A stretch of 64,000 bases of DNA from Cloeon dipterum (Eukaryota > Arthropoda > Insecta > Ephemeroptera > Baetidae), in the NCBI RefSeq assembly GCF_949628265.1, contig NC_088788.1:7254001-7318000 (forward strand), given 5' to 3'. Positions within the stretch are counted from its first letter, which is position 1, and every line of letters starts with the position of its first letter. The notes beneath the pieces are model-generated. The model did not search any database and was not told the DNA's origin. It saw only the letters and a list, made by a program, of their open reading frames with translations. The position numbers and the translations under genes are program-made. Below, one piece after another: positions 1 to 64,000 of the stretch.

Positions 1-204
1 AAATTGTAATTTTGACAGGAAATGTTTATTTTACAATTTTTGTAACTGAGGCAAAATCTAGATTTAAAAATTTTAATTTTGCATTCCATTTTTAACCAGT
101 AAGAAATGAGTTGTTCCTCAAACAGAAAGTGAAGCAAGTTTATTTAAAATCGGTCTTCATTTTGGTGCCATGTGTATCCGTCTCCGCTGCACCATTCCCG
201 TGCT

Positions 205-835
205 CTAACCCAAATGCCAGTGATGCGAGTTCCCTTTTGAAGTGGAGTGCCATAAAATGAGTAAACAAAACGCCACTTTAAGAGTACAATCATTTCCGCC
301 GAATGTGAATTCAGCCCTCGAGCAAGGAGCAGTTGAAAGTACAAAGTGTGGGGCAGTGATGCTGTTGTTGTCAGGCCAATCGTGCTAGCAATGAAGGTAC
401 CAATAAACTAACTCACTATAACGACAGACACACATTTGCACTAAAATATAAATAAAAGAAGACTTGACGAAACTGAGAGCTTAACCCCACGCGCGAGAGA
501 AAGAAGATTGCTGTCAGTTCGAGAAGGGTTGTTAAGCAATGTCACACTCAAATATTTTTCAACGCCTGTCATATCTTCACCGCCACGACTCTCCTGACAT
601 TTATAATGATACAAAAATTAAGGGTGCGTAAATAAAATTCAATTTAATTTAAAAAAAAAATCCTGACAATTCCGCTTCAGCAGTTTATTTATATTTATTT
701 TTGCCTAATTAACGTAGCAAAATTTTGTTTCGTTGCCTTGAGAAAATTACGCACCCGAAATTTCGGGCCTGAAAAGCGGGTTGCAGAGTCGTGGCCGCCT
801 CCACCAACTTTGAATTCATTAAGACTGTGACCATT
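205..835 (-). CDS. Unrecognised candidate three-exon gene end (minus strand)
   Basis: Three minus-strand segments, 835-755, 593-486 and 384-205, are each preceded by AG and followed by GT (or by a TAG stop for the last). They join in phase 0 to an open frame of 122 residues. A minus-strand AATAAA lies at 144-139, about 60 nt beyond the stop. I recognise no domain; the first segment has a glycine-rich stretch (VGGGGHD). The middle segment overlaps a + strand ATG frame at 539-623 that also ends at a plausible donor, so the coding strand is uncertain. No start codon was found, so any gene would extend to the right of 835. Chance openness cannot be excluded. Confidence 0.22.
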
Positions 836-1453
836 CTGCGAGTAGGCAGCCAATGAAACAAACAAAAAAATCTGAATTTCACACTTTTGTACTTAAGCAG
901 CAACTAACACTAACTAACCAAACAGCCCAAAGAAAAGCTATATATTTTACGTGCGATTCCTTTGACGATGCATTTTTCGGTGTAGTCTAATCTCGATTTA
1001 ATCGGCAACACACATTCCTTCCACTCGTGTCCCAAGCAAAAGCACGGAAGCAAGCCAGGAGTTGTTTTAATCTCTTATGTATAGAAATATAACCACGTGA
1101 AGACCACGAAACCAAATTAATCCCCTGTATATATCTATTCTTTTATTTAATTCCAATCCAAATAAGGTTATTTTACCAAGAACGAAGGCAATTCTGGAAT
1201 TATTACATTTTAGTTCAACAGGCGAAGGAGTGCGAGCCGCGCCCCAATATATATTAATTATACAAACTGTTTTGTGTTATCGAAACAGTTAAAAAAAAAA
1301 TAATAATCAGGCAAGCTGCCTAATTGACCCCAGTACATTGACGCTGCTGTAATAATTACTTATAAGACATGAAAACGACTCAAAATAAAGAAAAATGTAT
1401 AATTATTGACACACGCATTTTTTTATTTGGAAATTGTTGAAATCTCATTGCAG

Positions 1454-1532
1454 AAAACGGAGGAAAACGGAAGAGGAAGAGAAAGCAGCAGCAGCAGACT
1501 CCAATCCTGTCGAGGATGAACTGAAAGCGTAG
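1454..1532 (+). CDS. Terminal exon of an unidentified upstream gene
   Basis: A good acceptor (TCTCATTGCAG) ends at 1453. The exon then reads KRRKTEEEEKAAAADSNPVE followed by DELKA and a TAG stop, a charged tail typical of a protein C-terminus. AATAAA follows at 1702. The codon at the junction needs two upstream bases. A + strand ATG frame at 539-623 ends in a donor that leaves only one base, so it would enter this exon in a different frame (NGGKRKRKRKQ...). The true upstream exons may lie outside the window. The product is not recognised. Confidence 0.4.
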
Positions 1533-1701
1533 CCGCTAAAAGTCTTTTTACTTAAAATTTCTGTTATTTTTGGCAGCTTTTAAATTGTTTGTTTCATCTA
1601 CATACAATGATGATTGTTGCTTTTCATCTCATTTTTTCTTTTCGGCGTCATTGCGTCGAAACCATTTTTACAAAAACATTATCTTCCACTGTTTTTCGAA
1701 C

Positions 1702-1707
1702 AATAAA
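1702..1707 (+). terminator. Poly(A) signal of the upstream terminal exon
   Basis: Canonical AATAAA 170 nt downstream of the TAG at 1530-1532, in an AT-rich 3' UTR-like stretch. Confidence 0.45.
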
Positions 1708-2572
1708 TCCTTTTAACGAGACAAATTTTTGTGTTTCACTCTAAACATTTCCAATCGATAAGGCGTAATGAGATATATAATCCGAGATTATGTTTTAAAT
1801 ATCTAATGCGTTTCAATATTTACAGAGCGATACCAAAGCCGCTTCTATTTGAAGGTTAAATTAAATTCCTTCCACTCCCTAGAGTCACTTGACTCCCTTG
1901 TTGCTCTTATTACATCAAATTATGCGTAATTTGAAAAGTTATTCAAAGTCATTTGATCTTGTTGTGAAACGACGAGGCTCGTTTTTACGCAATTCTGCTT
2001 GATTACAATCTATCACGTTGTAAATTATACTATCGATTCGCTATCTTGAAATTCGCTAGTGGGTGTCAATCATGGATTTTCAGTTGGCATCACTGCGTCA
2101 TCATTGTTGGCAGTAATCCCGCTTGTAAATAAAACAAGACCGGCAGAGCCGCCATGGTGCGACTGCAGCGCCACGCCCTTGTCCTACTCCTCTCAAAAGA
2201 CCATAACATCCCAAGATGGCCGCCGTTCTTACACCCATTCCGCCGCTGATAGTCTCCCTGACTGTGATCGTTTCGTTCACCAGTACATCACAGCGAGAAC
2301 GAAGGAAACCGAACGTCGAAAGAGAGGAGGCGAGGTGAGCTCAGCACTTCGAAGTTGCTTGGTTTGTTCGTTCGTTGGTTCGGACAGCCTGCCTGGTGCC
2401 TGCCACCTGCAACCGATCGGATTCTAATCGATTTTGTCGTCGTCGAGTGCGTGTCGGGTCGGACGCCGCCCGTTGTCGCCCCTTGTCCGCAAGCCCCGAG
2501 ACCGAGAGAAGGAGCGCGGTGACTCATTGTTGTGTTGACGATTCGCAGGTCGCGGCGATGGACGGATAGAGG
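1708..2572 (+). promoter_or_regulatory. RSPRY1 upstream region and 5' UTR
   Basis: The sequence changes from AT-rich (1708-2040) to GC-rich with many CpGs (about 2130-2570), as expected for a TATA-less promoter and 5' UTR. I see no clear TATA box, and the transcription start is not fixed. Open frames here on both strands are short and look like by-products of GC content. Confidence 0.45.
2558..2569 (+). promoter_or_regulatory. Three-codon in-frame upstream ORF before the RSPRY1 start
   Basis: ATG GAC GGA TAG ends three bases before the RSPRY1 ATG at 2573 and is in the same frame. This forces initiation at the second ATG and could reduce translation by leaky scanning or reinitiation. It also fixes 2573 as the first usable in-frame start. 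Confidence 0.5.
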
Positions 2573-9034
<6,462 letters not shown>

Positions 9035-9599
9035 CCCTCACCCCTGAGGCGCTTCAGGTTTGGATTATTCTCGAATTATCATAAAACAACCCTTGTAATT
9101 GTTAACCTTTTTTGATTTGCAGGTCTGCCACTCAAGAATAATAATCTTATGCTAATTTAGTGTCATCTATGAATCGTGGAAACTGTGATGAAGCATTTAA
9201 TTGTTAAGTTGAGGATAGACATAGCACAAGAGAAAGAGAGTTATTTGTAAATTATTTGACGAGAGGTTGCAACAACCACGCGGAGAGTTCGTTTGGCATT
9301 GGGTCGTTCGAGATTTGACGCAACGTCGTTCATAGTTCTAGTCTGAGATTCCATGCAGTCAGTTTTGGCCCAAAATTGCGCGGGCTTGGTTTCGGAAGGG
9401 CAGTAAAATTCCACATTTGTTGGCAAAAATTTGTTTTGGAGGCTACGACACCGCGTGTTTGGATTTTGCTATTGCTGCTTTCCAACACGATATTTCTCTG
9501 TTAATTGATACCAAGGATCAACCACGGCTATGAGTATTTCATTTCCTATTCAATACAATAATGCATACTCTAATTTATAATGACCGCCAGTTTTAATTG

Positions 9600-9605
9600 A
9601 ATAAA
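9600..9605 (+). terminator. RSPRY1 poly(A) signal
   Basis: Canonical AATAAA about 570 nt after the stop, with TTTT-rich sequence downstream. It is the first strong signal after the CDS. Confidence 0.55.
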
Positions 9606-10224
9606 ATACTTTTCAGTAAATAGACTTGTTTTTCTTCTAAAATCACATCATCGATCCTGAAAATTAGGCCTGTCGACCAGAAATAAATAAGAGAATTAGA
9701 AGAACTTCATTATATGTTGAAAATTATTAGCCTTGGGGCCAAGTTAAGAGGAGAAAATAATTGCAATTTAAAGGGAAAAATTATTAAAAGCATTGAATTG
9801 ACCTTTAAAATAATTTTACTTTCATAATTATTTCTCTTATTTCATCGTGCAACTCAGTTCCATATATATAGCGATTTAGCGATACACACAAACTCATACT
9901 TCATCATTGAAAAAAATAATTGAATTTTTCTGAAAATTTTCATCACTACTTGTAAAACAGTTAACTACAAATCCACTTAAATTTTTACTTCATTCAAGCA
10001 GAGCTGAAATATTTTAAAATTCTGTCTGGGGGAAAACGTCAAGATAAAATTTATTGTAAAAAATCGACCCCATTCAATATTATTTTGTAATTTGTATTCC
10101 TTTTCAGTTTTTCAAACGTAAAGGATTTTGGGAAATTCAGAAGTTTATAAATTAAAATTCTAACAAAAATATTCATCAAATTAAGGCGCGATTATATTAA
10201 ATATTGAAATAATAATATTATTTC
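9606..10224. other. AT-rich intergenic sequence
   Basis: No gene seen. A stretch at about 10120-10200 is repeated at about 12785-12862, beyond the LINE-derived block, so direct repeats bracket that block. Confidence 0.6.
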
Positions 10225-12720
10225 ATTTCACATTTTCAAATCAACGCTAAAGCAAAATTCCTTTTCATAATTTCCAAAGTTAATTTCTTGCATCTCTTGA
10301 GCAAGAAATCGGTGACATTTGAGTGGTAAAAACCGTTGAAAATAAGTGGTGAAAAAACCTGGTGCGGTGAGCAAATGCAACCCTGTTATTAATTTTCGGT
10401 CTTTAAACGAATTTTAAGACGAGATGCCTGCGATTTACGCCTAAATTGTTATGTTTTTCGCTTCTACAGTATAAAGTGTGCCCTCATCATTTGACAAATA
10501 TTTTTTCTCCCTCCAACAAAAAAAATTGAAATATCAATAAAATATGCCTAAAATGGCCTCTTAAACCATTTTAAAGAGAGTTAATTGCTACTGTTGCCAT
10601 TGCTTAAAATTATCCCTAAGGATTTAGTTTATGCCAAAATTGCTATGATATTTTTGTTTTTTTAGAAAACATTCGCCTTTCTGGTAGTTAGGGCTACCGT
10701 ACCGTACTTAAAATCTTATTTTTATTTCCCATCAAAGAACTCCATCAGATAGTGTTACGCAAATCTGTCTCGTAAATATGGTCAAGCGTTCTCAATTTCG
10801 GAGTAAACTGGGAAAATTTTAATATTTATAAGTCCCTCTGTTTGATTAAAAATTTTTCTGGTCAACTCCTCATTTTAGCAAAAAACTCGAATTATTATTT
10901 ATAACTGTTGCTCTATAACAATTCACTTGAATATTGAATAAATAGAAATTTGGCGTGATGCACTGAGGAAAAATTGGACATTCCAGTGTTTGGAATGCAC
11001 CGCAGCTAATTTAACGATTTTTGGCGGTTGGAGAAATCCTCGCTCCGTGCAATCCCTTTTCACTCCCAAATGCTCAGCTCATAGAAAAATAGTATTATCA
11101 TCTGCCCATGAACATAAATATCCCAACGACATTATATTTTTCCTTTCCACGTTCCGCACGTCCCCCATGTTTCATAAAGCTTTTTTTTCCACATTCGCAG
11201 CACCGCCGACCCACGTACAAACATATAAAACCCTGGAAAAGCACATGTTGCGATCCATTCACTTATGTTACACCTTTGAGGGTTAGATCCTTTGAGGGAA
11301 AGATCAGGATGACCTGGCTACAGAATGCCAACTCACACACAATGCGACTTGGTCTTTGTTCATTTTCTGGTCCCTTTTTACTAGATGCGGCCTGAGACTC
11401 GACAACAGGCAGGTTGCTGCTACCTCTTCTTTCCTTTACAAAACTGGACGCCCCACATGTAGGACAAAATATTTTGTGTTCAGGAGAAATCTGCGCTCTG
11501 TATTCCCTACTCCCCCAATATGATGTTGCTGGTTTCCAAGTATTTTCCCACCCAGAAACTCTAATGTATTTTTTCCCTGGTCAGTAGGAAAAAAGCACGT
11601 TGCTGCTCCTTCTTCTTTTAAAAAGCCAGAGGTTCCTTCAGAGGATCCCTCAACAGCTCAAGGACAAATATTTTGTGTAGAGGAGACATCTTGCTGCGCT
11701 CTATATTCCCTACTGCTCCCAATATGCTGGTTTCCATGTATTTTCCCACGCGGAAACTCAGTGTCATTTTTCCCTGCCTGGGTTGACAGGTCAGTTGGAA
11801 AAACGGAAATTCTTTGGGAATACTCTTAACTTAAGTTGTCCATTCAGGAGCTTGAAAATAAATGTGTTGCTTCATTTCATTAAAAAATTCCGAGGAGCAG
11901 CTGCGAAAAAGGTTTTTCTGGTCATCTATTAGGAAAATTAATAGAATAGAATATTTTTTGAACTATTTCCAGCATTTATACGAGGCTGCTTTGGTTAAAT
12001 TCAAAGGTTTTAGAGGACAATCAAGAATATGGTACATATTATACAGATCAGCATTCGATATTAAAACCTAGTCAGGCAAAATGTCTCTATATTTAAATTG
12101 AGATAAATGTCAGATTATAAAATTTAAAAATAAATGTCTCGGTAGATATATTAAAATTAAAAAATCATGGGAATCTGAAAATAACTTAAAATTTTCCCCT
12201 TCAGTCAACTATCTAGGCGTAACTTTTCAAGCATCTGGCACTTGTTTTAGTCAACTTATTGATTGAAGGGTTCAGGCCTCTATTTTCGCAACATTAAAAA
12301 TAAAAAATCTGTGTAAGACCTCTATTGATACGGCCACAAAGTTATTTAATTTAGCAATCTCGCCTGTTGCATCCTACGGTATTGAAGCTATTTGGTCACA
12401 TTGAGATTTAAATGATTTCAATCAATTAGAAAAGTGCTAAATCCAGATTCTTCAAAAAGGCGCTGCTCGTTAATACACGAATGCGTCCTTTTTTCTCTTT
12501 GTTAAAATCTCCGCTCTTGTGTTACAAAAGACTTGTCTTGTCGCCTTCCATTTTTCGACCCTAAAAACACTTTTGTGTCGTTTTTCTCATTTATTTTTGC
12601 TACATAATGCCTGTCTCTACCTACCGCTGTGATAATGTTTACCTTCGTAGTTTTAAAATTAAGCTTTATTCTGCTTTAAGTTCACATCTGGTCGATTTTT
12701 CTTGGTGAATCTCGATTGCT
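10225..12720 (+). mobile_element. Decayed non-LTR retrotransposon-like repeat, copy 1
   Basis: The block 10285-12720 recurs at about 17530-19390, and part of it (about 10800-11080) at 25065-25300. Near 12200, NYLGVTFQASG and, further on, NLAISPVASYGIEAIWS are reverse-transcriptase C-terminal motifs of LINEs, broken by stops and frameshifts. The first 100 bp match the 3' end of the CAGGGTTGCA MITE family. No intact ORF remains. Confidence 0.65.
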
Positions 12721-13410
12721 ATTTAATTTCACATTTTGAAATCAACGCTAAAGCCAAATTCCTTTTCATATTTTCCAAAGTGAAGAATTTTGGGAAATTT
12801 ATAAGATTATATATAAGTTAAAATTCTAACAAACATATTCATAAAATTAAGGCGCGAATCTATTATTGAAAATTCTGACCAGGAAATACCTCTGGTAATA
12901 TTAAAATTTTGTTAAAGTAATTAATTGTCTTTTAGTACAATTTATAAATAATTTTTTACTTTCAGTTTGTTCGTCTCTCGTGAATCAAGAATGAGAGGAA
13001 ACAATTATCCTGTGGTTAAATGTTAAATATCTAATCTCAGTAAATAAATTAATGAAAATTGAAACACTTTTTGTATTATTTTTAAAGAAAACCCCCCGTC
13101 TAGAAAAAAATTTGTCAAATAAAATTTATTGGATAATTTTTTACTTAATTTTTCATGCATCTTAGATATATTCCAGGGAATTAATATAATAAAAACCCGC
13201 CTAAAGACACTTCAAAATATTTGACATTCAGTTTTTGCAAACTTAAATATTTAATAAACTGGTCAGGCAATAAATTGCATGAAATGGAATGAAACAATTA
13301 TGATATAAAATTAAAATTTGTCGAACTTGGTTCCTTTCCTATTTTTTTGAAATTCAATTTTTATTTTTCCTTGATATTTGAGCACACCATTATTTTAAAA
13401 TTCTGTCCAG

Positions 13411-13856
13411 GAGCAAAAAATAAAGTCGTGCTAAATAAAAAAGGAATTTCTAAGTATAATAGATCTCGTTATGTTTATGAATTGATTGCGAAAGACTCCA
13501 ATTTATATGTAACTGACTTAAAGGTTAGATTTAATCTACCAGAGACTGATGTGTATATAAAGTTCTGTAAAGAAAACAAAACAAATAGACTGTTAATTTG
13601 TTCTGAGTTTTTTGAGACTGAAACTATGATTAATGACAACTGGCGTGGCCCTGATTTTCCTGATAGACATATTTTTGCAAGATTTGCTTGTCATGGATAT
13701 CACTATATTTTCTGTAATAATGCAACGTTTCACTATGAGCCTAATTATGATTGTAGATGTAAGTTCTGTGGCGAGACTTGTGAAAAATATCATATCCAAA
13801 AGTGTACAGCAAGAAAACTTACTTTGAGAGAAGCAGCGAAAATGTGTAAAAATTGA
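13411..13856 (+). CDS. Orphan Cys-rich terminal exon, unknown protein
   Basis: A 148-codon open frame (147 residues plus stop) stands out in very AT-rich, repeat-flanked DNA. The frame opens slightly upstream but has no ATG before residue 73. The acceptor TTCTGTCCAG at 13410 suggests a terminal exon whose partners are not found. The C-terminal third is Cys/His-rich, including CRCKFCGETCEKYHIQKC (C-x-C-x2-C-x3-C-x3-H-x4-C), possibly zinc-binding. AATAAA follows at 13899, 43 nt after the stop. Codon use is AT-rich, unlike the GC-rich exons of RSPRY1 and PPP4R1. It could be a lineage-specific gene, a domesticated mobile-element gene or an acquired gene; no family is recognised. Confidence 0.45.
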
Positions 13857-13898
13857 TTAACCTTCAGATGTAGAGTGTTGCACGCATATTTTGCGTTT

Positions 13899-13904
13899 AA
13901 TAAA
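13899..13904 (+). terminator. Poly(A) signal after the orphan exon
   Basis: AATAAA followed by more AATAA-type motifs within 30 nt. Confidence 0.45.
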
Positions 13905-14730
13905 CCATTAATAATAATAAATAAAAAAGGAAAATAAAAAACAGTCAAACCAATTCTATATTAAATATAGTTTGTCGAATTTGTTTCTTTGTCAAAATTT
14001 TCGTCGTTTGTGATTTCTGATGAAATTATACTGACTGACGATCAAAATTTAATCATGTTTAAGAGGAAAAACATGAAAAAAAGCTAATTACAAAAAAATT
14101 AAAAACCTCAAAGCCTCTAAAAAATTGTCAAGTCCTTAAAATTTAATTTAAGACCAAAAATTAAAATTATAAACATTCTGAAACTACTACTACTTACAAT
14201 TAAAGAAAGCGTTAATTATTATAAGTTTCTGCTGTAGAAATATTACATAAAGGATTATCTAAATAAATAAATTTACAAGTAGCCCAGCATCATAATAATA
14301 TATATATATAATTATCTAAATTATTAATTTATAATTTGTGGTTCAAAAGGCTAACTACTTTTCCTGAAACGATTTATATTTAATGTGACAGATCATGATA
14401 ATTTTAATTTCTAAAAGTTGATAACATATTAAAATTCATATATTATTAAACAAATTATAAGAAAATTTGATAAAAAATTAATATTTCCTACTTTGGTTTA
14501 ATTAGTTCATTTATTGCGGTTAACCAAGCTGCACGCACTAGACAAATAATAACAGATTAATTAAGTCGTAATAAAATTATTGCTACAACCCGTCATCCTT
14601 TATTTGCATTAATCACACTCTTGTGTCTTGTATTTGCATAAATAACGAAGATTAATTAGCAGAGCTGGAGCTGTCACTATATTTTTACGCGGGTAATGTG
14701 ACTAAAATCGGTAGCAACCAGGCCCAGATA
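13905..14730. other. AT-rich intergenic sequence with a (TA)n run
   Basis: Nothing gene-like. A short (TA)n microsatellite lies at about 14297-14312. Confidence 0.7.
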
Positions 14731-15094
14731 GACGGTGCTGCCATCTGCTCATCCGTCAATGTTTCCCGCTTTTCGCCGATTGCGAATTACGTCAAGATTG
14801 CGTCGGCCGCGTCGTAGAAACGACTTTTCCGACGATTTCAGACAAAAATTCGGCCGGCGACGAGAGAAAGGCGGCTCGGCAGGGCACGGCGGACGTAAAA
14901 GGACGGCAAAAGGTCGGATTCGGCGCGGCGAACACTGGTGAAAAAGTCAATTGCGATCGGCGCGGCTGGTGCAAGCTGCGAGTCGAGTCGCTCGTTCAGC
15001 CAATCAGCGCGCGCTTGACACGGCGCGTCGACCAATGGTGTGACGGATCGACAACAGTACGGGCACTTGGAGTGCGCTGTTTGTTTCTTCCAAC
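14731..15094 (+). promoter_or_regulatory. PPP4R1 promoter and 5' UTR (CpG-rich)
   Basis: Base composition switches sharply to GC- and CpG-rich at about 14730 and stays so to about 15570, across exons 1 and 2. No TATA box is apparent. The ATG at 15095 is preceded by a pyrimidine-rich TTTGTTTCTTCCAAC. Confidence 0.6.
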
Positions 15095-15101
15095 ATGGCT
15101 G
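15095..15101 (+). CDS. PPP4R1: PPP4R1 exon 1 (MA + 1 nt)
   Basis: A seven-base coding exon, ATGGCTG, then GTGAGT. Joining to exon 2 gives MADLF, matching the MADL start of the mammalian protein, which supports this very short exon. Confidence 0.85.
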
Positions 15102-18100
15102 GTGAGTGTGTTTGGTCCCGAGACGCCCTTTACCGACGCGCTAATCGCTGCAATTCGGCCGATTCTGCTTTCAGATCTGTTCTCTCAGTATGGCGAAGAC
15201 ACGGCCAATTCGGACGAGGGTGAGTTTCGCGCTGGGACTCGGGCGGCCGGGCTGGCCGCTGCCCAAACACGGCCCCCGTCGCCCCCGTCCTCTGGCGTTC
15301 AGACTTTTTATTATGTATTGCCAAAATGCGTTCGTTGTTGTTGTCCCCCCGACGATGTGCAGACCATGTGATTCGTACACACGTTCGCGATGCATTCGAA
15401 TCGAACGCGACGTCCGGTCGCGCTGCACCCACAACTACTGCGGACCCAGCGCCGCTTCTGCGCATTATTTTGGTCCGTCGGCGGTCGATTGGCGATTCGG
15501 CCGCCGCCCCAGTTCGGCCTGGCCCTCTCCCCGGCCGCCCGGCTCCCGAAAAGGGCCAATTTAAGCTAAAATCCGAAATGAAAGTGCCGTTGGGTGCAAT
15601 GTTTGTTGCGGAAGTGGTTCTGAAGCGCACTGACCTTGCTCCGAGATCCTCCAAAATTATTAAAGCTTGGCCATGCCCCTTGTGCAACACCAATGCCGCC
15701 GCGAATTAAAGTATTACGATTCAATTTGTCGGACGGAGAAAGTGATAAGGTTAACCATTGGTTTATTGATAAAGGTGCAAGTGCATGTGCTCTCTTTGAC
15801 AATGAGCTAGCAAACCAGTTTTTTTTGCCGCAGATAAGAGAGAAATGACGCATTTTGTAGCATTTTCCGCATTGCGTAGATAATCGAGAGCTCCATTCAG
15901 CACAACAAGCTCAGTCACATCTGATGAGAATGAGTAACGTTTTTATTCTGAAGAAATAGTTTTAAAATTGATTTTATGACTCAGAGGTTTGGATCGGGAT
16001 TTTTAACTCCCGGAAGTGCCCAGTGGAGTCATCGGTGAATAACTTTTAAAACTATTGAAATTTTAGAGATATCAGTTTACTTAGGAAAAATTGAAAATTC
16101 CACTATTTAATCATGGATTAAAAGGATTTTTTAGAATCTGGAAAGATCTAATCTTACCAAATTACCCTTATTGAACTGCCTAAAAAGCAGCAAGGGCCAG
16201 AAGTGCGATAGAATTGGTTCGCACTGCGCAGATGCAAGATGGCGTCAGAATGTGGGAAGCAAAAACCTTTTTGTATTGCCGTTCGAGTGTCAAGCGTCTG
16301 TTTTTACGATCCAAAACACACAATTCACCAGTTGCATAAACCCTAAGTGTTCGAAGCCGCCAACAGATGGCGCCACCGTAGACTTTCGATTTTAAGGCAC
16401 TTCCGCTGCGATTTCAGACTAAATCTAGCTACTGTGCATTCTTCAATTAATTTGCTATTTTTTGACGTGCTGTAAACCAAAATCGGTTCAGCCAATCGCC
16501 GTAGAATCGTGAAAAACTATTTTTTGAAAAAAAATATTTTCCAACGTTTCTACGGCGAATGGCTGAACCGATTTTGGTTTTCAGCACGTAAAAAAAAGCA
16601 AATTAATTAAAAAAAGCAAAACAGCTAGATTGAGACTGAAATCGCAGCGGAAATGCCTTAAATCCGCTCAAAACAAAATTTTTAAGAAAGTCTGTGGTTG
16701 CGCGATCTGTTGGCGGCTTCAATAACTAAGGGTTTATGCAACTGGTTAATTAGAACAAGTAATGCAAATTATACGTCACAATATTAACCAAAACTTGCTT
16801 CTTTTCGCGCATTTTCACGTGACCGTTTTTTCGCGCCATACTCCACCTGACGCCATATCTGCGCGTCGCGAGAATCTGGTCCCCGCTGCTATAAAGGACT
16901 TGCGTGTGGGATGATGAAATCTTTTTATAAATAAACGCTTGTCACTCTTTTCACTGCTCTAAAATTCAGCCACAGCACAGTGGCTCAGAAATCATCAGTT
17001 TTTTCCCTCTGTAATTTAAATCTGCCAAGTTCCGAAGAGGATTTGATTTTTTTTTATTTTTCAAGTCTTTATCACTTAGATGATTTTTTTTATATTTCGA
17101 TTTAAGTCAATTTTTTTATTGCATAATCTTGAACACTCAGCAAAGTCAGTTAAATGTGAACAATGACACTATTAAAGCAGCGCAGTTTTATGTTAAAGCT
17201 ATTACAATTTTTCTTAATGCAGCAGTTTTGCTCAAAATAACCTTTTTAAAGGAATTTAATTCCGGGTTGCAAAAGCCCGCATTTAAAAAAATGCAGTCCA
17301 GTGGTAAAATGCGTTTTTTTGTTCAATTTTTCCCAGTTTCTTGCAGGCAATGTTTTCACCTTATTTTTAAATAATTTACCAATTATTAGCACACAACCTC
17401 AAACTGAAAAATTGTTAGAGAAAAATATTTTTGGAGATATTGAGGCAGCAAAATGGCTATTTAATGGCAAAGATGTGCACAGTGGAGGAAATTTTGAGCA
17501 CTCTGACCGCAAATTATAGATTTTCACGAGGAAAATAGGGAATAAATTCATTTCTTGCGCAAGAAATTGGAGAAATTTGAGTGGTAAAAACCGTTAAAAA
17601 TAAGTGCTGAAAAAACTGGTGGTGAGCAAATGCAACCCTGTTAATTTTCGGTCTTTAACTATTTAAACGAATTTTAAGACAAGGTTCCTGCAATTTACGC
17701 CTAAATTTTTATGTTTTTCGCTTCTTTAAAGTGTGCCCTCATCATTTGACATATAAATATTTTTCCCCCTGCACCGAAAAAAATTGAAACATCAATAGAA
17801 TGCCTTGAATGGTCTCTTAAACTATTTTAAAGAGTGTTGCAACTGTTGCCAATGCTTAAAATTATCCTTTAGGAATCAGTTAAACCCAATTTTTTTCAAC
17901 ATCATATTTATTGGAAAAACTTTACAAGTCCAGCCAATTCAGGACGAATGGATGGCTCAGTTAGCTATTTAACAAAATATTATGTTTTTTTGAGCAATTG
18001 AGCACTGAGGAAAAATTGGACATTCCAGTGTTTGGAATGCACCGCAGCTAATTCAACGATTTTTGTTGGTTGGAGACATCCGCGCTCCGCCGTCCATCCC

Positions 18101-21100
18101 TTTTCACCCCTCAGCTCAGCTCACAGAAAAATAGTATTATCATCTGCCCATTAACCTATCCCAACGACATTATTTTTCCTTTCCAAGTTCCGCACGTCAT
18201 CCCACGTTTTACTAAGCCTTTTTTCCTCACTCGCATCCCCGCTGACCCACGTTCAAACATAATAAAGCCTTGGAGCACATGTTACGATATCCTTTAAAGG
18301 AGGTTACACCTGTCAAGGATAGATTCTGGATGATCTGGCTACAGAATGCGCGCACACACACACAATGCTTGTTGGTCTTGCAGCGACTACTGCAGTCTTT
18401 GTTAATTCATTCCCTTGTTCCTTGCTAAATTCCCTACTCCCCCAATATGATGTTGCTGGTTTCCAAGTATTTTCCCACCCATAAACTCTAATGTATTTTT
18501 TCCATGGTCAGTGGGAAAAACGCACGTTGCTGCTCCTTCTTATTTTTTTTTACAAAACCAGAGGCTCCCTCAGAGGATCCCTCAACAGCTCAAGGACAAA
18601 TATTTTGTGTAGAGGAGACATCTTGCTGCGCTCTATATTCCCTACTACTCCCAATATGCTGGTTTCCATTTATTTTCCCACCCAGAAACTCTAGTATCAT
18701 TTTTCCCTGCCTGGGTTGACAGGTCAGTTGAAAAAATGGAAATTCTTTGGGAATACTCTTAAGTTGTCCATTCAAGAGCTTGAAAATAAATGTGTTGCTT
18801 CATTTCATTAAAAAATTCCGAGGAGCAGCTGCGAAAAAGGTTTTTCTGGTCATCTATTAGGAAAATTAATAGAATAGAATATTTTTTAAACGCCAAAGGC
18901 GTACAACTGGCACTTGTTTTAGTCAACTTATTGATTGAAGGGTTCAGGCCTCTATTTTCACAACATTAAAAATAAAAAATCTGTGTAAAGAATTCTATTG
19001 ATACGGCCACAAAGTTATTTAATTTAGCAATCTCGCCTGTTGCATCCTACGGTATTGAAGCTATATGGTCATATTTAAATTTAAATGATTTCAATAAATT
19101 AGAAAAGTGCTAAATCCAGATTCTTCAAAAAGGCGCTGGGCGTTGATAAACGAATGCGTCATTTTTTCTCTTTGTTAAAATCTCCGCTCTTGTGTTACAA
19201 AAGACTTGTCTTGTCGCCTTCCATTTTTCGACCCTAAAAACACTTTTGTGTCGTTTTTCTCATTTATTTTTGCTACATAATGCCTGTCTCTACCTACCGC
19301 TGTGATATTTACCTTCGCAGTTTTAAAATTAAGCTTTATTCTGCTTTAGGTTCCCGAAATCCGGTCGATTTTCTTGGTGAACCTCGATTGCTTTTCATGA
19401 TTTATTGCACAGCGTACTGCTTTTCGGAGAACCCCTTTGTCGTGAAATAAAATCAGATTTAAAGCAGAGAGGTAAATCCTCACCGTCCGAGGATAAGTTG
19501 ATAAAATGTTGTTTCTATAAATAATTGTCTCATTACTTTATGGATGTGTGCTGATTTGGGGCAGAGTTGCCCTGTCAGCCCATAATAAACTTAATTTTGA
19601 AACTAAACCTTCTCCAACAACAATTTTTGTCGTCTTGCTGATTTTTTAAACAAACAACCATTAAACTATCCTCTCTCAAAGGGCAACCGAATAAAATTTC
19701 AACGCACGGTTTGAGATTAAAGAGCAGCTCTGCGGGTCCGCCATTTTGATTTTAAATTTCAATCGAGCCGATTACCTACGTTAATTCCGCGTGTGTGCAG
19801 CACCTTGGCTCGTTCGTTCGTTCGCTCGCTCGCTCGAGTGGAAAGTTTACGAGCGGAGTTAACAGAGCAGTTCGAACGCAATTCACTTAATTAATTAGCC
19901 TAATTAGCTGATTAAGAAATGAGCAGACGCGTCGCCTTGGATGGAAAAGCCGCGTCACACTCAACACTCCGTATTTTTCGTGTAGAGCTCGCATGGAGGG
20001 AAAAAAAGATAATGCAGCGAAGGTCTCTGACCTGCATTACGGCGGAGTCAGGCGGAGAGAAAGCGGAGCACACCCCCCAGGGATAAACAAGGGATGCTCA
20101 GCGTTCAGGGTCGGCAATAAAGCGTCTCCCTCCCTGCACGAGTCAGGACGAGATCCGATTACTAAATAAAAGACTACCGACTTAATTTCGAGAGGATGGA
20201 AGGAACAAACGAAAATTGATACGCGTCGCCTCTGCATGTTGCTTAATTTTCTCATGTCGTTGGCTAGAGTTGAGCTTTTACAGATTTTGATTTATGTGAA
20301 ACAAAACTGAGATTAAGTGACATTTTAAATTTTTTTCTTGATTTTTTTTTTGCTCTTTATATCCCTGCCCGAGGAGCGGGAAGAGCGTGCACTGCACTAG
20401 CACGAATGCTGACACCCTGGCGAGTCCCAATAACACCGCGAACGGATAACATGGGCGCACATTTCAGGGACCCAGCCCACTCAAGGGCCATTTGCCTCCG
20501 CAATTTTGTTTTTAAAATTCGTCCCGTGAAGCAAAATCACGCGTGCAGGAAAGGTGCAAACCAGCAAGTAGTAGCGAGTCGGCGCCGCTGCGCCTCCCAA
20601 GCCCGTTGAGCTATATTTGAGCATTTCGAGTCACTAAACTAACCACTTTTTGCCATCTCTGACATTGGGTGGCCAGTATTAGATCTCGGAACTGCTCAAA
20701 AAATACCTCCCAATGCTTTGACACTCCTGAGAATGCCTTAACAATGCGAGATGCGAGCCAACAGGCTGCTATTGTTTTCTAGTGTTTTTGAAGCAATTTT
20801 AAAATCATTTTTAAACAGATGCGAAATTCTTCCTTTACCAGATTAAATCGCAGCTTTTAGTTCGTCCACAGCACTTTTTTTCGTTTCGTAGGCGATTCTC
20901 TCAGAAATTTACTTGTGTTAGCTTCGTTTTTTTTTAACAAATGTGGACCTCTCCTGTCAATCTGTGCGTTGGTGTGTTATTTTTAAAGTTTTTACCCGAG
21001 AAAATCGACATTTTCCTGTAGGGAGGCAGTTTACGGACATGAAAACTGGTAGCAACTTATTTTTCTATTTATTTAGGCTTCAGAACAATCCCCTCACTCC

Positions 21101-23618
21101 AATTTAATAGAGGAGATCCAGAGTTCAAATGTTTTAAAAAAAAAAATAGTGAACCCTCATTAAACACGCAAACGACTGAAAACTCAGTTTCAAACCGCAC
21201 CGATTCCGCCATCTTGAAATGTGCATCGCTGTAGTAAGATCTGCTGCATGTCGAAATTGCGAACCAACCGCGGGAGCAACCTGTTGATCCGAAAAAAGGT
21301 CTCTTTTGAGGACATTTGCTCTCCACGGTACAAAGAAACCCCGCTGCGTAGGTTCTACCTGACATGACCTTGTTTTACCCTATTGTCACAGTCGGGGTTA
21401 GGGGGGCGGCTTTTCAGCCGCCGAGGGTACAAACCGACGATCTCTCTCGCGCGCGCCTTCCGCTCTTTTGCTCAAGTGATGTTGCCGCTTCGCCCCTAGG
21501 GGAGTAGGAAAATTCCAAGGAATGTGCGGCCTCCGACCCGGAGGCGGCAGAGCGGCGGAGGCTGCAGAGCGGCGGCAGTTGAGCGATCGCAACGCCCCCA
21601 GCAGCCGGCCGATCTGCGATTGGAGCGGGGTACTCGGTTCGACTCTCTCTCACACTGCCGGCCGCTGGACCCGCCTCAAAGCCGTATAGAATATGGAGGA
21701 CGATGATTTTAAAGCACTGCAAACTCGCGAAATAGCTGAAAAACTTAAATTTAAGGATTTTGAACCTGGTTTTTGAAAGCTGACGTGGTGTATTTTGCAG
21801 AAATAAATTTTAACTGGAAAATTGTAATATACCTATGCTATATTAGCAAGTATAAAATAAATTTCGCTATAAATAGTGCAATAAAATAGGTAATTAAATC
21901 GAAGGAAAACCAATAATAAATGAACTCAATACTTGTGCAATGATAATTCTCCTTGGGTGACCAGGGATATATAAAACACCACCAGCTTTGACAGCTAAAA
22001 GAAATTGATTTATCTTGAGCATAAAAAGGACCATGAGAAGCGGTCCCTCTCTGTATGATGTCCAGATGTGTTTTTTCTAAGAAAACTATTATTGTGTACG
22101 AACAGGATAAGCAAATTCGACATGCACATTTGTGTGCTTATAGAATAATAACAAAATATAGATTTATGACAAGGGCGAGAGTGCTCGACCTGTTTGACAA
22201 GACATTGCTTTTGTAAACAGTGCTCTGATCACCTGTGCTGCTGGTGACCTCTTGTTCTCAGTGCAGTTTTCTTGTGGTTGCTTATTGTTGAAAACAATGA
22301 TTGTCTGCTTCACTTGAATGTACCTTTCCTCTGTGGGACAGGAAAAGTGGTTCTGCCCATTTGGCTTGGCTCGGACACAAGGAAACCCACATAAAACCTT
22401 AGCTGCCAAAGCTGGTGTTTTATATATCCCTGGTCACCCAAGGAGAATTATCATTGCACAAGTATTGAGTTCATTTATTATTGGTTTTCCTTCGATTTAA
22501 TTACCTATTTTATTGCACTATTTATAGCGAAATTTATTTTATACTTGCTAATATAGCATAGGTATATTACAAAATTAAAATAATAATTAGGAAAATTTGG
22601 ACCTCGTTAAATATTAAAGGGTAAATTATGCCCCCGGTAAATAGTCCAATTTGAGAAATGCGTCAAAGAATATTAAGGAAATGGTGCGATGTGTCAAAAC
22701 TTATTGCAAAAAATGTTTTAAATCTAATTTATCTTTTTAGGATTATCAAATGAACCCTTTTTATTTTGTCAAATATTTTTTCAATGTTTTTCATATACTA
22801 GACCGGTGTTTTCTGTCCAGAAATCTACCAATTCGCACAAATTTTTGTCTACAAACCAAACACTTGTGAAATAGTGGCCGGGAAACTGACTATAAAATTA
22901 TTCAAAAGCAGATCTTTCTTGAAAATCCTGAAATTCTTTTTTGCCTTTCCACAATTATTACTTTATAACTGCTATCAGGAACGAGCTAAAATTTGGCCAG
23001 AGTACCGGATAAATTTACGAAAAAAAATATGCTACAAAGTTTTCATGCTAATGAAGCACACAGTCTTGCTTTTTCATTATTTATTTCTTCAGAAGGGAAA
23101 CTTCCCAAACTTCCCTCATAATAGGCGAACTGTTGTATAGATCGCGAGCGGAGGAAACGAATTAAAGCGAGCAAATATCGACAAGCCTGTCATTTTTTAT
23201 ATATATCATATTTTTTTAGACAATCAAACTATCGCTTCTTGGTCCTGATTTGGTCGTTCCTGAATCAACAAATTTCGCTGTTTCAAAATTATATTAAAAT
23301 TTAATTAATTAAACCCTTTGGGTCTAGTTAACTCAAATATAAAAAAACTGCTTCCATTCCTGTTAACCATTTAAGAAACAAGTTTAGTGCTTCAATTTTC
23401 CTCCATTAAAATCACAAATTTAGCCTCAATTTTCGCGAACAACAATTTCGCAATATTGCTGAGATCTACAGCCAACTAAATTAACAATAAAGCTACACAG
23501 TTTAATCACAAGCACGCTTTTGGCGGAAAGCACAGTAGAGAATGCAATAACGGGTCGCGGCGGCAATAAAGCGGAGGCGGCGGCGACAAATCTTTGTGCC
23601 GCGATAATTAAGTGGCGC

Positions 23619-23663
<45 letters not shown>

Positions 23664-26600
23664 GCGTCCTTGCGAGGCCGTCGTCGTCGGCCGCGGAATG
23701 GGGCACGCGGAGCGCACAAATCTGTTGATTTGGACCATTGATGGAGGCGCGGGCGGGTGGGGCGTGGTCCTCATCCGAACTGACTCTTGGCCGCGCGAGA
23801 GAGTGAGTGTGTGCGAGTCAGTTCAGTGCATGGAGTGTGAGAGTACGTCGTATTGATCAGCCTCGGCCGCGCGCCTTTCATGCCATCCATGCACTGCGGA
23901 GCTCACTCGCTCGCGCTAATGGCGCCGCCAAGCGCCGCCGGCGCCTCGCCCAACGTGCAGATAATATGAAAAATGCGTATAAACATCCTGTGGGCAGCGA
24001 AATTCTGAATAAAAGCACCGGAAATCTGGGAAAGTTACGCAAAATATGCAAATTAGCTGTTGTATAGGCAATTTTGCTTGAGGATTATTTAGAAATATTT
24101 GACAGAACAACTGCGGATGAACCGTCAAAATCACAATACGAATTCGAGCTAATTTTTTCTCATTTTTAATGTTTCGCAGGAAAATTTAACTATTAGGTAA
24201 TAAATTTTTCCATTCAAATTAAAAATCTGTAGCAATATAGCCATTAAGTATAATTTTTCATCGGCCCAAGAGTATCTTTGCCAGTAAAGTTGTATTTTTC
24301 ACACGCTTATTCCGCACAGACAAAGTAGAGCATAGCAGGTCAAAAAATCTGAACACTTTGTATGAATTTTGTCTTGGTGACTACAACAAGTAATTGATTT
24401 GTTTGTGAAATTTAGCAGATGGGTTGAAGATGAAAAATAAAATCAGCTCTAAAATAGTATTTTAGTCTGAATCACTTTTTCGTTGGCGTCAAAAAGACAG
24501 CATATTATATACGCACTTCTTACTGGACAGAATAAAAGAATTAATATTGTCCCCACCGATCCCAGCGCAAACAACGATGCCAGGAAAGGTGTGTGACCTA
24601 CGCACAAGCACACAATCAAACCATTGTTTGTGAACAAATGCATCGCAGGCAGTGCGATGTAAGCATCGACAAAAACACTGTGGAACACAAAATATTTGTC
24701 AATAAACTAAAATGCATCTCTATAATTCAATTTGTCACGCGTCAAATAAGGTGGCCCCAATAAGTGGCATACACAATTGGAAAGATCTCGACGAGAGGAA
24801 TCGGAATATGCCAAGAAAATATGTTCAAGCAACGAAAATCGGCAAAATTTGAATTTTTATTGAAAGAAGGTCCTTTTTATTATCGTAAATTGTTGAACAA
24901 ATTGTTAATCGATCAATTGTTTATGGTATCCAACAATTTAAATAATTTTCAATTGTTGCCCAGTATCATCATTCCACTTTAATCTGCAATTTGCAGTCAG
25001 AACAGACCAAGCACCTAGTAAAATGCACGTTTTGCCAATTTATAGTGGACAAGATTAATAAAAATAATCGGGTAAAATTTTAATTTAAATAGTTATAAGT
25101 CCCTCCGTTTGATTAAAAATTTGTCTGGTCAACTCCTCATTTTAGCAGAAAACTCGAATTATTTATAACTGTTGCCCTATGTATAACAATTCAATTAAAA
25201 AAAAAAGAAACTTCGCGTGATTGCACTGAGGAAGTATTTGGCATTCCAGTGTTTGAAATGCACCGCCGCTAATTTAACGATGTTTGTGGTGGTTTTAGAA
25301 ATCCGTGCAAGCCCATTTTATTCATCATTTTTCCCACAGAAAAATAGTATTATGGTGGCTTCCGAAAGAGCACCCCAAAGGACATATTATATCTTCTCAG
25401 AATCCCCTACACACCATCACGTCTATTCACCTCTGTACATGACTGTTCACATTATTTATTTTTACAATGTTCACACTGGACCACCTACGACCTGCGGTCA
25501 AAGCTCTAAAGTCTGTAAGAAAAAAAAGTGATCCATCATCCAATAAAGATATTTTAAATCTTTGAGTGGCAGTTCCGGGGAAGAGTACAATCCTCCCCCG
25601 TCCCGTGGGATGCCCACCCACAGTGCGACTTGTTATATTTCCTGGTCAAATTTTGTTGTTTGATTATGACATCTCTCGTCGAGATCTATCCAACGATGTG
25701 CGAATTCTGCTCCCTATTGCGAAATAAATCACGACTTTCAAGTTGGGAGACGGACGCTTTGTTGCCAATTTTCTACATATTTTCGCGGTTAATGACGATG
25801 CTCTGATTGCAATCGGTCCTAAAACGTCTGGCTTTTAAGGAAGGGAAATATATTACGATTTTTTATTCAGAAAAACTGTGCTAAACGTTTTAAACAACAT
25901 AAACTTATCAGTCGATTTTATTATTAAAAAATATTGTGGTCAACAGTCTAACCATTTGATCCCAAAAACCACAGCAACTCGTCATTCTCTCCACCCTAAT
26001 ACGATTTCCCGCTGTTTAACCATTGTCGTAGGCCTTGTTGCGTCCGTTCCCCACGCGATTAGGGAACAAAATGGGCGTGCGGCGAGCCGGAAAAGTCGCC
26101 AGTTACCCCGACATTGGCCGTGACGTTATTTCCAGTTTCGCGGAGACGGAAAATCGCGTTTGCCGCCGTCTGTGCTTCGTGCTCCGTGCTCCGCAATCGA
26201 TCCCACACTTTTCACGAAATTTTCATTCATCTGCCTTTTGGCACGATTTTCCGCGCCCATTACTAACTCTGTGCTATCTTGTCTTTTCGAACAGGACTGG
26301 GGAGTGGCTCGGAGGGCATGAGTGGCGACGCCGAGGATGAACTCTGCGACGACCCCTCGTCCGTCCTCGACGACATCTGCCAGGGCGCCAGGCTCGACAT
26401 GCTCGAGACGCATCAGCACTCCGACAACCCCTACCATAGGTGAGTCGAAAATTTTCAGTTTTCATTTCTGTTCGGGTTCCGCCTCGTGAAACTGAAGCTG
26501 CGTTTTTAAAAAGGAAAGCCGCAAACAGATGACGCCACTGTTTAATTACGAATTTTAGCTATGATTTTGCGTCTCTAGGGTAAAAAATATTATTTTGATC

Positions 26601-29600
26601 AGGGGAAAATCAAAATTGTGTTCCTGTGAACGCTAAAAATTTTTTCAAGGACAAAACGAATTTTTGTTGCCTATTCTTCAGTATCTGGCTGAATTAATTT
26701 CGGTTTAAACTATGTTAAAATAAATATCTCTGCTTCTAAAATGCAGAGCAACAAGATTGTATGAAGAGTCGCATTGAAAATGCCTTAATATATTAAATTA
26801 AACAGTGACGCCATCTGTTGACATCCTCAAACTTTCCATAATCGTCCTGTTTGTAACTGTGTGTGACGTCACGGCTGACGTCACATTCGATTGTCTGACG
26901 CATCTCATGAATCAATTATCTCCGAATAACACCGTTTTATATACATATAATCTTCTTCCTATTTCTCCCTTTAAACCAGAGGAGAGAGAAGGAGGTGTTA
27001 AACCAATAAAAACAGAGGTGTTGAATTAATCCGACGATCGGAGTCCTCTGAAGGCGGCCCACCTGTGACCTGTGTTGTCTCGAATAATTTTGAAGGGCCG
27101 CTGTGCGCGCCGCGCCGTCAGTCTGGCGATTGCTAATTACAACTGCCGCGCGTTCTCGCATGTGTGCCGTTTTTCAGAAACACATGCAGCAGCGAGAGAG
27201 GCTGCAGCTGCCGGCACGGAGCCATTATTATATTCGCAGCCATTGTCCAAGGGCAGATGGTGAAATGGAGCGACGTACACACACACACTCCCCTTTATTT
27301 CCTGCGCCGAAATTCTCTCTTTTTTATTTCGCTTTTCTCCCGCTGGTCTCCGTCGCCAGTTTGAGAATAATTATTTGCCATTGCACTGCAACCGCCAAGA
27401 AGTATAGTGCTCATTTCGCGCTGCACCGAACAAAACCAACTATCTCGCTGTTTTGAAAATTAGGCTGCGCGAGAGGAAATGTGTTTCTCGCCCCCTCGCT
27501 CGATTGCCTTTTATCCTCCGTCAGTCGGCACTGTCGGCAGTGTCGTCTTCTGCGTGCCCAGGAAATTATTGTGTTAGGGACAGAGATGGAGGAGATTCGA
27601 AAATAATTAGAGCCGTTCACACAGGGTTTAATTTAAAGAATCGATTCTTAGGCAAACTCATTGGTGTTTTTGTTTTGATATAAAAAATTATTATATTAAA
27701 ATTTGATTATAATAGAACAATCGTGTGGGTGAATTTAATTCTACTGATTTTAAAATGGCTTCTTCCACAAGCAAAACATCTAACTAGTCGAAAAATATTT
27801 GTAAAATAAATTTTATGTATCACACGCTCTGGTACGTGCGGCAGATGTTTCGGTTCAGCGTTGCTTTACCTAAAAACCAACAGTCACTGCTGCAGTATTA
27901 GAGATGGGTTCAGTTAAAGCCTAAATTGACCTAGGAAGCACTGTAATTTTTCGAGAAAATTAGCTGGAAAGTTGCTGTGCTTTCCAAATGGTAATGGCTG
28001 TCTCCTTACTTGAAATCCGATTTAATTTCAAAACAAAGAGTTTCCCCAATAAGTGGCATACCGTTGGACAGATCTCGACGAGAGGAATCTAAATATGGCA
28101 AGAAAATATGTTCCAGCACTGTAAATTTTGGAGAAAATTGGCAAAATTTGAATTTTACCGTAGGAAGGTCCCTTTTTCACGCAGGGATGGACACACGCAG
28201 AGATGAAACAGCCTAGCAGGTATTTCTTTTGAAACCAAGGTGGTCCAAAGGTGCGTGTATAATTATGGAATGGCTAAAGCTGCTGCATTATTGACAAAAT
28301 TATCATTTTTCACCGAAAATGCGCGTTTGCTGGCTGATTGAATGGCTGTAGCGTAGCGGCTGTATTGTAAAGGCAACAGAGCACGTATCAAAGAATGGCC
28401 CGACAAGGCCAACACAAAATGACATAGGTATTTTTTCTCTCCCCATCTCCAACATAGACCGACGAGATTTACTTTAGTACCACACAACACAGCAGCACAG
28501 CACATTTTCTACCCATGTGCTGTGCGTGGGTATTGCTCTTTATCAAGCAAGCTGAAGGTTAATGAACCAATTTTACCTGTTAGTTGAACCGATTCACAAT
28601 GCTTAGTCGAAAAATGATCAATATTTTGAAATCTAATATAAAATATAGTTAAAGGAAAAATTAGTCATTTTCTTAAAGTGGAATGATACTGGGCAACAAT
28701 TGAAAATTATTTAAATTGTTGGATGCCTTAAACAATTGACCGATAAACAATTTGTTCAACAATTTGCAATAATAAAAAAATGACCTTCCTACAATAAAAA
28801 TTCAAATTTTGCCAATTTTCTCCAAAATTTACAGTGCTCGAACATATTTTCTTCGCATATTCCGATTCCTCTCGTCGAGATCTGTCCAACGGTGTATGCC
28901 ACTTATTGGGGAAACTCTTGCTTTTGAAATTAAATCGGATTTCAAGTAAGGAGACAGCCATTACCATTTGAAAAGCACGCTAACTTTCCAGCCAATTTTC
29001 TCAAAAAATTACAGCGCTCCTTAGGTCAATTTAGGCTTTAACTGAATCCTAAGGGACGAGTTTATGCATTGGCAACAATAATTTTCCAGGCTTTTCCAGT
29101 ATAATTCCTCTTTAAGAAAGAGCTCTGGTGAAAATTGGGTTTTAAAACCTTTTACTTGAGGCCGTTCAAATTTAAATGAAATTACAAAAAATTGTAAAAG
29201 ACGCACATAATTATTTTTTTAGCTAATGATTCGGGGAAAAGTAGTTTTAATGCTAAATTTATATTAAATTGTATCTTTATAGGACAGAAATACAAATCAT
29301 TTTGCTTAAGTGGCTCCAGGAAGGGTTTAATTGAATATGTTTGTATTTGTACAATTTTTTCCTATGGATACTTTTAAAAAAAGGGGAAGGTATATGGGGA
29401 ATTTTAAGCGTGAATAGGTGTGCAGTTCAAAGGATTCCGAATGGGAACTATCCTATTGTTAGGAATTGACAAAAGGCTATTTTTCTTTGGCATGCGTGTG
29501 ATTGATCATTCCAGGATGCTGGAATGCGCACATATATGCTATAGCTTTCAATTTTCTGCTCTTGGCAACTGCCAAACATTGTTAAATTTTAAATTAACTG

Positions 29601-32600
29601 CTGGGTGTAAACACACAAAATATATTAAATTTGTTGAGTGTATTGATTAAGGACAACAGTTTAGAATTCCCTGCCGCGAGATATAAGGTCGTAATTGTTA
29701 AATAATTCCAGAAAAAATCTCGAAGACGTACATTTATATTTTTAAAATTTTTTAAGCTAATGTTACTGTAAATTACTAAAAAATCTGAAGGATTTTTTGC
29801 TTCTTAGTTTTAATTGATTGAATTAAATATTTATTAGACACCAAAAGGTGTACAACAGATACAATATACAGAGTAATTAAATCACATATCAATGTTTATT
29901 ATCACAGAATTTGCACTCGCAGTCCTCACTCGCTCAAGAGTGATAGTTCAATTTTTTACAGATGAAATGGTGAAAACCGTGGCAAGCGTGTCTCGTGAGC
30001 ATGTGTCTGTTAATAAAGATAGCTCCCTTCCAATTTTGGTTGACCATGGCGGGGGTGACGAAAACCCCGGGTCGATTTCGGAGGCCTTAAAATCCTGGTT
30101 GGCCATGAACTTTCTAAACGAATCATTCTCCGGCAGTGAAAATCTCGTTTGCAATTCTTTTGGATCCGGAAAGAGCTCTTTTTAGGAATCTTGATTTGGA
30201 TGATTTTAATTTAATTTCCTTTATTTGTATTTCACATCGGTACAAAAATCGAAGCTTCTCCATTTCCGTCCGCGCATTTACAAATAATAAGTCTCAAACA
30301 ACAAAATATTAATAACAGTAAATAGAAGAAACATTTCGTTATGTTTGTGTCGCAAGCGAGTGTTCGTGTTTTGCTACATTTGGTGCTTTGAAATTGAGAT
30401 ATTCATCACAAGTATAAAATTGGTTAGCCTAAACAAAAATCTTTAACTGCTTTTCGTATTCGTCTAACTGCTGGTCACCCCGAATCTCTCTGGAAGTTTA
30501 TTATTCTAATTTATTAAAGTCTTTGAGATTTAAAAATGGCCAAATCGCTTCTACTCCGTAGCTCGCGATCGGAGCTATTGCTAGATTAAAAATTTTAAGG
30601 GCTGTGTTGACTAATGACCTGGGGAGAGAGTTTAATTTGGACGTGGCTAGAATTGATGCTTGTAACTTTTTTCTTAATGTGTTTATAAAACGAGATTCCG
30701 GAGGACTGAAACGTTACGCCTAAGTAGGTAAATTCGGTGACGAAATCGACGGCCTCATTTCTCACTACTAAATTGTCGGTTTGCCTCCCTCTTCCCTTTT
30801 TTCTAAACTCGAGTACACTGCATATTTCTTTGTTTTAATTCTTAATTAATATTCAAGTATATCTTAACACGGCAAAAATAAACGTCATTTTGCTTTGTTG
30901 GCTCCAGCATGTGTTAAATTGAATCTGTTTGTAAAATTCTTTCGAGAGATATGTACTTTGCTAACAAAGCAGGGATTTGAGAGGATGCGTTTTTCGGAAT
31001 GGAAATATGTCCTTGGGGATTGACAAAAGCTTATTTTTCGTTGGTATGCAACTATGCGTGTGGTCGATCATTCCATTTTGCTGGAATGTTGTACGCACCT
31101 GGCTTTCAATTTCCTGCTCTTAACAACTGACAAACATAAACTGCTTGGTGTAAACCAGGTGTAAACACACGAAATATAAATTTGTTGAGTGTATTGATAA
31201 ATGGCAACAGTGTAGAATTCCCAGCCGCGAGATTTAAGGTCGTAATTGTTAAATAATTCCAGAAAAAAATCTCCAAGACGGACATTTGTATTTTTAAAAA
31301 CTTTTAAGCTAATGGTACAGAAAATTGCTAAAAAAATCTGAAGGACTTGTTGCTTCTTAGATTTAATTCTGAATTAATATTAAAGTGTATATTAACAGGA
31401 CAAAAATAAGCATCATATTGCATTGTTTACTCCAGCACGAGTTTAATTGAAACTATGTTTTGTTTGTAAAATGTTTTCTAACGCATGGTTTTCTAACTAA
31501 TACATAGGGATTTTAGCGTGAAGAGGTGTGCAGTTCAGGAGGGGGCTTCTGAATGGGAACGGTCGGGAATTGACAAAAGCCTATGTTTCTTTGTTGTGTG
31601 CGCGATTGATCCTGCCGATACACGCACGGATTTCTATTTCCTATACTCTTAACAATTGCCAAACATTGTTGCTCGCGGTGTAAGCACACGAAATATAAAT
31701 TTGTTGAGTGTATTGATAAATGACAACAATGTAGAATTCACAGCCGCGAGATTTAAGGTTGAAATTGTTAAAGTGGAATGATACTGGGCAACAATTGAAA
31801 ATTATTTAAATTGTTGGATGCCATAAACAATTGACCGATAAACAATTTGTTCAAAAATTTGCAATAATAAAAAAATGACCTTCCTACAATGAAAATTCAA
31901 ATTTTGCCAATTTTCTCCAAAATTTACAGTGCTCGAAAACATTTTCTTGGCATATTCCGATTCCTCTCGTCGAGATCTGTTCAACGGTGTATGCCACTTA
32001 TTGGGGAAACTCTTGGTTTTGAAATTAAATCGGATTTCAAGTAAGGAGACAGCCATTACCATTTGAAAAGCACGCTAACTTTCCAGCCAATTTTCTCGCA
32101 AAATTACAGTGCTTCCTAGGTCAATTTAGGCTTTAACTGAATCCTAAGGGACGAGTTTATGCATTGGCAACAACCATTTTCCAGGCTTTTGCAGTATCAT
32201 TCCTCTTTAAATAATTCTAGAAAAAAACCTCTGAGACTTACATTTATATTTATAATTTTTTTAATCTTGTGGTACAGAAAATTAATAAAAAATCTGAAGG
32301 ATTTAATGCTTCCAACTTTTAATTCTGAATTAATATTAAAGTGTATATTAACAGGACAAAAACAAACATCATTTTACTTTTTTTTCTTAATCAAGAACTA
32401 TTCTTCTCTAAAACGAGAAACTTGGTAATTAAATATTTCATGATAATTAGCCTAATATCTTTTCCCTGGCCACCCCTGCATTCATTCTTTCCCTCTGCTT
32501 TTTCATGAATTATTTTATTATCCATCCATTCTAAGACGAATTGGCGCGCTCTTTGTCATCGTTAATCGGTTGTTTTGTGTAGCGTGGTGCCGCGAGTCGA

Positions 32601-35600
32601 AAATAAAAGTGTCTCGAGGACCCATTGGGCCGATGCTCGCACACGACACACGTGAATCAAAATTAGAGTGGCGAGGGGTGGCACACGGAGGCAGTCGCGG
32701 CGGCGAACAGTCAGTGTAATGAGCACCATAAACACCTCTCGTGACGTCAGGCCCGTCTGCAGCTCGTCTCGTCTTCTCTCTCTCTCTCGCTCTCTCTCGC
32801 TGGCTCGTCTTATGCATGCTGTCTCTCGTTTCGCGGATCATTTCGCACATGCAGCGTGCTCAGCACGCCTGCCTGGCTCCGCTCTGCCTGCCTGCCAGCC
32901 AGCGAGGGAGCTAGAGCGAGCGAGCGAGCGTAAGTCGGCATTGTTGTCGCGCCGCACGTTCTTGCATTGTTGGAATTGCGCGTGCCTCACATGCCGATGC
33001 AGGGATTAACTTTTCCAGCGGGAATTTTATGCTCCGTGGCCCTAATTTGCTGGATCTATTTTTTAACGCTAAATTCAAACCTAAGAAGGTTAAAAAATCA
33101 CAAGGAAATTTATTATCCTGCAAAATAATTGTATTTTTGTGTTAAAAAATTATTAAATGATTTTTTTCGCTTGACAGTGTATAATTTTTTCGCTTAAACC
33201 ATGTTTTGAAATTAATTTTCTGTCTCCAATAAGCTGGAAACTTTTTAAATCGGCGAAATATTATTTTCAATTTACTTAATAATTTTTTTCTTAAATTTAC
33301 CATATGAATATGTCGAAATTTTCATCAATATTACGCAAGTAGTTTCAAAACCATTTACTCGCTATTGAATGAAGAAAAATTCTCAATAGCTTGGATCGAT
33401 TTTTATGCATTCAAAAGCGAGTAAATGGTTTTGAAACTACTTGCGTAATATTGATGAAAATTTCGACACATTCAAATGGTGAATTTCATAAGAAAACTCG
33501 CTACTGAATGTAGAAAAATCGATCCAAGCTATAAGGAAATTTAAAAAATTCAAACTACATAATAATTTAAAAAAAAATATAAACCCTGACTTTTACAGGC
33601 CTGAAAATGGATAAATAATTGTTAGAAATACTAATTATAAGAGCAGCATTTTTAGAGGATATTTTATTGTGTCTGAATAAATTTCTCGTTCAACAATGCG
33701 TGGATTCTGTTGTAAATATTTCACATCGCGAATTCGACACGAAATTTTCACTGCATCCTGCAGAGAATATTCTGAATTCCGCTTCTTTATCAATCTTCTA
33801 TACAAAGCAACGGAATTGCCTATCAGGAAAGACAGGTGACTCATTTTAAACGAAATCGGAACCTTTTATTATTCACTGATCTAATTTTCTCTTGTTTCCC
33901 CGTTGAGTCAGAGCAGCCCAATTTTCCGCCTCATCGCGTTTTTCGCCTTTTGCGGTGGTCAGGAGGCTTGCTTGGTTCATGACTCATGGCCGGTCAGAGG
34001 TCACGCTCGTCACGCAATTTTGTGGCCGGCGCGGCGGGAAAAGTCGTCGTTCGACTCGGAGCACCCTTGTGCCCCCCGAGTGGACTCTTTTCGCCGGTCT
34101 ATTTCGGTCCACCCGCGCGCTGGGCGTGGCTGGCAGGACGTCTTGTGCGCTCTTTTCCCTGCCGCCACCGCCGCAGCCGCCAGCCTGCCACTTGACTGCT
34201 TTTTTTGATTAAGCCCAACGCTGGCGATTAGTGTGCATGCAAACGGCCGGCGGATTTTTTAATATCGTCCGCCGCGCCGCCCCCGACTCGTGGAATCTCA
34301 TATCGCGCTGACGAGGAGAGAGCGTGAGCGTGCATCGCACCCCCGACGCCTGCGCTTCCCCGTGGAAAATTGGGAGAAACTGCGTAGTACGGAGGGGAGC
34401 ACGTCACGATTGTTGCTCCAGATCGAAATTTAACGAATATTCTCCGCGACATACTAGTGAATTTTATTTCATTTCCTCTGGAAGTAAAAATAGTAAAAGT
34501 TCACCCCTAAATATTATTAAATAAAATTTTAATTTCTCCAGTCCTTGACGAAATTTTAGATTATTTAGAATTTGCGCTCAATTTTGGCGCTTTTTCTCTT
34601 TATGAAACAGTTGTCCGCACTACTTGAGTTTAATTAGTGGTGGTCAACACAACAATGCGCGAGTGCAGTGCAATGTGGCGTTTCCTGTGCCGTCCTTTGC
34701 TTCGATCGCCAGGTGCTGCTTGCCGCGGAGGCTCTTCGGGGCGCGTGTCAGAGGCTTCCTTGCGTCCAGCTGCCGCGTAGCTTGCTCGCTCGCTCTCTGC
34801 ACCTGCATCGCTAGCACACACGGCGACCAATAACACGAAATATTCATAGTAGTCGTGTTGCCGCCGCATTTTATTACAAGGGTTGATTTCGCTTTTAATT
34901 ACGCTTCCGCGTGTGCAGCAGGGAGAGAGATAGAGAAAGAGAGATCGACTTTATTTTTAGCCTGGCTGGATGTGGATGTACGAGAGTGCGTCTCTCTCAC
35001 TCTCTCGTCAATAAAAATTCCATTCATGCTCTCTTGTGTGGCTGTGGCCTGGCCGAGCAAGCGGCCGAGGGAGAGCACGCGGATGGAAGCAGTCCGAAAA
35101 ATAACGACCATATTTTCTTCTCTCCTTGTGCCTTTGGAAAGAAAGAGCGCGCTAGCAAGGGAGCAAGAAAAAGAAGGAAAAAAATTTGGCAGCGCGGCCG
35201 ACACCGAAAGCTGCGTGGTGTCGGTCAGGTTTGTGTTGGGCCCTGCCTGGCAGCCCCACCCCTCGGAAGCCTCCTTCATTATTCCACGCCGTGCAGAATG
35301 GCACCGGCACGGGGGCTGTGCCGTACCGAGCAGCCGGAATGCTCGCTGCGTGTACGGTGGCGCCACGGGTGCCCGGTTTTCTCCCGCCGCCAACCGGTGA
35401 CACTGGCGGCAGCACCGGTTCACTGCTCCCCACTCCTATAACAAGCGCGCGGTTGTTTTCGCCGGCCGTACCGGTTTTTCTCACCGCCCGACCGGATGTG
35501 ACGCTTCTGCTGCTGTCCCTCGGGAGGAGGGGGAGGGCTACGGGGTGGGGGCACGGGCCCCAAGATGCACGACGGGGAAGCGGCAGAATCTCCATTATTG

Positions 35601-38600
35601 CCCGAGTCGAAGCCGCTTGCGATGCACGGAGAAGCGCCATCGTCGTCACCGGCGGCCCGATCGGCCGTTCCCACGGGACTGGACGCGGCCCGCGCCGTGC
35701 CGGTTCGCCCCGCCGAAGCCGCCGAACGCGACTCGCCGAAGAGTGCGCTGCCCCGACTCTTTCGCCGGCCGACCGCGTGGTTGCCCAACGTTTGGCGGGA
35801 ACCTTCATCCTTGCTGCATGATGCCGCTTGATTTTGAGGTAAATTCTTGACAATGCACTGCCGTCTAAAATTCGCCGAATTCCGCCCGTCCGCCACCCTG
35901 CGAGAATTTTACACATCGTCGGCGTTACTCGATATGCCGCAGCACCATGTGTCTCACAATGAGGACCGGAAGTCGGTGCCGCGTTTTTTTTTCATTCCTT
36001 CTACGAGTTCGGCTCCGTGGGCGGTGGATTTCTCTTTTATTTCGCCTGAAAATTCGACATTTTTATTCGGGTGCATCGTTTTTAGTGGGTATGGTCAGGA
36101 TGCACACGCCAAGCAGAAAAAATAATGCTGCGCCGCCCCCCACCATTTCCCGGTCTATGATAGAGACGCCGTCGCTGCTGCTCTATGTCGACACAAGAAT
36201 TTTAAATGCTTTTCCCGCCATTATCCCAAAAATTCCTGGCTCACGGCCGCCCCGCCACTTGCTCAAGCCTCGTTTGACCGGCTCCGAATTTTGCACTTTT
36301 TAAGTGCATCGCCGGCAGCCAACCTCCGCAACAGGTTCCCGCGGATTGTGCTAATTTTCCGCGTGCTTTTGTTTTCCGAGAGGCACGCTCATCACGACTG
36401 CAGAGCCTGTTGCACCCGATGCGAGATGATTGACAGGTGAAGCTGTTGGAATTTCTTGACAAATAATATTTGGGGGCATTCACATCGGAAATCGGTCACA
36501 GCAGAAGTGGGCTTTAATTTAAATTCCTTCCCGAATTTTCAGTTTAACGCATTATATTTTTTTTTGTCAAGTGTCGTGCTTGACCGGATTTGATTTTCTT
36601 TCGCCTTGCATCATGTTATTGTTTCTGGTGCACCTTTGGCGTGGTCGAAGGTTCTTCCTGGTGGCATGTTCACGTTGTCTTACTACGCAGTGCACTCGTG
36701 GTGATTGCCCCCCACCCGCGTCGTTGATTGCCCCCCACCACCCCACCACTTACCTGCCTCACTGCTGTGTCCAGTGGAGCCCGCCCGCCCGCGCGACACT
36801 CGCCAAATTGGCCGCCGAGGGCCTGAAATAGACCCCTTTTCCCGCCAAATTTTCCGAGCTATTTATTTGTTCTTTATTCTCGCGGTGGTGGCCGCCGCGG
36901 CGCCGACGACGACGCCGGCCGCGGCGGCTGCTCTTTTTCTTTCAATCGGCCCCGTGCGTGGTGTAGTGACGCGCGCTGACGTCAGCCTATTAGCATAGGT
37001 CCCGAAAATGCGGCAATTTCATCGCAAGTAGATGGAAGCGCAAGGAGCTCTTCGAATCTAGCCTCTCTGTCAATTTTTTCTAGGGGGCGTGATGCACCCC
37101 CACACCCGTGTCGGCAAGCCTTTGTTTCCTGGATTGACCAATAGGAGGGTAGGTCATGGCCAGCTTTTGGTGGGATGTGCATCGGGGGTAATGGGGGTAA
37201 GGTGCATAAAAACCCCCGACAGTAGAGATTTTGCCTCATTCCTATGGCTGTCTTCTTCTGGTCAAATGGACCTGATCTCACTCATCCTGCCTCGCTGACT
37301 GGGCTGCGGACTGCAGAATTCTTCAGCATGGACTGAAGCATTAGGTACTTAGAAAATTTTTCACTCCGAATCCCGCGGACTTAGAATTTTTCAGCAGGGG
37401 TGGAAGCTTTGGGTACTTAGAAAATTTTTCGCTCCGAATTATGCGGACTTAGAATTCTTCAGCATGGACTGAAGCATTAGGTACTTCTACAATTTTTCGC
37501 TCCGTATCCCGCGGACTTAGAATTCTTCAGCATGGACTGAAGCATTAGGTACTTATAAAATTTTTCGCTCCGAATCCCGCGGACTTAGAATTTTTCAGCA
37601 TGGACTGAAGCATTAGGTACTTATAAAATTTTTCGCTCCGAATTCCGCGGACTTAGAATTCTTCAGCATGGACTGAAGCATTAGGTACATAGAAAATTTT
37701 TCGCTTTGAATTCCAGCCTCGCGTTCGGCGTTGCTGGAATACTTGTTAGTACTCATGCAGTTTAGCGGAGAGGCGGAACCAGTTTGGACGCAACTCCTCC
37801 CCCGGAAAAGCACGTGCTGGAACAGATTTTTCATTGCGATCTTCTCTTTTTGCTTTCAGGCAAGCCGTGGTACGGACGCTGCAGAGTTCGCTCAGGGCGA
37901 TCGGCGCCGCCAGAGACGAGGCCGAACGCATCCTCGCAGTCGCAACGCAGCTCTCGCAAGATGTCGGTGAGTACACTAGAAATAGAACCATTTTTTTCCT
38001 CCTCTCGACGCCGCCAGTCCTAGGCCACGTGTTTTTCTGGCCCACGTGCTGTGCCGCCGCCGCCGCCGCCTGCTATTTTCGACAGTCGGCATTAATTGGC
38101 GCGATTCCGGCCCCTGATTTTCTTTCCCTCGGATGCTGCCTCTTGCTTCCTTGAAACGCGATTTCGGCCGGCCATCGAGCGCCATGGTTACCGTATCGAT
38201 TGTGCAGAAACAACGATCGCACGCCGCCGAGCCTTACCGATACCGTCTCTACCTCGGAATTTTTTTTAAGTCCCTCAATTCGCTGTTTAAGACCCACTAA
38301 AGCTGAAAATCTATATTATTCATGAACTGAATCTTGATTTATTCGCTTTAAAAATTCCAGAGCTGATTCAAACTTAATAAATTCGGAACTTAGAAGGAAA
38401 TTTTTAGCTGCTCGAAATTCTAAGTTCTTCGTCGATCTCGCGAGCTTTAATCTATTTTCCTTCTGTTAACCCTAAAATCGGCTCGGAAATATTTTAACGA
38501 ATTCGTGGTAAAAATGCTTTTGCTTGGCGCATTTCTATTTTATTTTATTTTTTTCGAAAAAATTCCTAAGAGTTTGTCGGAATTTAGTCTCATTGACAAA

Positions 38601-41600
38601 TATGTGTCTTTTTCTCACGTAAAATTTTCATGAAATAAATCTTGATTTATTTGCTTTGAAAAGATCCCAGATCTGATTCAAACTTAAAAATTCGGAACTT
38701 AGAACGCAATTTTTAGCTGTTCGAAATTCTAAGTTCTTCGTCGACCTCGCGAGCTTATATCTATTTCCCTTCAGTATATATGTTTTAATCCTTAAATCGG
38801 CTCGAAAGTATTTAGGGAATTCTTTTTGGTTGGCGTATTTCTAAATTTTCCTTTTTTTTTCGAGAAAATTTCTAAGTGATCGTTGGAATTTAGTCTCATT
38901 GACAAATATATGTGCCACTCTGAAAACTTTTTCCCACGAAAAATATTCGTGAAACGAATCTTAATTTATCCGCTTTGAAAAAATCCCAGAGCTGATTCAA
39001 ACTTAATAAATTCGGAACTTAGAACGAAATTTTTAGCTGCTCGAAATTCTAAGTTCTTCGTCGATCTCGTGAGCTTTAATCTATTTTCCTTCTGTTAACC
39101 CTAAAATCGGCTCGGAAATATTTTAACGAATTCGTGGTAAAAATGCTTTTGCTTGGCGCATTTTTATTTATTTTTTTTTTTTCGAAAAAATTCCTAAGTG
39201 TTTGTCGATATTCAGTCTTATTGTCAAATATGTGTCAGTTGGAAAACTTTTACTCACGAATAATGCTCACGAAATCTTGATCAAATATTTGAGCGGCAAG
39301 TAATCTTTTATTTTTCTTACAAAATATTATGTTGCCTTCAAAGTTAAGTGGTTGTAAATTGTTTGTATCGGCCATATAAAAATTACAAGGGCAATAAAGT
39401 AATTTTTTTACTTGTCAAGTACCTTAAGAAATATCTTGTTAACCAATTTTTTCTTACAAAATTTTTCCACCATTTAAAATCCCTATTTTATTGCTTCGTG
39501 ATGCAACTTCCGTCACTGTTCAGAACAATTACTTAAATCTACGGCGCTTTTATTTCATTTTTCGCATCATGTGCCGGTGGTAGCAGAGTAATTAGCCCGC
39601 TTCCTTTTGGGCCGCGCTTCTCGGAATCGGGCGCTCACCTCTCGCACGGGCTTCCCGGAATCCCCTTGGCCGGAAAAGAAGCAAGCCAAGCCAGCCAGCC
39701 TTTGCCTTTTTGCTTTTTCACTCGCGCTGCTTCTGCTCTCGCTCGGTCTCAGTGGCAAAGAGCTGCTTTTCAATGGGGTGTAGTAAAATGCGTGCGAGTG
39801 AGTGTATGTGTGTGTGTGAGAGAGAGAGCGAGAGAGTGAGTGTTTGTCCTTCTTTCTTGTTTTTAATCTGCAATCACCCCTCGCCGCTGCTTGCCCCTCG
39901 CTCGCGCGCGGTGACGTCACCGGCCACGGCGTACTCTCCCTGTGCGTCGGATGGCGCGCGCGCTGCTCCGTCGACGACGACGCGAGCGAAGTGAGAGAGA
40001 GAGATACTTTCGCTGGCTGGCAGGCAGGCTGGCTGGGCCCGCGTATTGATCGTGGTCGTGCCACGGCGCCCCCTCGTCACGGCACGGCCGCCGCCGCCGC
40101 CGCTGCTCCTCTCGGCGCGCGCGAGTGTGAGTGAGTGTGGCCGCGGTGTGTGTGTGTGTGTATCAATGAACGCGTACACCTAGCGAGAGAGCGGCAACGA
40201 CTGCTGCTTCTGCTTGTCGAGGGGGGCGCCACGCCCACCGTGCGGCGGCGGCGGCTTTCGCGGCGGTGGCGGCGGCAGGGCCCACCATCGGCCCGAATCG
40301 CACGAGTTAACGCCGATTTGTTTTTCCACTTGCAGTTGAGGACATCAGATGCGATGTGGCCGACCAGATTCCGCACCTGGCGCTCGCGTGTCACGCGGCC
40401 CACGAGCCCGACGGCCGCACCCTGGACTCCCTCATCTCGTCGCACATCCTGCCCATCGTCAGCAACCTCCTCATCGACACCAACAAAATGGTTAGTCTTC
40501 CAAAATTTGTACGAAAATTGTAAAATAAAAGTTTTCATCTCGAAGTGACGTTCGTAACCCTTTAAAGTTTACGTTTTCTTGGCCCAGGTTCAAATTTACG
40601 CAACATTTTTTTAAATATTTTTATTTTAAAGATATCATTTTTACGTGCTGGGGGGAAAACAAAAGTTGTTTCTGTCAATCGGAATAGTACTCTTGAATAA
40701 TAACAAATTTTAAAAACAAACATTTTTTCTACACCCAAAACTGTTCTGTTTACGACTTGAAATAACTATTTAAAAACACAAATAAATTCAATGTTGTTTT
40801 TTTTTGTCTCTTTCTCCCTTCAGATACACAAAACAGCGCAGAGTGCGTTGCTAGCCCTTCTCGAGCAGGGTCTCCTTCCCTCGGCGGTGGTGGAGGACAA
40901 GTTGGTGCCGCTGGTCGTCGGCTGGTGTTCCAGAGGCGACTCAGAACTGGAAACTAGTGCTATAGGGGTGAGTTTCTATTTTAAAATCTCTGCTCGCTTT
41001 CCAAATCAAAACAGATCGGCAAAGCGGAGGAGAATTGCAGCGAAAGTGGCGCCGTCGGCGTGAAAGACATGGGTAGTGAGATGTGAGTTGTGCCATCGTC
41101 TCACTATCTTGTCTTTCATGCGGGTTGTGCCTGAACCAGCGGCTGCGGAGCGATTTTCTGTGTGGTCCTGCTTATCAAAGTCGGCCTGTCGTAGCGTTTT
41201 CAACCTATCACAGCCAGCTTTGATGAGCACGAAGGCCAGAAACTGCATCACTGTCTACAAAAAATTAATAAAGATTTTTTGCTTGTTTTTTATTTTTGAA
41301 AATTGCATTTAAAAAAATTTTGTCTTTTAAATAAAATAAATATTTTTATTAAAATTTCAACCTGATCAAATTAGCCAATTTTCCTTAAATTATCGAATAA
41401 AAAATTTACCTCTGCAATTTGTCTTGAACTTCGTCATCGAGCACCTCTAGGAGTGATGAAGAGCAACGGCCGTGGCAAAGCCGTCAAAATGGCTGTGACT
41501 TATGTGTGTTTTCCCCTCATATCACAGCCACTTTGATGAGCTTTGCCCGGCGTAATTCGCCGAGAGAAGAGCCAACTTGCCATCGTGAGTGACCGTCCGA

Positions 41601-44600
41601 CCGACCGACCGATAGAACGTTTGCAACGCGTCAAATTGGCTGGGGTGTGTTCTGTGCGAATCATATCACAGCCATATTTGACGAGTTGCAAGTACGTTTC
41701 ACCCTTGCAACAGCCTGCCTGCCTACCTTGCCGAGAAGAAGGAATTTCGTGAGCTCGCCAACAAAGCTATGGGTCTGTAAACGCTACTCTTCAAAGTGGA
41801 TGTGACATGTAATGAACTCATATCACAGCCAGCTTTGAAGAGCAATGTCCAGACCACACATTCGTCCCTCTCGAGCGCATCACAATTTTTGATAAAAATA
41901 GAAAAATTGCAGTGGAATTGATTTTCAGGCGTTTTGGTGCTCATTAAAGTGGCTGACGACTGGCGACTTCCGACCTATCACAGCCAGCTTTAATGAGCGC
42001 GAAGACGCTGTTATTCGCGCCTCCTCTGCCAAATTGTGGAGTTCAAAATTAAAATCGATTTTTCGGCTGTATGTTTATTTTGTTTATCGTTTTACATGTA
42101 TTGTGTCTGATATAATTAAATTAAGCCAATCGACGCAATGAAAGAAAAAGATTTTAACGCCCGCGATTCTGTCCTTTTGTGTTGCAGTTAATGACAAAGA
42201 TGGCATCTGTGATAGGCCGCGACTCAACCGTGCAGCACTTTCTGCAGCCGTTCTGCGACATGTGCGACAACGCTCAATTATACGTGCGAAAAGTGTGCGC
42301 CACCAACTTTGGCGAGTTCGCAGCCGTGTTCGGGCCCTCCAAGACTGAAGAAATGCTCGTAAGCCCGCCACGGACTTACGAGCGCGATCTCATATATTTA
42401 CACTGTATTTTTTGTGCAGCTGGTCAGCTTCCTGCGGCTGTGCCAAGACAGCGAGTGGGCCGTGCGCAAGGCTTGCGCAGAGGTCTTCACCTCGGTCTCG
42501 CACGCAGTCAGCCTCGCCAAACGCAGGTCAGCAATAAATACCAAATTGGAAACCAAATATTTTACTGTGATGAAATAAAACCTGATAGTGAGTTAGGATA
42601 TTATGATTTGTTAATAAAGGAGATGGCGGCGTTATGTTACTTACAAAATAAAAAAATAATAAAAAATGAAATGAAATAAATGATATATATTTTTTAACTA
42701 AACCGTTGCTCATATTTAATAAAATAAATAAAGATTAATATGTTCTAAATTTCGAATAAATTAATAAACTGAAATTTTTCTGACAAAATTAATTTATATT
42801 ATTAAACAAAAAATAAGGAATCTCAATATGTTAGGTTTTTTGTACGAATTTAATTAAATGGCTTCAAATAGTATAAAAAATTAAGAGGAAAAATTAGTAA
42901 TTTGCTGATTAAATTAAATTCTTTAAGGATTAACCAACCATGTGAAACGCTTTCAAACCAATTTTTTTAAAAATCGTTTCAGGTGGGCTAGGTTCGTATA
43001 TTATTAGGTTTTTACTCCGTAAGCAGCCTGTAAAATACTTAATGAGCAATGTGGTTGAAGAATTATCATTTATTTTCTTTAATTTTAAATTTAATAAAGG
43101 TCAATGGCCTCAAAACAAATTAATTGTTTCGACACTATTAATTTTTGCAGCAGTTTTTCATTAAAAAATGGAAGAAATATATATTTTTTATATTTCTATG
43201 TCAGGAAAATTAATCTAAGGAACTAATTATTCTTAAAATTTTATGATAAAGAACTCTTGCGCATTGTACTGAGTAATTTGATGTGTCCTCAGGTCGACGT
43301 TGGCTGCGACATTCCACCACCTTCTGCGCGACGAGTCGCGGTGGGTGCAGGTGGCGGCGTTCCAGTCGCTGGGCTCTTTCATCGCGAGCTTCACGCAGCA
43401 GCAGCACGCCAGCGACCACCAGGTGCTGCTGGACACTGAAGGCGTGGTGCTGGCCCTCAGGGCCGAGGCCAACTGCAAGTCGATGATGCACTACGCGCCG
43501 AGAAATGAGACCCTGAATCTCGTCGGCGGCGGTGACGACGACGACGATGAGGACGAGGACGAAGAACGCGATGCTGGCGATGAGATCCTCGAACACCACA
43601 CCGAGGAACACGAGGATGCTGAAGAGCAGAAGCGCAGGGAGGCCGAGGAGACCGCCTCGAGGCTCGTCGACTCGATCACCTCGCAGGTGCAGCAGCTGGT
43701 CGTGGCAGAGGAAAGCTTCAACACGTTCCAATACTGGCGCACGCCGCTCCCGGAATTGGAGCTGGTAGACGAGCCAGCGCCCCCGCTGCCCACCACCGAG
43801 CCGCCAAAGGCTCCCAACGAGCCTGCTTTTTATAATGTACGTCTGCCCGAGAAAATATTAATGAATAAAAAAAATGATCAGATACAGATAGCGATAAAAA
43901 TAATAGCCCATCTAGGGATCTTGGAGAGTAAATGAAATATTTATTATAAATTTTTGTAAGAAATCAAGATTATTTCAAATTTGTTCACTAGTTTTTTGGC
44001 TACTTTGCAATATTTTAATAGAAAAGTGCGATTTTTTCATCATTTCTAAACAGTGTTCCAAAAAAACCGGCTTTTTCTAAAACGAGGTGGTTTTATCCGG
44101 CTTTATTTGGCTGCTTTTTTTTAGCAAAAAAATATTCTTTAAACTAACTTTTGGATTTTTGACAACAAAAAAATAAAAAAGTCAGAATAAAGCCGGCTAA
44201 AATAGGGTGGTTTAAACCTGGTTTAAACCACCATGGATTAAACCGGCTGGATAAAACTAGGAACACTGTTTCTACCAGCTCTTTATTTTCCAAATATTTG
44301 GTCTTTGTGCCATTTTAACACTAAGTTCTCCTTTTCCTCGATTGCAGAGTGATATAACGCCGCCATTGTCCCCACTGGCATCTCTAATGCCGGATCGCTT
44401 GGAGAATCAAGCGCCAAACATTGCTCTACCACCAGTCCCAAGCGTCGATTCAGGTGAGGAACAAAGCAATAAATCACGATTTTCAACACCGCCCCTTGTA
44501 GCTAATGCATTCCAATTGAGCAACTTTGTTTTCCCTAGTCTCTTATTTTGAAATGGCCTTTTATTATCAAAAGGTGGACTTTTTATTCCATTAGGGACAC

Positions 44601-47600
44601 AACATCTTAAAAGCTTTCATAGGGATTTTGTTTAAAAACATTTCGACTTTATTAAAACATTCAAAATGATTCAAATTTTGTAATTTTGTTCGTTTTCCTG
44701 GAGTTTTGAGACTGGTTTTCTGAGAACTGGACACTGAAATCTTGCCGCTTTTGTAAAACTTGTCAATTATTTGTGTCTACTTTTTAGCTATTGCTTTATT
44801 TTGAGCTGATTAACCAATAATTATACCAATTCCATTTTTTTTAATATCAAATCTTTAAAGATAAATCAAGTTTTTATTATTTTTTCTGAGTTGCATATTT
44901 GTTTTACCACTCGACTCTTTTACCACTGAATTTTTTCCTCTTCCTGTGAAATTCTAAATTGTGCAGTCAGAGTTGTCAAAATGTCCTCTACTGCGCAGCT
45001 TTTTTTTCTTTAAAATTGCTATTTGCTGACTTAATTTTCTCAAAAGGTTTTTCTGATAAATTTTCAGTCAAGGCTTATAATTAGAAAATTATTGAAAACA
45101 GGTGCAAACATGGCCTGCAAGAAACTGGTATAAATTGAGAAAATAAACACTGCACTATTTTTTTTAAATGTGTATTTTTTGCAACCCATTTTTTTAATTT
45201 AACTGCAAGCAGAGATCAACATCCATTTTTTTAATATTTGAAAAGTGCGACCACTCGAGGTTGTTTTCATGTTGAATTGTATGGAATTTATATGATTTTA
45301 GATGTGACATTATTGTATTGTTTGTTATTTGATTGTAATTGTAACTCATGATTAGGACGTACTTGGTGACGTCGAAACTGGTCGAGAAATAAAGAAGACG
45401 AATTTCTCTTTAATTTGACAACGAGGATGAAGCCTGGTTTTAATTATATTCAACATCCATTTTTTTGTTTGGATACGAAATGAAATATTCAATTTTATTG
45501 AAATGTCACAACAGTTCATAATTTTGTTTTGCTCTATTGAAAATAATTTCCTAAAATCATTAAAAAAATTAATCACGCTAGATGAAGCATTTCTTCTAAA
45601 ATCTTATCTGTAATTTAAAAAATTGATACATAGTAAATCAAGTTTTCCTCAAATTTTTAATCTGAAGGGGATTTCAAAAATTTTTATTTAATAAATAAAA
45701 ATTTTTCTATGGTTTCATCAAAAATGTTTTGAAGCAGAAGTGCTTTTAAATGGAAAATTCCTGGTGACTCTCTTAACCTGCGTGTTCATTCACTCTCTTT
45801 TCTTTTAAAATATTCAGGGTTGCAAAAAACCCGCATTTTTTATTTTAAAAAATGCAGTGTAATGGTAAAATATTTTTTTTCAATTTTTACCAGTTTCTTG
45901 CAGGAAATGTTTTCACCTTATTTTTCATTAATTTACTAATTATTAGCAAATAACCTTGACTTGAAAAATTGTCAGAGATAAACTTTTGGAGAAATTTAGG
46001 CAGCAAAATGGCTTTTTAAAAGAAAATATCTGCACAGTGGAGGAAATTTTGAGCACTCCAACCGCAAATTATAGATTTTCACAGAAGAAAAATGGAATAA
46101 ATTAATTTCTTGCTATTCTTGCGCAATAAATTGGTAAAAACCAGGTGGTAAGCAAATGCAACCCTGAAAATATTAACCATACAATTTAAAATATTAACCG
46201 TTTTTTCCTATCTGTGTTTAGGTCTGCACGAAAAGTGTCTGGACAGCGACTCGTCGGAGTGGCTGTCGAACTGCGAGGGCTTCAAGCAGGACGTGGTGCC
46301 GCCGATGCTGATCAACCACTTTGTGTACATGGCGACGCCGCTGGCGCGTTCGGTGGACAACGAAATCTCGCACCACTGCGCGTTCAGCCTGCCGGCGGTG
46401 GTGCTGACGCTGGGCCGCGACAACTGGCCCATCTTGCGCAAGACGTACCAGTGTCTGGCGTCGGACATGCAGTGGAAGGTGCGCCGCACGATGGCCTCGA
46501 GCATCCACGAGGTGGCCGGCATCCTGGGCGAGGAGCTCGCCTCCACCGACCTCATGCCCATCTTCCTCGAGTTCGTCAAGGACCTGGACGAGGTGCGCAT
46601 CGGCATCCTCAAGCACCTCACCTCCTTCCTCAAAATGCTGCGCCGCGACGAGTGCGAACGCTTCCTGCCTGAGCTGTCGCGCCTCCTGCAGATGGACCAC
46701 CACACCAACTGGCGGTACCGCGAGGAGCTCGCCACCCAGCTCATCGGCGTGCTCGACCTCTGCACTCCGGAACATGCCAGGGCCCACGTTGCCCCCATCG
46801 CACTAGCGCTGCTCGACGACCGCGTCGCTGCCGTCCGAGAAGCCGCATTGCCACTGGTTAGCTTTAAAAAATTAAATAAATCATTTAAAAAATGTGTACA
46901 TCAATATTCTGTTCAAAACAAATTATTTTTTTGTTTTTAAAAATTAATAAATTTAAATAATTAAATGGTTAGTTCAAGCAAAAAAATTTATTTATCCATT
47001 CCTCCTCAGGTGGCAAAGGTGACGTCAAAGTTGGGCGAAGAGCACGAGCTGCTGGACCGTCTGCTGGCACGCTACCACGAGCTCTACGTGGTGACAGAGC
47101 GGTGGATGCGCCGCCAGAGCTTTTCTCTGCTCTGCGGTCACCTGATCCGGCTGCCCAATCCGCCGGTTAGCCCTGAGACCTTCGCCACTCGCATTTTGCC
47201 CATGCTAGAACACCTGGCAAAGGACCCTGTGCCCAACGTACGTCTCGCCGTCGCACAGTCTGTTAACCAGGACGTCCTCGCACATCGTAAGAATTTTGTT
47301 TTTAAATTTTTATTTATTAAATCTAGGCTGAAATGCTTCTGTCATATTTTCCGGTATTTTAAATAATTTTTCACTTTTAAAAATGGACAGAACCAACCTC
47401 ATTAAAGGGATTTTAATTATTAAAAGAAGAAATTGACATTAATTAAAAATTTCAGACCTTAATAGCTCTCTTTTAAATCATCAAATATTTAAAATTGTGC
47501 CAGAAATTAATTTTTTTTCTCTTCAATTTTTCCAGCGTACTTCTCTCCCAGCGGCGGTCCAGGTTACTACATGATTGAAGGAGTTGTACACGATTTACAG

Positions 47601-47723
47601 CTGGACCGGGACCGCGATGTGCGCTATTTCTCTGGCGGCATGCACGAGAGCTCTTACGAACTGTCGAACGAGACGCCTCTGAGCGAGGACTCGACGATGG
47701 ACCACATGGCCTTTTCGAGCTGA
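15095..47723 (+). CDS. PPP4R1: PPP4R1: protein phosphatase 4 regulatory subunit 1
   Basis: The CDS joins 15095-15101, 15175-15219, 26295-26439, 37860-37966, 40336-40490, 40824-40967, 42188-42358, 42420-42526, 43293-43836, 44348-44453, 46222-46856, 47010-47286 and 47536-47723. All introns are GT-AG and phases agree, giving 876 residues. Family motifs include MAD at the start, TAQSALLALLEQGL (human TSQAALLALLEQEL), YVRKVCATNFGE, WVQVAAFQSLG, FQYWRTPLPELELVD (human FHFWRTPLPEIDLD), LGRDNWPILR, SDMQWKVRRTMA and LDEVRIGILKHL, and LQLDRDRDVRYF near the end. N- and C-terminal HEAT repeats flank an acidic linker (about 375-410). PPP4R1 binds PP4 catalytic subunit and tunes its substrates; in mammals it restrains NF-kB signalling. 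Introns 2 and 3 are 11 kb each, and intron 6 hosts the miR-71/miR-2 cluster. Confidence 0.95.
15175..15219 (+). CDS. PPP4R1: PPP4R1 exon 2 (residues 3-18)
   Basis: Acceptor TCTGCTTTCAG after a 73-bp intron. Encodes the acidic N-terminus DLFSQYGEDTANSDE. The donor GTGAGT opens an 11,075-bp intron. Confidence 0.85.
15220..16326 (+). other. Start of PPP4R1 intron 2
   Basis: CpG-rich to about 15570, where several frames stay open on both strands by composition alone, then AT-rich. No independent gene is supported. Confidence 0.6.
16327..16746. repeat. Foldback element, family B copy 2
   Basis: A 420-bp near-palindrome with ends ACCAGTTGCATAAACCC / GGGTTTATGCAACTGGT. The inverted-repeat match extends outward through AATT on both sides. 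Internal motifs are shared with the copies at 8220 and 60402. Confidence 0.8.
17262..17640. mobile_element. hAT-type MITE (CAGGGTTGCA family), copy 1
   Basis: Starts CCGGGTTGCAAAAGCCCGC and ends GCAAATGCAACCCTG. About 350 bp align with the copy at 45815-46166. Flanks share TTAATT but no exact 8-bp duplication. It directly abuts the LINE-derived block that follows. Confidence 0.6.
17641..19400 (+). mobile_element. Decayed non-LTR retrotransposon-like repeat, copy 2
   Basis: Aligns with 10380-12720 but lacks an internal segment (a jump at about 18895), removing the YLGV motif region. Retains the NLAISPVASYGIEAIW remnant near 19030. Many stops; not coding. Confidence 0.65.
19401..21821 (+). other. 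PPP4R1 intron 2, mixed-composition stretch
   Basis: Contains a CGTT/CGCT tetranucleotide run at about 19811-19837, moderately GC-rich islands (about 19990-20620 and 21400-21690) and AT-rich sequence between. I see no gene or repeat family. Confidence 0.6.
21822..22572. mobile_element. Non-autonomous DNA transposon with ~175-bp terminal inverted repeats
   Basis: The left arm 21822-21997 and right arm 22399-22572 are near-perfect inverted repeats, with one 3-nt indel near the inner ends. Each starts TTGTAATATACCTATGCTAT at its outer edge. The 400-bp interior has no inverted match and encodes no recognisable transposase; the longest interior frame (minus strand, 81 codons) is not convincing. 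Confidence 0.75.
22573..23616 (+). other. PPP4R1 intron 2, AT-rich
   Basis: No feature seen until composition becomes GC-rich at about 23520. Confidence 0.6.
23617..23663. repeat. (GA)n microsatellite
   Basis: GAGACAGAGAGAGAGA... grading into GCGA repeats, inside a GC-rich island. GAGA tracts are common near arthropod promoters. Confidence 0.85.
23664..23960 (+). promoter_or_regulatory. Possible alternative PPP4R1 promoter in intron 2
   Basis: A CpG-rich island holds the GA tract and, at about 23818, a TCAGTTCAGTG motif resembling the arthropod initiator TCAGT. It lies 2.5 kb upstream of exon 3. Transcripts starting here would bypass exons 1-2, which encode only 17 complete residues. I could not identify a linked 5' exon. 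Confidence 0.25.
24751..24978 (-). mobile_element. Truncated TTAA-type MITE, reverse orientation
   Basis: About 230 bp match the complement of the first half of the element at 28677-29111, ending CAGTATCATCATTCCACT directly before TTAA at 24979-24982. The other end is missing. Confidence 0.7.
25065..25530 (+). mobile_element. LINE-like repeat fragment, copy 3
   Basis: Aligns with about 10800-11280, including TGGTCAACTCCTCATTTTAG and CATTCCAGTGTTTG, then diverges. Confidence 0.6.
26295..26439 (+). CDS. PPP4R1: PPP4R1 exon 3 (residues 18-66)
   Basis: Acidic N-terminal segment (GMSGDAEDELCDDPSSVLDD) leading into the first helix, ending DNPYHR at the junction (human ENIFNR). A strong GTGAGT donor opens the 11,420-bp intron 3. 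Confidence 0.93.
26522..26821. repeat. Divergent family B foldback element
   Basis: Ends CAAACAGATGACGCCACTGT and, 250 bp away, ACAGTGACGCCATCTGTTGA are inverted repeats. The inner GCATTGAAAATGCCTTAATA resembles the family B interior. Lies in PPP4R1 intron 3. Confidence 0.6.
27899..28172 (-). mobile_element. Internal fragment of the TTAA-type MITE, reverse orientation
   Basis: About 270 bp match the complement of the middle of 28677-29111, including CCCCAATAAGTGGCATA and GATCTCGACGAGAGGAAT. Both termini are absent. Confidence 0.65.
28677..29111 (+). mobile_element. TTAA-flanked (piggyBac-like) MITE, copy 1
   Basis: A 435-bp element with imperfect terminal inverted repeats AGTGGAATGATACTG / CAGTATAATTCCTCT, flanked by TTAA at 28673-28676 and 29112-29115. 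No coding capacity. TTAA target duplication is the hallmark of piggyBac-type transposition. Confidence 0.8.
30480..30830 (-). mobile_element. LINE reverse-transcriptase remnant (minus strand)
   Basis: On the minus strand, from 30830 downward, the frame reads EFTYLGVTFQSSGISFYKHI. After a frameshift it reads NLAIAPIASYGVEAIWPFLN and ends in a stop. The same motifs occur in the + strand remnant at 12200-12430, so both belong to one LINE family. Broken, not functional. Confidence 0.75.
31772..32206 (+). mobile_element. TTAA-flanked MITE, copy 2
   Basis: 435 bp, nearly identical to copy 1, with TTAA at 31768-31771 and 32207-32210. The flanks AATTG-TTAA and TTAA-ATAATTC join to AATTGTTAAATAATTC, which is present uninterrupted at about 29694 and 31247 in sister repeat units. 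These are pre-insertion sites. Confidence 0.88.
32510..36980 (+). other. PPP4R1 intron 3: CpG-rich blocks
   Basis: GC- and CpG-rich blocks (about 32560-32960, 33930-34330, 34640-36300 and 36640-36980) alternate with AT-rich DNA. A TC-rich run lies at 32758-32806. Long open frames on both strands of 35150-35920 reflect composition, since several frames are open together. The blocks may be enhancers or alternative promoters; none can be assigned. Confidence 0.5.
33311..33468. repeat. Perfect 53-bp inverted repeat
   Basis: 33311-33363 and 33416-33468 are exact reverse complements (53 of 53), separated by 52 bp. Similarity continues imperfectly for another ~18 bp outward. A CTCGCT..GAATG..GAAAAAT segment next to the left arm is also repeated at about 33498. 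It lies in PPP4R1 intron 3, so the pre-mRNA would carry a long perfect hairpin. Confidence 0.9.
37306..37714. repeat. Six-copy 68-bp tandem repeat upstream of PPP4R1 exon 4
   Basis: Units start at 37306, 37375, 37443, 37511, 37579 and 37647. The unit begins GCGGACTTAGAATTCTTCAG and contains the palindromic TTCAGCATGGACTGAA and a TTTTTCGCTCCGAAT box. The array ends about 145 bp before the exon 4 acceptor. Units differ at only a few positions; unit 2 is the most diverged. Confidence 0.92.
37860..37966 (+). CDS. PPP4R1: PPP4R1 exon 4 (residues 66-102)
   Basis: HEAT helix RQAVVRTLQSSLRAIGAARD, aligning with human RQMVARSLLDTLREV. Tandem arrays lie on both sides of this exon. Confidence 0.93.
38321..39267. 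repeat. Three-copy ~315-bp tandem repeat in PPP4R1 intron 4
   Basis: Units begin near 38321, 38629 and 38948, with about 20 bp of a fourth at 39268. Each unit contains the inverted pair GAACTTAGAA...TTCTAAGTTC followed by TTCGTCGAtCTCG. Units 1 and 3 are more alike than either is to unit 2. Confidence 0.88.
39580..40335 (+). other. CpG-rich end of PPP4R1 intron 4
   Basis: GC-rich with GT/GA microsatellites (about 39800-39842 and 40147-40162) and CCG runs. No conserved exon seen; the large antisense open frames are composition effects. Confidence 0.5.
40336..40490 (+). CDS. PPP4R1: PPP4R1 exon 5 (residues 102-153)
   Basis: HEAT repeat VEDIRCDVADQIPHLALACH, then SHILPIVSNLLIDTNKM. Aligns with human VRAELMEQVPHIALFCQ...LLPIVVRYLADQNNQV. 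Confidence 0.93.
40824..40967 (+). CDS. PPP4R1: PPP4R1 exon 6 (residues 154-201)
   Basis: IHKTAQSALLALLEQGL and the next helix. Its donor GTGAGT opens intron 6, the host of the microRNA cluster. Confidence 0.95.
41053..41130 (+). ncRNA. mir-71: mir-71 precursor hairpin
   Basis: The 5p arm at 41061-41083 begins TGAAAGACATGGGTAGTGAG, the invariant miR-71-5p sequence (seed GAAAGAC). It pairs with 41099-41121 (TCTCACTATCTTGTCTTTCA) across a 15-nt loop. miR-71 is an ancient microRNA lost in vertebrates and Drosophila and usually found just upstream of miR-2 genes, as here. First hairpin of the cluster, on the host strand. Confidence 0.96.
41155..41242 (+). ncRNA. mir-2: mir-2 precursor hairpin 1 (miR-2a type)
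   Basis: The 3p arm 41206-41228 begins TATCACAGCCAGCTTTGATG, matching the known insect miR-2a-3p (seed ATCACAG). The 5' arm CTTATCAAAG pairs with CTTTGATGAG, and the stem extends through TTCTG...CCAGAA. The miR-2 family represses pro-apoptotic genes in flies and Kr-h1 in cockroach metamorphosis (prior knowledge). Confidence 0.95.
41467..41554 (+). ncRNA. mir-13a: mir-13a-like precursor hairpin
   Basis: The 3p arm 41520-41542 begins TATCACAGCCACTTTGATGA, as in insect miR-13a. The 5' arm GGCAAAGCCGTCAAAATGGC folds back onto GCCACTTTGATGAGCTTTGCC. Seed identical to miR-2. Confidence 0.93.
41615..41699 (+). ncRNA. mir-13b: mir-13b-like precursor hairpin
   Basis: The 3p arm 41664-41687 begins TATCACAGCCATATTTGACG, close to insect miR-13b (third U of the UUUUU run replaced by A). 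The 5' arm TTTGCAACGCGTCAAATTGG pairs with CATATTTGACGAGTTGCAAG. Confidence 0.93.
41770..41856 (+). ncRNA. mir-2: mir-2 precursor hairpin 2 (GAAGAGC variant)
   Basis: The 3p arm 41821-41843 begins TATCACAGCCAGCTTTGAAG and ends AGC. The 5' arm ACTCTTCAAAG carries the matching change, so the stem is kept. Confidence 0.94.
41926..42011 (+). ncRNA. mir-2: mir-2 precursor hairpin 3 (TTTAATGAGC variant)
   Basis: The 3p arm 41976-41998 begins TATCACAGCCAGCTTTAATG and ends AGC. The 5' arm GCTCATTAAAGTGGCTG carries the compensating base. The outer stem GGCGTTTT pairs with GAAGACGC-type sequence. Last hairpin of the cluster, about 180 bp before exon 7. Confidence 0.94.
42188..42358 (+). CDS. PPP4R1: PPP4R1 exon 7 (residues 202-258)
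   Basis: LMTKMASVIGRDSTVQHFL, then FCDMCDNAQLYVRKVCATNF, matching human FCEMCCDCRMFHVRKVCAANF. Confidence 0.96.
42420..42526 (+). CDS. PPP4R1: PPP4R1 exon 8 (residues 259-294)
   Basis: HEAT repeat LVSFLRLCQDSEWAVRKACA, aligning with human LCSDNVWGVRKACAECF. Separated from exon 7 by a 61-bp intron. Confidence 0.95.
42527..43292 (+). other. PPP4R1 intron 8, no feature seen
   Basis: 766 bp of very AT-rich intron with no repeat match or RNA signal. Confidence 0.75.
43293..43836 (+). CDS. PPP4R1: PPP4R1 exon 9 (residues 294-475)
   Basis: End of the N-terminal HEAT array (WVQVAAFQSLGSFI), an acidic low-complexity linker (GGGDDDDDEDEDEE, about 372-386, with EEHEDAEEQ after it), then the conserved NTFQYWRTPLPELELV motif and a proline-rich stretch. 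Confidence 0.95.
44051..44268. mobile_element. hAT-type MITE (CAGTGTTC family) in PPP4R1 intron 9
   Basis: 218 bp with inverted ends CAGTGTTCC / GGAACACTG. Flanking octamers TTTCTAAA and TTTCTACC match at 6 of 8 positions, fitting the 8-bp duplication of hAT elements. The interior has repeated CCGGCT and GGTTTAAACC motifs. Confidence 0.75.
44348..44453 (+). CDS. PPP4R1: PPP4R1 exon 10 (residues 476-511)
   Basis: Proline-rich linker (SDITPPLSPLASLMPDRLEN) with low conservation. Supported by good splice sites and phase. Confidence 0.88.
44454..45814 (+). other. PPP4R1 intron 10, AT-rich part
   Basis: No gene or repeat recognised before the hAT MITE that starts at 45815. Confidence 0.7.
45815..46166. 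mobile_element. hAT-type MITE (CAGGGTTGCA family) with perfect target duplication
   Basis: 352 bp with terminal inverted repeats CAGGGTTGCA / TGCAACCCTG, flanked on both sides by the octamer AAAATATT (45807-45814 and 46167-46174). Aligns along its length with 17262-17640. Ends 55 bp before the exon 11 acceptor. Confidence 0.9.
46222..46856 (+). CDS. PPP4R1: PPP4R1 exon 11 (residues 511-722)
   Basis: Largest exon; C-terminal HEAT array with LGRDNWPILRKTYQCLASDM, QWKVRRTMASSIHEVAGILG and DLDEVRIGILKHLTSFLKML, all strongly matching mammalian PPP4R1. Open antisense frames here are shadows. Confidence 0.97.
47010..47286 (+). CDS. PPP4R1: PPP4R1 exon 12 (residues 723-815)
   Basis: HEAT repeats including WMRRQSFSLLCGHLI and DPVPNVRLAVAQSVNQDVL. 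From 47077 on, this exon is duplicated at 58248. Confidence 0.95.
47536..47723 (+). CDS. PPP4R1: PPP4R1 exon 13 (residues 815-876)
   Basis: Final HEAT helix with HDLQLDRDRDVRYF (human MALQMDRDSDVKYF) and a Ser/Thr/acidic tail ending HMAFSS; stop TGA at 47721-47723. Confidence 0.96.
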
Positions 47724-48129
47724 GCCTGCATTTGGATTTGTGTTCACTCTGTTGCTGCAACAAAGAATTTAAAAAAGGACGGAAGGTGCAGTTAGTTGGC
47801 TGTGACACGACTGCCGCTCGCGAATATTATTGTTTGTGAGCTGGTCTCACTGCGAGACAGACTGAAGAATTAATTAAAATCATCGTGTTGCCTGTCCCCT
47901 AGCTCCACAGCGCAACGACGCATTTTTTTACTAATCGCGAGTTGAATGAATTAAATTGTCATGGTGCTACTCTCGGCGTCGTCCGGCCCCGGCGCCAATG
48001 CGAATATTGATTAACGTGCTTTTTGTACTGAGAGAAGGAGAAGACACGTCGGTGGACCATTTTGCAGCGTTTTTACTCAATTCTCCGAGAAAGCAAGCAT
48101 TGTGTGGTTCACTCGGGCTGTGGATTTGC

Positions 48130-48135
48130 AATAAA
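48130..48135 (+). terminator. PPP4R1 poly(A) signal
   Basis: AATAAA 407 nt after the stop, followed by T-rich TGTTATTTTTCT. The duplicated segment ends about 50 bp beyond it. Confidence 0.65.
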
Positions 48136-48243
48136 AGAATTCATAACTACTTAAACACCGGTCTGTTATTTTTCTCTTACCAGGAATTAACAAACATATA
48201 TGGATTTAGGAATTCCATCATTTAGAATTGCAATCGCAACACA

Positions 48244-48990
48244 ATTAAAGAGAATTGATACTGCAAAAGACTGGAAAATCTTTGTTGCCAATGCATAAAT
48301 TTATCACATAGGGCCAGGGCTGGGCATGGGAATAAATCTGTCTCTTGCATAATCTGGTTTTATTGCGGCTATAGTTTCTCCCGGGTTTCAGCAAACAAAT
48401 TTTGCAGCTATTGATATTTGCCTTTATTGCTCTTGTCAACTTGTTAAGGCAAAATTTTGGCAATATTTGTTTCAAATATTTTTTCTATAAAATTAATTAT
48501 GAGTACTACATAAATGATGTGAACCCTAGATTTTTCAGACAACGTTTATCATTGTTTTAATGGACAAAATGGTCAATTTAGAGTTTTTGAGTGCAATTAA
48601 ACCGCAAAAAAATCCCACTGCTTTGCAATTTAGGTAAAATCCCTAGAAGATTCCCAGTCTTGCTTAAGGATTCAGTTGAAGCCAAAATATTAACCTAATA
48701 AGTATTTTTGAGAAAAGTGGCTGACAGGTTTGCATGCTTTTCAATTGGCAAGGACTGAATACTTTATTTGAAATCCTATTTTATTCCAGAAGAGATAGTT
48801 TTCATACGCTTTTGGAAGATCTCTACACCGAGCACTGAAAATATTGGAGAAAAATACATAGAAAATTTTGAATTTTTACTGTAGCAACGTCCTTTTTTAT
48901 TATTGTAAAACTGTTTATCAATCAACAGTAATGCTATCGCATCCAACAATTCAAAAAATAATTTTTAACTGTCACCCTGTATTCACTTTA
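48244..48990 (-). mobile_element. Old TTAA-type MITE, reverse, interrupted
   Basis: 48244-48305 matches the complement of the 3' end of the MITE at 50767-51205, and about 48655-48990 matches the complement of the rest. About 350 bp of unrelated DNA lies between. Much more diverged than copies 1-3. Unit B has a related copy at 59403. Confidence 0.55.
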
Positions 48991-49132
48991 AATGATGGGA
49001 ATTGTTGCAACTACTGAGTTGACAGCCTGAGGATTAAGACACAGGATACGATAATCGTCTTGGATACTACAGCTATTTCAGTCGTGGTAGTGGCAAAATT
49101 GCGCATCGCTCAACAAATACACAAGTTTTAAT

Positions 49133-49531
49133 TTAAAAATTTAATTGATTTTGGCCTTCTCTTGCAAGAAGGAAATTCGCATTTGGTTGTTGAGTGAAGC
49201 GCAATTTTGCCTTATTGTTTGCATTTGACGAGTAGTTCTGCAGTAGTATCCTTCGGTCATTGCAGTTGGCAACTTCCATCCGTAATGATGCCGCTCCGCT
49301 GATTGTAAAAGGTACAACACTTCTGCTGGTGTGACCTGCGCCAAAGAAGACAATTGAAAGGTACCCACTGGGGCGATCCAACATGTATAACGTTGCTGAT
49401 TTATTTGGAGCTGCTGCATCTCGGCATCCGTTGACATATGATGTGCCGGACCCCGGCCGCTCACTGAGGGCAGCAGTTCCACATTGGAACGCTTGAGCGG
49501 ATTGTCCAGTAGGCTGGTCCAGTCGTCTCAA
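49133..49531 (-). CDS. Unrecognised minus-strand open frame, duplicated region
   Basis: A 132-residue frame, extendable upstream to about 170 codons without a stop (no ATG seen upstream). It contains LDQPTGQ and a Ser/Gly-rich stretch. In unit B (about 59810-60010, minus) the matching frame reads SDQPTGGRKQA and stays open with a different sequence. Conservation of frame around DQPTG hints at coding descent, but no splice model is secure and no family is recognised. A good + strand GTAAGT also lies at 49671, so the strand is not certain. Confidence 0.25.
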   Translation of the reverse strand: MRRLDQPTGQSAQAFQCGTAALSERPGSGTSYVNGCRDAAAPNKSATLYMLDRPSGYLSIVFFGAGHTSRSVVPFTISGAASLRMEVANCNDRRILLQNYSSNANNKAKLRFTQQPNANFLLAREGQNQLNF

Positions 49532-50766
49532 CGATGATAGAGAAAAGATGTACCAATGGATTTGTATCCTATAACTATTGAGTCTCGATTGATGGTTTTT
49601 TGTAGAATTTTCTTTAGATGTCTGTTTGCCGATGGTAAATCAACCTCTAAGTTCCAATCATCAGAGCTGTAAGTATGAATTTTGTTTAACTGAATGGTTT
49701 GAAATTATTGCTAGTATTATTTGCAAAAACGTTGACTTCAGACTTCAGGGCCCACTCAAAAGTAATAAAATTCCAAATTTGAGTGCCGCAGGTGCTTATT
49801 AAGTGTTGACTTGTGCAAATAAAGACAATAAGACTAATGTAGAGGTTTTTTATTATTCAAAATGTTGTAAAATTTAAAAAGCTTAACATTTGATTAGAAG
49901 TAGAACAGCCAATTTATATTGTATACCAGTCAAAATTTGAAAACACCTCTAAAAATTGTAATTATTTTCTTTGCTGAAATAACATTATAGTTTAAGAAAT
50001 TTTGGAATGAGCCTGGCTCATGGCACCAAATGGTATTCGCCCTGAGCGATGGCCACTAAGCAATGTGAAAGGCAACATCAGCGTCAGCCCTCGTAGGGGT
50101 GAAGGGAATGGTGGTGCCGGGAAGTTTGACCACTTTTTTCCAATTGGGCCCTCCTTGGACGCCAACAAATGGGTGTGCATTTGATGGAAGAAACTAAAAC
50201 CAAAAACACAATAAATTAAGTTTTCTGAAGAATATGTTTGCCAATACGCAGAAGATCTTTACCGAATTACATTAAATGAAACTTTTTTCACTGTTGTACA
50301 GTTTCAATCCATGATTTTAATTGAACCATCAAAATAGAGAAAATTAAAAGGCTCTTACGTATCTCACTGGATGAGTGAGAAAGCGACAAGTGCCGTGCCA
50401 GGCGCTCTGGAGGGTCCTCGTAATGGTGTTCTTTACATACACAAAGGTTCCATATAGATTCTCCATCTCCTGCAAAAAATACATAATTCATTTTAAAAAA
50501 TCAATTATCTCATGCGGAGCCGCACAGAAAACGGAAAATATAGCCTCTTTCTTCCTAATATGTATTTTTATTCAAGAACAGAGAATATTTCAAGTCTCTT
50601 AACAGTATCATGATAAATAAAGGCGAACCTTTCCCCCCGCTAAATTATCACTTTAAAGACTGGAATATCCTTCAAGTTCCTCAAATTAGGAAGAAAATAA
50701 CAAATTTAGGATTTCGATTTTTGCCACTTTTCCAAAAACTCAAACTCTCGTCATGTAAGTAATTAA

Positions 50767-51205
50767 AGTGGAATGATACTGGGCAACAATTGAAAATTAT
50801 TTGAATTGTTAGATGCCATTAAAAATTGATCGATTAAAAATTTGTTCAACAATTTGCAATAATAAAAAAATTACCTTCCGACAGTAAAAATTCAAATTTT
50901 GCCAATTTTCTCCAAAATTTACAGTGCTTGAACATATTTTCTTGGCATATTCCGATTCCTCTCGTCGAGATCTGTTCAACGGTGTATGCCACTTATTGGG
51001 CAAACTCTTGGTTTTGAAATTAAATCGGATTTCAAGTAAGGAGACAGCCAACACCATTTGAAAAGCAAGGTAACTTTCCAGCCAATTTTTTCACAAAATT
51101 GCAGTGCTTATTAGATCAATTTAGGCTTTAACTGAATCCTAAAGGGATGAATTATTTATGCATTGGCAACAAGCATTTTACAGGCTTTTGCAGTATCATT
51201 CCTCT
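50767..51205 (+). mobile_element. TTAA-flanked MITE, copy 3
   Basis: 439 bp with AGTGGAATGATACTG / CAGTATCATTCCTCT ends and TTAA at 50763-50766 and 51206-51209. Lies inside the intron of paralogue A. Confidence 0.85.
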
Positions 51206-51249
51206 TTAACTGCTGTTAAGATTAAACAGTCTAATTTTCAAGCCCCAAA

Positions 51250-51273
51250 AATTATATATATATATATATATTG
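51250..51273. repeat. (TA)n microsatellite
   Basis: Run of TATATATA between the TTAA MITE and the giant palindrome. Confidence 0.8.
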
Positions 51274-51375
51274 CAAAATTTGCAAAATTTTGCTATCTGT
51301 ATATCTGTAATCTCTTATAATGGGAAGAACTATTTGGTGGAACCGTAATTTTTCCATATCCACACAGGGATAATA

Positions 51376-53597
51376 CAGGGTGTACAAGAAATGAACGACC
51401 ACTGATCCCGGGGCTCTATTTTGAGAACCCGGAGTCCGATCGGAAAAATTCCAACGGCGGCATAAACTTTGGCTGTGGAGGAAGAGACCAATAATTGGTG
51501 TCTACCCTCCCAGGTCGATTGTTGCGCCGGTACAATGCAAAATGCTCAGGCGAAAAAGGTGTCTTATGGAAAACTCAGGTTAAATTTTTCCGAGACACGA
51601 ACCTTCGTTTTTCTATCGTGCAAACAGGTTTTCTAGGGTAAAATTTCCCGGGGATTCCGAATCCAGCGTTATTTTTTCGATTTGCAATGTTAAATTTTTC
51701 AGGAAAGCGAAATTTTGAATTTCAGGTCACCAAAAATTACGGCTTTCCCAAATTTTCTCACAAAATGTGAAGCACAACATCGATTCTGGCTGAAATTTTC
51801 CGGCGAAGCCATTGTTGATGTGAAACAATCGAAAAAATTATGATTTTTCATGAAAATCGGTGAAAATGTCTAGCTCCGGCAACACGTGTCGGGAAGCTCA
51901 GCTCGAAAGGAGAGTTAGGGGACAAATCTTGTCGAATAAAGTCGCAATTCGGTATGCTGCTAGAAAATGGCAAGTTGGTCCGGAAAAATTTTAGTTTTTG
52001 AAAATCAGACCAAAATTGTCCACTTTCATAAGGGGTCCGTGTTTGGCCTTGCAGCTCAACACCTATGGGTCTGAGAGTAAAAATAAGCACAGATTCTGAA
52101 AGCTGATAAAATTTGCAATCTTCTTTGTATGGAGCAAAAATTTCTTTCGCCTTCGACTTTCCCGGAACATTCCTTTGAAAATTCACTAAACTTCTTTGGA
52201 AAAGGAAAAATATCGAGAAAAAATTTTCAAGATAGCCAAAACCTAGCTGGGGTCTTTATTAACTTCTCGTAAAAAAATAAAAACATTCGTGCAAGCCGTT
52301 TTCTTGTAGCACGCGTTTTCCCAAGTGTCCAACTTGAAAAATTAAAAAAAAATGAAATTTTCCAAAAATGGCCAAATTACACATTTTTGGACTCGTCATG
52401 AAATGCTGATTCCAAAAATGTTTGGTTTTTTAGAATCCGATAATTTTTCAAAAAGTTACACCATTTTTAAAAAGTTGAAATTTTCAAAAATTTCTTAAAT
52501 GTTTCAAAGTTCCATAACTTTTCTAATAATGCTCGGATTTTCAAAAACCAAACATTTTTGGAATCAGCACTTCGTGTGGAGTCCAAAAATGTGCAATTTA
52601 ACCATTTTTGGACACTTTCGATTTTTTCGGTTTTTTCAAGTTGGACACTTGGGAAATCACGCGCAGCATGAAAACGGCTTGCACGAATGTTTTTATTTTT
52701 TTACGAGAAGTTAATAAAGACCCCAGCTAGGTTTTGGCTATCTTGAAAATTTTTTCTCGATATTTTTCCTTTTCCCAAGAAGTTTAGTGAATTTTCAAAG
52801 GAATGTTCCGGGAAAGTCGAAGGCGAAAGAAATTTTTGCTCCATACAAAGAAGATTGCAAATTTTATCAGCTTTCAGAATCTGTGCTTATTTTTACTCTC
52901 AGACCCATAGGTGTTGAGCTGCAAGGCCAAACACGGACCCCTTATGAAAGTGGACAATTTTGGTCTGATTTTCAAAAACTAAAATTTTTCCGGACCAACT
53001 TGCCATTTTCTAGCAGCATACCGAATTGCGACTTTATTCGACAAGATTTGTCCCCTAACTCTCCTTTCGAGCTGAGCTTCCCGACACGTGTTGCCGAAGC
53101 TAGACATTTTCACCGATTTTCATGAAAAATCATAATTTTTTCGATTGTTTCACATCAACAATGGCTTCGCCGGAAAATTTCAGCCAGAATCGATGTTGTG
53201 CTTCACATTTTGTGAGAAAATTTGGGAAAGCCGTAATTTTTGGTGACCTGAAATTCAAAATTTCGCTTTCCTGAAAAATTTAACATTGCAAATCGAAAAA
53301 ATAACGCTGGATTCGGAATCCCCGGGAAATTTTACCCTAGAAAACCTGTTTGCACGATAGAAAAACGAAGGTTCGTGTCTCGGAAAAATTTAACCTGAGT
53401 TTTCCATAAGACACCTTTTTCGCCTGAGCATTTTGCATTGTACCGGCGCAACAATCGACCTGGGAGGGTAGACACCAATTATTGGTCTCTTCCTCCACAG
53501 CCAAAGTTTATGCCGCCGTTGGAATTTTTCCGATCGGACTCCGGGTTCTCAAAATAGAGCCCCGGGATCAGTGGTCGTTCATTTCTTGTACACCCTG
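51376..53597. mobile_element. 2.2-kb near-perfect palindrome (TA-flanked foldback element)
   Basis: Outer ends CAGGGTGTACAAGAAATGAA and its complement lie between TA dinucleotides (51374-51375 and 53598-53599). The arms match almost base for base to within about 45 bp of the centre near 52487. Both arms carry the same 112-codon frame in opposite directions (minus 52186-51848, plus 52787-53125), differing at one residue (VAGARH / VAEARH). That frame resembles no known protein and probably stays open because the arms are recent copies. TA duplication suggests Tc1/mariner-type mobilisation; no transposase is encoded. Confidence 0.88.
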
Positions 53598-53744
53598 TAT
53601 ATGGAGTGATGTTACAGGGACCAGGTAAGCTCATTGCACACGGGATGTTGTGCTGTGCAAAGGTTCAAGAAAAATAAAATGTACCTTGAATATAAGAAAA
53701 GTCGGATAGTCTCTTGAAAAGTCGGATTTTACTGCGACCACTGA

Positions 53745-54643
53745 GCTGCCCTCTTCGAGTCCTACCGGTACTGAGGTCTCTGTTTGCAGAAAACACTGTC
53801 ATTCCATTGGCTCGTACTCACGTCAGATTTGACTGCGACCAGCCCCTGCTCACTCATATGGAGCGTAAATGCGCAGCAGCTAAGAAATAGACACTCTGGA
53901 GAGAGGAGTTCTTAGCCCACGACGACTACTCTAGCGTAAGTTAAGGAGTAGTAGAGTATCAGCTCTGATGCCTTTGTCGCCTGCTAGTATCTACTCTCCT
54001 TTCCTTACACTCTAATGTGGGCGTGGTCGTCGTGGGCAAAGAAAACCGCTCTCTAGTGTTGCTCGCTAGGGGGCCTAGAGAGCTGGCGAATCTGATTGGT
54101 CGTCGCGCTGCTTTGCTACAAAACATGACTTGACGCATGCGTGGTTTGTTACGTCAGCTCAAAAATTCATATTCGCGAAGGGTTCCTTGGGGTCCCAGGG
54201 GCCGAGTGGCACGGGGGTTAATTAAGCCTCAATTATCCGTAACTTTTGCATGGTATCATAAAAATAGGGCCTTTTTACGAACGCAACGGGTCTATTCAGC
54301 ATCCACTGGCAGGTGGCAGGTCGATAGCTTTTTCAGCCAATCAGATGGCGTCTTGGAGTTTGTTGCCTGTTACGCCCACGAAAAACTCTGACACACGCCA
54401 CTCTTCGCCTCCCTCTGCACGTGGGCGTAACAGGCAACAAACTCCAAGACGCCATCTGATTGGCTGAAAAAGCTATCGACCTGCCACCTACCAGTGGATG
54501 CTGAACTTCTTAGCTGGCGCATTTAACCATATGAGTGAGCAGGGGCTGGTCGCAGTCAAATCTGACGTGAGTACGAGCCAATGGAATGACAGTGTTTTTT
54601 GCAAACAGAGACCTCAGTACCGGTAGGACTCGAAGAGGGCAGC
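53745..54643. mobile_element. Composite foldback element with internal insertion
   Basis: Outer arms 53745-53886 and 54507-54643 are inverted repeats (GCTGCCCTCTTCGAGTCCTA at the edge). Inner arms 54295-54379 and 54421-54505 continue the same palindrome around a 41-bp loop. The left arm is interrupted by about 407 bp (53887-54293) absent from the right arm. That insert has its own hairpin (GCCCACGACGAC / GTCGTCGTGGGC). Confidence 0.8.
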
Positions 54644-54884
54644 ACAGTAGTCGACTAATATGAAAGGGAGTGTCTTCAGTTCAAGTATAAGGTGTGGCAG
54701 CGCATTTTTCCAGTGTCCCTAACCAACAAAAAGGTTGATTTTCGATTTTAGCATGAATATATGAGCGATTTTTCCAACACGCAAATTTTGCTACATTCCG
54801 AATAGATACTGGAATTGGTCGCTGCCACAGCGAATATACTTTGGCGGCTAATCACAATCACAGCAGCTTCTCTTAACTCCTTTC

Positions 54885-55041
54885 TAGGGGGGCCAGACTT
54901 CCAAAGCTAAAACCCGGAGATTTCCCAAGAGCCCATGTTAAATTTTGGACCCGAAAACCCGGAGATCCCTACACTCCCGTGTTAAATTTTCAGTTCCAAA
55001 CCCGGAGATATCTGGTCGAAACCCGGAGAGTGGCAGCCCTA
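54885..55041. mobile_element. hAT-type MITE (TAGGGnTGCCA family) with perfect target duplication
   Basis: 157 bp with ends TAGGGGGGCCA / TGGCAGCCCTA, flanked by CTCCTTTC on both sides (54877-54884 and 55042-55049). The interior has three AAACCCGGAGA-like motifs. Confidence 0.88.
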
Positions 55042-55450
55042 CTCCTTTCCTAACTATGTGGCTACTTTCAAATAGTCCCAATCCTAATAATTAACAACGC
55101 GTAATACAATTTTCAACAAATTGGACAAACACGGCTGCACGGATTAAAATGAGCCATTTCAGCATAAGAAACACAACACTAACCTGTCAAAGCAGAAGTT
55201 ACGTTTTAGAAGAGCAGAGCAGGCACGAAGTTCATCTGATTCTTATTGATCCCAAACACACACAACAGCAAGAAGAATGCCACAAGACGGCTCCCTGGAC
55301 GGTGTTCACTCTGGAGAAGAGCATGGTTGCGGGGCTGAGTTGCAGAGTTGAAGCCGTCACTGCTGGCCACCTGAGGCACTCTTGTCTTCGTCCTTTCTCA
55401 TTTTCTGCAGATTGTTTCACAAAACTGGCCATTGCTGTCCACCAGGGCCG

Positions 55451-56988
55451 TCAGGCATTGGATGTGAGGAGCTGAAATTGTTAAAGTTTATTATAAAAAA
55501 ATGTTGAATGGCAGTTTCATAATTTATTTTAGGTTTTGGAGATCATAGATTTGCCATGCATAGCTCTCATAATTTTTTTAAGTTCTTTAATTATATTATT
55601 TTAGTATTAAAATTTTTTTATACGTCATAAAAAGATATAATATTAATAGAAATTCATCTCAAGGTGGAATGAGATGTAAATTTCGAAGATAGTATACAGT
55701 CAGGAAATTAAAACAATAATTTTCATAATTAAATTGTAATTCTGCTTCCTTGTCATGGAAAGTATATCATTCCATCTTGAGATTTAATCTTAAAATTTCT
55801 ATTTGAATATTCCTAACTTGGAGTGACCTCCTGAACTCCAAAACATCATCATGTTAACAACACAAAAGTGTTCATGTTTGATGCGGAAGCGAATACTGTC
55901 AGAGTAGATGTCTCGGCCAGCAGCGCTGCGCCGCACGAGTTTTTGATTCTGTTAGACAAAATATGGTGCAATCGAACACTGCATGCTTTTCTTATCAATT
56001 ATCCCCCACCCTCCAAGATGAGGGATTGCCTGATAAGATTGGATGAGCTCCTTGTATCTCATGTCCAAATTAGGGATGCCAGTTTAGCCAAAGTTAAAAA
56101 CCAGTGATTTCTCCCACCACTCCTAAAAGTCCAGGTTAAATTTTGGGACTGGTCCCTCCCTATACCACCCGTATTAAATTTTCAAATATAGAACTGGAGA
56201 CAATCCCCAAACCCAGATTTATCCGGTTGAAAACCTAAGTTTGGCAGCCCTAGTAAGTACCATTACTTAGCGATAAAGAAATAAGAAGTCTTCATATGAG
56301 CCTCCATAGATAAGATTAGTGCGTATGCTTGATAGTCCCATGAGAGAGAATATTAGAAATAAAAAGCCTATAGCCCAAATTTTTTCATAATTTTGTCAAT
56401 ATTCACCTTATTCTGCATATTCAGAAACTTGGTCAGGGCTTGGGCTCGGGCTGGCATTGTTGTCCCTGTTAACGCAGAGATGATCTGATCTGAAGAGGAT
56501 AAAGCACATTATTAGAACAGATTAAAAAATGCTAACATAATTTATTCTTTTCTATTGAGGCGAGACGGATAAAAATTTAAACTACGATTTAAGTTAAGAA
56601 AAAATTCCAACAGGATCAGTTTTTTCCATTTTAGTAAAATAAGAAATTTGGATGCATAACGATTGATTGGCCAAGAGTGAAACCCTACAACCTACAAATA
56701 GCACGAATTTCAGGGAAATGTTAAAAAAAATACTTAATTATCAACGTGGTTTTGCTGGCTGACACACACCTCTTCTGTACACAAACAATTTTAACCTCAG
56801 CTAAAAGCAACAAGGAAAACTTATCCTCGCACTGGCATTGCAAATTTAAGCATGGTATGTACTCAAATAAATATATAAAATAATGAGAAATCAATTCTGA
56901 AGTTATCAGAGTTCTCACTATGTTTCCTAGTGTAGGGTGTGGTTGTTGACGCCTCATAATAATTCCGTTTCACTTGTATGACTCTCAT
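55451..56988 (-). CDS. Candidate small minus-strand gene (57 residues)
   Basis: ATG at 56988 opens an exon to 56919 (MRVIQVKRNYY...), donor GTGAGA. Next exon 56489-56407 (IISALTGTTMPARAQALTKF...), acceptor CTCTTCAG, donor GTGAAT. Then 55471-55451 adds LLTSNA and a stop conserved in both duplication units (unit B near 63795). Phases agree throughout. No domain is recognised. The last exon overlaps the 5' part of the exon that begins paralogue A, so these segments could instead be 5' non-coding exons of that gene. Confidence 0.28.
55868..56070 (+). CDS. Coding-like fragment cut by a MITE
   Basis: A + strand frame reads VFMFDAEANTVRVDVSASSA, then EFLILLDKIWCNRTLHAFLI and RLDELLVSHVQ, and is truncated at 56071 by a hAT MITE. 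Composition and residue pattern look protein-like. No acceptor or partner exon found and no family recognised; possibly a gene or mobile-element relic. Confidence 0.22.
56071..56252. mobile_element. hAT-type MITE (TAGGGnTGCCA family), copy 2
   Basis: 182 bp, ends TAGGGATGCCAGTTT / AAGTTTGGCAGCCCTA, alignable with 54885-55041. The flanking octamers (GTCCAAAT / GTAAGTAC) do not match, so the target duplication has decayed. Confidence 0.7.
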
Positions 56989-57769
56989 TTTGAATGTCGA
57001 AACAATGTATGGGGCCCTCTGAACCTGGCTGAATCTTGAGTCGAGACTTCAAACCTGCAACCCAAATTGTAAAAATGTATATTAGCGAATTAAGCCGATA
57101 AATGTATGCAGCTTCATTAATGATCTAGCATTTTTACTCCATGCATAATAATAAACGAAAATTTAATTAGTTTCTGCCAACGTTTCCGTTCCCATTATCT
57201 GGAACAGCAACTTAAGTGGTTTTTGGGTTAATATAAATAATGACCTACAGTTGCAGCAACTACCTTTTCCCCCTCTATCACCCGGAAAGGCCCCCAAACG
57301 CTCTTCTAAAAGCAATAATTTTAACAAATCTCCCCTAGACGAGCGTTAAGCACTGCCGAAATGTCCACTGGAATGATTCGGCTGCCTACTTAAAGAAAAA
57401 ATTGGCCTACTGATGACACTCGCCCAAGCCATAATGCGAGGGGCTACCAAATGTTGAATCCACTTTCATCAATCGATCAGAATTAAAGAATGTGATTTTT
57501 GCACCTCTCCTCAGCACATCCCGTGGGTTAGTAGCTCAACGGGTCCATATCTAACCCCCGAAAAGACGATGTTCATCTGCCAACTGGCAAGAGATCAACG
57601 TTGGTAGTGACTGGTTGTGACGCATTAGTGATGGCGACTCGGCGACGCGACTGATTGTGAGTGAAGCAATCGCTATCGCCAGAATGGAAATGGAAGTCGA
57701 AAGTTGTGTTACAAATTAAACGTGGCAACACTGCACGGCCGGCCAAACTTTGCTTTGCGCGGGAACAAA

Positions 57770-57990
57770 TTTTCAACCCAAACCCGCACCGAACCCGCTT
57801 ATTTCGTACCGCACCCAAACCGAACCCATATCTTTTTTCAAAATTTCAACCCGTACCCGCACCAAACCGCACTACGCCAACCCGCACCCGCAATCCGCCA
57901 TATTGGATTTGCAAAATCTGGACCCGCGCCCGCGGGTTTGGTGCGGGTTTTGCGGGTTCAACCCTCAAACCCGCGACCCGCGCAAAGCAC
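57770..57990. repeat. CCCGCACC-rich cryptic repeat with hairpin
   Basis: Irregular repeats of AACCCGCACC and AACCGAACC on the + strand. Near 57925 they switch to the complement (GCGGGTTTGGTGCGGGTTTT), forming an inverted structure. Confidence 0.7.
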
Positions 57991-58247
57991 TCTAAAGTAC
58001 ACACCTGCGAACTGCGAACATTAATTATTGATATTTTTACAGTTGAATTATTGTTGAATGGAATGAAACTAATAAAGAAATGAAATTGAAAAATAGGACC
58101 AGCCAAAAAAAATTCGTGCGTTCATCTTCTTAATTAATTTTTGTTATTTCAAAAATTTTATGATATCCGGATTTTTTTTAAAAAACATAATTATATCCTT
58201 TCTCTAACAATAAGGTCTATCAAACGAAAGATGATTGTGAAGTTAGA

Positions 58248-58896
58248 ACGAGCTCTACGTGGTGACGGAGCGGTGGATGCGCCGCCAGAGCTTTTCGCTG
58301 CTCTGCGGTCACCTGATCCGGCTGCCCAATCCGCCGGTTAGCCCTGAGACCTTCGCCAGTCGCATTTTGCCCATGCTAGAACACCTGGCAAAGGACCCTG
58401 CCTGTGCCTAACGTTCGCCTCGCCGTCGCACAGTCTGTTAACCAGGACGTCCTCGCACATCGTAAGAATTTTGTTTTTAATTTTTTATTTATTAAATCTA
58501 GGCTGAAATGCTTCTGTTATATTTAACAGTATTTTTAAATAATATTCACTTTTAAAAATGGACTGAACCAACCTCATTCAAGGGGTTTTAATTATTAAAA
58601 GGAGAAATTGACATTAATTAAAAATTTCAGACCTTAATAGCTCTCTTTTAAACCATCAAATATTTAAAATTGTGCCAGAAATTAATTTTTTCTCTTCAAT
58701 TTTTCCAGCGTACTTCTCTCCCAGCGGCGGTCCAGGTTACTACATGATTGAAGGAGTTGTACACGATTTACAGCTGGACCGGGACCGCGATGTGCGCTAT
58801 TTTTCCGGCGGCATGCACGAGAGCTCTTACGAACTGTCGAACGAGACGCCTCTGAGCGAGGACTCGACGATGGACCACATGGCCTTTTCGAGCTGA
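58248..58896 (+). pseudogene. Truncated PPP4R1 copy (exons 12-13)
   Basis: Copy of PPP4R1 47077-47723: partial exon 12 (58248-58461), intron 12 and exon 13 (58709-58896). Retained introns show it arose by DNA duplication, not retrotransposition. A 4-nt insertion near 58401 shifts the frame and gives TAA at 58409-58411. The eight coding substitutions I count are seven synonymous and one Thr to Ser. It has no 5' exons or promoter. Annotation pipelines may report exon 13 here as a short ORF. Confidence 0.9.
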
Positions 58897-59357
58897 GCCT
58901 GCATTTGGATTTGTGTTCACTCTGTTGCTGCAACAAAGAATTTAAAAAAGGACGGAAGGTGCAGTTAGTTGGCTGTGACACGACTGCCGCTCGCGAATAT
59001 TATTGTTTGTGAGCTGGTCTCACTGCGAGACAGACTGAAGAATTAATTAAAATCATCGTGTTGCCTGTCCCCTAGCTCCACAGCGCAACGACGCATTTTT
59101 TTACTAATCGCGAGTTGAATGAATTAAATTGTCATGGTGCTACTCTCGGCGTCGTCCGGCCCCGGCGCCAATGCGAATATTGATTAACGTGCTTTTTGTA
59201 CTGAGAGAAGGAGAAGACACGTCGGTGGACCATTTTGCAGCGTTTTTACTCAATTCTCCGAGAAAGCAAGCATTGTGTGGTTCACTCGGGCTGTGGATTT
59301 GCAATAAAAGAATTCATAACTACTTAAACACCGGTCTGTTATTTTTCTCTTACCAGG
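58248..59357 (+). repeat. Segmental duplication, unit B proximal end
   Basis: 1,110 bp matching 47077-48184. The 3' UTR part (about 460 nt, including AATAAA) appears identical, while the intron and exon parts differ at scattered sites. Both copies stop matching at the same CTTACCAGG. Confidence 0.95.
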
Positions 59358-59402
59358 TCAAAACTAATATTATGGAATGGAATAATACTACTGTAGGGAT
59401 TC

Positions 59403-59785
59403 CAGAAAAAATAAAAATCCTAACAATTAAAGAGGTTTGCAAAAGCGTGAACTCACGTCTAGGATTCAATTGAAGCCAAGTTTTTATAAAAGTGACTGAA
59501 GAGTTAGCATTATTTTCATACAGTGAGGACTCTCCTTTAGTGAAATCTGATTTTAATTCGTAACAAGGAGTTTCCCTTAAAGATTTATTTATTTTCTCGA
59601 CAAGAGGAATGAAAATCCGCCAAGAATATGTGGTTAATTGCTGGAAATTTTGGAGAAAATTGCAAAAATAACAATTTTGACTGTTGCAAAGTTCTTTTTT
59701 ACTGTTGCAAAATGTAAAATAAATTGATCAAAAACTGCTACATACATATTGCATCGAAGAATTAAGAGGTGCAAAACTTAAGCTG
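59403..59785 (-). mobile_element. Old TTAA-type MITE in unit B, reverse
   Basis: Weak but continuous match to the complement of the 435-bp MITE (TTAAAGAGG start, TCTCGACAAGAGGAATGAAA, GGAAATTTTGGAGAAAATTG). Corresponds to the copy at 48244-48990 in unit A, so it predates the duplication. Confidence 0.55.
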
Positions 59786-60401
59786 GCGTGCCTGCGCCAA
59801 CTAACAATAAGTTACAAGGTAAAGCTTTATTCTCCTTACTACACCAGGATTCACGCCAGCCTCTTCCTCAAGTGTCAGCTGCGTCCGGGAGGATGGTAAC
59901 CTTTTTCGTCTCTCTCGATGGCGACAGAAGTCCATCGTCGCTTGCTTTCTCCCTCCAGTGGGCTGGTCCGATTGTTTTATGGCAAAGACGAGAGATATGT
60001 CAATGAATTTGACATGTCTTTTAGATTTAATTTAATTAAAAATAAGAGCTTTTAAGTATGGAATTTGGTTTGACTGAATAGTTGACAATTTTATTTGTTA
60101 AAACATACACCCGATAGTCAACTTGAAAGTAATAAAATCCAAAATTAGGTGCTGTAGGCGCCAAAATGGTAACTTGTGAAAATAATGGTCACGAGACTTC
60201 ATTAGAGGGATATTTATTTAAAAAATTTATAAAAGGTAACACATTGCAACGAGCATTTGGATACGAGTATCATGACTGTATTAGTTAAACAAGAATAAGT
60301 ATCACAAGTCATACGAGTATCCAAATATTAGTTACAAGATGAATAGTAGGTTACAGCCACATACAAGTATACAAGTCAAAAATTTAAATCCCCCCTAATT
60401 C

Positions 60402-60827
60402 ACCAGTTGCATAAACCGTAAGTGTTCGAAGCCGCCAACAGATGGCGCCACCGTAGACTTTCGATTTTAAGGCACTTCCGCTGCGATTTCAGACTCAATC
60501 TAGCTACTGTGCATTCTTCAATTAATTTGCTATTTTTTGACGTGCTGAAAACCAAAATAGGTTCAGCCAATCACCGTAGAATCATGAAAAACTATTTTTT
60601 TGAAATACAAAAATATTTTCCAACGTTTCTACGGCAAAAATGGCTGAACCGATTTTTGTTTTCAGCACGTCAAAAAAAGCAAATTAATTGAAGAATGCAA
60701 AATAGCTAATTTAAGTCTGAAATCGCAGCGGAAATGCCTTAAATCCGCTTAAAACAAAATTTTTAAGAAAGTCTGTGATTGCGCTATCTGTTGGCGGCTT
60801 CAATAACTAAGGGTTTATGCAACTGGT
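60402..60827. repeat. Foldback element, family B copy 3
   Basis: 426-bp near-palindrome very similar to the copy at 16327, same ACCAGTTGCATAAACC ends. Absent from unit A, so inserted after the duplication. Confidence 0.82.
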
Positions 60828-60848
60828 CAATTAGAAATTAATTGTAGG

Positions 60849-61191
60849 CAGTGTTCACAATTTTGACGAGCTGGGTTTTGCCAGGGCGGTTAAAACCGGA
60901 TGAAACCAAAGCAATTTTTGCGAGGCTAACATTGGCATTTTTTAAATTAGTTGAATTTTAAGGCACAAAACGAGCTCAAATGAATAATAAATGCGTAGTA
61001 CAATTTTAATTTGGCTTAAATATCATGATATTTATGATTTAAAATATAAGTTTTCATTTAAAATCATGATATTTGATGCGAAAACATTTTCTTGTTAATT
61101 TACATCTTCCAGTTTAAGGAAGCTTAATTTAAGCCAATTATTGCCACTTTAGCCGGATAAAAACCGGCTTAATCGAAATTTTTGTACACTG
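60849..61191. mobile_element. hAT-type MITE (CAGTGTTC family) in unit B
   Basis: 343 bp with ends CAGTGTTC / GTACACTG. Flanking octamers ATTGTAGG and ATTTTAGG match at 7 of 8. Shares the AAAACCGG motifs of the copies at 8128 and 44051. Lies 21 bp from a foldback element. Confidence 0.75.
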
Positions 61192-61254
61192 ATTTTAGGG
61201 CCACATGCCAGATTGCTGGCAGCCCTCTAAATCACATTAATGAAGGTCAGTCGT

Positions 61255-63566
61255 CTAAGGGATGAAAGTTGTTGTTGTGCTGGGCGAACGCGCTACTTTG
61301 TTCCCTTTTATTCTTTGGCATTCTCTGTTGCCGCCGAAAGTTTCACAGCGTAAGGGACGGAGCTGAAACCAACAAAACGCAATTAAGTAAGTTCCCTAAT
61401 GAGTAGGTTGCAGAAATTTGACACTGACGAACATTTGTTCACTGTTGTGCAGTTTTAATCGATTATTTTAATTTAATCGTTAAAATCTAAAGGCTCTTAC
61501 CACTCTGACAGGCAAAATAAGAAATCCAAAAATGCCCTCCCGGAGCCTCCAGACGATCATCGTTATCGTCAGCTTGATGGTTTCAGTCAGAGCCTCCATC
61601 TCCTGCAACAAATAATACAATATTTTTTATTGTGATAAATCAATTGGCCACAGAGAGAACAGCAGAAAATTTGGTCACTTCTTCAAATGATGCTTTTTTT
61701 AAGTACAGGGAATCTTTCAAGTCCGTAAAAAATATCTTGGCAATGAAAAGCGTGCCTTTTTCCATTCCAATCCCAACTGGAACCAATATAACTAGCAATT
61801 TTCTCAAACAAGGGAAAATTTAAAATTTGAGGATGCCACTCTTTTCCACCTCAAACTCTAGTCATAAACTATTTCGCAATTAAATTTCGTCCCGATCGCC
61901 AGTTTCCAAATTATTGTAATGCATGGAATAATTTCCTGAATTTCAAATAATGAGGCTGTAGAGAGGCAAATTTTGGAATTAAGCAGGGAAAATATCAAAC
62001 AATTACAACCTTAATACATTCCTTCCTTAATGAAGAGATCGGTAAAAAGTGATGCTTTGGAGGGAAGCAGTGTGGCGCCGTCTCGCCCCTACCGTCCAAA
62101 TAGCTATTTGTATTTTAACCTGTATCGCAAGCAGGTGGCAGAACAAAAGGGTGTGCGACTAGCCTTCTCTCCACTGCACCTTTAGGGTCGCACGACAGCA
62201 ATCAAACAAAATGTTCTCCCTCCGCAAGATATTAGATGGCGAGACGGCGCCACAATGTAAAAAAATAAATCATGACTGTCAGAGGGAAGGCAGTACAGTG
62301 TACACTATCGAATCAGATTTTCTCGTAAATTTGAAACACTTTAAACCCTTTTCATCGAGGCTCTTTTAAAATCCCTGGGGCGATCTGATTGAAGCGGCTC
62401 GGCATATATTTGCCTCAAGATCAAATAAATAGCGTAAATTTAATAAGAAAAAAAGACAACTAGATTGTGTTCCTCTCACAATCAAGTACAGCGTTGCAAA
62501 GATTTTTTTTCCGGCACACCGTGATCCAGAGCAGGCCGGGGGGATTAGGAACGCATCCCACCCCAAACCACCCAACATATTGAACCTCTTGAATGTGCAG
62601 GTAAGAAAAATCAATCTCGAGCGCATAAACTGCAGCAGCCACCTTTTTCCCCCCCCATGCCTGTGGCTGTGTGTCCGTCCGAGCGGTGTTTAAAATTTTT
62701 CATTTAAAGACTCATCCGTCGCGTCCCCCAAAAGGGGTAGGATTGGCGGTTTCAAATTTTTGGCAAAGAAAAATTAAACGCCGGCGTTTTCACTCATCTC
62801 GCACTTGCACCCAACGCCGGTCGCTCGCTCGACCGTAGAGTTCTTAATCACGCTATTCTCGGCGAGGGTCGCGGTGGAAAATAAGGGTCAAGAAAAATAA
62901 ATAATAATACCTGATAAATCAGTACGCTCCGACTGAAAGCACGTCAACCTGCAGCGCGCAGAGAGCAAGCAACAAGTATTTGTTTGAGGAGGTCAAGAAT
63001 AATTATTCTGTCAGCCACTCTCGCTGAGACAACCTCGCAAACTACCCTACGCACTAGGGTTCGGTATATCAACTTTGATATATCAATTTTGATATGATAT
63101 TTTAAATAATCATATCAATATCATCGTTGATATTTTGAATATCAGAAAATATCAGCTGATATTTCGGAAAAATATCTGATATATCTTGATATTTTGGTGT
63201 AAAATATCAATATCATCGCAGATATTTAGAATATCATATCAATATCAGATATTGGATATCGTTTTTGACGCGGATATCGTTTCTGCGCACCACCGACTGA
63301 AGTTTGAGGGAACGCTGTAGGGGAGCTTCCTTCAGGTACTTAACAGGAGAGCATCTTCTTTTAACTCCTTTTCTTACACTATTTAAGACAAGTGATCCCC
63401 ATCGCACACCGTGGGAAATGTTTTTTTTTTCGATAAATTGAACAAGCGCGATTGTACGAATTAAAAATCGAGTCATTTCAGCAAAAAATCAGTCAAGAAA
63501 ATCGCCACACTCACCAGTCACAGCAGAGGAAACGTTGTCGAAGGACTGAGCAGGCTCGAAGCTCAT
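61255..63566 (-). CDS. Paralogue B of an unrecognised small gene (about 119 residues)
   Basis: Proposed CDS on the minus strand: 63566-63515 (MSFEPAQSFDNVSSAVT), 61776-61679 (GIGMEKGTLFIAKIFFTDLK...), 61602-61501 (EMEALTETIKLTITMIVWRL...) and 61362-61255 (LRPLRCETFGGNR..., TAG). All joins keep frame. Acceptors are good; the donor after exon 2 (GTGACC) is weak, and if unused the protein stops at 61 residues. The start is the first in-frame ATG of an exon that begins at about 63803 and contains several earlier out-of-frame ATGs, so it may be mostly 5' UTR. A hydrophobic stretch in exon 3 (LTITMIVW) could be membrane-associated. Related exons in unit A show conserved phase. No family is recognised. 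Confidence 0.38.
62073..62255. repeat. Small foldback repeat with perfect 16-bp ends
   Basis: GTGGCGCCGTCTCGCC at 62073-62088 and its exact complement at 62240-62255 enclose about 150 bp. Size and form suggest a short MITE; no other copy seen in the window. Confidence 0.6.
62260..63059. other. Intron of paralogue B, no further feature
   Basis: Mixed composition. Two overlapping minus-strand frames near 62366-62642 lack splice support or recognisable content. Confidence 0.5.
63060..63290. repeat. TGATAT/GATATC-rich cryptic satellite
   Basis: About 230 bp made almost entirely of TGATAT, ATATCA and GATATC words, highly self-complementary, inside the intron of paralogue B. Confidence 0.85.
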
Positions 63567-63803
63567 CCGATTTTTTGTGATCCGAACCACAAACACACAA
63601 AGACACTCGGCACGAAACACAAAGCAGCAATAATAACTCCACAAGACGGATCCTGGGCGATGTTCACGCTGGAGAAGAGCATGGTTGTGTGGGCGAGTTG
63701 CAGAGTCAAGCCGTCATCTCAAGCACTTTTTTCTTCATCCCTTTCTCATTTTCTTCCACGAAACTGGCCATTGCGGTCCAGCGGGGCCGTCAGGCATTGG
63801 ATG

Positions 63804-64000
63804 GGAGGAGCTGAAATTGTTAAAATTAATTATCAAGTAATGTTCATTAATTAGGTAGCCGTCCAGTTAAAGCACTTGATCCAAACTTACGTAACTAATG
63901 GACTCGGCAATAATTCTAACGTTTTCTTAAAAACAAAAAAAAAAAAATTGGCTCCCAGTTTCACATATGATTTTATGTTTTAGAGATTTTCAACTAAGCT
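63804..64000. other. Right edge of the window
   Basis: AT-rich sequence upstream (minus strand) of the exon that starts paralogue B. The unit B equivalents of the exons at 56407-56988 would lie beyond the window. Confidence 0.5.

Follow-up and report, generated by a model that had tools for sequence, protein, structure and literature searches.

Background

PPP4R1 has already been published as a host of microRNA genes in two animals, the oyster (PMC4138081) and Caenorhabditis elegans (PMC2835999, PMC3410857), where its ortholog is ppfr-1 according to PMC4138081. Six mir-2 genes of the oyster reside in a PPP4R1 intron and their expression is similar to that of the host, the largest r being 0.93 (PMC4138081). 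MicroRNAs are generally not expected to share a host gene across distant species (PMC4138081).

Here we describe a stretch of 64,000 nucleotides from the mayfly Cloeon dipterum (the window), in which one PPP4R1 intron carries mir-71 together with five genes of the mir-2 family. We are fairly confident that the locus represents the mayfly's canonical protostome mir-71/mir-2/mir-13 cluster, kept at its probably ancestral site, and that production from the host transcript is the most likely mechanism. In an open-licence literature search for PPP4R1 and miR-2 as whole words, the oyster paper was the sole match; an insect report may exist elsewhere.

Organization of the locus

By Rfam limits, six predicted hairpins, one of mir-71 and five of the mir-2 family, span 948 nt of the forward strand (41055-42002, Table 1). 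Rfam matches, folds and shuffles all bear out the preliminary description, which placed six consecutive host-strand hairpins at 41053-42011. Its family assignment, miR-71 followed by five miR-2/13 members, is supported as well: at gathering score (45.5 bits for mir-2, RF00047; 50 bits for mir-71, RF00832) there are five matches in the window, one to mir-71 and four to mir-2. As had been noticed, the 3p arms start alike, with UAUCACAGCC in 5/5 mir-2 hairpins. The window contains exactly five copies of the string TATCACAGCC, each of them within the cluster; when up to one mismatch is allowed, there are 9 matches against 2.26 expected. Mir-71 lies upstream of the mir-2 genes, on the same strand and in tight linkage, which is the arrangement that characterizes the protostome mir-71/mir-2 cluster.

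Table 1. Features of the mir-71/mir-2 locus and of its host gene; fold values refer to the forward strand and inter-arm gaps follow the overhang rule
Feature	Position	Strand	Rfam match	Fold energy (kcal/mol)	Fold z	Inter-arm gap (nt)	Remarks
mir-71 hairpin	41055-41125	+	RF00832, 70.5 bits, E 4.9e-13	-49.4	-7.45	17	
mir-71 arms	5p 41061-41082; predicted 3p ~41100-41120	+					5p TGAAAGACATGGGTAGTGAGAT
mir-2 hairpin 1 (miR-2a-1 type)	41168-41232	+	RF00047, 34.6 bits, E 1.4e-4 (search of the intron alone)	-36.8	-5.48	10	3p from 41206, TATCACAGCCAGCTTTGATGAGC
mir-2 hairpin 2 (miR-13a type)	41477-41545	+	RF00047, 65.1 bits	-44.0	-8.52	15	3p from 41520, TATCACAGCCACTTTGATGAGC
mir-2 hairpin 3 (miR-13b type)	41624-41690	+	RF00047, 55.1 bits	-39.4	-7.03	14	3p from 41664, TATCACAGCCATATTTGACGAGT
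mir-2 hairpin 4 (Bombyx miR-2a-2 position)	41784-41847	+	RF00047, 65.5 bits	-28.3	-5.21	11	3p from 41821, TATCACAGCCAGCTTTGAAGAGC
mir-2 hairpin 5 (Bombyx miR-2b position)	41937-42002	+	RF00047, 45.8 bits	-47.1	-8.32	12	3p from 41976, TATCACAGCCAGCTTTAATGAGC
PPP4R1, long isoform, 13 coding exons	15095..47723 (stop included)	+					876 codons + stop; GT/AG at 12/12 introns
PPP4R1 exons 1-7	15095-15101, 15175-15219, 26295-26439, 37860-37966, 40336-40490, 40824-40967, 42188-42358	+					
PPP4R1 exons 8-13	42420-42526, 43293-43836, 44348-44453, 46222-46856, 47010-47286, 47536-47723	+					
PPP4R1 intron 6	40968..42187	+					1,220 nt, phase 0, GTGAGT...TTGCAG; contains the cluster
Candidate alternative first coding exon, isoform X2	36426..36436	+					ATGATTGACAG, M-I-D-R; 4.6 kb upstream of the cluster

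The six loci fold strongly (z from -5.2 to -8.5), and 0/200 shuffles matched the stability of the real sequence at each of them. When 6392 forward-strand segments of 86 nt are ranked by composition-corrected stability, the six take places 2, 3, 5, 6, 8 and 10. Predicted mature arms have 19-21 paired bases each and are separated by 10-17 nt, a range that replaces the loops of 13-20 nt claimed before.

In the manner of inverted repeats, the minus strand of all six loci folds well too (z from -4.0 to -9.0), at hairpins 2 and 4 even better than the forward one (-44.6 and -37.7 kcal/mol). The strand was called from Rfam scores and mature-arm sequence. Minus-strand Rfam scores are 44.5 bits for mir-71 and 42.8, 40.5, 33.1 and 28.1 bits for mir-2, hairpin 1 not being among the matches listed; at the five loci listed they fall below both the cut-off and the forward-strand score, and genes in antisense orientation were rejected on this ground. 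Given the folds of hairpins 2 and 4, the cluster may nevertheless give rise to antisense products.

The cluster is intronic in PPP4R1 and shares its strand. Host and strand thus stand as first described; the intron is number six just in the long coding isoform, where it follows the codons for ...TSAIG in phase 0. The last 810 residues of this 876-aa protein are those of Cloeon dipterum PPP4R1-like isoform X2. Exons 2 and 3 were located via tblastn of a Neocloeon protein, and exon 1, with just 7 coding bases, was positioned by eye. Isoform X2 starts with MIDRQAVV, and the pattern M-I-D-AG followed by GT has one forward-strand occurrence in the window. Among 120 PPP4R1 proteins, three (all from Timema) have 30 extra residues exactly at the intron 6 junction, which suggests an intron at this place in stick insects, and one, the partial protein of Ephemera danica, starts right past the junction; both hints are suggestive only.

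Transcription of the cluster

We infer that RNA polymerase II initiates on PPP4R1 at a distal site near 15 kb and probably also at an internal one near 36.4 kb. Either transcript would traverse intron 6, where Drosha would crop the six hairpins, and Dicer would then release a miR-71-5p guide together with five miR-2/13-3p guides. Those five have in common the seed AUCACAG of the K-box family; they would thus work as a single pool, dosed as one on common targets. There is little room for a separate promoter within intron 6, since only 87 nt precede the mir-71 hairpin after the 5´ splice site and 185 nt follow the last hairpin before the 3´ splice site (Rfam limits).

It is possible, although we consider it rather unlikely, that the cluster is driven by its own promoter, inside intron 6 or immediately 5´ of it, and that its expression is independent of PPP4R1; the shared location would then reflect ancestry and not coupling. 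Candidate sites would be exon 6, intron 5 (333 nt) and the GC-rich DNA just upstream at ~39.5-40.5 kb, part of which is exon 5. Observations on C. elegans speak for such an arrangement. Sequence upstream of mir-71 drives GFP there in a pattern that overlaps that of ppfr-1 only partially, small-RNA data favour mir-71's own promoter over the host's, and the region upstream of intronic mir-2 is active as promoter, again with merely partial overlap, mir-2 being cited with a promoter of its own (PMC2835999). Further, a 2.4-kb region upstream of mir-71 served as reporter, and a potential ppfr-1 null did not reproduce, in the assay used, what loss of mir-71 causes (PMC3410857). The shortness of the intron upstream of the mayfly mir-71 hairpin argues against an independent promoter, and so does the oyster, in which mir-2 expression resembles the host's (PMC4138081). 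On the earlier proposal that the cluster is co-transcribed with PPP4R1, which would tie its dose to transcription and splicing of the host, these two species disagree: co-expression in the oyster supports co-transcription, and the intronic promoters of C. elegans oppose it.

Individual members of the cluster

Mature arms agree closely with published microRNAs. The sequence TGAAAGACATGGGTAGTGAGATG at 41061-41083 equals the miR-71 5p form published for Daphnia, Thrips and Biomphalaria, and the 3p arm of hairpin 2 has 22-nt identity with Thrips tabaci miR-13. One mismatch separates the 3p arm of hairpin 3 from Bombyx miR-13b and that of hairpin 4 from Bombyx miR-2a; the 3p arm of hairpin 5 is nearer to miR-2a (one mismatch) than to Bombyx miR-2b (three) (PMC2435238).

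Some of the five mir-2 copies, chiefly hairpin 1, might be decaying, that is, they would fold yet be processed poorly. Four of the five exceed the RF00047 gathering score, hairpin 5 only narrowly (45.8 vs 45.5 bits), whereas hairpin 1 stays below it (34.6 vs 45.5 bits) and has a 5p arm unlike those of the other mir-2 hairpins. We nevertheless consider decay improbable: the 3p arm of hairpin 1 is letter-identical to miR-2a published for Daphnia and Bombyx, its fold (z -5.48) was equalled by none of its shuffles, and the order of members fits that of Bombyx, where 2a-1 likewise stands first (PMC2435238).

Search for other copies

No further mir-71 or mir-2 locus was found in the 190-Mb assembly, either with the mature-arm pattern or with the Rfam models; since the latter scored the best 60 of 41021 first-look candidates for mir-2 and the best 60 of 17638 for mir-71, absence elsewhere in the genome is not absolute. 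Six RF00047 matches were listed, four of them above the cut-off and the other two representing hairpins 2 and 4 as read on the minus strand; hairpin 1 was absent among those listed at E 0.001. The two RF00832 matches listed are both strands of a single hairpin. The mature-arm pattern had five matches in the genome, all in the cluster, and its reversed control none. Among 14 control genomes, a mir-2 match was obtained in one (Caulobacter), below the cut-off, and a mir-71 match in none. As for stray cluster DNA of other invertebrates, the miR-71 arm had 0 matches in bacterial and archaeal contigs and the miR-2a arm 0 in viral contigs.

An origin of the hairpins as foldbacks that arose by chance or from repeats, devoid of microRNA function, is hardly conceivable and was dismissed: the window does contain other strong foldbacks resembling remnants of mobile elements (16440-16600, 33330-33460, 7200-7330), but here two curated families are matched, member order and mature arms are conserved, the loci stand out in the stability scan, and intron 6 is single-copy, its one match in the genome being itself.

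Possible feedback on PPP4R1

A perfect 8-mer K-box, CTGTGATA, lies in PPP4R1 exon 7 (42207-42214), just 3´ of the cluster, and is a potential target of the whole miR-2 pool. The 2,631 coding bases hold one such site, and 81/2000 synonymous-codon shuffles contain one too, which makes it statistically weak. All miR-2 and miR-71 seed matches listed for the forward strand between 15.0 and 49.5 kb are intronic, lie within the 3p arm of mir-71, or fall in exons 7 and 9. None of those listed lies between the PPP4R1 stop codon and 49.5 kb, and self-regulation via the 3´ region was rejected over that span. Coupling to PP4 regulation might matter enough for PPP4R1 and mir-71/mir-2 to have stayed together ever since the protostome ancestor, with miR-2 feeding back on exon 7, although judging from the sequence this seems very doubtful.

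Comparison with known systems

The silkworm Bombyx mori has five mir-2 members on one contig within ~0.6 kb, in the order 2a-1, 13a*, 13b, 2a-2, 2b, which the mayfly order fits; mir-71 is located there on a separate contig of an early assembly, and the main text of that report is without mention of a host gene and of the word 'intron' (PMC2435238). In Drosophila, mir-2a-2/2a-1/2b-2 and mir-13b-1/13a/2c likewise descend from one ancestral mir-2/13 cluster, but mir-71 was lost (PMC3763532) and the cluster is split, the former group residing in spitz and the latter in CG7033 (PMC4138081). As the mayfly has both families in one PPP4R1 intron, we suggest that the Drosophila hosts are derived.

C. 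elegans resembles the mayfly in having mir-2 and mir-71 inside ppfr-1, in the same orientation as the gene (PMC2835999, Table 1, same-strand intronic miRNAs; PMC3410857). They occupy separate ppfr-1 introns and possess their own promoter activity (PMC2835999, PMC3410857), and there is one mir-2, in contrast to the six hairpins of the mayfly in a single 1.2-kb intron. The oyster Crassostrea gigas shares the mir-2 cluster in a PPP4R1 intron, with six mir-2 genes instead of five, and whereas the mayfly cluster opens with mir-71, 'mir-71' does not occur in the main text of the oyster paper (PMC4138081). Considering oyster (a lophotrochozoan), worm (a nematode) and mayfly together, a PPP4R1 intron is likely the ancestral home of mir-71/mir-2, kept into winged insects.

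Taken together, the evolutionary interest of the locus is modest, and it offers a compact system for asking whether host coupling preserves links between hosts and microRNAs. An arrangement of this kind has been described before; what the mayfly contributes is an insect in which one PPP4R1 intron holds both mir-71 and mir-2. It represents an insect example of an old layout, not a new kind of system.

Hairpins of the cluster

The preliminary description had claimed six consecutive hairpins here, and they are borne out by Rfam matches, by folding and by the miR-2a arm of hairpin 1. The mir-2 family members are numbered 1 to 5 along the plus strand.

Hairpins of the microRNA cluster and the intron that carries them (window positions)
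Feature	Position	Strand	Basis or properties
mir-71 hairpin	41055-41125	+	Rfam, over curated cut-off
mir-2 family hairpin 1	41168-41232	+	Rfam 34.6 bits, below cut-off of 45.5 bits; fold z -5.48
mir-2 family hairpin 2	41477-41545	+	Rfam, over curated cut-off
mir-2 family hairpin 3	41624-41690	+	Rfam, over curated cut-off
mir-2 family hairpin 4	41784-41847	+	Rfam, over curated cut-off
mir-2 family hairpin 5	41937-42002	+	Rfam, over curated cut-off
PPP4R1 intron 6, cluster carrier	40968-42187	+	1,220 nt, phase 0

Each predicted mature arm has 19 to 21 paired bases, 10 to 17 nt separate the arms, and the predicted partner arms are, by rough estimate, 21 to 24 nt long. In a composition-corrected scan of the plus strand, the cluster loci account for six of the ten most stable places in the window. 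Rfam scores of the minus strand are below those of the plus strand at the five loci with a minus-strand listing. Minus-strand folding is about equal, and more stable at hairpin 2 (41470-41552, -44.6 kcal/mol) and hairpin 4 (41774-41855, -37.7 kcal/mol), so antisense products of these two are worth seeking in small-RNA data.

The cluster appears to be single in the assembly (190,111,064 bases, 10 contigs). At E 0.001, with 60 candidates scored per family, no mir-71 or mir-2 match was found outside its locus; hairpin 1 itself falls short of this threshold. Because of the 60-candidate scoring, these negatives are strong, not absolute. A degenerate mature-arm pattern has five matches in the assembly, all in the cluster, and its reversed control has none. 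The sole match of the cluster intron is itself. Among 14 control genomes, the mir-2 search gave one match below cut-off (Caulobacter) and the mir-71 search none.

Host gene

The host was rightly named as PPP4R1. The 774-aa exon-assembled query matches P0001 (PPP4R1-like isoform X2 of Cloeon dipterum) with 100% identity over 100% of its length, the second-best match being Neocloeon triangulifer (77% over 99%). This assigns the window to the mayfly Cloeon dipterum or a very close relative. The full model, an 876-aa open protein, is built from 13 coding exons, and each of the 12 introns has GT/AG ends. The Neocloeon protein served to position exons 2 and 3; exon 1, with seven coding bases only, was placed by eye, and the count of six introns therefore leans on it. 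Seven Pfam families match the host protein, three over their cut-offs, all HEAT repeats, and the exon 11 frame (262 aa) has 18 matches among sequences of solved structures, almost all of which bear the name of a PP2A scaffold subunit, as would be expected for PPP4R1.

The designation "intron 6" holds for the long isoform and fails for X2, whose protein starts MIDRQAVV and whose first exon is probably 36426-36436, which would make the carrier intron 4. Both numbers would shift given any further upstream non-coding exons. The DNA around this candidate alternative first coding exon, from about 34 to 37.5 kb, is GC-rich; the two together suggest a putative promoter inside PPP4R1 and ahead of the cluster.

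The PPP4R1 protein matches 12 stretches of the assembly, every one inside the window; a partial 3'-end copy accounts for two. The segment 47077-48204, which takes in exon 13, the greater part of exon 12 and DNA beyond the stop, recurs some 11 kb downstream at 58248-59376 with 97% identity. There the exon 12 frame is shifted near 58400, while the 61 residues of exon 13 are unchanged. Near-perfect inverted repeats occur in intron 2 (16440-16600, 161 nt, a very strong foldback at -86.2 kcal/mol), in intron 3 (33330-33460, -67.8 kcal/mol) and at 7200-7330 (-83.0 kcal/mol). The first, without an Rfam match at gathering score, has the look of a remnant of a small mobile element. Two almost identical 135-aa open frames lie at 51848-52255 and 52718-53125, on opposite strands and less than 500 bases apart, which makes a long inverted repeat.

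Expression and action

We suggest that PPP4R1 transcripts would serve as the primary transcript of the cluster, this being the most likely source. The dose link to the host that the preliminary description proposed would be a possible consequence. The cluster might instead possess an independent promoter, for which excerpts of the C. elegans literature give direct support, and GC-rich DNA lies a short way upstream in the mayfly. However, the intron is short and mostly taken up by the cluster (by Rfam limits, 87 nt precede it and 185 nt follow), leaving little room there for a separate promoter.

The miR-2 family targets K-boxes. All five miR-2 members have a common seed, from which it follows that they would act as one pool. 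PPP4R1 exon 7 contains, at 42207-42214, an 8-mer (CTGTGATA) that matches the miR-2/13 seed perfectly; such a match is also present in 81 of 2000 synonymous shuffles.

Comparison with other animals

Among 120 proteins, three, all Timema models, carry a 30-residue insertion precisely where exons 6 and 7 join, and a partial Ephemera danica model begins at the second codon of exon 7. These models fit an intron at the same place in other insects; the fit concerns its place alone, not cluster content.

Compared with forms printed in excerpted papers, miR-71-5p is identical to that of Daphnia, Thrips and Biomphalaria. The 3p arm of hairpin 1 is identical to miR-2a of Daphnia and Bombyx, and that of hairpin 2 equals Thrips miR-13 over 22 nt. 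The 3p arms of hairpins 3 and 4 are one base off Bombyx miR-13b and miR-2a, respectively. Hairpin 5 corresponds to Bombyx miR-2b by position only: its 3p arm differs from that miR-2b at three bases but from miR-2a at just one. Member order is the same on one Bombyx contig (miR-2a-1 2892, 13a* 2777, 13b 2615, 2a-2 2476, 2b 2355, in the excerpt), so the five-gene set probably arose before mayflies diverged from other winged insects. One Daphnia scaffold is reported to carry matches to both mir-71 and mir-2a, 653 bases apart from start to start.

In the open-licence literature searched, we found no paper joining mayfly, microRNA and mir-71; eight papers mention Cloeon dipterum as well as miRNA, and one of these, in excerpt, refers to Cloeon in connection with a predicted miR-2c site in Runt. 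According to excerpts of PMC4138081, six oyster mir-2 genes lie in an intron of PPP4R1 (largest correlation with the host, r = 0.93), the C. elegans ortholog ppfr-1 likewise has mir-2 in an intron, and Drosophila mir-2 and mir-13 lie inside spitz and CG7033; the PPP4R1-intron position may represent the organisation in the ancestor that oyster and worm share. Since the oyster and worm hosts were already reported, the mayfly case supports this printed idea and adds an evolutionary data point. C. elegans mir-71 is also in ppfr-1, in another intron than mir-2 (PMC2835999, PMC3410857, in excerpt), whereas the mayfly is an insect with both families inside one intron, and this is what it adds.
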